Origin: Lysobacter antibioticus
GTDB lineage: Bacteria > Pseudomonadota > Gammaproteobacteria > Xanthomonadales > Xanthomonadaceae
Length of the DNA: 38,734 nucleotides
Direction of reading: 5' to 3'
Assembly: GCF_000731095.1 (NCBI RefSeq)
Contig: NZ_JMTZ01000166.1
Span: forward strand, 1-38,734
Position numbers and translations under genes: made by a program. The stretch's first letter is position 1; the number at the start of each line of letters is the position of its first letter. The notes under the pieces are model-generated. The model saw only the letters and a list, made by a program, of their open reading frames with translations. It had not been told where the DNA came from and did no database searches. Shown piece after piece: positions 1 through 38,734 of the stretch.

Positions 1-15
1 ATCCCTGTCCCGATG

Positions 16-42
16 AAAAACGGCGCGCATCCCTGCGCGCCG
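16..42 (-). terminator. Intrinsic terminator, minus strand
   Basis: A perfect 9-bp stem (21-29 with 34-42, loop TCCC) is followed on the minus strand by five T (plus-strand A at 16-20). No T run follows on the plus strand, so it ends leftward transcription. No minus-strand gene lies just to the right, which suggests a short untranslated transcript. Confidence 0.6.
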
Positions 43-170
43 CCCTCCGGGTCTCCAAGCGCTCTCGCGAGATCGATACGCCGCCGAGCTCCTCAAGCCA
101 AGAGCAAGCAAGGTCTCCCGCTTGCTCGATACATACGACACCGGGAGCCCCGCAGTCGCCGCCTAATGAC
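16..170 (-). ncRNA. Candidate small RNA ending in the terminator at 16-42
   Basis: The minus strand upstream of the terminator has no convincing reading frame but carries a second perfect hairpin: an 8-bp stem GAGCAAGC/GCTTGCTC (102-109 with 120-127, 10-nt loop). I do not recognise it as 6S, SRP, tmRNA or RNase P RNA. The right boundary is a guess. Alternatively it is the tail of a leftward transcript or non-transcribed DNA. Confidence 0.25.
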
Positions 171-228
171 CGCAGGAAACCGGACAAGACACTGGTCCCA
201 CAGGCCCCGCGAAACTTTTCAGCTGGGA

Positions 229-255
229 TGTCACACGGTGACACCCTGGATCGTC
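229..255 (+). promoter_or_regulatory. ECF41-type sigma factor promoter
   Basis: TGTCACA at 229-235 and CGTC at 252-255 are separated by 16 bases. This matches the promoter described for ECF41 sigma factors (-35 TGTCACA, -10 CGTC). It lies 41 bases before the start codon of the carboxymuconolactone-decarboxylase-family gene, whose downstream neighbour is itself an ECF41 sigma factor, so autoregulation of the pair is the natural inference. The -35 element sits in an inverted repeat TGTCAC-ACG-GTGACA (229-243). Confidence 0.75.
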
Positions 256-296
256 GAACCGGTATAAGCCACTCAATCCCCACCGGAGAACGCCCC

Positions 297-728
297 ATGA
301 GCACCACCGCCCCGATCAAGTACGAACGCGAGATTCCCGAGATCCTGGCCCAGCTCGGCCAAGTCGAGGCCGCCGTCGCCGGCCTGGGCCTGGCCAAGCC
401 GATCTATCACCTGATCAAGCTGCGCGCCTCGCAGATCAACGGCTGCGCCTTCTGCGTGAAGATGCATCTGCGCGAGGCCCGCGCCGACGGCGAAAGCAAC
501 GATCGCCTCGACCGCCTGGTGGTCTGGCGCCACGTCGCCGACTTCAGCGCCGCCGAGCGCGCCGCCCTGGCCTGGACCGAAGCCCTGACCACGCTCGACG
601 AGCGCACCGACTACGGCGCGTTGCGCGAAGCCCTGCGCGAGCATTACAGCGAGCAGCTGATCGGCGCGATTTCCGCGGCGGTGGCGATGATCAATCTGTG
701 GAACCGGTTGCAGGTGTCCAAGCACTGA
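297..728 (+). CDS. Carboxymuconolactone decarboxylase (AhpD-like) family protein
   Basis: This 143-residue protein carries the AhpD-like signature NGCAFCVKMH, with the redox-type pair C50 and C53 and a following H57. The family folds as small all-helical, usually oligomeric proteins. Members with CxxC act as alkylhydroperoxidase-like disulfide reductants or are of unknown substrate. The ATG at 297 is preferred over an upstream in-frame ATG at 228 because GGAGAA lies just before it and because the 228 start falls inside the ECF41 promoter. The gene stands 79 bases upstream of an ECF41 sigma factor. Carboxymuconolactone decarboxylase, oxidoreductase or epimerase genes are the usual targets of such factors. 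Family certain; substrate unknown. Confidence 0.9.
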   Translation: MSTTAPIKYEREIPEILAQLGQVEAAVAGLGLAKPIYHLIKLRASQINGCAFCVKMHLREARADGESNDRLDRLVVWRHVADFSAAERAALAWTEALTTLDERTDYGALREALREHYSEQLIGAISAAVAMINLWNRLQVSKH

Positions 729-775
729 AGGCCGCGATCCCGCGCATACTCGCCACCCCCATCGCCGCAAGACGC

Positions 776-794
776 GGGCGGGCAGCGCCCGCCC
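776..794 (+). other. Hairpin before the sigma factor gene
   Basis: A perfect 8-bp stem GGGCGGGC/GCCCGCCC with a 3-base loop lies between the decarboxylase-family gene and the sigma factor start at 808. No T run follows. It could lower read-through into the sigma gene or hide its translation start; both are inference. Confidence 0.4.
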
Positions 795-807
795 CACGAA
801 CCGACTC

Positions 808-1695
808 ATGAACGCTTCCGACGACTCCCAACTGTTCGCGCAATCGGCGCCGATGCTGATCGGTCTGGCCTATCGCATCCTCGGCTCGCGCGCCGACGCC
901 GAAGACGCGGTCCAGGACACCTTCCTGAAATGGCAGGACGCCGACCGCAGCGGCATCGACAACCCCGGCGCCTGGCTGACCACCGCCTGCACCCGTCGCT
1001 GCATCGACCTGCTGCGTTCGGCCCACCGCACCCGCGTCGACTACATCGGCTCCTGGCTGCCCGAACCGATCCAGACCGCCGCGGCCGAGCGTCCCGACGA
1101 ACAGCTGTCGCTGGCCTCGTCGCTGTCGACCGCGTTCCTGCTGTTGCTCGAACGGTTGACCCCGAAGGAGCGTGCGGCCTATCTGCTGTACGAGATCTTC
1201 GAGCAGTCCTACGCCGACGTCGCCCGCACCCTCGAGATCGAGGAGGCCGCCTGCCGCAAGCTGGTGCAGCGCGCGCGCGCCAACGTCGAACAGGAGAAAG
1301 TCCGCCACGTCACCCCGGCCGAGCAGCAGGACCAGTTGCTGGCCGCGTTCGAGACCGCATTGACCGAGGGCCGCACCGCGCCCCTGGCAGCCTTGCTGTC
1401 CGAACAGATCACCCTGCGCGCCGACGGCGGCGGCAAGGTCGCCGCTGCGGCCGAAGCCTTGCATGGCCACGACGCGGTGCTGGGTTTCATCGAACGCATC
1501 CTGCACCCGGCCTGCCGCAACGACCGCTGGACCTTCGTCGACCTCAACGGCTCGCGCGGCGTTATCCTCGAACGCGAGGGCCGCATCGAAGCGGCGGTGA
1601 GCTTCGGCTACGACGAAGACGACCGTCTGCGCGACATCTTCATCATGCGCAACCCCGACAAGCTGGCGCGGTTGGAAGCGGTGAAGATTCGTTGA
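808..1695 (+). CDS. sigJ: ECF41-type RNA polymerase sigma factor (SigJ-like)
   Basis: A 295-residue sigma-70 family protein. Region 2 is near residues 10-75 (LAYRILGSRADAEDAVQDTF), region 4 near 110-160 (LTPKERAAYLLYEIFEQSY), and an extra C-terminal SnoaL-like domain fills about 170-295. Two ECF41 hallmarks are visible: WLPEP at residues 83-87 in the linker and DGGGK at 206-210 in the C-terminal domain. In studied members that domain modulates activity in place of a separate anti-sigma factor. It directs polymerase to promoters such as the one at 229-255, so it probably controls its own operon. The inducing signal cannot be read from the sequence. The extra domain explains the length compared with about 190 residues for a minimal ECF factor. 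Confidence 0.92.
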   Translation: MNASDDSQLFAQSAPMLIGLAYRILGSRADAEDAVQDTFLKWQDADRSGIDNPGAWLTTACTRRCIDLLRSAHRTRVDYIGSWLPEPIQTAAAERPDEQLSLASSLSTAFLLLLERLTPKERAAYLLYEIFEQSYADVARTLEIEEAACRKLVQRARANVEQEKVRHVTPAEQQDQLLAAFETALTEGRTAPLAALLSEQITLRADGGGKVAAAAEALHGHDAVLGFIERILHPACRNDRWTFVDLNGSRGVILEREGRIEAAVSFGYDEDDRLRDIFIMRNPDKLARLEAVKIR

Positions 1696-1701
1696 GGGTT
1701 C

Positions 1702-1818
1702 GGGAATCGGGAATCGGGAATCGGGAATCGGGAATCGGGAATCGGGAATCGGGAATCGGGAATCGGGAATCGGGAATCGGGAATCGGGAATCGGGAATCG
1801 GGAATCGGGAATCGGGAA
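1702..1818. repeat. Tandem array of GGGAATC heptamers
   Basis: Sixteen perfect head-to-tail copies of GGGAATC cover 1702-1813, followed by a partial copy to 1818. The array begins seven bases after the sigma factor stop codon. Read on the minus strand it spells an artificial Phe-Pro-Ile-Pro-Asp-Ser-Arg repeat, which is not a gene. Copy number is likely to vary between strains. Confidence 0.95.
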
Positions 1819-1820
1819 CA

Positions 1821-1987
1821 GCAAATCCCCCCTGCCCCCCTTTTTCAAAGGGGGGATGCCCGTCGGCCTCGACGAATCGCTATACCCTCGATGACCTAGC
1901 CAGCTTGTCCGGCTGAAGCCACGGGTTGCTCCCTCAACAAAGCCCCGTGCTGTTCCCCCCTTTGAAAAAGGGGGCAGGGGGATTTGC
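1821..1987. repeat. MITE-like inverted pair, copy 1
   Basis: Left arm 1821-1856 starts GCAAATCCCCCCTGCCCCCC and continues through TTTTTCAAAGGGGGG. The right arm 1954-1987 is its inverse and ends GGGGGATTTGC. Each arm also folds on itself (CCCCCTTT/AAAGGGGG). About 97 bases of unrelated sequence lie between. The same pair recurs at 4777-4955 and, with a variant left arm, at 22824-22976. It fills the gap between convergent genes. Nothing coding is seen in 1696-2010. Confidence 0.8.
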
Positions 1988-2010
1988 TCTAGCTCCGCAC
2001 GGCGATCCCA

Positions 2011-2709
2011 TCACCCCGAATCCGTCGCCGCGACGCCGACCGAGCGTAGATAGGCGTCCAGGCCGCGTTCGCGGGTGTCGACGAAACTCTCGCCGGTGGC
2101 TGCGTATTCGACGATGCGGTCCGGGCGGAAGCTGCGGAAATCGGTGCGCAAGCGGCACCAGGCGCCCAAGGTCCAACTGCCGCCCCAGAACGACAGACAC
2201 AGCGGTTCGATCTCGCGCGCGCTGGCACGCGCCTCGCCGTCGCGGTAGACCACGCGCAGCACACGTTGTTCGAGCACCGCGCCGTGCAGGGCGTCGATCA
2301 GGCCGCTGGCCTCGATGCGGTTATCCAGCTGCGGGGCGAAGATGCGGGTGCGGGCGCTGCGGGCGCGCAGTTCCGGCGGCAGCACCGCTTCGATCTTGAG
2401 CAAGGCGGCGGTCGCGCCGCGGCCGAGGCGCTCGCCGCCGAAGGCGCGCACGAAACGCGTGCCGACCACCAGGGCTTCGAGCTCGTCGGGATTGAACATC
2501 AGCGGCGGGATGTCCGCGCCCTTGCGCAGCAGATAGCCGACCCCGGCCTCGCCCTCGATCGGCACGCCGGAGCGCTGCAGGTCGGCGACGTCGCGGTAGA
2601 CCGTGCGCAGCGACACTTCCAAGGTCTGCGCCAGTTGCTGGGCGGTGATCGCATGGCGGCGTCCGCGCAGGGCATGGATCAGCAGGAACAGGCGGTCGGC
2701 GCGGCGCAT
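2011..2709 (-). CDS. WYL-domain transcriptional regulator with N-terminal HTH (YafY-like)
   Basis: A 232-residue regulator of the DeoR/YafY type. Residues 1-60 form a winged helix-turn-helix (ITAQQLAQTLEVSLRTVYRD with the wing GEAGVGYLL). The WYL-type effector domain follows at about 135-205, with SFWGGSWTLGAWCRLR corresponding to the WYL core. WYL domains are thought to bind nucleic-acid or nucleotide-like ligands. It is 76 bases downstream of, and on the same strand as, the NIPSNAP fusion gene, so it could regulate that pair. It resembles regulators often found beside DUF and glyoxalase-type genes. Ligand and targets are unknown. Confidence 0.88.
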   Translation of the reverse strand: MRRADRLFLLIHALRGRRHAITAQQLAQTLEVSLRTVYRDVADLQRSGVPIEGEAGVGYLLRKGADIPPLMFNPDELEALVVGTRFVRAFGGERLGRGATAALLKIEAVLPPELRARSARTRIFAPQLDNRIEASGLIDALHGAVLEQRVLRVVYRDGEARASAREIEPLCLSFWGGSWTLGAWCRLRTDFRSFRPDRIVEYAATGESFVDTRERGLDAYLRSVGVAATDSG

Positions 2710-2785
2710 CCGGCATGATCCCGCGCCGCCGCGCCGGGCTCAAGCGGCGGCGCGGGGTTCGCGGTTCGTCCGTCGCCGCCGGCGT

Positions 2786-4030
2786 TCATGCCCGCAGCTC
2801 CGAACGCGCGGTAGGCGCCAGCCGCAGCAGCTGCGGCGCCCGCCTGAGGTCGCCGAGCATCGCGTCGGCCAGCAGCGCGCGCCAACGCGGGTCGCCGTCC
2901 AGGGCGGCGAAGTGAGCGCGCTGCGCGGCTTCGTCGGCATAACCGGCGAACCAGACCAGCACTCGCTCGCCCTCGCGCACCGGCAGGCGTGGGTAACCGT
3001 TCGGCGACGGGTCGCTGACATAGGTCGCGAGCAATTCGGCGCCGCCGGCGCCGAGCAAGGGCACGAAGCGCTGCTCGAACAGCTCGCCGAAGCCGTCCTC
3101 GGCCGGCGCGCCCAGTTCGCAGATGCCGATTACGACCACGCCCTCGCCGCGCGCGGTGCTGCCTGCCGGCGCGCGGGCACTCGGCGCAACCGCGAACCCC
3201 GAGCCCGGCCGCAACGGCCGCAGCATCAGCACGTCGTCGTTGTCGAGCAGGGTCGCGTTGGCCGCCTCGCGATGGCGCTTCCAGATCGGCCCGCCGTAGA
3301 AAGCGTCGAGCGAAGCGGCCCGCAAGGCGTGATTGGGAAAGCCGCGCACCCAGGTGTAGCGGTCGCTCTGGTCGAGGTCGCGGAACTGCGCGATGACGTG
3401 CATGCCCACCGCCTCCTGCGATTCGACGAACTCGCGCTCGAACAGCTCAATCAGATCGTCGCGACGGCCCGGCTGCATCCGGTATTGGCGCAGCTCGATC
3501 ACCGCGTCCTCGTGCAGCAGGCGGCCGTGCTCGTCGCTGCGGTGCATCCACATATGCCAGTTGGTTTCCCAGCTGGCGCCGCCGTCGACCGAGAATTCCT
3601 GATGCCAATGCGCGGTGTTGGCGCTGATGTCGCTCCACACGAACTTGGCCAACACCGGCCGGCCTTCGTGTTCGAGTTCGCCATAGAACACGCCGACCCC
3701 GTTCTCGTAGCCGCCGACCACCGGCGGTTCGAGCACGCCGTCGTGGCTGCCGGCCCAATAGATGCTCCATTGCCGGCGTTCCAGGTTGAACAGGCGCAGG
3801 GTCATGCCCTGGAAGCCGTCCTCGGCGCCGGGACGGCCCCAGTCGGAGACGAAGGCGTCGACATTGCCGAGCCCGCCGAGCACCGGCGCGCAGGTCTGGG
3901 TGGCCAGAAAGATCTGCCAATCGTCGGAGCCGGCCAGACGCTCGCGCAGGCGTTCGTTGTGGACCTGCCAACGGCCGTGCAGGAAATCGAAGTCGTGGCG
4001 GCCGTCGCCGGCCGTGCTCGTATCGTTCAT
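2786..4030 (-). CDS. Fusion of an HDFDF-motif domain of unknown function with a NIPSNAP domain
   Basis: A 414-residue, apparently cytoplasmic protein. Residues 8-165 form a domain containing HDFDFLHGRWQV and ending in a WETNWHMWMHR motif. The same domain makes up the whole mature part of the upstream neighbour. From about residue 175 a NIPSNAP domain begins (IELRQYRMQPGRRDDLIELFER), followed by a second related ferredoxin-like half to the C-terminus, ending near WRALLADAML. NIPSNAP domains are dimeric alpha-beta barrel relatives with poorly known roles. The ATG at 4030 was chosen because homology to the paralogue begins right after it, although the frame stays open to 4402. It lies 23 bases after the upstream paralogue, so the two probably form an operon. 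Confidence 0.8.
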   Translation of the reverse strand: MNDTSTAGDGRHDFDFLHGRWQVHNERLRERLAGSDDWQIFLATQTCAPVLGGLGNVDAFVSDWGRPGAEDGFQGMTLRLFNLERRQWSIYWAGSHDGVLEPPVVGGYENGVGVFYGELEHEGRPVLAKFVWSDISANTAHWHQEFSVDGGASWETNWHMWMHRSDEHGRLLHEDAVIELRQYRMQPGRRDDLIELFEREFVESQEAVGMHVIAQFRDLDQSDRYTWVRGFPNHALRAASLDAFYGGPIWKRHREAANATLLDNDDVLMLRPLRPGSGFAVAPSARAPAGSTARGEGVVVIGICELGAPAEDGFGELFEQRFVPLLGAGGAELLATYVSDPSPNGYPRLPVREGERVLVWFAGYADEAAQRAHFAALDGDPRWRALLADAMLGDLRRAPQLLRLAPTARSELRA

Positions 4031-4053
4031 CGCTCGAACCCTCGAAAGAAAAC

Positions 4054-4653
4054 TCAAGCCTGCCGCGTCATCCACATGACCCAGTTGGTTTCCCAGGTGC
4101 GGCCCTCGTCGGCCGACAAGGCCTGCTCCCAGCGCACGCTGTCGGCGGTGATCTCCGACCAGGTCGCGCGCGAGGGCAGCATCCGGCCTTCGTGTGCCTC
4201 CAGTCCATGGAACACGCCGATGCCGTCGCGGAAGCCGCCGCTCAGCGGCGCTTCCAGCACACCGTCGCGGTCGCTGGCCCAGTACACCTGCCATAGCTTG
4301 GTCGCCGGCTGGTACAGGCGCAGGGCGAAGCCTTCGATGCCGCCGCCCCAGGCGGTGAGGTAGCGGTCGACGCTGCCGAGCCCGCCCAGGATGGGCCGGC
4401 ATTCGTCGGTGGCGTCGAACTCGATCCAGTCGTCGCTGCCGACCAGGCGCTTGGCCAGGCGTCGGTTCTTGACCTGCCAGCGGCCGTGATAGAAGTCGAA
4501 ATCGTGGCGGCCGTCGTGGTCGGGCGCGGTCGGGCCGCCGCCGGCGGGCGCCGCCGCGGCCTCGGCGAACGGCGCGGCCTGCAGCACCGAACTCATCGCC
4601 GCGAGCTGCGCGCTCGCCCCCAACTGCAGGATCAATCGTCGTTGCCGGTCCAT
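4054..4653 (-). CDS. Exported paralogue: HDFDF-motif domain protein
   Basis: A 199-residue protein. The N-terminus MDRQRRLILQLGASAQLAA has a twin-arginine-like RR followed by a mildly hydrophobic stretch and an alanine-rich segment, so export is possible but the signal is weak. Residues 48-197 are colinear with the N-terminal half of the next gene: HDFDFYHGRWQVKNRRL, RLVGSDDW, RPILGGLGSVD, and WETNWVMWM at the end. Paralogy by duplication is therefore seen directly. I do not know a function; the domain recalls lipocalin-like DUF1579-type proteins but I cannot confirm this. The start at 4653 places RR near the terminus; an alternative ATG at 4770 gives a longer arginine-rich leader without a hydrophobic core. 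Confidence 0.72.
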   Translation of the reverse strand: MDRQRRLILQLGASAQLAAMSSVLQAAPFAEAAAAPAGGGPTAPDHDGRHDFDFYHGRWQVKNRRLAKRLVGSDDWIEFDATDECRPILGGLGSVDRYLTAWGGGIEGFALRLYQPATKLWQVYWASDRDGVLEAPLSGGFRDGIGVFHGLEAHEGRMLPSRATWSEITADSVRWEQALSADEGRTWETNWVMWMTRQA

Positions 4654-4776
4654 CTCGCGCTTCCCCCGTGGCCGCGTCGGGCCAGGCCGTGCCGATCGCA
4701 CGCCGTCACTGTGCGCGGGGGCTGCTGCCAGCCTGCTGTCAGCAGGGCGGGGGGAAGGGCGAAAGCGCAAGCAAGG

Positions 4777-4991
<215 letters not shown>

Positions 4992-5009
4992 CCGGCCCCA
5001 ACAGCCCCC

Positions 5010-6464
5010 TCAAACCACCGGGGCCGCCGGAAACACCACCCGCACCTCGAAGCCGCGCCCCGGGCCGCGCGGGTCGTCGGCGCTGCGCTCCAGGCCTTCG
5101 CCGCATTCGATGCGGGCGCCGTGGGTCTGGGCGATGCGGGCGACCAGCGACAGGCCGATGCCGCTACCGCCATCGGGGCTGCCTGGGGCGCGGTAGAAGC
5201 GGTCGAAGATGCGCTGGCAATCGTCGACCGCGACCCCGGGGCCGTTGTCGGTGACGCACAGCGCCACCGCGCCGTCGCCATCGGCGTGGCAGGACACCGC
5301 GATGGTGCCGTCGGCGCCGGCATGGCGCACCGCGTTGTCGATCAGATTGCGCAGCAGGATGCCGAGCTGGTCGACGTCGCCGAGCAAACGGGTCGGCTCG
5401 GCACGCAGGCTGATGCGTTGGCGGCGTTCGCGCGCCAGGGTCTCGAAGTCGCGGATCACCAGCACGATCAGGTCGGACAGGTCCAAGGGCGCCAGCCGCA
5501 CCGATTCCTCGCCGGCATCGAGCCGGGCCAGGTCGAGCAGCTGTTCGGACAGGCGTGCGCTGCGCTGCACGCCGGCGCGCAAGCGCAGCAACGCGGCGTT
5601 CTTTTCTTCCAGGGTGTCGGCACGCAGGGCCAGCTCGGCATGGGTGCTGAGCACCGCCAACGGCGTGCGCAGTTCGTGGGCGGCGTCGGCGATGAAGCGG
5701 CGCTCGTGCTGGACCGCGGTGTCGACGCGTTCGAGCTGGCTGTTGAAGGCGTCGACCAGGGGCCGGAATTCGTTCGGCAGCTCGGCACTCGGCAGCGGCG
5801 TCAGGTCGAGCGGCGGGCGCTGGCGCAAGGTGTCGCGCAAGGTCGTCAGCGGCCGCAGCGAGCGGCCGATCACCATCCACATCGCCAGGCCGAACACCAC
5901 CAGGATCAGCGCCGCGGCCAACAGGCTGCCGAGGATCCAGCCCTGCAGCTCCTGGATCGCCATCTGCTTGGTACGGCCAACCTGCACCACCAGGCCGCGC
6001 TGGCGGTCGGTGAGGCTGTAGACCTGCCAGCGCTCGCCATGGATCTCGCGGCGGGCGAAGCCGTCGCGGAAGTCCGGCTTCAACGGTTCCAGCGGCGCGG
6101 CCGCCGAATACACCACGTTGCGGCCCTGCGCCCACACCTGGAAGCTCATCTTGCGATCGGCGGCGACCGGCACGGTGACGCGCTTGGGATCGCGCGAGGG
6201 CAAGCGCTCCAAGCCTTCCGGCATCGACGCCAGCACCTGCTCGGCGATCTCGCGCAGCGAGTTGTCGAGAAAGCCGGTGTGTTCGCGGCCGAGCTGCCAG
6301 ATCTGGCAGCCCATCCATACGAACCAGGCCAGCAGCACGCTCTTGATCAGGACGAAGGTCAGGCGCCAGCGCAACGAGCGCGTGCCGCGGCAACGTTTGT
6401 CGGCGACCGCCGCGGGCGCGGCCGGCGCAGGCGTAGCGGGTGCAGGCGCAGCGGGCGCGCTCAT
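5010..6464 (-). CDS. Membrane sensor histidine kinase (QseC/PmrB-like)
   Basis: A 484-residue inner-membrane kinase. A proline/alanine-rich tail (1-20) precedes transmembrane segment 1 at about 33-53. A periplasmic sensor of roughly 120 residues follows, then segment 2 at about 174-200. A HAMP-like linker (IGRSLRPLTTLRDTL) comes next, then the HisKA box FIADAAHELRTPLAVL with phospho-accepting H263. The ATPase domain has N box LLRNLIDNAVRHA, G1 VTDNGPGV, F box and G2 GGSGIGLSL. Its ATG overlaps the stop codon of the response regulator gene by four bases (ATGA at 6461-6464), so the two are translationally coupled. The box upstream of the regulator suggests the PmrAB/QseBC/ColRS group. The signal sensed is unknown. 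Confidence 0.9.
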   Translation of the reverse strand: MSAPAAPAPATPAPAAPAAVADKRCRGTRSLRWRLTFVLIKSVLLAWFVWMGCQIWQLGREHTGFLDNSLREIAEQVLASMPEGLERLPSRDPKRVTVPVAADRKMSFQVWAQGRNVVYSAAAPLEPLKPDFRDGFARREIHGERWQVYSLTDRQRGLVVQVGRTKQMAIQELQGWILGSLLAAALILVVFGLAMWMVIGRSLRPLTTLRDTLRQRPPLDLTPLPSAELPNEFRPLVDAFNSQLERVDTAVQHERRFIADAAHELRTPLAVLSTHAELALRADTLEEKNAALLRLRAGVQRSARLSEQLLDLARLDAGEESVRLAPLDLSDLIVLVIRDFETLARERRQRISLRAEPTRLLGDVDQLGILLRNLIDNAVRHAGADGTIAVSCHADGDGAVALCVTDNGPGVAVDDCQRIFDRFYRAPGSPDGGSGIGLSLVARIAQTHGARIECGEGLERSADDPRGPGRGFEVRVVFPAAPVV

Positions 6465-7126
6465 GCCGCCCCCGCGCCGACGCGATAGCCGTAGCCGTGC
6501 ACGGTCACGATCAGGTGTTCGCCGAGCTTGCGCCGCAGCTGGTGCACGTACACCGCGATGGTGTTGCTTTCGATGGTGCCGGAGCTGCCGTACACGGCTT
6601 CCTCGAGTTGCTCGCGGGTGACCACCCGGCCCTGGCGTTCGAGCAACAGCATCAGGGTGCGGAACTCGTGCCCGCTCAGCGCGACCGGTTCGCCGTCGCG
6701 GGTGACCAGGCGCCGCGCCGGGTCGAGCACCACCGTGCCGCAGCTCAGCACCGGCGAAACCCGGCCCTGGCTGCGCCGCATCACCGCGCGCAGGCGCGCA
6801 CACAACTCGTCGAGCTGGAAAGGTTTGACGATGTAGTCGTCGGCGCCGGCATCGAGCCCGGCGATGCGTTCGCTGAGCTTGTCGCGCGCGGTCACGATCA
6901 ACACCGGGGTGGCGTCGTAACGGCCGCGCAGGGTCGCCAGCACGCCCAGGCCGCTGCCGCCGGGCAGGCCGAGATCGAGCAGGACCGCGTCGAAGTCGTG
7001 ATCGACCAGGGCGGTCTTCGCCAAGGGCGCATCGGCGACCCAATCGACGCGCCAACCGTCGTGTATCAGGCCTGCGCGCACCGCCTCGGCGAGCATCGCG
7101 TCGTCTTCCACCAGCAGGATGTTCAT
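6461..7126 (-). CDS. OmpR/PhoB-family response regulator (PmrA/QseB-like)
   Basis: A 221-residue regulator. The receiver domain (1-115) has acidic pocket E7-D8-D9 and phospho-acceptor D51 in LLDLGLPGGSG. The winged-helix DNA-binding domain (about 125-218) shows the typical LVTRDGEPVALSGHEFRTLM start and IAVYVHQLRRKLG recognition helix. The ATG at 7126 was chosen because MNILLVEDD is the canonical receiver start and AAGGCGAGG lies just upstream; the frame is open to 7165. It is the first gene of the operon with the kinase. A TTTAAG-N5-TTTAAT direct repeat 54-70 bases upstream matches the binding site of PmrA/QseB-type regulators, so autoregulation is likely. Confidence 0.92.
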   Translation of the reverse strand: MNILLVEDDAMLAEAVRAGLIHDGWRVDWVADAPLAKTALVDHDFDAVLLDLGLPGGSGLGVLATLRGRYDATPVLIVTARDKLSERIAGLDAGADDYIVKPFQLDELCARLRAVMRRSQGRVSPVLSCGTVVLDPARRLVTRDGEPVALSGHEFRTLMLLLERQGRVVTREQLEEAVYGSSGTIESNTIAVYVHQLRRKLGEHLIVTVHGYGYRVGAGAA

Positions 7127-7179
7127 GCCTCGCCTTGCGTCACCTTGTCGCATCGCCGGCCGCACAGTGCGCCGGCACG

Positions 7180-7196
7180 ATTAAAAACTTCTTAAA
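7180..7196 (-). promoter_or_regulatory. PmrA/QseB-type direct-repeat box
   Basis: Read on the minus strand, half-sites TTTAAG (7196-7191) and TTTAAT (7185-7180) are separated by five bases. This fits the YTTAAK-N5-YTTAAK site of PmrA-like OmpR-family regulators. It lies 54-70 bases before the start codon of a regulator of exactly that family. The remainder of the 306-base gap 7127-7432 holds nothing else I can support; its right part is a proline-rich open frame running into the GNAT gene. Confidence 0.6.
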
Positions 7197-7432
7197 AGCG
7201 GGCGCGCAGGATGCGCTGCATCCCGTGCATCCCGGTCAGGAGCCTCGCCATGCTCGCCCCGCCGTTCTTCGCCGCCGCTGTCGGCGCCTCGCGCGCACCG
7301 CTGCCGACGATGCTACCCCCGCCGGCGCGGATCGACGCGCCCGCGTCCGCACCGCCGCGGCGACGACGACGCAGCGCCGATGCCCCTGCCCGTACCGCCG
7401 CCTCCCCCTCCCTCTCCCGGAATCCGCCGCCC

Positions 7433-7969
7433 ATGAAGCCCCTGCTTGCCGCCCCCGACCCGTCCGCCCTCGCGCCCAGGACCTTGGCCGGTCTCGTGGT
7501 CCGCCCGGTGGTCCGCGAAGACGCCGCCGTGCTGATCGAGCTGTGCAACGAACACGCCGAACAGCTGGCCCTGGAACGCCGGCCCTACGGCCCGCCGCGC
7601 AGCGATGCGCTGGAGTTGATGGAAGTGCTGTTCGAGCCGCCGTTCGGCGCCTGGGCCTGGATCGCCGAGGTCGACGGCCTGCACGTCGGCTACGCCAGCG
7701 CCACCGCCGGCTTCTCGATGCTCGAGCGCGCCTATTGCCTGCAGCTCGACGACCCCTACCTGCGCGCGCCCTGGCGCGATCGCGGCATCGAGGCCGAGTT
7801 GTTCCGCCAGGCGCTCGATGCCGCACGCCGCTTCGGCTGCCTCAACCTGCAATGCCAGTCGCCGGTCTGGAGCGACGCCGCGCGCGGTGCCGACGCCCCG
7901 GTGCGCGCGTTGCGCATGGACGCGATGCGCTACGTAGTGCGGATGGACAGCGAGACCGCCGAAGCCTGA
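7433..7969 (+). CDS. GNAT family N-acetyltransferase
   Basis: A 178-residue protein with the GNAT layout: LVVRPVVREDAAVLIELCNEH at the first strand and helix, AWAWIAEVDGLHVGYA at the central strands, and WRDRGIEAELFRQALDAAR as the acetyl-CoA-binding R-x-x-G-x-E/A turn and helix. The acceptor substrate is unknown. The start is uncertain. ATG 7433 sits right before the domain but has a weak ribosome site. An in-frame ATG at 7250 has a better AGGAG, but would add 61 proline-, alanine- and arginine-rich residues with no domain. It converges with dinB. Confidence 0.75.
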   Translation: MKPLLAAPDPSALAPRTLAGLVVRPVVREDAAVLIELCNEHAEQLALERRPYGPPRSDALELMEVLFEPPFGAWAWIAEVDGLHVGYASATAGFSMLERAYCLQLDDPYLRAPWRDRGIEAELFRQALDAARRFGCLNLQCQSPVWSDAARGADAPVRALRMDAMRYVVRMDSETAEA

Positions 7970-7995
7970 GCCTCGAACGCGGATCCGCTGCCCCC

Positions 7996-9138
7996 TCAGG
8001 CGGACCGCGGCTCGCGCTCGAACAGATCCGACTGAACGGCGCCGTCCTCGTCTTCGGCGAAACCCGACAGGCCGACGCCGACCAGCCGGAACAGGGTCTG
8101 CGCCGGCAGCTCGACCCGCGCGCGCAGCGCGCAGGCGATGTCGGCCAGTTCGGCCTCGTCGGCGGGCGGATGCGCCGCGGTCAGGCTGCGGGTGAGGATG
8201 CGGAAGTCGGCGGTCTTGAGTTTCAACACCACGGTCCGCGCGACCCGCCCCGGGCTGCGCTGCAGTTCGCGCTGATAGCCGGCCCAGGTCTTGCCGGCGA
8301 GGCGGCGGATGTCGGCCTCGACCTGCTCCAGCGGCAGGTCGCGCTCGAAGGTGTCCTCCGAGGACACCTGCAGGGTCGGCCGCTCCGGCTCGACCGCGTT
8401 GTGGTCGATGCCGAGCGAGAGTTCGTGCAAGCGCCGGCCCCAGCGGCCGAAGCGCTGTTCCAGGGCGAGCGCGCCGAGTGCGCGCAAGTCGGCGACCACG
8501 CTGACGCCGAGTTCGGCGAGCTTGGCCTCCATGACCTTGCCGACCCCGGGCAGGCGCCCGACCGGCAGCGGCGCCAGGAAGGCCTCGACCTGATGCGGGC
8601 GGATCACGAACAGGCCGTCGGGCTTGTTCCAGTCGGAGGCGATCTTGGCCAGGAACTTGTTCGAAGCCACCCCGGCCGATGCGGTCAGCTGGGTCTCCTC
8701 GCGGATCGCCGCGCGAATCGCCTCGGCGGTCGCGGTCGCCGACGGCAGGCCGGTCTTGGTGGTGGTGACGTCGAGATAGGCCTCGTCGAGCGACAAGGGT
8801 TCGATCAGGTCGGTGTGACGGGCGAAGATCTCGCGCACCTGGCGCGAGACCGCCTTGTAGCGCACGAAGTCCGGTGGCACGAACACCGCCTGCGGGCACA
8901 GGCGTTCGGCGCGCACCGCCGGCATCGCCGAGCGCACCCCGAACTTGCGCGCCTCATAACTGGCCGCGCACACCACCGAACGCGCGCCGCGCCAGGCCAC
9001 CACGACCGGCTGGCCGCGCAATTCCGGCGCATCGCGCTGCTCCACCGACGCGTAGAACGCGTCCATGTCGACGTGCAGGACTTTGCGGCTGGGCGCGGAT
9101 TCGGACACGGCACCGGGGCAGACGGACGAACGCGCCAT
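7996..9138 (-). CDS. dinB: DNA polymerase IV (Y-family, translesion)
   Basis: A 380-residue Y-family polymerase. Palm motifs HVDMDAFYASVEQ (about 22-34, metal-binding aspartates) and PLSLDEAYLDV (catalytic DE) are intact. The YEARKFGVRSAM finger motif, the GVASNKFLAKIASDWNKP block, the helix-hairpin-helix (LPVGRLPGVGKVM) and the little-finger domain follow in order. The C-terminus contains QSDLF, a beta-clamp-binding pentapeptide, so the chain is complete. It performs error-prone synthesis past damaged bases. No LexA box was identified in the short upstream gap. It is convergent with the GNAT gene. Confidence 0.97.
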   Translation of the reverse strand: MARSSVCPGAVSESAPSRKVLHVDMDAFYASVEQRDAPELRGQPVVVAWRGARSVVCAASYEARKFGVRSAMPAVRAERLCPQAVFVPPDFVRYKAVSRQVREIFARHTDLIEPLSLDEAYLDVTTTKTGLPSATATAEAIRAAIREETQLTASAGVASNKFLAKIASDWNKPDGLFVIRPHQVEAFLAPLPVGRLPGVGKVMEAKLAELGVSVVADLRALGALALEQRFGRWGRRLHELSLGIDHNAVEPERPTLQVSSEDTFERDLPLEQVEADIRRLAGKTWAGYQRELQRSPGRVARTVVLKLKTADFRILTRSLTAAHPPADEAELADIACALRARVELPAQTLFRLVGVGLSGFAEDEDGAVQSDLFEREPRSA

Positions 9139-9227
9139 GGTAGCGCTTCGCCGCCTGCCTGCTTGCGCCGTGTCGGGCGCTTATCCGCATGAATCGGTTC
9201 CAGCGCGCGACGCCGACGCCGCGACGC

Positions 9228-9665
9228 TCAGAGCGGCTGGTACAGCACTTCGAGCTGGTCGACGCTGTTGAGGCCGGCGCCGTAGGTGCCGTCGCCGCGA
9301 TCGACCTGCCCGGCGTTCGGCAGCGCGTTGACCAACGCAGCGAAAGCGTCCGGGACATTGTCCTGCCACAGCTCGATCTGGCCGACGATGGATTGATTCT
9401 CCGGGAAGCCGGCCAGCAACGCGGTCACGGTGGGCACGTCGGCGGCGGTGAACTGCTGATCCTGGTCGTTCACCATCACCAGATGGATGCCGATGACCTC
9501 GGTGGCATCGACATTGCTGGCGACGATGCCGATGCAGGAAGTGAAGTTGCCGAACTGCACCGTCGGCACGGGCTGGCCGTTGACCGGCAGAATCGCCTGC
9601 GCGCTGGCCCATTCGCATTCGCCGATGTTGAGCGGGGTGAAGCAACGAGCGATCTGATAAGGCAT
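9228..9665 (-). CDS. Small protein of unknown function with a CheD/CNF1-like Cys-His spacing
   Basis: A 145-residue protein without a signal peptide. CAGGAGA lies seven bases before the ATG at 9665, a strong ribosome site, and codon use is that of a real gene. I do not recognise the family. One feature stands out: NFTSCIGIVAS followed by VIGIHLVMV places C44 and H61 seventeen residues apart on two consecutive predicted strands. This is the layout of the catalytic dyad in the CheD and CNF1-type glutamine deamidase fold (SC at the end of one strand, H on the next). The CheD threonine six residues before the cysteine is not present; T42 precedes the cysteine by two. Function by this analogy is a hypothesis only. 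Neighbours give no clue. Confidence 0.7.
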   Translation of the reverse strand: MPYQIARCFTPLNIGECEWASAQAILPVNGQPVPTVQFGNFTSCIGIVASNVDATEVIGIHLVMVNDQDQQFTAADVPTVTALLAGFPENQSIVGQIELWQDNVPDAFAALVNALPNAGQVDRGDGTYGAGLNSVDQLEVLYQPL

Positions 9666-9900
9666 CTGAAGTCTCCTGTGGGTGGGACGCAGCGGATGCA
9701 GCGCCGGAGTTCCTTCTAGCGGCCCCGACCGCGGTGCGATATGCGGACGCGGTCCGCAGCGCGGCATCGTGTCGGCTCCGGCATCGCAAAGGCTTTGGCA
9801 TCGCGTCGGATCCGGCGCGCAAACGCCGCCTGCGTCGCGGATCGCCCTGCGCACCGCCATCGCCGCTTCACGGCCACGCGCCGGCCGCGTTCTGGCGGAC

Positions 9901-10392
9901 ATGACTATCTCTCTACGCACAGACGCCGACGAAGCGGCCATCGAGTCGCATCCCTGCTTCGCCGGCCTGCCGGAACCGGAATCGGTCGAGTTCGAAGTCC
10001 TGTGCCGGTTCTGCGAAGCGCACCGGGTCGAAGTGCTGTCGTCGCTGCCCTGGGTCGCGGCCGAGGTCGCCGCGCTCGAAGGCTTCGACGCCATGCTGCG
10101 GCTGGTGCGCCGCCACGGCGGCCGCCGGCTGTACCTGTCGCGCAGCCGCAAGGCCTGCTCGACCCGTCTCGGGGTGGAGCTGGACGCCCCCACCCACCGC
10201 CGCCTGCTCGAGCGCGCCAGCGCCGCCGGCACCATCGAGATCCCTTCGGCCTGGGGCGTGTTCGTCGGCCTGCGCCGGGTCGGCATCCGCGCCGCGGTGC
10301 GTGCCGGCCGCAGCCAACGCGAGGTGGCCCAGACCTTCGGCGTGACCGAGCGCCATCTGCGCCGCGAAGCCGACAGCCTGCGTCCGGACTGA
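9901..10392 (+). CDS. Mor-like transcriptional regulator (stand-alone)
   Basis: A 163-residue protein. The middle part (LPWVAAEVAALEGFDAMLRL, then RRHGGRRLYLSRSRK) resembles the dimerisation region of the Mor/C activators of Mu-like phages, where a GG-x-x-(I/L)-Y strand is characteristic. The C-terminus RAAVRAGRSQREVAQTFGVT, continuing to ERHLRREAD, is a helix-turn-helix. Mor activates middle promoters of phage Mu. No phage genes lie nearby, so this looks like a domesticated or independent relative. The start at 9901 is the first ATG giving a compact protein; the frame is open to 9682, and the ribosome site is weak. Family assignment is moderate. Confidence 0.62.
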   Translation: MTISLRTDADEAAIESHPCFAGLPEPESVEFEVLCRFCEAHRVEVLSSLPWVAAEVAALEGFDAMLRLVRRHGGRRLYLSRSRKACSTRLGVELDAPTHRRLLERASAAGTIEIPSAWGVFVGLRRVGIRAAVRAGRSQREVAQTFGVTERHLRREADSLRPD

Positions 10393-10512
10393 CGTCGCCC
10401 CGCCTGATTGCGTCCCGACTGATGGGCCCCGACTGAACATGGGCGCCGGCCGGACTGCGCCGCGCGCACGGCATCGGCGACAATGGCGGCCCTCGCCGCC
10501 ACCGTCCCCGCC

Positions 10513-11565
10513 ATGTCCGCTACCTCCCCCGTTCCCAGCAGCATTTCCCTGACCCGCTACCTGATCGAAGAACAGCGCGCCGGACGCATCAACCCCGACC
10601 TGCGCCTGCTGATCGAAGTCGTCGCCCGCGCCTGCAAGACCATCTCGATCGCGGTCGGCAAGGGCGCGCTCGGCGGCGTGCTCGGCGAAGCCGGCACCCC
10701 CGGCGAAGCCAGCATGAACATCCAGGGCGAGGCGCAGAAGAAGCTCGACGTGCTCAGCAACGAGATCCTGCTCGAAGCCAACGCCTGGGGCGGCCACCTC
10801 GCCGGCCTGGCCTCGGAAGAGATGGACACCTCGCACCCGATCCCGGACGTCTACCCGCGCGGCAACTACCTGCTGCTGTTCGATCCCCTCGACGGTTCGT
10901 CCAACATCGACGTCAACATCTCGGTCGGCACCATCTTCTCGGTGCTGCGCTGCCCGGATGGCGTGACCCAGGCCGCCGACAAGGACTTCCTCCAGGCCGG
11001 CACCGAACAGGTCTGCGCCGGCTACACCACCTACGGCCCGAGCACGATGCTGGTGCTGACCATCGGCAACGGCACCCATGCCTTCACCCTCGACCGCGAA
11101 GTCGGCAGCTTCGTGATGACCACGCGCAACATGACCATTCCCGAGGAAACCAAGGAATTCGCGGTCAACATGTCCAACCAGCGCCACTGGCAGCCGCCGA
11201 TGCAGGCCTACGTGGCCGATCTGCTGGCCGGCAAGGAAGGCCCGCGCGGCAAGGACTTCAACATGCGCTGGGTCGCCTCGATGGTCGCCGACGTGCACCG
11301 CATCCTGACCCGCGGCGGCATCTTCAGCTATCCGCTCGACGCCAAGTGCGCCGACAAGGGCGGCAAGCTGCGCCTGATGTACGAAGCCAACCCGATGAGC
11401 TTCCTGGTCGAACAGGCCGGCGGCGCCGCCAGCACCGGCCGTCAGCGCATGCTGGAAGTGCAGCCGACCGGCCTGCACATGCGCGTGCCGGTGTTCATCG
11501 GCAGCAAGCAGGAAGTCGAAACCGCGGTGCGTTACCACCGCGAGCACGATGCTGAACAGGCTTGA
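10513..11565 (+). CDS. fbp: Fructose-1,6-bisphosphatase class 1
   Basis: A 350-residue enzyme hydrolysing fructose 1,6-bisphosphate to fructose 6-phosphate and phosphate in gluconeogenesis, in the cytoplasm. The metal-binding motif [13 protein letters not shown] is intact, as are the N-terminal [10 protein letters not shown], the sugar-phosphate-binding region [11 protein letters not shown] and the family's [20 protein letters not shown] block near the C-terminus. Length fits the class 1 family (about 330-350). The ATG at 10513 was chosen over 10483 because the family begins shortly before SLTRYL. It is monocistronic, followed by a strong hairpin. Confidence 0.97.
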
Positions 11566-11592
11566 TCCAGGCTTGAACGCCCTCTGAAACGG

Positions 11593-11620
11593 TGGCTCTC
11601 CCCGCTCTCGGGGAGAGCCA
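11593..11620 (+). terminator. Hairpin after fbp (probable terminator)
   Basis: A perfect 11-bp stem TGGCTCTCCCC/GGGGAGAGCCA with a six-base loop lies 27 bases after the fbp stop codon. There is no T run, as is common in GC-rich genomes, so it may act as a weak terminator or a 3' stabiliser. The rest of the gap to 11835 holds the leader of the next gene. Confidence 0.55.
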
Positions 11621-11835
11621 TCGGGCCGACGGACCCGATTCGCGCGGTACGCTGCGCAGCACCGAATTCCTCACCAAGCTGAACACGTTGCCCCATTGCT
11701 GAATCGGCTTTTTTCCGCTGCCTAAACGCGCATCGTGGGCCAGACCGGTCGTCCGATGACCGGCTTTGCTTCGAGTGTGCGTTAGTAGTAAGACTTGCGG
11801 TAATTGCCGGCGCCTTGCGCCCGCGGGGAAGAACA

Positions 11836-13296
11836 ATGTCGAACAGCACTCGGCGCGACCTGGGGGGTCGTTACGCGACCAACGGCGTGGCATCGCCGAA
11901 ACTTGCGATAGCGCGCGACATCGGAGGCCGCGAACTCCTCTATCTGAGCCCCGGCGGCGCCGGGCGCATGCACGCCCTGGCGGCGTTGCAGACTTTAGGC
12001 TGGACCTTGCGCCGCGCCGTCGATGCGCGCGCCGCGCTGCGTATGTTGCACGCCAACCTGCGCCTGCCGCATGCGGTGTTGATCGATCTGCGCGAAGGTT
12101 TCGATGCGCGCGATCTCGAAGAACTCGGTCCGGCCCTGAGTGCGCACAACGCCGGCTGGATCGCCGGCGTCTCCACGGACCAGATCGAAGACCCGGTCGT
12201 GCGCCGCCTGATTCGCGACTACTGCTACGACTACGTCACCCTGCCCTGCCCCGAGGCCGTGCTGCATACGGTGATCGGCCACGCCTACGGCATGGCCGCG
12301 CTGGCCTGCGGTCACAACGACGATGCCGTATCGAGCTACGTCGACGGCATGGTCGGCGAAAGCGACGCCATGCGCTCGCTGTGCCGGATCTTGAACAAGG
12401 CCGCCTCGACCGACGCGCCGGCCTTCATCGCCGGCGAAACCGGCACCGGCAAGGAACTCGCGGCGATGGCGATCCACCGCCATTCGCGCCGCCAGCGCAA
12501 TCCCTTCGTCGCGATCAACTGCGGCGCGATTCCGCACAACCTGATCGAGTCGGAGCTGTTCGGCTACGAACGCGGCGCCTTCACCGGCGCGCAGCAGCGC
12601 AAGCTCGGCCGCATCGAAATGGCCAACGGCGGCACCTTGTTCCTCGACGAAATCGGCGACCTGCCGCTGGAAAGCCAGACCTCGCTGCTGCGTTTCCTCG
12701 AACAAGGCAGCATCGACCGGCTCGGCGGTCAGGGCCCCACCAAGATCGATGTGCGCATCATCTCCGCGACCCATCACGACCTCGACCTCGCCGTCGCCGA
12801 GGGCCGTTTCCGCAGCGACCTCTATCACCGCCTGTGCGTGCTGCGCCTGCAGCTGCCGCCGCTGCGCGAACGCGGCGGCGACATCGACCTGCTGGCCGAC
12901 TACGCACTGCAGCGTTATTCGCAGGAAAACACCCGCGGCCTGAAGGGGTTTTCGCCGTGCGCGCGCCAGGCCATGCACCGCCACGCCTGGCCGGGCAACG
13001 TGCGCGAATTGATCAACCGCGTGCGCCAGGCCGTGGTGATGGCCGAAGGCCGCTACATCACCGCCGCCGACCTGCGCATCGGCGCGCTCGGCGACGGCCA
13101 GCCGATGACCCTGGAAGAAGCCCGCGACGCCGCCACCCGCGATGCGATCGAACGCGCCCTGCACCGCAACCGCCGCCGCCTCGGCGAATCGGCGCGCGAG
13201 CTCGGCGTATCGCGAGTGACACTGTATCGGCTGATGCAGAAGCTGGGCATGCGCAGCAACGAAGAGGACGTGCCCGAGGAAGCCGAGACCGCCTGA
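11836..13296 (+). CDS. Sigma-54-dependent activator with VpsR-like N-terminal domain
   Basis: A 486-residue bacterial enhancer-binding protein. Residues 30-165 resemble the atypical receiver of VpsR: an aspartate is kept at the expected place (VLID84L), but the acidic pair after strand 1 is replaced by LLYLSPG. The AAA+ domain follows with Walker A GETGTGKE (200-207), the sigma-54-contacting loop GAFTGA (247-252), Walker B GGTLFLDEIGD, and arginine-finger region FRSDLYHRL. A Fis-type helix-turn-helix ends the chain (SARELGVSRVTLYRLMQK). GGGGAAG precedes the ATG. VpsR controls biofilm polysaccharide and matrix genes in Vibrio in response to cyclic-di-GMP. Here it lies about 8 kb from an amyloid-like operon with a sigma-54 promoter, so it is a candidate regulator (inference). 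Confidence 0.9.
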   Translation: MSNSTRRDLGGRYATNGVASPKLAIARDIGGRELLYLSPGGAGRMHALAALQTLGWTLRRAVDARAALRMLHANLRLPHAVLIDLREGFDARDLEELGPALSAHNAGWIAGVSTDQIEDPVVRRLIRDYCYDYVTLPCPEAVLHTVIGHAYGMAALACGHNDDAVSSYVDGMVGESDAMRSLCRILNKAASTDAPAFIAGETGTGKELAAMAIHRHSRRQRNPFVAINCGAIPHNLIESELFGYERGAFTGAQQRKLGRIEMANGGTLFLDEIGDLPLESQTSLLRFLEQGSIDRLGGQGPTKIDVRIISATHHDLDLAVAEGRFRSDLYHRLCVLRLQLPPLRERGGDIDLLADYALQRYSQENTRGLKGFSPCARQAMHRHAWPGNVRELINRVRQAVVMAEGRYITAADLRIGALGDGQPMTLEEARDAATRDAIERALHRNRRRLGESARELGVSRVTLYRLMQKLGMRSNEEDVPEEAETA

Positions 13297-13309
13297 GCGG
13301 CGCCCTCGC

Positions 13310-14455
13310 CTAGCGCTTGGCTTCCTCCAGCGAACGACGCGGCAGGTCGATGGTGAACACGCAGCCGGAACCCGGAAGGTTGCGGACGCTGAGCTCGCCC
13401 TTGTTGGCCAGGATGCTGCGGCGGGCAATCGATAATCCCAATCCCAACCCGCTGGTGTCCGCGCCGGCCTGGGTGAACGGATGGAACAAGCGCTCGGCAT
13501 CGCCCGGCGGCAGCCCGCCGCAACGATCCTCGACATCGATCAGGATGCGGTCGGCGGCGGCATAGGCGTTGGGAACGATCTCGCTGCCGGGATGGGAAAA
13601 CTTGAACGCGTTCTGCAACAGATTGCCCGCCGCCGACAACAGCAGGTCGCGGTCGGCATCGACCGCCAACAGCGGGTCGACGTTCGAGACGGCCAGGCTG
13701 CAGTTCCTGACCTGCGCTTCGAGCGACGCCGACAGTTTGATCTCGGCGATGAAATCGGCCAGCGAAAACAGGTGCTGATGCACCGGCATCCCGGCGGTCA
13801 TGCGCACCTCGGCCAGCGAACGGTCTATCAGGTTGCTCAGGCTCACCAAGGCGCGGTCGAGCACGCCGCCGGTGGCCCCGCCCAGGCCGACGTTGCCTTC
13901 CTTGATGATCGACAGCGCCAGCGTCGCGGTGCAAAGGTGGTTGCGAAGTTCGTGGGCGAAGAAGCCCAGCTTCTCGTTCAGGACGTCGACCTGCTGGCCG
14001 GCGAGAGCGAAATCGTGTTGATAGCCGAATTCGGTCACCGCATTGGCGATCGCATTGTCGAGGCAGCGATTGAGCGTCCTGAACTCGTCGATGTCGATTT
14101 GCATGCCGCGTTCGAACGCCAGGTCGGTGATCGCCTGGCACAGGTCGCCGTAGTCGTGGACGACCGCATCGATGCTGAAACCATGGGCCAGCAATTCCTT
14201 GCCGTGCAGCGCCGCGGTTTCGCCGATTTCCGACAAGGCCGGCTTGCCGCCGCCGGTGGGGCCGGACACCTTGCGGCTGCGCGCGGGCTCGGACGTCTGT
14301 TCGACCCGCAGGGTCTTGATGAGCTGCTCCAGGAACACGGTGATTCCGTGTTCCAGCTCCACCTCCGGCACGCCCGGCGGCGCGCGCCGGGCAACCTTGA
14401 CCCGGCATCGGGCGATCAGCTCGGCGCGGTTCGATGTGAGGAACTCATGCATCAT
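13310..14455 (-). CDS. Soluble histidine kinase with RsbRD-like N-terminal domain
   Basis: A 381-residue protein with no membrane segment. Residues 1-145 resemble the N-terminal helical domain of RsbRD/RsbT-co-antagonist proteins (FLTSNRAELIARCRVKVA, later HGFSIDAVVHDYGDLCQAI). The kinase core starts with FFAHELRNHLCTATLAL (H168), followed by N box LLQNAFKFSH, G1 VEDRCGGLP and G2 GLGLGLSIARR. It ends tail-to-tail, 13 bases from the sigma-54 activator gene, but no receiver gene is adjacent, so the phosphorylation partner is unknown; the neighbouring activator's degenerate receiver is one possibility. Two consecutive ATGs (14455, 14452) are equally possible starts. Confidence 0.85.
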   Translation of the reverse strand: MMHEFLTSNRAELIARCRVKVARRAPPGVPEVELEHGITVFLEQLIKTLRVEQTSEPARSRKVSGPTGGGKPALSEIGETAALHGKELLAHGFSIDAVVHDYGDLCQAITDLAFERGMQIDIDEFRTLNRCLDNAIANAVTEFGYQHDFALAGQQVDVLNEKLGFFAHELRNHLCTATLALSIIKEGNVGLGGATGGVLDRALVSLSNLIDRSLAEVRMTAGMPVHQHLFSLADFIAEIKLSASLEAQVRNCSLAVSNVDPLLAVDADRDLLLSAAGNLLQNAFKFSHPGSEIVPNAYAAADRILIDVEDRCGGLPPGDAERLFHPFTQAGADTSGLGLGLSIARRSILANKGELSVRNLPGSGCVFTIDLPRRSLEEAKR

Positions 14456-14596
14456 TCCGGCACGATACGCGGCCCTTGTTCAGTCTGTTGTGGCGACGGC
14501 CGGCCCGCGGACGGGCGGAACCGTCCACCGGCATCGGATCGGCCGGCGTATCGCCAGACCTCGCGCTGCCGCTGCGCCTGCCGCCCACCGCGGAGC

Positions 14597-14629
14597 ATTA
14601 GATATATTCTTTAAAATCAATTACCTATA
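14597..14629. promoter_or_regulatory. AT-rich promoter-like spot between divergent genes
   Basis: In the 311-base gap between the divergent kinase (ending at 14455) and glutathione S-transferase (14767) genes, this is the only AT-rich stretch in otherwise 65-70% GC DNA (ATTAGATATATTCTTTAAAA and following). Promoters for one or both genes are likely here. I cannot assign clean -35 and -10 hexamers. Nothing else is recognisable in the gap. Confidence 0.35.
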
Positions 14630-14766
14630 GCGGATTCCGGGGCGGCGCCATCGATTCCGGCGACTGTCGCCTATGCGCATCGCGCCGGCCGCGGCGGCCC
14701 GGCCGTGTCGATTCGCCGCCTTGCCGTTCGTCGGATGGATATCACCGCAAACGACGGAGCACCGCT

Positions 14767-15420
14767 ATGAGGATCTATTGGATCAAGGCGCAGGCACCGC
14801 GACGGGTACTGGCGCTGGTCAAACACCTCGGCATCGACGCCGAGCTGATCGAGAAAGACCTGATGGCCGGCGAACTCAAGGCCGCCGACTACGCCGCCCT
14901 CAACCCCAACTGCAAGGCGCCGACGCTGGTCGATGGCGACCGGGTGCTGTGGGAATCCTCGGCGATCATGGCCTACCTGTGCATCAAGCACGGCTCGGAC
15001 ATGTGGCCGGCGCACTCGCCCGACGAACAGATCGACGTGCTGCGCTGGCTGTCGTGGAACGACTGCCACTGGGCGAACGCGGTCTCGCCGTTCTACTTCG
15101 AACACGTGGTCAAGAGCACGTTCGGACTCGGTCCGCCGGACCTGGAGCTGTTGAAGGCGGAAACCGCGGGACTGATCCGGTTCGCACGCGTGCTCGACGC
15201 CCACCTTGCCGATCGCCGCTACGTGGCTTGCGGCCGGCTGACCATCGCCGACTTCCAACTCGCCTCGATGGCGGCCTACTGGCGCGAATCGGACATGCCG
15301 CTCGATGCGTTCGCGAACATCCTGCGCTGGCTCGACGACCTGATGCGCATCCCGGCCTGGGCCGCCCCCTGGCCGAGCGAAACCCGGCCGCTGACTGAGG
15401 TCGCGGTTGCGGCGGGCTGA
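14767..15420 (+). CDS. Glutathione S-transferase family protein
   Basis: A 217-residue protein with a thioredoxin-like N-terminal domain: MRIYWIKAQAPRRVLALVKH, the cis-proline motif KAPTLVDGD, and the glutathione-contacting WESSAIMAYL. An all-helical C-terminal domain follows with the N-capping box LTIADFQLAS. It would conjugate or reduce substrates with glutathione in the cytoplasm; the substrate cannot be read. The first-strand catalytic position carries Ser/Cys/Tyr in most classes, but here reads IKAQAPRR with none of these, so catalysis may be atypical. GGAG lies nine bases before the ATG. Confidence 0.9.
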   Translation: MRIYWIKAQAPRRVLALVKHLGIDAELIEKDLMAGELKAADYAALNPNCKAPTLVDGDRVLWESSAIMAYLCIKHGSDMWPAHSPDEQIDVLRWLSWNDCHWANAVSPFYFEHVVKSTFGLGPPDLELLKAETAGLIRFARVLDAHLADRRYVACGRLTIADFQLASMAAYWRESDMPLDAFANILRWLDDLMRIPAWAAPWPSETRPLTEVAVAAG

Positions 15421-15477
15421 GCCCCGCATCGCCATCCGTGAGCGCCGAGTGCGTCGGTTGCGCGCTCTTTCTCACAT

Positions 15478-15553
15478 CGCCCCCTTTGGCAAAGGGGGCG
15501 AGCGCCCGGCAGAGCGCGAGGTCCGATGCGGCCTTCGGCGCGGGGGATTTGCT
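15478..15553. repeat. Variant half of the MITE-like element
   Basis: A perfect 10-bp hairpin CGCCCCCTTT/AAAGGGGGCG (15478-15500) is followed by about 40 bases and then GGGGGATTTGC (to about 15553). Read on the minus strand this equals the expanded left arm of the copy at 22824, with an insertion inside the arm. It lies 58 bases after the glutathione S-transferase stop and may double as its terminator. Confidence 0.6.
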
Positions 15554-15637
15554 GTTCGGCGCCATGCATTGCAAGCAACGCAAGCAGTTCCCTGCCCCCG
15601 ATGCGGAGAAGGAACAGCAAAAGCAAGAGCGCCGGAC

Positions 15638-15673
15638 AAAAAATCGGGACGGAGGCCTCACACCTCCGCCCCG
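15638..15673 (-). terminator. Intrinsic terminator of the amyloid-like operon
   Basis: On the minus strand an 11-position stem (15673-15663 with 15655-15645, one A-C mismatch, 7-base loop) is followed by C-G-A-T then six T (plus-strand A at 15638-15643). It lies about 165 bases after the stop codon of the last gene of the operon and points the right way. Confidence 0.7.
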
Positions 15674-15774
15674 GCGCGAGCGTCGTCGAAAGCGACGCCT
15701 CTCCCGCAGAAAACCTGCCTGATGTTCGGCCCCATGCTCCCCTGGCGCAGTTCCCCTGTTGCAATGCCTGCGTT

Positions 15775-15841
15775 GCGACTCCCCTGGTGCGACTCCCCTG
15801 GTGCGACTCCCCTGGTGCGACTCCCCGGTACGACTCCCCTA
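15775..15841. repeat. 14-bp tandem repeat at the end of the operon's last gene
   Basis: Three perfect copies of GCGACTCCCCTGGT (15775-15788, 15789-15802, 15803-15816) are followed by a degenerate copy (15817-15830) and a partial one that includes the TAG stop codon of the outer-membrane gene (15839-15841). The array thus begins at the stop codon and extends into the 3' region. Gap 15421-15838 otherwise holds the terminator and variant repeat above, and no gene. Confidence 0.85.
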
Positions 15842-17164
15842 GAACGAGCGCGAAGTGCGCATCGCGAATACGAAGTTCGGCGCGTCCGGCGTCAGGCCCG
15901 CGGCGATCTGGCCGTTGAAGGTCCACCCCGACGGCAGCACATAACTGGCACCGATGTTGAGCGTGGTGCTGTTGCTGGAACTGCCCGGCACGCGCCGCTT
16001 CGGCCCGCCGGGCGCGGTGGTGTGGGTGGCGCCGGTGGCGGCGGTGGCGACGCTGAAACTGACCGCGGAACGATCGTTGAGGGCGATGGCCAGGCCACCG
16101 CTCAGCAAGATGGTGTTGCCCAGTTCGACCCGCGCCGGCGAAACCTGCTCGGCCACCGGCGAGATGTCGTCGAAGTCCGTGGGCTGGTTGTAGGTGTAGC
16201 CGATGTTGCCGAACAGGATCACCGGATCGTAGGTGCGCAAAGCCGAGACATTGAACGTCGCGCTCCAGATACCCGAACCGGTCGGCAGGTTCTCCGGAAT
16301 ATTGAGGTTGTTGTTGTCGTCGTCGGGTTGGATCAACTTGAGGCCGAACGGGTCGCGCCCTGTCGGCGCGCGTACCCGCAGGCTGGTGACGATGTCGGGC
16401 CAGCGCTGCGACTCCTTGACCCACTGGTAGTAGGCCGCAACGCTGGCATCGCCCATGCCTTGCGAACGCATGTTGACCTCGCTGACCACGCTGGAGGCGC
16501 CGCCGGCGCCGCCGCTGACGAATCGCGAATCGCGGTACACGTAGGGCAGGCTGGCTTCGACGCTGAAGCGGTCGGTGAAACCGTAGCGGCCGGTGAGGTC
16601 GACGGTGGCGACGGTGGCCTTGGTCTGGTCCAGGTTGATGCTGCCGAGGAAGATCGCATCCAGCGCCAGGAACCCGCTCAGCGCGAGCTGGCGGCGGTCG
16701 TAGTAGCTGTAACTCAGGCCGGTATCGAGGGTGAACTTGCGCTCGAACAAGGGCGCGTGTTCGCGCACCACCAGGGCTTTTTCCCGCTCGCGGCGTTGCG
16801 CGTCTTCCTCGCGTTGGGTCTGGCCGACCTGGACCGGTCCGTCGCGCTCCTGGGCGTCGTTGGCGGCGGTCGTCGAGGCCTTGCGCCGCGCTTCCTCCGA
16901 AGCCTCGCGGGCGATCTTGCTGGCGTTGTCCTGGTAGCCGGCATCGCCCGGTGCGTCGAGCCCGCGCCCGCGTTGGCTCAGTTCGAGTTCGTCGACCTGA
17001 TTGCGCAGCCGCTCGATCTCGGCGCGCTGCGAAGCCAGCTCGCGGCTCATGTCGAGCATTCGTTGGTGCAGGGATACGGTGTCGGCGCCGTCTTCGGCGG
17101 CGAACGCCTGTGCGCTCAGGACGAGCGACAGGGCCAGGGTCAACGGAGTCAGCACGGCACGCAT
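15839..17164 (-). CDS. fapF: FapF-like outer-membrane amyloid exporter
   Basis: A 441-residue protein with signal peptide MRAVLTPLTLALSLVLSAQA (cut near AFA|AED). Residues 30-65 form a heptad-rich coiled coil (LHQRMLDMSRELASQRAEIE and on). A charged hydrophilic linker rich in E, R, K and Q covers about 70-135. From about residue 140 to the end, alternating amphipathic strands form a beta-barrel, closing with a C-terminal phenylalanine (RTSRSF) typical for BAM-dependent insertion. A trimerising coiled coil, helical plug region and C-terminal barrel is the architecture of Pseudomonas FapF, which exports Fap amyloid subunits. It is last in the operon, as fapF is. By barrel alone it could be called a generic transporter; the context decides. 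Confidence 0.8.
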   Translation of the reverse strand: MRAVLTPLTLALSLVLSAQAFAAEDGADTVSLHQRMLDMSRELASQRAEIERLRNQVDELELSQRGRGLDAPGDAGYQDNASKIAREASEEARRKASTTAANDAQERDGPVQVGQTQREEDAQRREREKALVVREHAPLFERKFTLDTGLSYSYYDRRQLALSGFLALDAIFLGSINLDQTKATVATVDLTGRYGFTDRFSVEASLPYVYRDSRFVSGGAGGASSVVSEVNMRSQGMGDASVAAYYQWVKESQRWPDIVTSLRVRAPTGRDPFGLKLIQPDDDNNNLNIPENLPTGSGIWSATFNVSALRTYDPVILFGNIGYTYNQPTDFDDISPVAEQVSPARVELGNTILLSGGLAIALNDRSAVSFSVATAATGATHTTAPGGPKRRVPGSSSNSTTLNIGASYVLPSGWTFNGQIAAGLTPDAPNFVFAMRTSRSF

Positions 17165-17200
17165 GGTCTCGACATCCTTAGCAAGAGTGAAACGTGCCGC

Positions 17201-17944
17201 TCAGCGCGGCAACGAACGCAGACTTTCCAGTGCCTGCAGCAGGCCGAGCTGGCCGCCCTGTTGCGGCGTGATCGCCGAGGTGACCAGCTGCAGTTGCATG
17301 CGGTTGCTGCCGTTGAGGTCGTTGCCGGCGATGCGGCCGAGCTGGACGATGCCGCCCTGCGCGCCGGCATCGAGGTGTTGCTGCAAGGACGCTCCGGGGC
17401 CGGCGACGCCCAGCTGCACGCCGCCGTCGAGGAAGGTCACCTGCGCGGTCATCGGCCCGGCGCCGGCCTGGCTCTGGGTCTGGCCGTTGAAGCCGCTGGC
17501 GTCGACCTGTTCGACGAACTGGATCGCAGTCAGATTGGACAAACGGTTGCGGTCGCCGGCGATCTGCGCGATCTGGCCGATGCCCTGGACCTGCAACGCC
17601 TCGGCGCCGCTCGCGCTGGCGTTGTCCGCGAGCGGCGCGTCCAGGCCGGCTTCGGCCTGGCTGCGCGCATCGACCTGCACGACATAGCCGCTGCCGGCGC
17701 GCTCGATCAGCAGCGAACCGCTGGCGACCGCGGCGCCTTGTTGGGCGGTGGCCAGGCTCGACACCAGGTCCACGCGCAGACCGACCAACATCTGCGCACC
17801 GAAGTACCTGCCGCAGACGGTCGCGAGCGTGGCCTCGTCGACCAGTTCGGCTTTCAGAGGGGGCAGGGCGACCGCGGGTTGGACCGCGGCCGCCGCTGCC
17901 ACGAGGGCCGTGAACAGGGCACAGGGGAGTGATGGACGGTTCAT
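17201..17944 (-). CDS. fapE: FapE-like secreted protein
   Basis: A 247-residue protein with a signal peptide (MNRPSLPCALFTALVAAAAA, cut after VALA or PAVA). The mature part opens with LVDEATLATVCGRYFGAQM, resembling the leader-like (L/V)xxxRGRY start of FapE proteins, and continues as small, polar, glycine- and glutamine-rich strands (QGIGQIAQIAGDRNRLSNLT, GNDLNGSNRMQLQL). FapE is a minor secreted fibre component or chaperone in Pseudomonas. The gene is 48 bases after the C39-like protease gene and 36 before the barrel gene, the same place as fapE. The assignment leans on position as well as this weak resemblance. Confidence 0.65.
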   Translation of the reverse strand: MNRPSLPCALFTALVAAAAAVQPAVALPPLKAELVDEATLATVCGRYFGAQMLVGLRVDLVSSLATAQQGAAVASGSLLIERAGSGYVVQVDARSQAEAGLDAPLADNASASGAEALQVQGIGQIAQIAGDRNRLSNLTAIQFVEQVDASGFNGQTQSQAGAGPMTAQVTFLDGGVQLGVAGPGASLQQHLDAGAQGGIVQLGRIAGNDLNGSNRMQLQLVTSAITPQQGGQLGLLQALESLRSLPR

Positions 17945-17992
17945 CGGGCACCTCGAACGCTTTGCGTGCGCACCGGATCGATGCGCGGACAT

Positions 17993-18721
17993 TCAGAACA
18001 AATCGGTAATCACCAGGCCGAACTCGACCACCCGCGGCGGCGCGGTCGCGCGATCGAGCGCATCCACGCGCCGCAACAGGGCCGGCGAACTGCGATGGCT
18101 GACCAGATAGGAATCGGCGCGCATCGGCCGGTCGCCGACCACCGCCAGCACGATGCCGTTCCAGCCGCGGACGAAATCGCCTTCGAGCATCACCCGATGG
18201 CCGAGCGCGGGATCGGCGACGAACACGCGTCCGCCGGCAGCGCCCTTGACCACGACGAAATGGCGATAACCCTTGAGGTCGAGCAGGGCGATCACCGGCA
18301 TCTGCAAGCGGTACAAGGCATCGGCCTCGATGCGGAACCCATGCGCGCGCAGACCGACGCTTTCGACGTAACGCTTCATGTCGAGCATCGAGAAGCCGTT
18401 GCGCACGACTTCGTTGGGATCCACGCCGACCATCATCTTCTTGATCAGTTCCGGCTCGCTCACGTCCATGCCGTAGCCGTAATGCAACAGGCTGGCCAGC
18501 GCGGCCGAGCCGCAACTGAAGTCGTAGCGCTGCTGGAGCAGGTCGCGATAGCGCAGGTCGCGCATCGTGCGCATGGTCTTGACCACCGGCACCGCGCCGG
18601 TGCCGGCCAGCCGGGTCAGGTCGACGGTGCTGCTGCGTTCGACCGGCGCTTGCGTGTGGCCGGCGCCGCACCACGTTGCGGCACCCAGGCAGACCGTCAT
18701 CCAGAAACCCAGCGAACGCAT
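17993..18721 (-). CDS. fapD: FapD-like C39-family cysteine protease
   Basis: A 242-residue protein with an N-terminal signal (MRSLGFWMTVCLGAATWCGA). The papain-like C39 fold is clear: Q64 for the oxyanion hole and C70 in QQRYDFSCGSAALASLL, then H154 in YRHFVVVKG and D170 in VFVADPALG. The spacing Q-x5-C matches C39 peptidases. Unlike bacteriocin exporters it has no ABC transporter part, as in FapD, a periplasmic protease needed for Fap export. A substrate with a double-glycine leader is not evident in the neighbours. GGCGGT lies upstream of the ATG. It follows the second repeat gene after a strong hairpin. Confidence 0.85.
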   Translation of the reverse strand: MRSLGFWMTVCLGAATWCGAGHTQAPVERSSTVDLTRLAGTGAVPVVKTMRTMRDLRYRDLLQQRYDFSCGSAALASLLHYGYGMDVSEPELIKKMMVGVDPNEVVRNGFSMLDMKRYVESVGLRAHGFRIEADALYRLQMPVIALLDLKGYRHFVVVKGAAGGRVFVADPALGHRVMLEGDFVRGWNGIVLAVVGDRPMRADSYLVSHRSSPALLRRVDALDRATAPPRVVEFGLVITDLF

Positions 18722-18778
18722 GTCGATACCGCCCTGAGATCGTAGTCGGCCGTCGCGGCCGGCATTGGAGGAAGGACA

Positions 18779-18810
18779 TCCGCGGCGACCCTGATGACGG
18801 TCGCCGCGGA
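18779..18810 (-). other. Hairpin between the second repeat gene and the protease gene
   Basis: A perfect 12-bp stem (18779-18790 with 18799-18810, 8-base loop) lies 18 bases after the stop codon of the repeat protein gene and 57 bases before the protease start. There is no T run. It probably acts as a partial terminator or 3' mRNA stabiliser that makes subunit mRNA more abundant than downstream export genes (inference). Confidence 0.6.
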
Positions 18811-18828
18811 TGGACGCAACAACGACGG

Positions 18829-19647
18829 TCAGTCGCCGCAATTCGCGCCGCAGGTCGGCGGCGGCGGGGGTGGTGCGCAGGCGCCGCAGGACGCGGTCGC
18901 GATCGACAGGCCGTTGTGCTGCAGGTTGCCGACGCCGGAGGCGACGTTGACGCCGATGTTGCCCTGCGCACCGGACAGGGCGTTGCCGTCGAGCGTGGCG
19001 AACAGATCCAGGCTCATGCGGCGGCCTTCGCTGTCGAGCAGGTTCATCGTCGACATCTGCTCGCTGTCGGAGGTCGCGATGGCGAGCCGGCCGGAGCTGT
19101 TGACCGACGCGGCCATGCCGTTGCCCTGAACGTTGCCGACGCCCGCGGCGACGTTGACGCCGATGTTGCCCTTGGCATTCGACAATGCGTTGCCGTCGAG
19201 CGTGGCGCTGTAGTAGGTGTGGTCGGTGTTGGTGGTGGCGTAGTTGTCGGTCGAGCTCTGGCTGCCGAACACCATCGCCGACGCGAACACCTTCTCGCCG
19301 TCGACCGCCGACAGGGCGGTGTCGTTGGCCTGAACGTTGCCGACGCCGGCGGCGACATTGGCGCCGATGTTGCCTTGCGCATCCGACAGCGCGTCGCCGC
19401 CGAGATGGGCGTCGTGATCGCCGTCGCCGAGCGACCAGTTGCTGACCGTGGTCTGGTCCTGATCGACGGTGGCGGCGGATTCGGATGCGACGCGGATCTT
19501 GCCCTTGACCCGGACCCGACCCGATACGTCGATGTTGTTGCTTACGCGGGTGCTGCTGTAGATCTCGGCGTCGTCCCCCTCGGCCAAGGCCGGCAAGGCG
19601 AGGCTCGAGACCAGGGCAAGCGCCAGCAGGCGGTGGTGAAGTTTCAT
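18829..19647 (-). CDS. fapC: FapC/FapB-like amyloid repeat protein (272 aa)
   Basis: Signal peptide 1-22 (MKLHHRLLALALVSSLALPA, LA|EG). Three imperfect 31-residue repeats lie at 83-113, 151-181 and 220-250, each centred on GNIG(A/V)NVA(A/S)GVGN(V/L)Q and preceded by (D/N)ALS(D/N/G)A. They are separated by two non-repetitive linkers. The C-terminus has CGAC (C254, C257), a run of six prolines, then CGANC (C266, C270). Three GN-x-GVNVAAG repeats, two linkers and a C-terminal CxxC are the plan of Pseudomonas FapB and FapC, which form extracellular amyloid fibres in biofilm. The proline-rich second cysteine pair is unusual. The sequence is about three-quarters identical to the upstream paralogue. 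It stands third from the C39 side as fapC does; which paralogue is the major subunit cannot be told. Confidence 0.82.
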   Translation of the reverse strand: MKLHHRLLALALVSSLALPALAEGDDAEIYSSTRVSNNIDVSGRVRVKGKIRVASESAATVDQDQTTVSNWSLGDGDHDAHLGGDALSDAQGNIGANVAAGVGNVQANDTALSAVDGEKVFASAMVFGSQSSTDNYATTNTDHTYYSATLDGNALSNAKGNIGVNVAAGVGNVQGNGMAASVNSSGRLAIATSDSEQMSTMNLLDSEGRRMSLDLFATLDGNALSGAQGNIGVNVASGVGNLQHNGLSIATASCGACAPPPPPPTCGANCGD

Positions 19648-19683
19648 GTCCAGTCTCCGTAGGCTTCGAAACAGCGCGCGAAA

Positions 19684-19707
19684 CGGCCGCGGCCTGCGCC
19701 GCGGCCG
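19684..19707 (-). other. Hairpin between the two repeat genes
   Basis: A perfect 10-bp GC-only stem (19684-19693 with 19698-19707, loop CTGC) lies nine bases after the stop codon of the first main repeat gene. A second hairpin follows the second repeat gene in the same relative place, so the two look like a designed feature of subunit mRNAs. Confidence 0.6.
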
Positions 19708-19715
19708 CGCGCGGA

Positions 19716-20483
19716 TCAGTCGCAGCTACCGCAGGACGCAGTGGCGATCGACAGGCCGTTGTGCTGCAGGTTGCCGACGCCGGCGGCGACGTTGGCGCCG
19801 ATGTTGCCCTGCGCACCCGACAACGCGTTGCCCGCGAGGGTCGCGAAGGTGTCGAGATCGCAAGCGGCCGCCAGGGTGTTCAACCAGGCGTCCTGCTCGC
19901 TGTCGGAGGCGGCCTTGGCGATCGTGCCCGAGCTGTTGACCGATGCGGCCATGGCATTGCTCTGCGCGTTGCCGACGCCCGCGGTCACGTTCACCCCGAT
20001 GTTGCCCTTGGCATTGGACAGCGCGTCGCCGTTGAGGGTGGCGCGGTAATCGGTGTCCTGCTGCGACGAGTAGGCGAAGTTGAAGCTCGATTCCTGGTTG
20101 TTGAAGGTCATCGCCGAAGCGAACACCTTTTCGCCGTCGACCGCGGACAACGCGGTGTCATTGGCCTGGGCGTTGCCGACGCCGGCGGCGACGTTCGCAC
20201 CGATGTTGCCCTGTGCGTCCGACAAGGCGCTGCCGCCGAGGTGGGCGGTGTGGTCGCCGTCGCCGAGCGACTCGTTGGCCAGGGTGGTCTGATCCTGGTC
20301 GACGGTGGCGGCGGATTCGGATGCGACGCGGATTTTGCCCTTGACCCAGACGCGGCCGTGCACGCCGACGCTGTTGCTGACGCGGGTGGAGCTGTAGATG
20401 TCCGCGTCGTCGCCTTCGGCATAAGCTGGCGCAGCCACAGCCACGCCGAGTGCGAGGGCAAGCAGGGTGAAATGAACTTTCAT
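19716..20483 (-). CDS. fapB: FapB/FapC-like amyloid repeat protein (255 aa)
   Basis: Signal peptide 1-22 (MKVHFTLLALALGVAVAAPA, YA|EG). Repeats at 83-113, 151-181 and 217-247 carry GNIGANVAAGVGNAQ-type cores. The chain ends TASCGSCD with CxxC at C251 and C254, plus one extra cysteine at C208. Residues 22-125 are nearly the same as in the downstream paralogue, and long runs of identical bases (around 20297-20340 against 19459-19500) show a fairly recent duplication or gene conversion. The linkers differ most (FNNQESSFNFAYSSQQ is Asn/Gln/Phe/Ser rich, typical of amyloid linkers). A strong CAGGAGAG precedes the ATG. By order it matches fapB. Confidence 0.82.
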   Translation of the reverse strand: MKVHFTLLALALGVAVAAPAYAEGDDADIYSSTRVSNSVGVHGRVWVKGKIRVASESAATVDQDQTTLANESLGDGDHTAHLGGSALSDAQGNIGANVAAGVGNAQANDTALSAVDGEKVFASAMTFNNQESSFNFAYSSQQDTDYRATLNGDALSNAKGNIGVNVTAGVGNAQSNAMAASVNSSGTIAKAASDSEQDAWLNTLAAACDLDTFATLAGNALSGAQGNIGANVAAGVGNLQHNGLSIATASCGSCD

Positions 20484-20533
20484 GATCTCTCTCCTGGTGG
20501 TGGTTGATATCGCCTTGCGTCTGCCGCTTTTTT

Positions 20534-21178
20534 TTAAAAGCCCCCGGGCAGTTGGAGCACGATGGCGTTGGCCGACGCGTTGCCGACCCCCGCCGTCTGA
20601 TTGATTTGCAGCACGCCTTCGCCGCCGCGGAAGGCGTCGCCGGCGATCGTCGCTTCGCGCATACGCGGTGCGTCGGCGGCGGCATCGTTTTGGGTTTCGC
20701 CGGCGATGGCGGCCAGCGCGGCATCGTCGAGCGCGCCGTCGCCCAGGCCGGCCAGCGCGCTGCCGGTCGCGAGCACGAACAGATTCGCCTGGGCATTGCC
20801 GGCGCCGGCGCTCTGGTTGAGCGAGAGCAGCCCGCGACTGTCGGCGAAGGCACCGGCACCGATGCGCGCGGAGGCGTCGCGCGATTCGTTGCGCGCATCG
20901 GACGCGGCCTGGTTCGCCTGCGCCGATGCGAGCGCCGTGCCCGCGGGCGCGGCCGCGATCGCCGCGAGGTTGCTCTGCACGTTGCCCACGCCCGCGGTCT
21001 GGTTGATCGCGGCGCGGCCATCGAGCGAACGGCCGCTGTCGGCACCGATGCGGGCATGGTCGGCACCGTTCGCAGACGGGACTTCGCTCGCCTCGGTGTC
21101 GGTCGACAGGGCGGTTGCGAACAGACACACCGCCAGCCACAGCGGCGCCAGGCGCAGCGGACGCAGACGCGCGCTCAT
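20534..21178 (-). CDS. Secreted repeat protein at the fapA position
   Basis: A 214-residue protein with a signal peptide (about 1-30, cut near TEA|SEV). Three repeats are visible near 53-75, 114-137 and 186-210 with the core (I/L)NQ(T/S)AG(V/A)GN and an asparagine four residues later (INQTAGVGNVQSN, LNQSAGAGNAQAN, INQTAGVGNASAN). The AGVGN-x-x-x-N half is shared with the two larger repeat proteins, but INQT replaces GVNVA, so it is a divergent class. It lacks CxxC. Its ATG overlaps the stop of the upstream gene by four bases (21175-21178). FapA is proposed to guard FapC against early assembly; homology to FapA is inferred from position and not shown by sequence. Confidence 0.7.
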   Translation of the reverse strand: MSARLRPLRLAPLWLAVCLFATALSTDTEASEVPSANGADHARIGADSGRSLDGRAAINQTAGVGNVQSNLAAIAAAPAGTALASAQANQAASDARNESRDASARIGAGAFADSRGLLSLNQSAGAGNAQANLFVLATGSALAGLGDGALDDAALAAIAGETQNDAAADAPRMREATIAGDAFRGGEGVLQINQTAGVGNASANAIVLQLPGGF

Positions 21179-21717
21179 CGGCCGTTCCCCTGAGGCGCCA
21201 AGGCCTGCATCACGCTGCCGGTGACCAGGTCGGCGATGCCGGCGGTCGCATTCGTCACCGCTCCGCCGACGCTGGCGGTCGGGCCCATCGGCGCGGTCGC
21301 CGACGGACCGAGCAAGCCGTTGTTGCCCGAGGCGCCGAGCGATTCGGTCGGCACCAGCAGGCCGGTCAGGGCCCCGGTCGCCGCGCTCGGGCTGAGCCCG
21401 CTGGAACCGTGCTGGCCGAGCTCGGCGTCGCCGATCAGGGGCGCCAGCGAACGGTCCAGGGTGCCGTGGAAGACCTGGCCGGGGAAGGTCGTCGCCTCGG
21501 TGCGGATCGGGTTCTCCTGCGCGGGCAGGGCGCGGTAGGCGATACGCGGGTGGACGGTGCGGGCGATGACCACGGTCGGGTCTTCGCTGGCCGGACCGGC
21601 CTGCTGACCTTGGGCTGCACCGGCGAACGTGACGAACATCGTGGCGAGGCCCAACGCCGCCGCGCGCGCCGCCGCCGGCTGCGAGGTCTGGGAAAAGCGG
21701 CAGGAGATCGCGGACAT
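21175..21717 (-). CDS. Secreted protein of unknown function, first gene of the operon
   Basis: A 180-residue protein. After a hydrophilic start (MSAISCRFSQTSQPAAARAA) comes a hydrophobic core LGLATMFVTFAGAAQG, consistent with a long signal peptide cut before QQAGP. The mature part holds VIARTVHPRIAYRALP, a glycine/serine/alanine-rich middle, and a C-terminal amphipathic segment VGGAVTNATAGIADLVTGSV. I do not recognise the family, and Pseudomonas fap operons have no counterpart before fapA that I know of. It is translationally coupled to the next gene and is the first gene after the sigma-54 promoter. The start at 21717 has GGAGC upstream; the frame is open further but enters the promoter. Confidence 0.65.
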   Translation of the reverse strand: MSAISCRFSQTSQPAAARAAALGLATMFVTFAGAAQGQQAGPASEDPTVVIARTVHPRIAYRALPAQENPIRTEATTFPGQVFHGTLDRSLAPLIGDAELGQHGSSGLSPSAATGALTGLLVPTESLGASGNNGLLGPSATAPMGPTASVGGAVTNATAGIADLVTGSVMQALAPQGNGR

Positions 21718-21786
21718 GGCTCGGGCTCCAAGACGACTAGGGGGTCGACGGCCGCGTCGCTTCAGCGATACGGGTGATGGACCTAG

Positions 21787-21802
21787 TGCGAGAGTCGTGC
21801 CA
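21787..21802 (-). promoter_or_regulatory. Sigma-54 (-24/-12) promoter of the amyloid-like operon
   Basis: The minus strand reads TGGCACGACTCTCGCA, against the consensus TGGCACG-N4-TTGC(A/T): one mismatch, with the essential GG and GC at the right ten-base spacing. Transcription would start near 21776, leaving a leader of about 60 bases before the ATG at 21717. Upstream, 21808-21840 is markedly AT-rich, in keeping with an activator- or IHF-binding zone. Confidence 0.72.
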
Positions 21803-22068
21803 ACGACATAAGAAATTGAATTTATTAGAAATTTATTCAGCCAGTAGCGGCGTGACCGGCGTAGCTGAACGAAAACGTTACAAGCGCGGAACGCGTCTTG
21901 CCGAGGCGGGCGACCGTCCCGAGCGCGGCGAAATCGCGCAATGGCTTGATTCAGTGGCCGTATAGGCTCGCGAGGAAGATGTGTAAACAGGCACACACTG
22001 GGCGTTGCCTTTTTGCAACGCGCCTCGCGTGCGAGGATGGCCGCCTTCCCGCGCTCGCTTCCCAAGCC
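21803..22068. other. Regulatory gap between the divergent operon and oxygenase gene
   Basis: This gap has the AT-rich stretch 21808-21840 beside the sigma-54 promoter and, on the other side, a 7-bp hairpin GCGTTGC/GCAACGC with a CTTTTT loop (22002-22008 with 22015-22021) in the presumed leader of the oxygenase gene. No gene is seen. Activator sites for the sigma-54 promoter are expected in the AT-rich half. Confidence 0.4.
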
Positions 22069-22785
22069 ATGTCATCGACGATCGACGCCCCGGACGATTT
22101 CATCGAGGTCTATCCCGAGGCCCTGACGCGCGAGCAATGCGCGGACCTGCTGCGCCGTTTCGATGCCAGCCGCGAGAGCGAGCCGGGCCGGGTCGGCGGC
22201 GGCGTCATGCCCGACCTCAAGGACAGCCGCGACCTGACCATCACCGGGCGCGAAGGTTGGAAGGACATCGAGATCGCCTTGAACCTGGCGGTGTTCCGCG
22301 GCCTGCTGAGCTATCTGCGCCGCTACCCGCACACGATGATCGCGCCGCTGATGCTGGAAGCGCCGTCGGCCGACGGCAAGCGCCACCGTCTCACTCCCGA
22401 ACGCATGGCCGAGATGGACGACAACGCGCTGGCGCCGATCGCCCAGACCGTGTTCCGCCCCGGATCGATCAACCTGCAGCGCTACACCGCCGATCGCGGC
22501 GGTTATCCGTACTGGCATTGCGAGCTGTACCCGCGCGACCCGGGCGCCGAAACCCTGCACCGCCACGTGCTGTGGACGATCTACCTCAACGACGGCTTCG
22601 AGGAAGGCGAGACCGAGTTCCTGTATCAGCGCCGCAAGATCGTCCCGCGCGCCGGCGACCTGCTGATCGCACCGGCCGCGTTCACCCACACCCATCGCGG
22701 CAATCGGCCCAAGGGCGGCGACAAATACATCGCGACCAGCTGGATTCTGTTCCAGCGCGCAGAGCAGTTGTTCGGCGGGCGCTGA
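22069..22785 (+). CDS. 2OG-Fe(II) oxygenase family protein
   Basis: A 238-residue protein of the prolyl-hydroxylase-like superfamily. The double-stranded beta-helix core shows iron ligands H150 and E152 in YWHCELYP (HxE in place of the usual HxD), a distal histidine H207 or H209 in FTHTHRG, and a 2-oxoglutarate-binding basic residue nearby (R210 or the lysine in GGDKYIATSW). Members hydroxylate protein or small-molecule substrates using Fe(II) and 2-oxoglutarate. The ATG at 22069 was chosen because the frame upstream lacks family features. It is divergent from the amyloid-like operon; a functional link is not shown. Confidence 0.85.
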   Translation: MSSTIDAPDDFIEVYPEALTREQCADLLRRFDASRESEPGRVGGGVMPDLKDSRDLTITGREGWKDIEIALNLAVFRGLLSYLRRYPHTMIAPLMLEAPSADGKRHRLTPERMAEMDDNALAPIAQTVFRPGSINLQRYTADRGGYPYWHCELYPRDPGAETLHRHVLWTIYLNDGFEEGETEFLYQRRKIVPRAGDLLIAPAAFTHTHRGNRPKGGDKYIATSWILFQRAEQLFGGR

Positions 22786-22823
22786 GGCTCCAGGCGCGCG
22801 GTTCGGTTGGCTAGCGGGCGAAG

Positions 22824-22976
22824 GCAAATCCCCGGCGCAGCCGTTACCCAGGCACCCGTTCTACGTACGCGCCAGCCCCCTCAACCAAAGGGGCGAGTTG
22901 ACGCGGCCATCGCTCGTATAAGTTCGAATCTCAGCGCGAGTTCCCCCCTTGGAAAAGGGGCAGGGGGGATTTGCTG
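22824..22976. repeat. MITE-like inverted pair, copy 3 (variant left arm)
   Basis: The right arm 22941-22976 (TTCCCCCCTTGGAAAAGGGG then CAGGGGGGATTTGCT) matches the other copies. The left arm starts GCAAATCCCC at 22824 but carries an insertion before CCCCCTCAACCAAAGGGGCG (to about 22897), like the half-copy at 15478. It fills the gap between the convergent oxygenase and response regulator genes. Confidence 0.7.
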
Positions 22977-22998
22977 TTAGCCGTTAACCCGCCGAACC

Positions 22999-23433
22999 TC
23001 ACGGATTGCGCGGGTGGTTCAACACCAGCCAGTACAGGCCGACTTGTTTGACCGCCCATACGAACTGCTCGAAATCCACCGGCTTCTGGATGTAGCTGTT
23101 GACCCCGAGCGCGTAGCTCGCCTCGACGTCGAAGGGCTCGGTGCTGGTGGTCAGCACCACCACCGGCAGCGTGCGGGTGGGCTCGTGGGCGCGGATCGCC
23201 TGCAACACTTCGCGGCCGTCGACCTTCGGTAGATTGAGGTCGAGCAGGACGATCGAGGGCAGGTCGTTGGGGTCGCGATCGGAATAACGGCCACGGGCGA
23301 ACAGGTAATCCAGCGCCTCGGCGCCGTCGCCCATCACCACCAGCCTGTTGGCGATCTTGGCCTCGTCGAAGGCGAGCCGGGTCAGCTCGACATCGTCGGG
23401 ATTGTCTTCGACCAGCAGGATTTCCTTATGCAT
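22999..23433 (-). CDS. Single-domain response regulator (Rcp1-like)
   Basis: A 144-residue receiver with no output domain. Acidic pocket E9-D10, phospho-acceptor D65 in IVLLDLNLPKVDG, the threonine switch VVVLTTS and the lysine in YIQKPVDFEQF are all present. Such stand-alone receivers serve phytochrome-like kinases and relays. Its start overlaps the end of the upstream kinase gene by eight bases, so the two are a coupled pair. CAGGAT precedes the ATG. Confidence 0.93.
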   Translation of the reverse strand: MHKEILLVEDNPDDVELTRLAFDEAKIANRLVVMGDGAEALDYLFARGRYSDRDPNDLPSIVLLDLNLPKVDGREVLQAIRAHEPTRTLPVVVLTTSTEPFDVEASYALGVNSYIQKPVDFEQFVWAVKQVGLYWLVLNHPRNP

Positions 23434-24616
23434 CTGGGTTTTCCTCGCCTGTCGCGGCGACAGGCAATTCCACTATGAAAGTACTGCCCGCACCGGGCTG
23501 CGAATGAGCGCGCAGCTCGCCGCGGTGGCGTTCGACCACGCGGCGCGCGATCGCCAGGCCCAAACCGTGACCGCCGCCCTGGTCCGGCCCGTGCAGGCGC
23601 TGGAAGGGCTCGAACAGCTTGTGAGCATATCGCATGTCGAAACCGGCCCCGTGGTCGCGGATGGTCAGCAGCAGACGGCCCGCGACGGTCTCGCCGCTGA
23701 CCTCGATGCGCACCGGTTCGACCTGGCCCTCGCGCTCGCACGAAAACTTCCATGCGTTGTGCATGAGCTGGTTCAACATCAGCTTGAGCAAGCGTTCGTC
23801 GCCTTCGACCTGCAGGCCGGGCTGGACCGAAACTTCGCCGCGATGGCGCGGATCGGCGTCCTGCAGCTCGGCGCCGACCCAGTCGGCGAGCAGGCTCAGG
23901 TCGACCGGCGCGACCCGCATCTCGGCGCGGGTCACGTGCGACAACTCGGTCAGCGCCGCGAGCAGACTGGTCATGCGCGAGGCCGCGGCGCGGATGCGCC
24001 CCAGGTAATCGCGATCGGTCTCGTTCAAGCGTTCGATCGCGCGTTCGCTGAGCAGGGCGGAGAAACTTTCGATCGAGCGCAGCGGCGCGCGCAGGTCGTG
24101 GGCGACCGCGTCGGCGAACAGCTGCAACTGGCGGTTGGAGGCGTCGAGCGCGGCGCCGCGTTCCTCGATGCGGGCGCTCAGGGCGATGCCGGCCTCGCGC
24201 TCGCCGCGGATGTCGCGCATGTGCGAGATGAAGTACTGCGGCGCGCCGGACTCGTCGCGCATCACCGCGACGTTGAGCTGCACCCAGACCTCGCTGCCGT
24301 CGCGATGCACGTAGCGCTTGTGCTCGTCGACCGAGGCCAGGCTGCCGTTGACCAACGCGGTGACCAGGTTGTTGCTGATCGCCAGATCGTCGGGGTGGGT
24401 CACTTCGCTGTAGTGATGGCCGCGCAACTCGTCTTCGCGATAGCCCAGCATCGCGCACAGCGCCGGATTGATTTCCAGCCAGATGCCCTCGATCGAAACG
24501 ATGGCCATGCCGATGTTCGACGCGGCCATGGCCTGCCGGAACCGATCGTCGCCCATCTTCGACGCCACCGCAGCGGTGGCGTGGTCGGCGGTGGTCGTGG
24601 CGCGCGGTAGGCTCAT
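23426..24616 (-). CDS. PAS-domain sensor histidine kinase
   Basis: A 396-residue soluble kinase. A PAS domain with PAC motif fills about 23-140 (MAASNIGMAIVSIEGIWLEI, then YVHRDGSEVWVQLNVAVMRD). After a short coiled linker comes HisKA with H173 in ADAVAHDLRAPLRSIESF. The ATPase domain has N box LNQLMHNAWKFS, G1 RDHGAGFDM and G2 GGGHGLGLAIARRVVE. The layout is that of Cph1-type kinases without the phytochrome part. It partners the single-domain receiver that overlaps its 3' end. The start at 24616 excludes an upstream cysteine- and proline-rich open frame without domain features. The signal bound by the PAS domain is unknown. Confidence 0.92.
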   Translation of the reverse strand: MSLPRATTTADHATAAVASKMGDDRFRQAMAASNIGMAIVSIEGIWLEINPALCAMLGYREDELRGHHYSEVTHPDDLAISNNLVTALVNGSLASVDEHKRYVHRDGSEVWVQLNVAVMRDESGAPQYFISHMRDIRGEREAGIALSARIEERGAALDASNRQLQLFADAVAHDLRAPLRSIESFSALLSERAIERLNETDRDYLGRIRAAASRMTSLLAALTELSHVTRAEMRVAPVDLSLLADWVGAELQDADPRHRGEVSVQPGLQVEGDERLLKLMLNQLMHNAWKFSCEREGQVEPVRIEVSGETVAGRLLLTIRDHGAGFDMRYAHKLFEPFQRLHGPDQGGGHGLGLAIARRVVERHRGELRAHSQPGAGSTFIVELPVAATGEENPDA

Positions 24617-24738
24617 CGGTGCAGGGGCAAGGGTCTTCGGCGGATTATGTGACCGGGGAGTGTATCCGCCCGGCTCGTGACGGCACGGTGGACGGTCGCA
24701 TACGGCGCCGACACAGCCAAGTCGAGCACAATGCCGGC

Positions 24739-26544
24739 ATGGATTTTCCTCAGATCGCCTTCCTGCTGATACTGGGCGCAGCACTGTATCTGTTCATCAG
24801 CGAGCGCCTGCGGGTCGACGTGACCGCCATGTTGACCCTGCTGGCGCTGGTGTTGACCGGCGTGCTCGACGCCAAACAGGCCTTGTCGGGCTTCGCCAGC
24901 GAGCCGGCGATCATCGTCGCGGCGGTGTTCGTGATCTCCGGCGGCCTGGCCGCGACCGGCATCACCGAGCGCCTGGGCCAGTGGATCGGCGACGCCTCCG
25001 GCAAAAGCGAGAGCCGCGCGATCGCGGTGACCATGCCCGCGGTGGCGGCGCTGTCCTCGTTCACCCACCACGTCATGGTCACGGCGATGATGCTGCCGAT
25101 CCTGACCCGCTTCGCCAAGGCGCGCGGGCTGTCGGTGTCGCGCCTGCTCATGCCGATGTCGTTCGCGGCGTCGCTGGGCACCACCCTGACCCTGGTCAGC
25201 GCGCCGGCCTTCCTGCTCGCCGACAACCTCATCGAACGCACTGGCGCACCGGGCCTGGGCATTTTCTCGATCACCCCGATCGGCCTGGCCCTGGTCGGGC
25301 TGGGCGTGGTCTATATGCTCGCCACGCGCTGGCTGTTGCCCAAGCGCAGCGGCGAGCACGGCGACGACGGCTATCTGCGCCTGGACCGTTATCGCACCGA
25401 GCTGTTGATCGTCGAAGGCTCGCGATGGAGCACGCGCCCGCTGGCCGAGTTGCAGAAAGCCCTCGGCGACCGCTTCGTCCTGACCGGTTGGCTGCGCGAC
25501 GGCCAACGCCGCCAGGACCTCGGCCCGAGCAGTCCGCTGATCAGCGGCGACATCCTGCTGCTCGAAGCTTCGGCCGACGCCTTCGCCTCGCTGCACGACG
25601 ACAGCGGGCTCGATCTGAATGCGATCGCGCGCTTCGGCGACAGCGTCACCGGCCACGGCGACGGCGAACCGCAGCTGGTCCAGGCAGTGGTCGCGCCGGG
25701 CTCGGAATTCATCGGACGCAGCGTGCGCGAACTCGATTTCGCGCGCCGCTTCCAAGCCGTCATCGCCGGCCTGTGGCGCCGCCAGGGCGCGGTCGCGCCG
25801 CGCCTGTCGGACGCACGCCTGCGCGAAGGCGACCTGTTGGTGCTGTGGGGCCGGCCCTCGCGTTTCGCCGAGCTGGCCGCGCACCACGGCTTCCTGATGC
25901 TGGTGCCGTTCGCCGGCGAAGCGCGCCGCCGCATCCGCGCGCCGCTGGCGCTGGCGATCCTTGCCGCGACCGTGATCGCCGCGGCCACCGAATGGCTGCC
26001 GGCGTCGCTCGCCTTCCTGTTGGGCGCCGTGGCGATGGTCGCCACGCGCTGCGTCGACGTCGAACAGGCGTATCGCGAGATCGACGTGCGCATCTTCGTG
26101 ATGATCGCCGGGGTGATCCCGCTCGGCGTGGCGATGGAACAGACCGGGACCGCGCAATTGCTCGCGCAGGGTCTGTTGCACGTGGTCGCGGGCTGGTCGC
26201 CGCTGGCGATCCTGCTGGTGATGTTCGCCTCCGCCGCCTTGCTGACACAGATCCTTTCCGACGCCGCCACCACCGTACTGCTCGGCCCGATCGCGATTTC
26301 GCTGGCGCAATCGCTGGGTCTGCCGCCGACGCCGTTCGTGGTCTGCACCGCGCTCGGCGCGGTGGCCGCTTTCCTGACCCCGATCGGCCATCACGGCAAT
26401 CTGTTGATCCTCGGGCCGGGCCAATACCGCTTCAACGACTTCCTGCGCATCGGTTTGCCGCTGACCATCATGGTCGCCCTGATCAGCGCCTGGATGGCGC
26501 GCTGGCTGTGGCTCGACGGGCCGTTGTGGCCGTTGTCGTCCTGA
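24739..26544 (+). CDS. SLC13/DASS-family permease with two TrkA-C domains
   Basis: A 601-residue inner-membrane transporter. An N-terminal membrane half (about residues 5-205) has the ion-transporter motif SFTHHVMVTAMMLPIL and the following LGTTLTLVSAPAFLLADNL. Two cytosolic RCK-C (TrkA-C) domains lie at about 215-300 and 310-395 (LRLDRYRTELLIVEGSRW, VVAPGSEFIGRSVRELDF). A C-terminal membrane half follows (400-595) with ILSDAATTVLLGPIAISLAQ and FLTPIGHHGNLL. The architecture is that of sodium-coupled anion carriers such as sulfate or dicarboxylate transporters. The substrate cannot be told. It is divergent from the PAS kinase, with a 122-base gap. Confidence 0.9.
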   Translation: MDFPQIAFLLILGAALYLFISERLRVDVTAMLTLLALVLTGVLDAKQALSGFASEPAIIVAAVFVISGGLAATGITERLGQWIGDASGKSESRAIAVTMPAVAALSSFTHHVMVTAMMLPILTRFAKARGLSVSRLLMPMSFAASLGTTLTLVSAPAFLLADNLIERTGAPGLGIFSITPIGLALVGLGVVYMLATRWLLPKRSGEHGDDGYLRLDRYRTELLIVEGSRWSTRPLAELQKALGDRFVLTGWLRDGQRRQDLGPSSPLISGDILLLEASADAFASLHDDSGLDLNAIARFGDSVTGHGDGEPQLVQAVVAPGSEFIGRSVRELDFARRFQAVIAGLWRRQGAVAPRLSDARLREGDLLVLWGRPSRFAELAAHHGFLMLVPFAGEARRRIRAPLALAILAATVIAAATEWLPASLAFLLGAVAMVATRCVDVEQAYREIDVRIFVMIAGVIPLGVAMEQTGTAQLLAQGLLHVVAGWSPLAILLVMFASAALLTQILSDAATTVLLGPIAISLAQSLGLPPTPFVVCTALGAVAAFLTPIGHHGNLLILGPGQYRFNDFLRIGLPLTIMVALISAWMARWLWLDGPLWPLSS

Positions 26545-26861
26545 CGGCGGCGGTGCGTTCGCCGGCGCATCCTTCGGCTGCGTTTCGACGATGCGCCACG
26601 GCCTCGCAGGCCGGCGGCCACATCGCAATCGCCATGGGCGGCCCGCTCGCGCTCGAAGGGTAGGGAATTTCCTACGCCACGTTCGGCGATCCACTGAGAG
26701 CAATCGGTCACAGCTTGCCTCAACTTACCCAGGCCCCGGCAGCGCGACGAGTGCGTTGGCAAGGAAGCCGCTCAGCAAAGGATCGGTCGCCGCCTTGAGC
26801 AAGCGGTCCAGCTGGGCCGGGGCCCTTCTTCCTTTCGATTCCTCCGAATCCAGGCGCGGTC
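26545..26861. other. Gap without a supported gene
   Basis: The 317 bases hold one imperfect palindrome (GTAGGGAATTTCCTAC at about 26661-26676). A minus-strand frame of about 43 codons (26826-26727) has reasonable composition but no start codon. No promoter could be assigned. Confidence 0.4.
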
Positions 26862-27080
26862 ATGCGTTACACGGTGCAACTGAGCGAATCCGATTACCAA
26901 GGCCGTCGCCTTTCCTGCGACGTCGCCGACGAATGCTTCAACGATGCCATCCAGGCCTCGCAAGCGGCCAAGACCGAGGCCTTCCACCTGACCGTGCAGC
27001 TCGGCCTGCCGGTCGCCATCCGCATCTTCGAAGACAGCCGCATCTACCTGTCGCACATCATGCCGGCGCCGCAGCGCTGA
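26862..27080 (+). CDS. Small hypothetical protein (72 aa)
   Basis: A 72-residue soluble protein beginning MRYTVQLSESDYQGRRLSCD. Codon use is clearly that of a real gene (third positions mainly G or C), and the composition is mixed and globular. The family is not recognised. The ribosome site is weak. It lies alone between the permease gene and the 127-bp repeat array. Confidence 0.6.
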   Translation: MRYTVQLSESDYQGRRLSCDVADECFNDAIQASQAAKTEAFHLTVQLGLPVAIRIFEDSRIYLSHIMPAPQR

Positions 27081-27105
27081 GGGTGGGCGTCGCGGATCGC
27101 CTCGG

Positions 27106-27660
27106 AGCTTCGAAGCCTCCTGTAGGAGCTGCGTAAGCTGCGACCGCGGGCCTGCGGCCAGCTGCGCAGGTGCGGGCGACTGCGCGGTCGCGACTTGCGT
27201 CGCTCCTACCCTGTAGCAGCAGATCGTCTCGGAGCTTCGAAGCCTCTTGTAGGAGCTGCGCAAGCTGCGACTGCGGGCCTTCGACCAGCCGCGCAGACAC
27301 GGGCAACTATGCGGTCGCGACTTGCGTCGCTCCTACCCTGAAGCAGCAGCTCGCCTCGAAAGCCCGAAGCCTCTTGTAGGAGCTGCGCAAGCTGCGACCG
27401 CGGGCCTGCTGCCAGCGGCGCAAACACGGGCGACTGCGTAGTCGCGACTTGCGTCGCTCCTACCCTGAAGCAACAGATCGCCTCGAAGCTTCGAAGCCTC
27501 TTGTAGGAGCTGCGCAAGCTGCGACCGCGGGCCTTCGGCCACCGGCGCAAACACGGGCGACTGCGCGGTCGCGACTCGCGTCGCTCCTACCCTGTAGCAG
27601 CAGATCGTCTCGAAGCTTCGAAGCCTCCTGTAGGAGCCGCGCAAGCTGCGACCGCGAACC
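27106..27660. repeat. Tandem array with an exact 127-bp period (REP-like)
   Basis: TGTAGGAGCTGCG (GCCGCG in the last copy) starts at 27121, 27248, 27375, 27502 and 27629, each 127 bases apart, giving four full units and a partial fifth. Every full unit carries two arms in inverted orientation: TGTAGGAGCTGCGCAAGCTG plus CGACCGCG, then CGCGGTCGCGACTTGCG plus TCGCTCCTACC. Each unit can therefore fold into a long hairpin. Spacer bases between the arms vary between units. It resembles paired REP elements of pseudomonads and xanthomonads. Confidence 0.9.
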
Positions 27661-28065
27661 CGACGCCAAGACGAAGATACGGGCCGAATCCCCCATCTGC
27701 CACATGCGATTCGTTACCCGCCCGCAATACCGTCTCATCATCGAAGGCATCGCGCACGCGCACGAACACGCGCGAACCCAGACACATGCCACGCGCACCG
27801 CACGCGACACGCCACACACTCTGACGCGCATCTCAATTCGCATACGCGATACGCGTCGCCGCTGCTGCGCAGGTAGGGGGTCGTTACCCGAGCGCGTTCC
27901 CATCTATGGGGAGGGGCCGAAGAAGACGAGCCGCCGCCTGCGACGAATCGTCTTCGGGGCATACACGACCTCTGCCGCAATGCACGACACCGCTTCGCGA
28001 CTGCGTTCGCGCGGCGGCTCTTGGCTGGTCTTTTCTTATTTCGATCTACGACTCGGAGAAACCGC
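27661..28065. other. Leader and gap before the M4 protease gene
   Basis: No gene is supported. An imperfect hairpin spans 27917-27957 (CCGAAGAAGACGA with TCGTCTTCGG, three-base bulge) about 110 bases before the protease start and could be a leader structure. Short open frames here lack normal codon use. Confidence 0.35.
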
Positions 28066-29946
28066 ATGTCCATGAAACAACGTGTCCTGACCGCTTCGAT
28101 CCTGCTGGCGGTGACCGGCACCACCGCGACCGCGCTGGTCACCGCGCAGCACTACCGCGATGCCGGCAAGGCATCGGCGCACGCCGGCGGCAACGCCGCG
28201 AACGCATCGGCGACGGCATCGGCCAAGACGGCCGCTGCCGCGCGCACGCCGGGCTTCGCACTGGCGCCGACCGTCTCCGGCGCCACGTCCGGCGCACAAC
28301 TCGCCCAGCATCCGGCGGTGGCGCGCGCACGCGAACAGCTGCTCGCGCAGAAGCTGCGCGGCGCCGCGGCGCAGGCCGACCGCGAGGCGATCGACGCCGA
28401 GCAATACCTGCCGCGCGACGTCATCGTCGAAGCCGACGGCAGCGAGCACGTGCGTTTCAATCGCGATTACCAGGGCCTGCCGGTGATCGGCGGCGACCTG
28501 GTCACGCACATGAAGGACGGCCTGTTGACCTCGGTCAGCAAGACCCTGGACCTCAAGCTCGGCCAGGGCGGCGCCAAGGCGCCGAAGCTGTCGGTGGCGC
28601 AGGCGGTGACCGACGCCGGCGTGCATTTCGCCGGCCGTTTCATGGATAAGCCGACCTCGCGCATGGTGTATTTCGCCAAGGACAACCAGCCGAAACTCGC
28701 GTATGAAGTGACCTTCCGCGGCCTCAACAAGGCCGATCGCCCGGTCCACGACATGATCTATGTCGATGCCGACAACGGCGCTTTGCTCGGCCGCGACAGC
28801 AAGATCTACAGCGCCGAAGCGGCGCAGGGCGAAGGCTTCACCATCACCCGCGGCAAGGTCGCGATCTCGACCAGCAAGGTCGGCGCCGAGGAAAGCAACG
28901 GCCGCGGCGCGGGCTATCTGCTGCGCGACGACAAGCGCGGCGGCGGCACCTTGCACAACACCGGCGGCACGGTGGTCGATCTGTATTTCGGCGGCGGCGA
29001 TTTCACCGCACCGCCGATGTTCGACAAGGACAACGTCTGGGGCAACGAGCAGATGTCCAACATCGAGCGCACCGGCGTGGAAGCCCACTACGGCGTGTCC
29101 AAGACCTGGGACTACTACAAGAAGCTGTACGACCGCGTCGGCATCTTCGGCGACAGCAAGGGCGTGGAAAGCTTCGTCAACGTGACCTTCTCGATCTTCT
29201 ACTTCATCGACGCCGGCGGCACCAACGCGTTCTGGGACGGCGAGGCCAAGCGCATGGTCTACGGCAACGGCGACTACGGCATTTCCAATCCGGTGGTGGC
29301 GCTCGACGTCGCCGGCCACGAGATGTCGCACGGCGTGACCCAGGCGACCTCGAACCTGGCCTATGCCGGCGACGCCGGCGGCCTCAACGAAGCCACCTCC
29401 GACATCCACGGCACCCTGGTCGAGTTCTTCGACAACAGCCCGAAGGATCCGCCGGATTACCTGATCGGCGAGAACGTCATGCTCGACGGCACGCCGCTGC
29501 GCTACATGTTCAAGCCCAGCCTCGACGTCGCCGAAGACGGCAGCGGCTCCTTCGATTGCTACCCGGCCGGCGGCTTCACCGACGAAGATCCGCACTACAC
29601 CTCCGGCGTCGGCAACCACTTCTTCTATTTGCTTGCCGAAGGACAGAAGGTGCCGAGGTCGCATCGCAAGACCCTGCTGCCGGCCGACCTGGTCTGCAAC
29701 GGCGCGACCGGGCTCAAGGGCATCACCCCGAACACCGCCGGTCAGATCTGGTACCGCGCCAACACCTTGTACCTGACCTCGCAGTCGTCCTACCCGCAGG
29801 CGCGCGAAGCCACCCAGACCGCGGCCCAGGACCTGGTCGACAAGGGTCTGCTGAAGGCCAGCGTGGTGAAGTCGGTGGCCTGCGCCTGGGAAGCGGTCAA
29901 CGTCTCGCTGCCGGAAGGCTCGAGCGGACTGCGCTGCAAGGGCTGA
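28066..29946 (+). CDS. Secreted M4-family (thermolysin-like) metalloprotease
   Basis: A 626-residue pre-pro-enzyme. A signal peptide (MSMKQRVLTASILLAVTGTT and on) is followed by a pro-region with FTP and PepSY-like domains (about 100-240: RFNRDYQGLPVIGGDLVTHM, KLAYEVTFRG). The mature M4 domain carries zinc ligands H418 and H422 in HEMSH and E442 in GLNEATSDI, with the thermolysin spacing of 20 between the second His and Glu. A catalytic-histidine region YTSGVGNHFFYLLAEGQK follows. The chain ends shortly after the M4 domain, with no PPC or proprotein-convertase P domain. Such enzymes are secreted by Lysobacter-type predators to digest prey protein (inference for this strain). GGAGA stands seven bases before the ATG. 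A strong terminator follows. Confidence 0.96.
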   Translation: MSMKQRVLTASILLAVTGTTATALVTAQHYRDAGKASAHAGGNAANASATASAKTAAAARTPGFALAPTVSGATSGAQLAQHPAVARAREQLLAQKLRGAAAQADREAIDAEQYLPRDVIVEADGSEHVRFNRDYQGLPVIGGDLVTHMKDGLLTSVSKTLDLKLGQGGAKAPKLSVAQAVTDAGVHFAGRFMDKPTSRMVYFAKDNQPKLAYEVTFRGLNKADRPVHDMIYVDADNGALLGRDSKIYSAEAAQGEGFTITRGKVAISTSKVGAEESNGRGAGYLLRDDKRGGGTLHNTGGTVVDLYFGGGDFTAPPMFDKDNVWGNEQMSNIERTGVEAHYGVSKTWDYYKKLYDRVGIFGDSKGVESFVNVTFSIFYFIDAGGTNAFWDGEAKRMVYGNGDYGISNPVVALDVAGHEMSHGVTQATSNLAYAGDAGGLNEATSDIHGTLVEFFDNSPKDPPDYLIGENVMLDGTPLRYMFKPSLDVAEDGSGSFDCYPAGGFTDEDPHYTSGVGNHFFYLLAEGQKVPRSHRKTLLPADLVCNGATGLKGITPNTAGQIWYRANTLYLTSQSSYPQAREATQTAAQDLVDKGLLKASVVKSVACAWEAVNVSLPEGSSGLRCKG

Positions 29947-29987
29947 TCCGCACCGCTTCGGTTGAGTAGTCCAGCTTCGTAGTGGTT

Positions 29988-30030
29988 ACGGCCTCCGTCG
30001 CGCGAAAGCGCGGCGGGGGCCGTTTTAGTT
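29988..30030 (+). terminator. Intrinsic terminator of the protease gene
   Basis: A 15-bp stem (29988-30022, two G-T pairs) capped by a GAAA tetraloop is followed by TTTTAGTT. It lies 42 bases after the protease stop codon, a textbook intrinsic terminator. Confidence 0.88.
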
Positions 30031-30076
30031 CGACCTTGCCGAGTCGCGAGACGGACCGATCAGGCGGTGCGGCCGC

Positions 30077-30784
30077 TCACTCCGCGCTCGGCGGCACCGC
30101 GAAATACACGCCTTCGAGACTGCCGTTGTGACCGCAGTAGTCGGGACCGAGCAACGCTTTGCCGCCCGCATCCAGCGCCTGCACGCGCAAGGCCGCGCCT
30201 TCGCGGGTCAGCTTCAGGGAACTGCGCTCGCCGCCCTCGACCTGCACGGTCAATGCCGCGCCGACGCTGCGCCCGCTGCCGCTGGCATCGCAGAGCCAGC
30301 GGCCATCGAGCGGATGCGCGGCATTCGCCTCGACTTTCAAACGGCCGGCACCGTCGTCGACCACGTCGATGCCGCCGGCGAGGTTACGCCAGCTGCCGAT
30401 CAGTCCGGCCGGCGGCTGCGCACGTATCTGCGACAACGTGCGCGCGCGGTCATCGAGCAAAGCCTTGAGCGACTGCGTCCGGTTCGCCGCGCTGGCGTTG
30501 TCGTAGGCCGCGTCGCGCACGCCGATGAACCAGCGTTGGTCCTCGCGCAGTCCGCTCGCGGCTTTGGAATCGAGCGATTTGCGCAAGCGCTCGTAAGCGC
30601 GGCCGACCGCGGCGTCGGCACGGGCCAGGCCGTCGTTTCTGCAGATCGCTTTCTCGACAGCGCTGGCGGCCTTGGCGCAATCGAAAGAGGGCTTCGCCGA
30701 AGCGGGCGGGGCGGCGAACGCCGAAGCCGAAGCCATGAGCGTTACAGCGAGCACGGCGGAAGAGGCGAGGGTGGGTGACGTCAC
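30077..30784 (-). CDS. LprI-like (DUF1311) secreted protein
   Basis: A protein of about 235 residues. After a signal peptide (TSPTLASSAVLAVTLMASAS, cut near FAA|PPA) comes a cysteine-containing helical domain, FDCAKAASAVEKAICRNDGL, then AVGRAYERL. This is the hallmark of the lysozyme-inhibitor LprI N-terminal/DUF1311 family. The second half is a small beta-rich domain ending CGHNGSLEGVYFAV. The role would be periplasmic; lysozyme inhibition is only a family guess. The start is uncertain: the GTG at 30784 gives the best signal peptide, an ATG at 30820 adds twelve residues, and an ATG at 30736 would cut into the signal. Confidence 0.75.
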   Translation of the reverse strand: MTSPTLASSAVLAVTLMASASAFAAPPASAKPSFDCAKAASAVEKAICRNDGLARADAAVGRAYERLRKSLDSKAASGLREDQRWFIGVRDAAYDNASAANRTQSLKALLDDRARTLSQIRAQPPAGLIGSWRNLAGGIDVVDDGAGRLKVEANAAHPLDGRWLCDASGSGRSVGAALTVQVEGGERSSLKLTREGAALRVQALDAGGKALLGPDYCGHNGSLEGVYFAVPPSAE

Positions 30785-30990
30785 GGCGGCGGGGTCCTGG
30801 GCTGCGTGGAGGAGGGGCATTGCGGAATCGGCGACGGCTTCATCGACGACGGCATCGACACGGGCGTCGCGCAAGCCGTCGGCCTTTGCGGACACAGCTT
30901 GCTCGCGAATGCCGTCGTTCTCCAGCGGCTGCATTGGATTGCGCGCTGTGCGATGACCTCAACGACGGCGTGCCGTCGGTTCGTTCGCGG

Positions 30991-31893
30991 TCATGCGATC
31001 GGTTGGTGCACGAACAGATGTTCGTCGATGAAGTCCAGAAACACCCGCAGCTTCGGCGAGATATGCCGGTGCGCCGGCCACAGCGCCCAGAATTGCCCGC
31101 ACTGGGTCTCGAAGCCCGGCAACACGCGCCGCAACTGTCCGCTGGCGAGCCGGTCGCGGACCAGGAAATCCACGGTGTAGACGATGCCCAGCCCGTGCAC
31201 CGCGGCCAGCACCGCCGCTTCGCTGTTGTTGCAGATCAACGCCGGCGGCAGGTGCGGCGGCGCTTCGCCGGGCTCGAGCCGCAGCGACCATTCCTGCACT
31301 TTGCCGCTGTTGGCGAAGCGGAAGTGGATGCAGTCGTGCGCTTCCAGGTCGGCCGGCAGGCGCGGTTCGCCGCGCCGCGCGAGGTAGTCGGGCGAGGCGC
31401 ACAACATGAAGCAGAACGGGCCGAGCCGGCGCGCACGCAGCCGCGAGTCGGGCATGTCGCCGCTGCGGATCACCACGTCGAAACCGCCGTCGATCACGTC
31501 GACCAGTTGGTCGTCGAAATCCAGCTCCAGCTCGACCTCGGGATAACGCGCGCGGAATTCGCCCAGCACCGGCACCAGGAAGCGATAGCCCGCGGTCGGC
31601 AGGCCCACCCGCAAGCGTCCGCGCGGCGCCTGCATCGCATGGGTCAACATCGCTTCGGCTTCGTCGAGTTCGTCGAGCAAGGGGCGGCAGCGCTCGTAGA
31701 ACATGCGGCCCTCTTCGGTCAGACGCACGTTGCGGGTGTTGCGCTGGAGCAGGCGCACGCCGAGTTGCTGTTCGAGCTTGGCCACGCTCTTGCCGACCGC
31801 CGAGGCGGACACGCCGATCTGGCGCCCGGCGGCGACGAAGCTGCGGGTCTCGGCGGTGCGGACGAAGGCGAGCAAGCTGCCGAGCTTGTCCAT
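30991..31893 (-). CDS. LysR-family transcriptional regulator
   Basis: A 300-residue LysR-type regulator. The winged helix-turn-helix is at 1-60 (FVRTAETRSFVAAGRQIGVS, SAVGKSVAKLEQQLGVRLLQ, RNTRNVRLTEEG), and the periplasmic-binding-like effector domain runs from about 90 to the end (GRLRVGLPTAGYRFLVPVL). It belongs to the CrgA/AaeR-like subgroup. It is transcribed away from an MFS exporter gene 119 bases off, the usual arrangement for a regulator and its target. Inverted repeats in the gap are probable binding sites. Confidence 0.94.
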   Translation of the reverse strand: MDKLGSLLAFVRTAETRSFVAAGRQIGVSASAVGKSVAKLEQQLGVRLLQRNTRNVRLTEEGRMFYERCRPLLDELDEAEAMLTHAMQAPRGRLRVGLPTAGYRFLVPVLGEFRARYPEVELELDFDDQLVDVIDGGFDVVIRSGDMPDSRLRARRLGPFCFMLCASPDYLARRGEPRLPADLEAHDCIHFRFANSGKVQEWSLRLEPGEAPPHLPPALICNNSEAAVLAAVHGLGIVYTVDFLVRDRLASGQLRRVLPGFETQCGQFWALWPAHRHISPKLRVFLDFIDEHLFVHQPIA

Positions 31894-31910
31894 GGGGCGG
31901 TCCGGTGGCG

Positions 31911-31971
31911 GCAATTGCGGACAATTGTTCCATAAAGCACGGATCGGGCCGATGTTTTTCCGCAATTGCGG
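31911..31971. promoter_or_regulatory. Probable LysR operator region
   Basis: GCAATTGCGG occurs at 31911-31920 and again at 31962-31971, the latter within the perfect palindrome CCGCAATTGCGG (31960-31971). A further CAATTG sits at 31922-31927. All lie between the divergent LysR and MFS starts (31893, 32013), and symmetric sites of this kind are what LysR regulators bind. Confidence 0.6.
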
Positions 31972-32012
31972 CGCTTCTACCCTGGCGGCCTGCCCCCTCG
32001 CGCGACTCACCC

Positions 32013-33599
32013 ATGCCTCCTTCCGACCCCGCAGCCGACGCCTCCGGCCGCCTCGACCGTTTCCTGATCCTCGGCGCCGTGTGCCTGGCCGGGCTGGTGT
32101 TGCCGCTGAGCTTCACCGGCCCGCCGGTGGCGATTCCGGCCATCGCCGCCGAACTCGGCGGCAGCCCGGTCGCGCTGAACTGGATGACCAACGCCTTCAT
32201 GCTGGCCTTCGGCAGTTGCCTGATGGCAGCCGGCACGCTCGCCGACACCTATGGCCGCAAGCGCATCTTCGCCATCGGCATCGTGTCCTATGCGGTGGTG
32301 TCGCTGCTGTTGGCGCTGGCGCCGAACCTGGCGACGCTCAATGCCCTGCGCATCGTCCAGGGCATCGCCGCCGCACTCGCCCTGGCCGGCGGCAACGCCG
32401 CGCTGTCGCAGGAGTTCCACGGCCCCGGACGCATCCGCGCCTTCAGTCTGCTGGGGACGAGTTTCGGCCTCGGCCTGGCGTTCGGACCCAGCCTTGCCGG
32501 CTGGCTGGTGCAGGCGCAGGGCTGGCGCGCGGTGTTCCTGTCGAGCCTGGTGATCGCCGCGCTGGCCACCGTGTTCGGCCTGCCGCGCATGCGCGAGTCG
32601 CGCGATCCCGCCGCGACCGGCCTGGACTGGCGCGGCAGCCTCAGTTCGACGGCGATGCTCGCGCTGTTGACGGTCGGCGTACTGGAAGCGCCCGAGCGCG
32701 GCTGGAGCGATCCCTGGGTGCTCGCCGCCCTGGCCGGCGCGGCCTTGTTGCTGGCGCTGTTCGTGCGCGTGGAGACGCGGGCAGCGCGGCCGATGCTCGA
32801 CCTCAGCCTGTTCCGCCTGCCGCGTTTCGTCGGCGCGCAGTTGCTGCCGATCGGCACCGGCCTGTGCTACCTGGTGTTGATCATCGTGCTGCCGGTGCGT
32901 TTGATCGGCATCCACGGCCACAGTGCGCTCGACGCCGGCCTGTTGATGATCGCCTTGTCGGCGCCGATGCTGGTGGTGCCGATCCTGGCCGCGGTGCTGA
33001 GCCATCGCATCGCCGCCGGCGCCTTATGCGGCGCCGGCCTGTCGCTCGCCGCCGTCGGCCTGGTCTGGCTCGGTGCGATCGCCGGCGACGCCTCGCCGGC
33101 GCAGTTGATCGCGCCGATGCTGTTGATCGGCACCGGTTCGGCCGTGCCCTGGGGCCTGATGGACGGGCTGGCGATCAGCGTGGTGCCGAAGGAACGCGCC
33201 GGCATGGCCGCCGGCGTGTTCGGCGCCAGCCGCGTGTCCGGCGAAGGCCTCGCCATCGCGGTCGCCGCCGCGGCCCTGGCCAGCCTGCTCAAGCTGCGTC
33301 TGCACAGCCTGGGCGCGGTCGACGGCCACGCCCTCGTCCAGGCGGCGCAACGCCTGGCCACCGGCGACGCCGCGCGCGCGCAGGCGCTGTTGCCCGCGCT
33401 CGACCCCGCCTTGCTGCTGCGCAGTTACGACGAGGCCTTCGCCTGGCTGATGTACGGCCTGGCCGGCGTCACCGCGGCGATCGCCTGGCTCGCCTATGCC
33501 TTGCTCGGCAACGCCTCGGCGCACGAGCCGGCGGCTGTGCTGGATGCGGCCGGCGAGGACATCGGTGCAGCGGCACCGGCTCGCGAAGCCGCGTGCTGA
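32013..33599 (+). CDS. MFS transporter, DHA2-type (14 membrane segments)
   Basis: A 528-residue inner-membrane drug:proton antiporter-type protein. Motif A-like GTLADTYGRKRIF follows segment 2, and the motif C region GTSFGLGLAFGPSLAGWLV is on segment 5. The regular alternation of hydrophobic segments gives about 14 crossings, as in EmrB/QacA relatives. The usual role is proton-driven efflux of toxic compounds. No fusion-protein (EmrA) partner gene is nearby. Control by the divergent LysR regulator is likely. The ATG at 32013 directly precedes the soluble N-tail. Confidence 0.9.
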   Translation: MPPSDPAADASGRLDRFLILGAVCLAGLVLPLSFTGPPVAIPAIAAELGGSPVALNWMTNAFMLAFGSCLMAAGTLADTYGRKRIFAIGIVSYAVVSLLLALAPNLATLNALRIVQGIAAALALAGGNAALSQEFHGPGRIRAFSLLGTSFGLGLAFGPSLAGWLVQAQGWRAVFLSSLVIAALATVFGLPRMRESRDPAATGLDWRGSLSSTAMLALLTVGVLEAPERGWSDPWVLAALAGAALLLALFVRVETRAARPMLDLSLFRLPRFVGAQLLPIGTGLCYLVLIIVLPVRLIGIHGHSALDAGLLMIALSAPMLVVPILAAVLSHRIAAGALCGAGLSLAAVGLVWLGAIAGDASPAQLIAPMLLIGTGSAVPWGLMDGLAISVVPKERAGMAAGVFGASRVSGEGLAIAVAAAALASLLKLRLHSLGAVDGHALVQAAQRLATGDAARAQALLPALDPALLLRSYDEAFAWLMYGLAGVTAAIAWLAYALLGNASAHEPAAVLDAAGEDIGAAAPAREAAC

Positions 33600-33636
33600 G
33601 TACGGCCGTGCCGCAGTATTCGCCGCCGATGCCGGC

Positions 33637-34740
33637 TCAGAACAATTCCAACTGCGGGGTCGGCTTGCGCGGGGCGACGAACTGGCTCGTGTCCAGGGCC
33701 GGCAGCCGCCCATAGCCGTGCTTGCGCCAGGCCTTGTGGAAACGCTGTCCGATCAGCTGCGCGAACGGGCCTTCGCCGCGCATGCGCTTGCCGAACGCGC
33801 TGTCGTAATCCTTGCCGCCGCGCATCTGCTGGATCAGGCTCATCACGTGCGCGGCGCGGTCGGGGTAGTGCAGTTGCAGCCAATCGCGCCAGACCTGCTT
33901 GAGTTCGTGCGGCAGGCGCAGCAGCACATAGCCGGCCGCGCGCGCGCCGGCCTCGTGCGCGGCGGCGAGGATCTGCTCGAGCTCGCCGTCGTTGATCATC
34001 GGGATGGTCGGCGCGACCAGCACGCCGACCGGCACGCCGGCTTCGGCGAGGGTGCGCATGGCCTTGAGCCGCGAATGCGGCGCCGAGGCTCTCGGCTCCA
34101 TCTTCGCCGAGAGCTGGTTGTCCAAGGTGGTGACCGAGAAATACACCGACACCAGGCGGCGCCGCGCCATCGAGGCCAGCACTTCGACGTCGCGCACGAT
34201 CGAGGCGTTCTTGGTGATCATGCTGAAGGGATGCGAGCAGGCGTCCAGCACGTCCATGACGCCGCGGGTGATGCGGTAACGTCGCTCGATCGGCTGGTAG
34301 GCATCGGTGTTGATGCCGAGCGCGATTGGCGCGCACTGGTAGCCGGGGCGGGCGAGTTCGTTCTGCAGGCGTTCGGCGGCGTTGACCTTGGCGAACAGCC
34401 GGGTCTCGAAATCCAGGCCCGGCGACAGTTCCAGGTAGGCATGCGAGGGCCGCGCGAAGCAGTACACGCAACCGTGTTCGCAGCCGCGATAAGGATTGAC
34501 CGACTGGCTGAAGCCGATGTCGGGCGAATCGTTGCGGGTGATGATGCTGCGCGCGGTTTCCTCGCGCACCTGGGTGTCCGGGCGCGAGTTCGCATCGGCG
34601 TCTTCGTAGACCGAGCCCCAGCCGTCGTCCTCGCCCTGGACGGTGGTGACGGCGTAGCGCCCGGCCACGTACGACGCCGCACCGCGGCCCTTGAAGGCAG
34701 TCGGCTGGATCGAGAGTCGGGCTTTGCGCGCAGCGTCCAT
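33637..34740 (-). CDS. PA0069-type radical SAM protein (Rv2578c/SPL-like)
   Basis: A 367-residue protein with the radical SAM cluster motif CEHGCVYC (C87, C91, C94), preceded by SVNPYRG, and the nearby conserved FARPSHAYL. The central barrel follows (ALGINTDAYQPIERRYRITR, SPFSMITKNA-like strand, VYFSVTTLD). This is the family resembling spore photoproduct lyase, present in many non-sporulating bacteria and of unknown substrate. It would bind a 4Fe-4S cluster and S-adenosylmethionine in the cytoplasm. Length matches the family. Convergent with the MFS gene. Confidence 0.92.
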   Translation of the reverse strand: MDAARKARLSIQPTAFKGRGAASYVAGRYAVTTVQGEDDGWGSVYEDADANSRPDTQVREETARSIITRNDSPDIGFSQSVNPYRGCEHGCVYCFARPSHAYLELSPGLDFETRLFAKVNAAERLQNELARPGYQCAPIALGINTDAYQPIERRYRITRGVMDVLDACSHPFSMITKNASIVRDVEVLASMARRRLVSVYFSVTTLDNQLSAKMEPRASAPHSRLKAMRTLAEAGVPVGVLVAPTIPMINDGELEQILAAAHEAGARAAGYVLLRLPHELKQVWRDWLQLHYPDRAAHVMSLIQQMRGGKDYDSAFGKRMRGEGPFAQLIGQRFHKAWRKHGYGRLPALDTSQFVAPRKPTPQLELF

Positions 34741-34903
34741 CCGCGCAGCCTACGCCGGCGCCGTCGCAGGTTTCGCGACGCCGCCGGATCGCTCGGTTCC
34801 GCTGCTGCGTCGCCTGCCGGCTGAATGCGCCAGGGAGCAGCCCGAGCGCCGCATTCCGTGCCGCGTGGTGCCCGCTGAGCGGCGCACCACGTTCGATGCC
34901 GGA

Positions 34904-35647
34904 CTATTCGATCGCGAAGCTGGTGCTGACCGAGGCGCTGACGCTGATCTGGCCGACCGACAAAGTCTCGCCGTCGCCCGATTCGCCGCCGCCGCCACTG
35001 TTCTGCATGACGTTCTGCACCATCTGGCCGCCGCTCATGCCATTGCCCCAACGGCTGCCGCTGCGCCACCAGCCGCCGGAGTACGACTCCGACACGTTCA
35101 GCGCCGGCCCGCGCCGCACACCGAGCTCGGCCGCCAGCGCATCGGCTTTTTCCTTCGCCGCCTGCACCGCCAGGGCGCGCGCGGCATCGCGGTGTTTGCG
35201 CAGTTGCGAGGTGCGGAATTCGATGCCGTGGATGTACTGCACGCCGCTCGACAGCAACCCGGTCAGCACGTTCTCCAGGTCGCCGATGCGGCTCAGCTTG
35301 ATGCCGATGCTTTTGCGCACGATGTAGATCTGCGGCTTGGTGAACGAATAGTCGGAGTGGTAGGTCGGCTCGATGCTGATGAAATCGGTCTGCATGTCCT
35401 TGTCGGGCACGCCGCTGCGCTTGAGAAACGCCAGCGCCTTGGCGACGTTCTCGTCGTTGCTGCGCTTGGCCTGGTCGAGCTGGGCATGCCGCGATTCGAC
35501 GCCGACATCGAGCAGGATCAGGTCCGGCACGACCTTGACCTCGGCCGAACCCGATACGTTGATGCTGCGTTGTTCGGCCTCGGCGGCGAAGGCCGGCGAC
35601 AAGGGCAGGGCGAGTAAAGCGGCGGCGATGAGGAACCGGTGAATCAT
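34904..35647 (-). CDS. SIMPL domain (DUF541) periplasmic protein
   Basis: A 247-residue protein with signal peptide MIHRFLIAAALLALPLSPAF (cut after FA|AEA). The SIMPL/DUF541 domain spans about 25-245: ISVSGSAEVKVVPDLI-like first strand (INVSGSAEVKVVPDLILLDV), DFISIEPTYHSDY, YIVRKSIGIKL, and a C-terminal ISVSASVSTSFAI strand. BP26-like relatives form outer-membrane-associated channels or stress proteins. A glycine/tryptophan/serine-rich insertion (SGGWWRSGSRWGNGMSGG) lies near residue 200. A hairpin at 34864-34891, just after the stop, may terminate it. Confidence 0.9.
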   Translation of the reverse strand: MIHRFLIAAALLALPLSPAFAAEAEQRSINVSGSAEVKVVPDLILLDVGVESRHAQLDQAKRSNDENVAKALAFLKRSGVPDKDMQTDFISIEPTYHSDYSFTKPQIYIVRKSIGIKLSRIGDLENVLTGLLSSGVQYIHGIEFRTSQLRKHRDAARALAVQAAKEKADALAAELGVRRGPALNVSESYSGGWWRSGSRWGNGMSGGQMVQNVMQNSGGGGESGDGETLSVGQISVSASVSTSFAIE

Positions 35648-35824
35648 GGGAATCCTTCCTGTGGTTCGGGCGGGCGATGCCGCATCCTACGTCGCCGGGT
35701 CGCGGCCGGTCTTTGCCGGCGTCGGCAGTCGCCGCCGCGATGCGGGCGGCGCCCGGGCTATGCCGGCCCCGGCCGGCGGGCTAGCCTAGGCCCGCGCGGC
35801 CGTGCCGGCGGCGCCGCTGCATCG

Positions 35825-37276
35825 ATGGAGTTCCGACACGTGCTGGATCTGTTGCCCGACCTTTGGCGAGACCTGCTCGCCATTCCCCACCTCGGCCTGT
35901 ATCTGACGATCGGCTGGGCGGTGTATCTGCTCGGGCTGGGTTTCTGGATCGTGTTGCAGAAGCGCGAGCCGGTGGCGACGATCAGCTGGCTGATCAGCCT
36001 GGCCGCGCTGCCCTACATCGGCTTCCTGATCTATTACTTCTTCGGCCCGTTGCGCATCCACCGCCAGCGCCTGCGCCGGGTGCGCGCCCGCGCCTCGCTG
36101 CCGGCGCCGCCGGCGGGTCTGACCCCGTCGCCGGAAGCGATCGAACTGGCCAAGCTCGGCCAGGCCACCACCGGCCTGCCGCCGACCACCGCGACCGACG
36201 TGCGCCTGCTGATCGACGGCGGCGCCAAGTACGCCGCGTTGCTGGCCGACATCGCCCAGGCGCGCGAGCACATCCACCTGGAGTACTACATCTATTTGCC
36301 CGATCGCACCGGCACCGCGCTGCGCGATGCCTTGATCGAGCGCGCCCGCGCCGGGGTCAAGGTGCGGCTGCTGATGGACGCGGTCGGCTCCGGCCAGACC
36401 TCGCGGCGCTTCCTCAAGCCCTTGCTCGAGGCCGGCGCCGAAGTGGCCTGGTTCCACCCGATGAAGCTGCGCTGGTTCTGGCGCCGGCCGTGGCTGAACC
36501 TGCGTACCCACCGCAAGATCGTCGTCATCGACGGCCGGGTGGGCTACACCGGCGGCATCAACATCACCGACGAAGAAGACGAGCGCCTGCGCGAGGACGC
36601 CTACCGGGATCTGCATCTGCGCCTGGAAGGCGACGTGGTGCGCGAGCTCGAACTGGTCTTCACCGAGGACTGGTGCTACGCCACCGGCCAGCCGCCACTG
36701 AAGATGCAACACCCGCCGCCGCAACCCGGGCGCGTGGCCTCGCAGGTCGTCAGTTCCGGGCCGGATTCGCCCTGGGAAGCCATCCACCGCGTCCACGTCG
36801 GCGCGATCCACGCCGCGCAGCGCAGGGTCTGGCTGGTCACGCCGTATTTCGTGCCGAGCGAGGCCGCACGCATGGCCCTGACCTCGGCCGCGCTCGGCGG
36901 GCTCGACGTGCGCCTGCTGGTGCCCAAGCTCAGCGACAGCCGCCTGGTGACGTATGCGGCGCGCTCCTACTTCGACGAATTGCTCGACGCCGGGGTGAAG
37001 ATCCACGAGTACGGCCCGCGCATGCTGCACAGCAAGGCCCTGCTGTGCGACGACAAGATGGCGATCATCGGCAGCGCCAATTTCGATCACCGCAGCTTCC
37101 GCCTCAACTTCGAGATCTCGGTGATGTTCTACGACGAGCAGCTCGCCGGCGAGTTGGCGACCCTGATTCAGGAAGAGTGCTCGCGGGCCCCGCGGGTGCG
37201 CCCGGACCGTGAACGTTCGCTGTGGCGCGCGCGCCTCCCCGAGGCCCTGGCCCGGCTGGTTTCGCCGCTGCTCTAG
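35825..37276 (+). CDS. cls: Cardiolipin synthase (phospholipase D family)
   Basis: A 483-residue membrane enzyme. Two N-terminal transmembrane segments (about 20-45 and 52-72: LGLYLTIGWAVYLLGLGFWI, TISWLISLAALPYIGFLIYY) precede two catalytic HKD motifs: H229-K231-D236 in HRKIVVID and H402-K404-D409 in HSKALLCD, each followed by G/S-rich sequence (GYTGG, GSAN). It joins two phosphatidylglycerol molecules to make cardiolipin and glycerol in the inner membrane. Length is the usual one for ClsA. The start at 35825 gives the canonical N-terminus. Confidence 0.95.
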   Translation: MEFRHVLDLLPDLWRDLLAIPHLGLYLTIGWAVYLLGLGFWIVLQKREPVATISWLISLAALPYIGFLIYYFFGPLRIHRQRLRRVRARASLPAPPAGLTPSPEAIELAKLGQATTGLPPTTATDVRLLIDGGAKYAALLADIAQAREHIHLEYYIYLPDRTGTALRDALIERARAGVKVRLLMDAVGSGQTSRRFLKPLLEAGAEVAWFHPMKLRWFWRRPWLNLRTHRKIVVIDGRVGYTGGINITDEEDERLREDAYRDLHLRLEGDVVRELELVFTEDWCYATGQPPLKMQHPPPQPGRVASQVVSSGPDSPWEAIHRVHVGAIHAAQRRVWLVTPYFVPSEAARMALTSAALGGLDVRLLVPKLSDSRLVTYAARSYFDELLDAGVKIHEYGPRMLHSKALLCDDKMAIIGSANFDHRSFRLNFEISVMFYDEQLAGELATLIQEECSRAPRVRPDRERSLWRARLPEALARLVSPLL

Positions 37277-37458
37277 CCGTTTGTGCCGCCGGTCGCATCC
37301 GCCGGCGCCCCCAGCTGCCGCCGCCGCGGGTGCGCGCTACACTCGGCCTGGACCCGGCCGGAACCCTCCGTACCGGCCCTCCAACGCCGATCCAGGCCGG
37401 CAGTTCCGTCTGGGGACCCGCCTATCCGGATCGGGATTTTTTCAGGGAGCACGCCGCA

Positions 37459-37722
37459 ATGCCTTGGGTTTACCTGCTGCTGGCCGCCGCCGCCTTCGTA
37501 CTGGCGTTGAAAACCACCTCGCCGGGGATCCTGGCCGTCAGCCTGTTGGCCGCACTCGGCCTGATGATCGCCGGCGTGATGAGTCTGCTCGCACGGCGCC
37601 TGGACAACACCAGCCGCGACGTGTCCTCGATCGTCGACCCGATGGAACTGCGTCGCCTGCGCGAGCAGGCCGAGGCGCGCAAGCTCGCCGCTTCGTCGCA
37701 GTCGGAATCCTCGCCGAACTGA
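37459..37722 (+). CDS. Small membrane protein of unknown function
   Basis: An 87-residue protein with two closely spaced hydrophobic segments (about 3-18 and 22-46, MPWVYLLLAAAAFVLAL and GILAVSLLAALGLMIAGVMS) and a charged cytoplasmic tail (PMELRRLREQAEARKLAASS). AGGGAG stands eleven bases before the ATG. No family function is known to me. It stands between cls and pdxJ with gaps of 182 and 114 bases. Confidence 0.75.
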   Translation: MPWVYLLLAAAAFVLALKTTSPGILAVSLLAALGLMIAGVMSLLARRLDNTSRDVSSIVDPMELRRLREQAEARKLAASSQSESSPN

Positions 37723-37836
37723 AGCCGCGCGACGCCGCCAGTCCGGCCGCGCCGGACCGCACGCAATCCGGCGGCATCGCCTAGCCGAATGCCCGACCAC
37801 TCGCCGTGCCTGACGCGGCGCGCTACGCTTCGCGTC

Positions 37837-38592
37837 ATGACCGCCCTCAGTGTCAACGTCAATAAGATCGCCGTGCTGCGCAATTCGCGCGGCGGCGGCG
37901 AGCCCGATGTGCGCCGCGCCGCGCAAGCCTGCCTCGATGCAGGCGCCCACGGCATCACCGTGCACCCGCGTCCCGACGCCCGCCATATCCGCGCCGACGA
38001 CGTCTACGCACTCGCCGAACTGACCCGCAGCCGCGGCGTCGAATTCAACATCGAAGGCAATCCGTTCGCACCGCCGCGCGCAGGCTACCCCGGCCTGCAG
38101 GCCCTGTGCCGCGCGACGCTTCCGGCCCAGGTCACCCTGGTGCCCGACGGCGACGACCAGCTCACTTCCGACCACGGCTTCGATTTCGAACGCGACGGCG
38201 AGCGGCTGCGCCCCTTGATAGCCGAACTCGCCGAGCTCGGCTGCCGCGTCAGCCTGTTCGCCGACGCCGACCGCGACGGCATCGAGCGCGCCGCCGAACT
38301 CGGCGCCGCACGGGTCGAGCTCTACACGGGTCCTTATGCCGAAGCCTTCGACGGCGGCGACCTCGATACCGCGTTGCTGACCTTCGCCGCCGCCGCCCGC
38401 CGCGCGCAAGCCGCCGGCCTGGGCGTCAACGCCGGCCACGACCTCAGCCAGGCCAACCTCGGCGCCTTCCTGCGAGGGGTCCCGAATGTCCTGGAAGTGT
38501 CGATCGGCCATGCCCTGATCGGCGAGGCCTTGTATCAAGGTTTGGATGCGACGGTGCGCGGGTATCTGGATGTGATCGCGAAGACGCGTTGA
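37837..38592 (+). CDS. pdxJ: Pyridoxine 5'-phosphate synthase
   Basis: A 251-residue TIM-barrel enzyme joining 1-deoxy-D-xylulose 5-phosphate and 3-amino-2-oxopropyl phosphate to pyridoxine 5'-phosphate in the DXP-dependent vitamin B6 pathway. Family blocks are intact: [87 protein letters not shown] and [13 protein letters not shown]. Length is usual. The start at 37837 places [11 protein letters not shown] at the canonical N-terminus. Confidence 0.97.
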
Positions 38593-38734
38593 GCGGTTCG
38601 TAGTCTCGTAGCGGCGCGTGGGGAAGGCGCGGGGTGAGCCGCGACCGCGCTGCGAGGGTTCGCGGCGCCTCGCTAAAGCAAGATCAAGATCAAACGCCAA
38701 GAGCTTCCGCCACTAAAGCGGCGGGTTACTTTCT
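38593..38734. other. Window end: repeat-like intergenic DNA
   Basis: The last 142 bases hold a GC-rich inverted patch (GTGAGCCGCGACCGCGCTGCG) and, from about 38700, TTCCGCCACTAAAGCGGCGG followed by GTTACTTTCT. The latter looks like the start of a dispersed xanthomonad repeat cut by the window edge. No gene is seen. Confidence 0.4.

What the first reader, a model, noticed from the sequence alone, without database searches (positions are those of the whole stretch)
15839..21717. A divergent Fap functional-amyloid operon in a probable Lysobacter
Seven co-directional minus-strand genes encode, in order: a small secreted protein, a secreted INQTAGVGN repeat protein, two three-repeat GNIGxNVAAGVGN proteins with C-terminal CxxC, a C39-like protease with Q64/C70/H154/D170, a FapE-like protein, and a coiled-coil plus beta-barrel outer-membrane protein. 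Repeat type, CxxC, lone C39 peptidase, exporter architecture and order all match Pseudomonas fapABCDEF. The extra first gene, the divergent repeats at the fapA position and the proline-spaced second cysteine pair in one subunit are not in the Pseudomonas plan. Each alone is weak evidence; seven in the right order are strong.
Basis: partly seen in the sequence, partly recalled or inferred. Interest (0 to 1): 0.88.

Follow-up and report, generated by a model that had tools for sequence, protein, structure and literature searches.

The report
Lysobacter Fap amyloid operon, doubled subunit
This stretch of a Lysobacter-type genome carries a complete, divergent version of the Fap operon that Pseudomonas uses to build amyloid fibres for biofilms, with the main fibre gene duplicated, one copy given an extra cysteine tail, and a likely control gene and promoter nearby.

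Summary
Gene 1 is fapA, gene 2 fapB, genes 3 and 4 are two tandem fapC paralogues, then fapD, fapE, fapF. Nothing is extra at the front; the extra gene is the second fapC.

Comparison with 80 other operons of the order shows two Fap lineages: "short" (31 loci with the window; FapC 253-299 aa, 1-4 copies) and "long" (50 loci; one FapC, 332-621 aa). In short-lineage arrays of two or more copies the last FapC carries a proline-spaced second set of cysteines in 22 of 24; none of 29 other copies does.

Nearby lie a VpsR-type sigma-54 activator (11836-13296), placed like BrfA of P. fluorescens, a -24/-12 promoter (21787-21802) and an enhancer-like dyad at conserved distances. In two genera both lineages occupy the same chromosomal site, suggesting replacement in place.

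Fap is known, also in Xanthomonadales; this is a new variant of a known kind. Fibre formation, FapC division of labour and activator binding are untested.

The parts
21175..21717 (-). fapA (180 aa), probable periplasmic chaperone
   Evidence: NF058617 FapA 13.4 bits E 0.07 alone; 13 of 20 aligned short-lineage proteins hit FapA at E up to 1, best 4.9e-6; profile match to long-lineage FapA E 1e-11 over 21 columns only
20534..21178 (-). fapB (214 aa), probable nucleator, three INQxAGxGN-type repeats
   Evidence: NF058557 FapB E 2.9e-26
19716..20483 (-). fapC1 (255 aa), first major subunit copy; three repeats, C-terminal CGSC
   Evidence: NF058558 FapC E 1.4e-27; in the group of 14 Lysobacter first copies in the FapC tree (SH-aLRT 86)
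18829..19647 (-). fapC2 (272 aa), last major subunit copy; three repeats, C-terminal CGAC + PPPPPP + CGANC cap
   Evidence: NF058558 FapC E 2.1e-29; solved FapC 9u4u E 1e-19; in the group of 14 Lysobacter last copies (84); cap count
17993..18721 (-). fapD (242 aa), C39-type cysteine protease without transporter
   Evidence: NF058616 FapD E 3.9e-60; Pfam Peptidase_C39 1.8e-21; catalytic residues conserved
17201..17944 (-). fapE (247 aa)
   Evidence: NF058559 FapE E 2e-10; lies between fapD and fapF
15839..17164 (-). fapF (441 aa), outer-membrane exporter with N-terminal coiled-coil-like region and beta-barrel
   Evidence: NF058560 FapF E 1.7e-98; solved FapF 5o65 E 1.3e-74 over residues 141-436
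21787..21802 (-). -24/-12 (sigma-54) promoter-like site TGGCACGACTCTCGCA, 69 bp before the fapA start
   Evidence: 28 of 29 short and 44 of 50 long loci have a site at 9 or more of 11 positions (1.1 and 3.3 expected)
22004..22019 (.). enhancer-like dyad GTTGC-N6-GCAAC, perfect, 201 bp upstream of the promoter element
   Evidence: 25 of 29 short loci, 0.91 expected
21877..21892 (.). degenerate dyad GTTCC-N6-GTAAC at the place of the proximal dyad of other genomes
   Evidence: read by eye from the sequence and the alignment; two mismatches, so not counted
11836..13296 (+). sigma-54 activator (VpsR domain, AAA+ with GAFTGA, Fis-type helix-turn-helix), positional counterpart of Pseudomonas BrfA
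   Evidence: Pfam VpsR 3.5e-18, Sigma54_activat 8.9e-68, HTH_8 1.2e-4; a homologue lies convergent and 3' of fapF in 26 of 30 other short and 43 of 50 long loci
22069..22785 (+). 2OG-Fe(II) oxygenase, divergent neighbour that marks the upstream side of the locus
   Evidence: Pfam 7.5e-8; recurrent upstream neighbour

Best explanation
The locus encodes a complete Fap functional-amyloid system of a lineage in which the main fibre gene is repeated in tandem. Proposed working: the VpsR-type activator at 11836-13296, by analogy with BrfA responding to cyclic di-GMP, binds upstream dyads and switches on the sigma-54 promoter of fapA. FapA to FapF enter the periplasm; FapA holds the subunits soluble; FapD cleaves one or more Fap components; FapB, FapC1, FapC2 and FapE leave through FapF. 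FapB nucleates a fibre built mainly of the three-repeat FapC proteins. FapC2 probably joins the same fibre, and its proline-spaced second cysteine pair stands off the core and could link fibrils to each other or to the surface. Shown here: homology of the genes, order, catalytic residues, conservation of promoter, dyads and neighbours, and the fixed place of the cap. Inferred: all biochemical steps, cyclic di-GMP sensing, dyad binding by the activator, and the role of the cap.
For: Family profiles for FapB, C, C, D, E, F; FapA through relatives; solved FapF and FapC by sequence; order A-B-C(n)-D-E-F without exception in 81 operons (L117, cut by a contig end, lacks fapA; B and E were told apart partly by position); FapD catalytic residues; promoter; dyads; activator next to the operon and its tree agreeing with the operon lineages; in P. 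fluorescens PF07 a -24/-12 fapA promoter and the adjacent reverse gene brfA, whose deletion lowers fap expression (PMC9207406, passages), and BrfA reported to sense c-di-GMP (PMC13101488, passages); last FapC capped in 22 of 24 arrays, other copies 0 of 29.
Against: No protein reaches its NCBIfam equivalog cut-off (FapF 330 of 700 bits, FapD 203 of 330), and FapA alone is not significant. No structure model could be made. No expression or fibre data exist here. The activator gene persists in 6 of 6 fap-less genomes of the genus, so it may have other targets. The exact dyad is at background genome-wide (17 sites against 21 control sites) and is rare in the long lineage (9 of 50), so its binding partner is unproven. 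Two of 24 arrays lack the cap (L105, L112).
Confidence: 0.9

Rival explanations
1. The genes are an unrelated adhesin or pilus export system (for example the FilB/FilC type) that resembles Fap by convergence of repeats.
For: FapD and FapF also hit FilB (5.1e-31) and FilC (8.7e-11); PMC3792158 states that FapD and FapF belong to larger families.
Against: FapD and FapF models score far better (3.9e-60, 1.7e-98), FapB, FapC and FapE models also hit, and solved FapC and FapF match by sequence.
Confidence: 0.02
2. The two FapC copies are redundant: the duplication only raises dosage, and the cap has no role of its own.
For: Outside Lysobacter the copies cluster mostly by genus, and the 4-copy array L110 is mosaic (in 25-codon windows C2 and C3 are 100% identical at DNA level from about codon 100 on, C3 and C4 over the first 75 codons), as expected of repeated duplication or gene conversion; 7 of 31 short loci have one copy.
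Against: The cap sits on the last copy in 22 of 24 arrays and on 0 of 29 other copies although the bodies are mixed; in Lysobacter first and last copies are separate groups (86 and 84).
Confidence: 0.4
3. The two lineages at one site stem from an ancestral tandem of both operons with differential loss, not from replacement by foreign DNA.
For: L138 holds activators of both lineages side by side; no donor was identified.
Against: In the listed matches I saw no genome with both FapC types (that list was cut off); apart from genus codes g4 and g65 the long loci showed none of the five tested window neighbours in their fetched stretches.
Confidence: 0.3

Closest known systems
Pseudomonas fapABCDEF (UK4, PAO1, F1; PMC3684753 passages, PMC3792158 parts 1-3 of 5)
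   Same: Gene order, FapB/FapC repeat types, lone C39 protease, FapF exporter, C-terminal CxxC of FapC (present in P. aeruginosa and P. fluorescens, absent in P. putida)
   Different: fapC duplicated in tandem; proline-spaced second Cys pair on the last copy; all scores below NCBIfam equivalog cut-offs; FapA barely recognisable
BrfA/RpoN control of fap in P. fluorescens PF07 (PMC9207406, PMC13101488, passages)
   Same: -24/-12 promoter before fapA; reverse-oriented sigma-54 activator after fapF
   Different: BrfA sequence was not compared here; the window has a histidine kinase and a GST-like gene between fapF and the activator; c-di-GMP sensing untested
Fap of Stenotrophomonas and Rhodanobacter (named in PMC3792158)
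   Same: Same order of bacteria; Fap already reported there
Multi-repeat FapC of Acidithiobacillus and Vibrio (PMC3792158)
   Same: Another way to enlarge the amount of FapC repeat
   Different: There repeats expand within one protein; here whole three-repeat genes are repeated

Membership tests
Fap functional amyloid system | Cluster of a fapBC-repeat gene with at least three other genes matching the Fap models (criterion of PMC12392863) | tested here: met
   Three repeat genes plus FapD, FapE, FapF, and FapA by relatives; tested with NCBIfam models, not the paper's own
Fap functional amyloid system | Order fapABCDEF | tested here: met
   A-B-C1-C2-D-E-F, that is, with a duplicated fapC
Fap functional amyloid system | FapC with three imperfect repeats | tested here: met
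   Three repeat-motif matches in each copy; solved FapC E 1e-19 for the second copy
Fap functional amyloid system | FapF exporter barrel | tested here: met
   5o65 E 1.3e-74 over 141-436; by sequence, not by model
Fap functional amyloid system | Extracellular amyloid fibres containing FapC | not testable with these tools
   needs the strain
NCBIfam Fap equivalogs (a naming threshold, not a definition of the system) | Score over the curated cut-off | tested here: not met
   0 of 7 proteins pass; 3 of 297 family genomes pass for FapC
BrfA-type regulator | Sigma-54 activator next to and reverse to fapA-F | tested here: met
   in the window two genes intervene
BrfA-type regulator | Sequence orthology to PF07 BrfA | not tested
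BrfA-type regulator | Senses c-di-GMP and binds the fapA upstream region | not testable with these tools
   a VpsR domain is present

The most novel reading that the evidence does not exclude
In this lineage Fap is a mixed-subunit fibre: an array of plain FapC proteins plus one dedicated, positionally fixed 'capped' FapC whose proline arm and second cysteine pair cross-link or anchor fibrils. The operon with its own activator, promoter and enhancers behaves as a cassette, and two deeply different versions of it replace each other at one chromosomal site.
Probability: 0.35. Interest if true: 0.7.

Novelty: new variant of a known kind. Interest (0 to 1): 0.5.

Why it matters
Fap fibres are described as built from one major subunit, and two Fap surveys call horizontal transfer infrequent or rare (PMC3792158, PMC12392863). 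A natural two-subunit version with a tail fixed on one copy gives a direct way to ask what the cysteine end of FapC does. Two genera that hold either of two Fap lineages at the same site offer a test case for exchange of a whole amyloid-plus-regulator unit. Promoter, dyads and activator make expression testable in a soil genus known for biocontrol (recalled, not looked up); the papers listed by my searches (lists capped) show no report of Fap in Lysobacter.

Tried and rejected
Structure prediction of FapC2 was attempted and not obtained (polls in between), so the fold evidence is by sequence only and fold search was not used. Rfam on 11000-25000: no match. A loose dyad scan was near background (short 29 found, 24.7 expected; long 47 found, 42.2 expected) and was replaced by the strict scan. 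Genome-wide search for the dyad as a regulon signal: background. First operon annotations merged neighbouring frames in this high-GC DNA and were replaced. The flank comparisons probably mix shadow frames and were used only as leads. Hypothesis 'extra first gene' rejected. Hypothesis 'activator dedicated to fap' weakened: it persists without fap.

Of 80 family genomes with a FapC match operons were fetched for all but G161. Start codons were chosen by a home-made signal-peptide score, so lengths, above all of long FapC, are approximate. 'Short' and 'long' were assigned from FapC scores before the trees were built. The sigma-54 consensus and the GAFTGA motif are recalled; PMC9207406 supports the GG and GC elements.
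Full report
WHAT IS THERE. Seven minus-strand genes fill 15839-21717, with gaps of -4 to 107 bp. Against NCBIfam they read, in order: FapA (E 0.07, alone not significant), FapB (2.9e-26), FapC (1.4e-27), FapC (2.1e-29), FapD (3.9e-60), FapE (2e-10), FapF (1.7e-98); none reaches its curated cut-off. By sequence the barrel part of the last protein matches solved FapF (5o65, E 1.3e-74) and the fourth protein matches solved FapC (9u4u, E 1e-19).

FAPA. Alone the 180-residue protein gives 13.4 bits. Of 20 aligned short-lineage first-gene proteins, window included, 13 hit the FapA chaperone model at E up to 1, best 4.9e-6; of 20 long-lineage ones, 20 hit it, best 3.1e-12. These sets were 20 of 30 and 20 of 50 available. 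The two profiles match at E 1e-11, but over 21 columns only. Position and these hits together make fapA the best name.

WHERE IT OCCURS. In the genus, 13 of 19 other genomes examined have FapC matches and those 13 have two copies each. In 297 genomes of the family, 80 have FapC matches, in 11 of 54 genera. I annotated 81 operons, window included: 31 'short' (FapC 253-299 aa) and 50 'long' (332-621 aa; 49 from the family, one from another family of the order). Order A-B-C(n)-D-E-F holds without exception, one operon lacking fapA at a contig end (B and E were partly assigned by position). The FapD tree puts the 31 short rows on one side of a branch (SH-aLRT 94) and the 50 long rows on one side (98); the FapF tree does so for 30 short (99) and 49 long rows (99); both place two Burkholderiales loci next to the short set. 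These are quick trees with long branches. A careful FapF tree of 37 rows keeps the short set (100/100) but needs two changes for the long set.

TANDEM FAPC AND THE CAP. Short loci have one copy in 7, two in 20, three in 3, four in 1. In 22 of 24 arrays with two or more copies the last FapC, next to fapD, continues past the CxxC with a proline-containing spacer and further cysteines; none of the 29 other copies does; the exceptions are L105 and L112. Long FapC has no cysteine after residue 30 in 49 of 50. In Lysobacter the 14 first and the 14 last copies form separate groups (86 and 84), but in other genera copies group mostly by genus, and L110 shows blocks of DNA identity between neighbours. 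The bodies thus seem to be repeatedly duplicated or converted while the tail stays at the last place, which hints at a role for it. The CxxC of FapC lies outside the modelled core and was suggested to act in polymerisation and inter-fibre stabilisation (PMC6173800, passages); the cap's role is my inference.

CONTROL. A gene at 11836-13296 encodes a VpsR domain, a sigma-54 activation domain with GAFTGA and a Fis-type helix-turn-helix. A homologue lies convergent and 3' of fapF in 26 of 30 other short and 43 of 50 long loci, and upstream in 6 more long loci; in four short loci (L103, L106, L109, L114) it was not found within the stretch, and L065 ends at a contig end. A -24/-12 element with at least 9 of 11 consensus positions lies within 350 bp of fapA in 28 of 29 short and 44 of 50 long loci, against 1.1 and 3.3 expected from shuffles; of 10 class-level loci only 4. 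A dyad GTTGC-N6-GCAAC (at most one mismatch) occurs in 25 of 29 short loci against 0.91 expected, at 74-75 and 187-222 bp before the promoter element; spacing 6 is special (spacings 2-10 otherwise 0-1 short loci, spacing 11 six); long loci show it in 9 of 50, 1.59 expected. Related genomes are not independent, so these counts overstate the evidence. In the window the distal dyad is perfect (22004-22019) and the proximal one degenerate. Genome-wide the dyad is at background (17 against 21 control). In P. fluorescens PF07 the same layout exists: an RpoN-type fapA promoter and brfA, the adjacent reverse gene (PMC9207406, passages); BrfA is reported to sense c-di-GMP (PMC13101488, passages). I did not compare sequences with BrfA.

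LOSS AND EXCHANGE AT ONE SITE. In G005 the aligned flanks (94.7% identical on the fapA side, 87.8% on the other) jump from window 15696 to 21943: operon and promoter are absent, activator and distal dyad remain. All 6 fap-less genomes of the genus keep the activator; in the 4 whose locus I fetched no Fap match over 60 residues was found. In genus code g4, 2 short and 6 long operons share the upstream oxygenase, response regulator and kinase; a seventh long locus, L057, ends too early to tell. The oxygenase tree without L107 puts these 8 on one side of a branch (91/85, not starred), while FapF rejects the genus as one group (log-likelihood loss 440, p 2e-57). Against this: with L107 included the oxygenase tree did not group the g4 rows, the response-regulator tree does not group them either, and the oxygenase data do not reject all short loci as one group (p 0.149). 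In genus code g65, L140 (short) is collinear with L138 and L139 (long) on both sides, in blocks of 1.1 to 6.0 kb at 80-87% DNA identity, around operons of different lineages; L138 carries, beside its long-lineage activator, a second activator of the short lineage. Activators follow their operons: long one side of a branch (100), short with the orphan (97) (quick tree). Replacement in place, or an ancestral double locus with differential loss, both fit; I favour the first. This differs from the view in PMC3792158 (parts 1-3 of 5 read) and PMC12392863 (section 6 read in full, otherwise passages) that transfer is infrequent or rare.

KNOWN AND NEW. Fap in Stenotrophomonas and Rhodanobacter is in print (PMC3792158). 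PMC12392863 reports 94.5% of 1172 clusters with two fapBC genes; the section read does not describe the remaining 5.5%, which may include clusters like this one. In the listings (most of them capped at the top 10-20 papers) I saw no description of tandem fapC, of the cap, or of Fap in Lysobacter; subscription papers are mostly outside that library.

LIMITS.

Noticed in passing
L134 6475-6687 (G005) against window 15696-21943: A close relative lacks the whole fap operon and its promoter but keeps activator and distal dyad; about 210 bp stand in its place.
   Followed up: partly
L138 5873-7138 and 7434-8726: Two sigma-54 activators of different Fap lineages side by side next to a long-lineage operon.
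   Followed up: yes
window 13310-15420: A histidine kinase and a GST-like gene lie between fapF and the activator; close homologues were found only in L134, not in the other stretches searched.
   Followed up: partly
window 15774-15840: 14-bp tandem repeat, 4.9 copies, directly at the fapF stop.
   Followed up: no
window 27095-27656: 127-bp tandem repeat, 4.4 copies.
   Followed up: no
window 1700-1818: Perfect 7-bp repeat TCGGGAA, 17 copies, directly after a sigma-70-type factor gene.
   Followed up: no
L115 (G203): FapF appears in two separate frames; cause (mutation or assembly) not examined.
   Followed up: no
L105 C3: Last FapC of a three-copy array lacks the cap although its close relative L104 has a long proline tract there.
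   Followed up: partly
window 28021-29946: Thermolysin-type (M4) metalloprotease gene.
   Followed up: no
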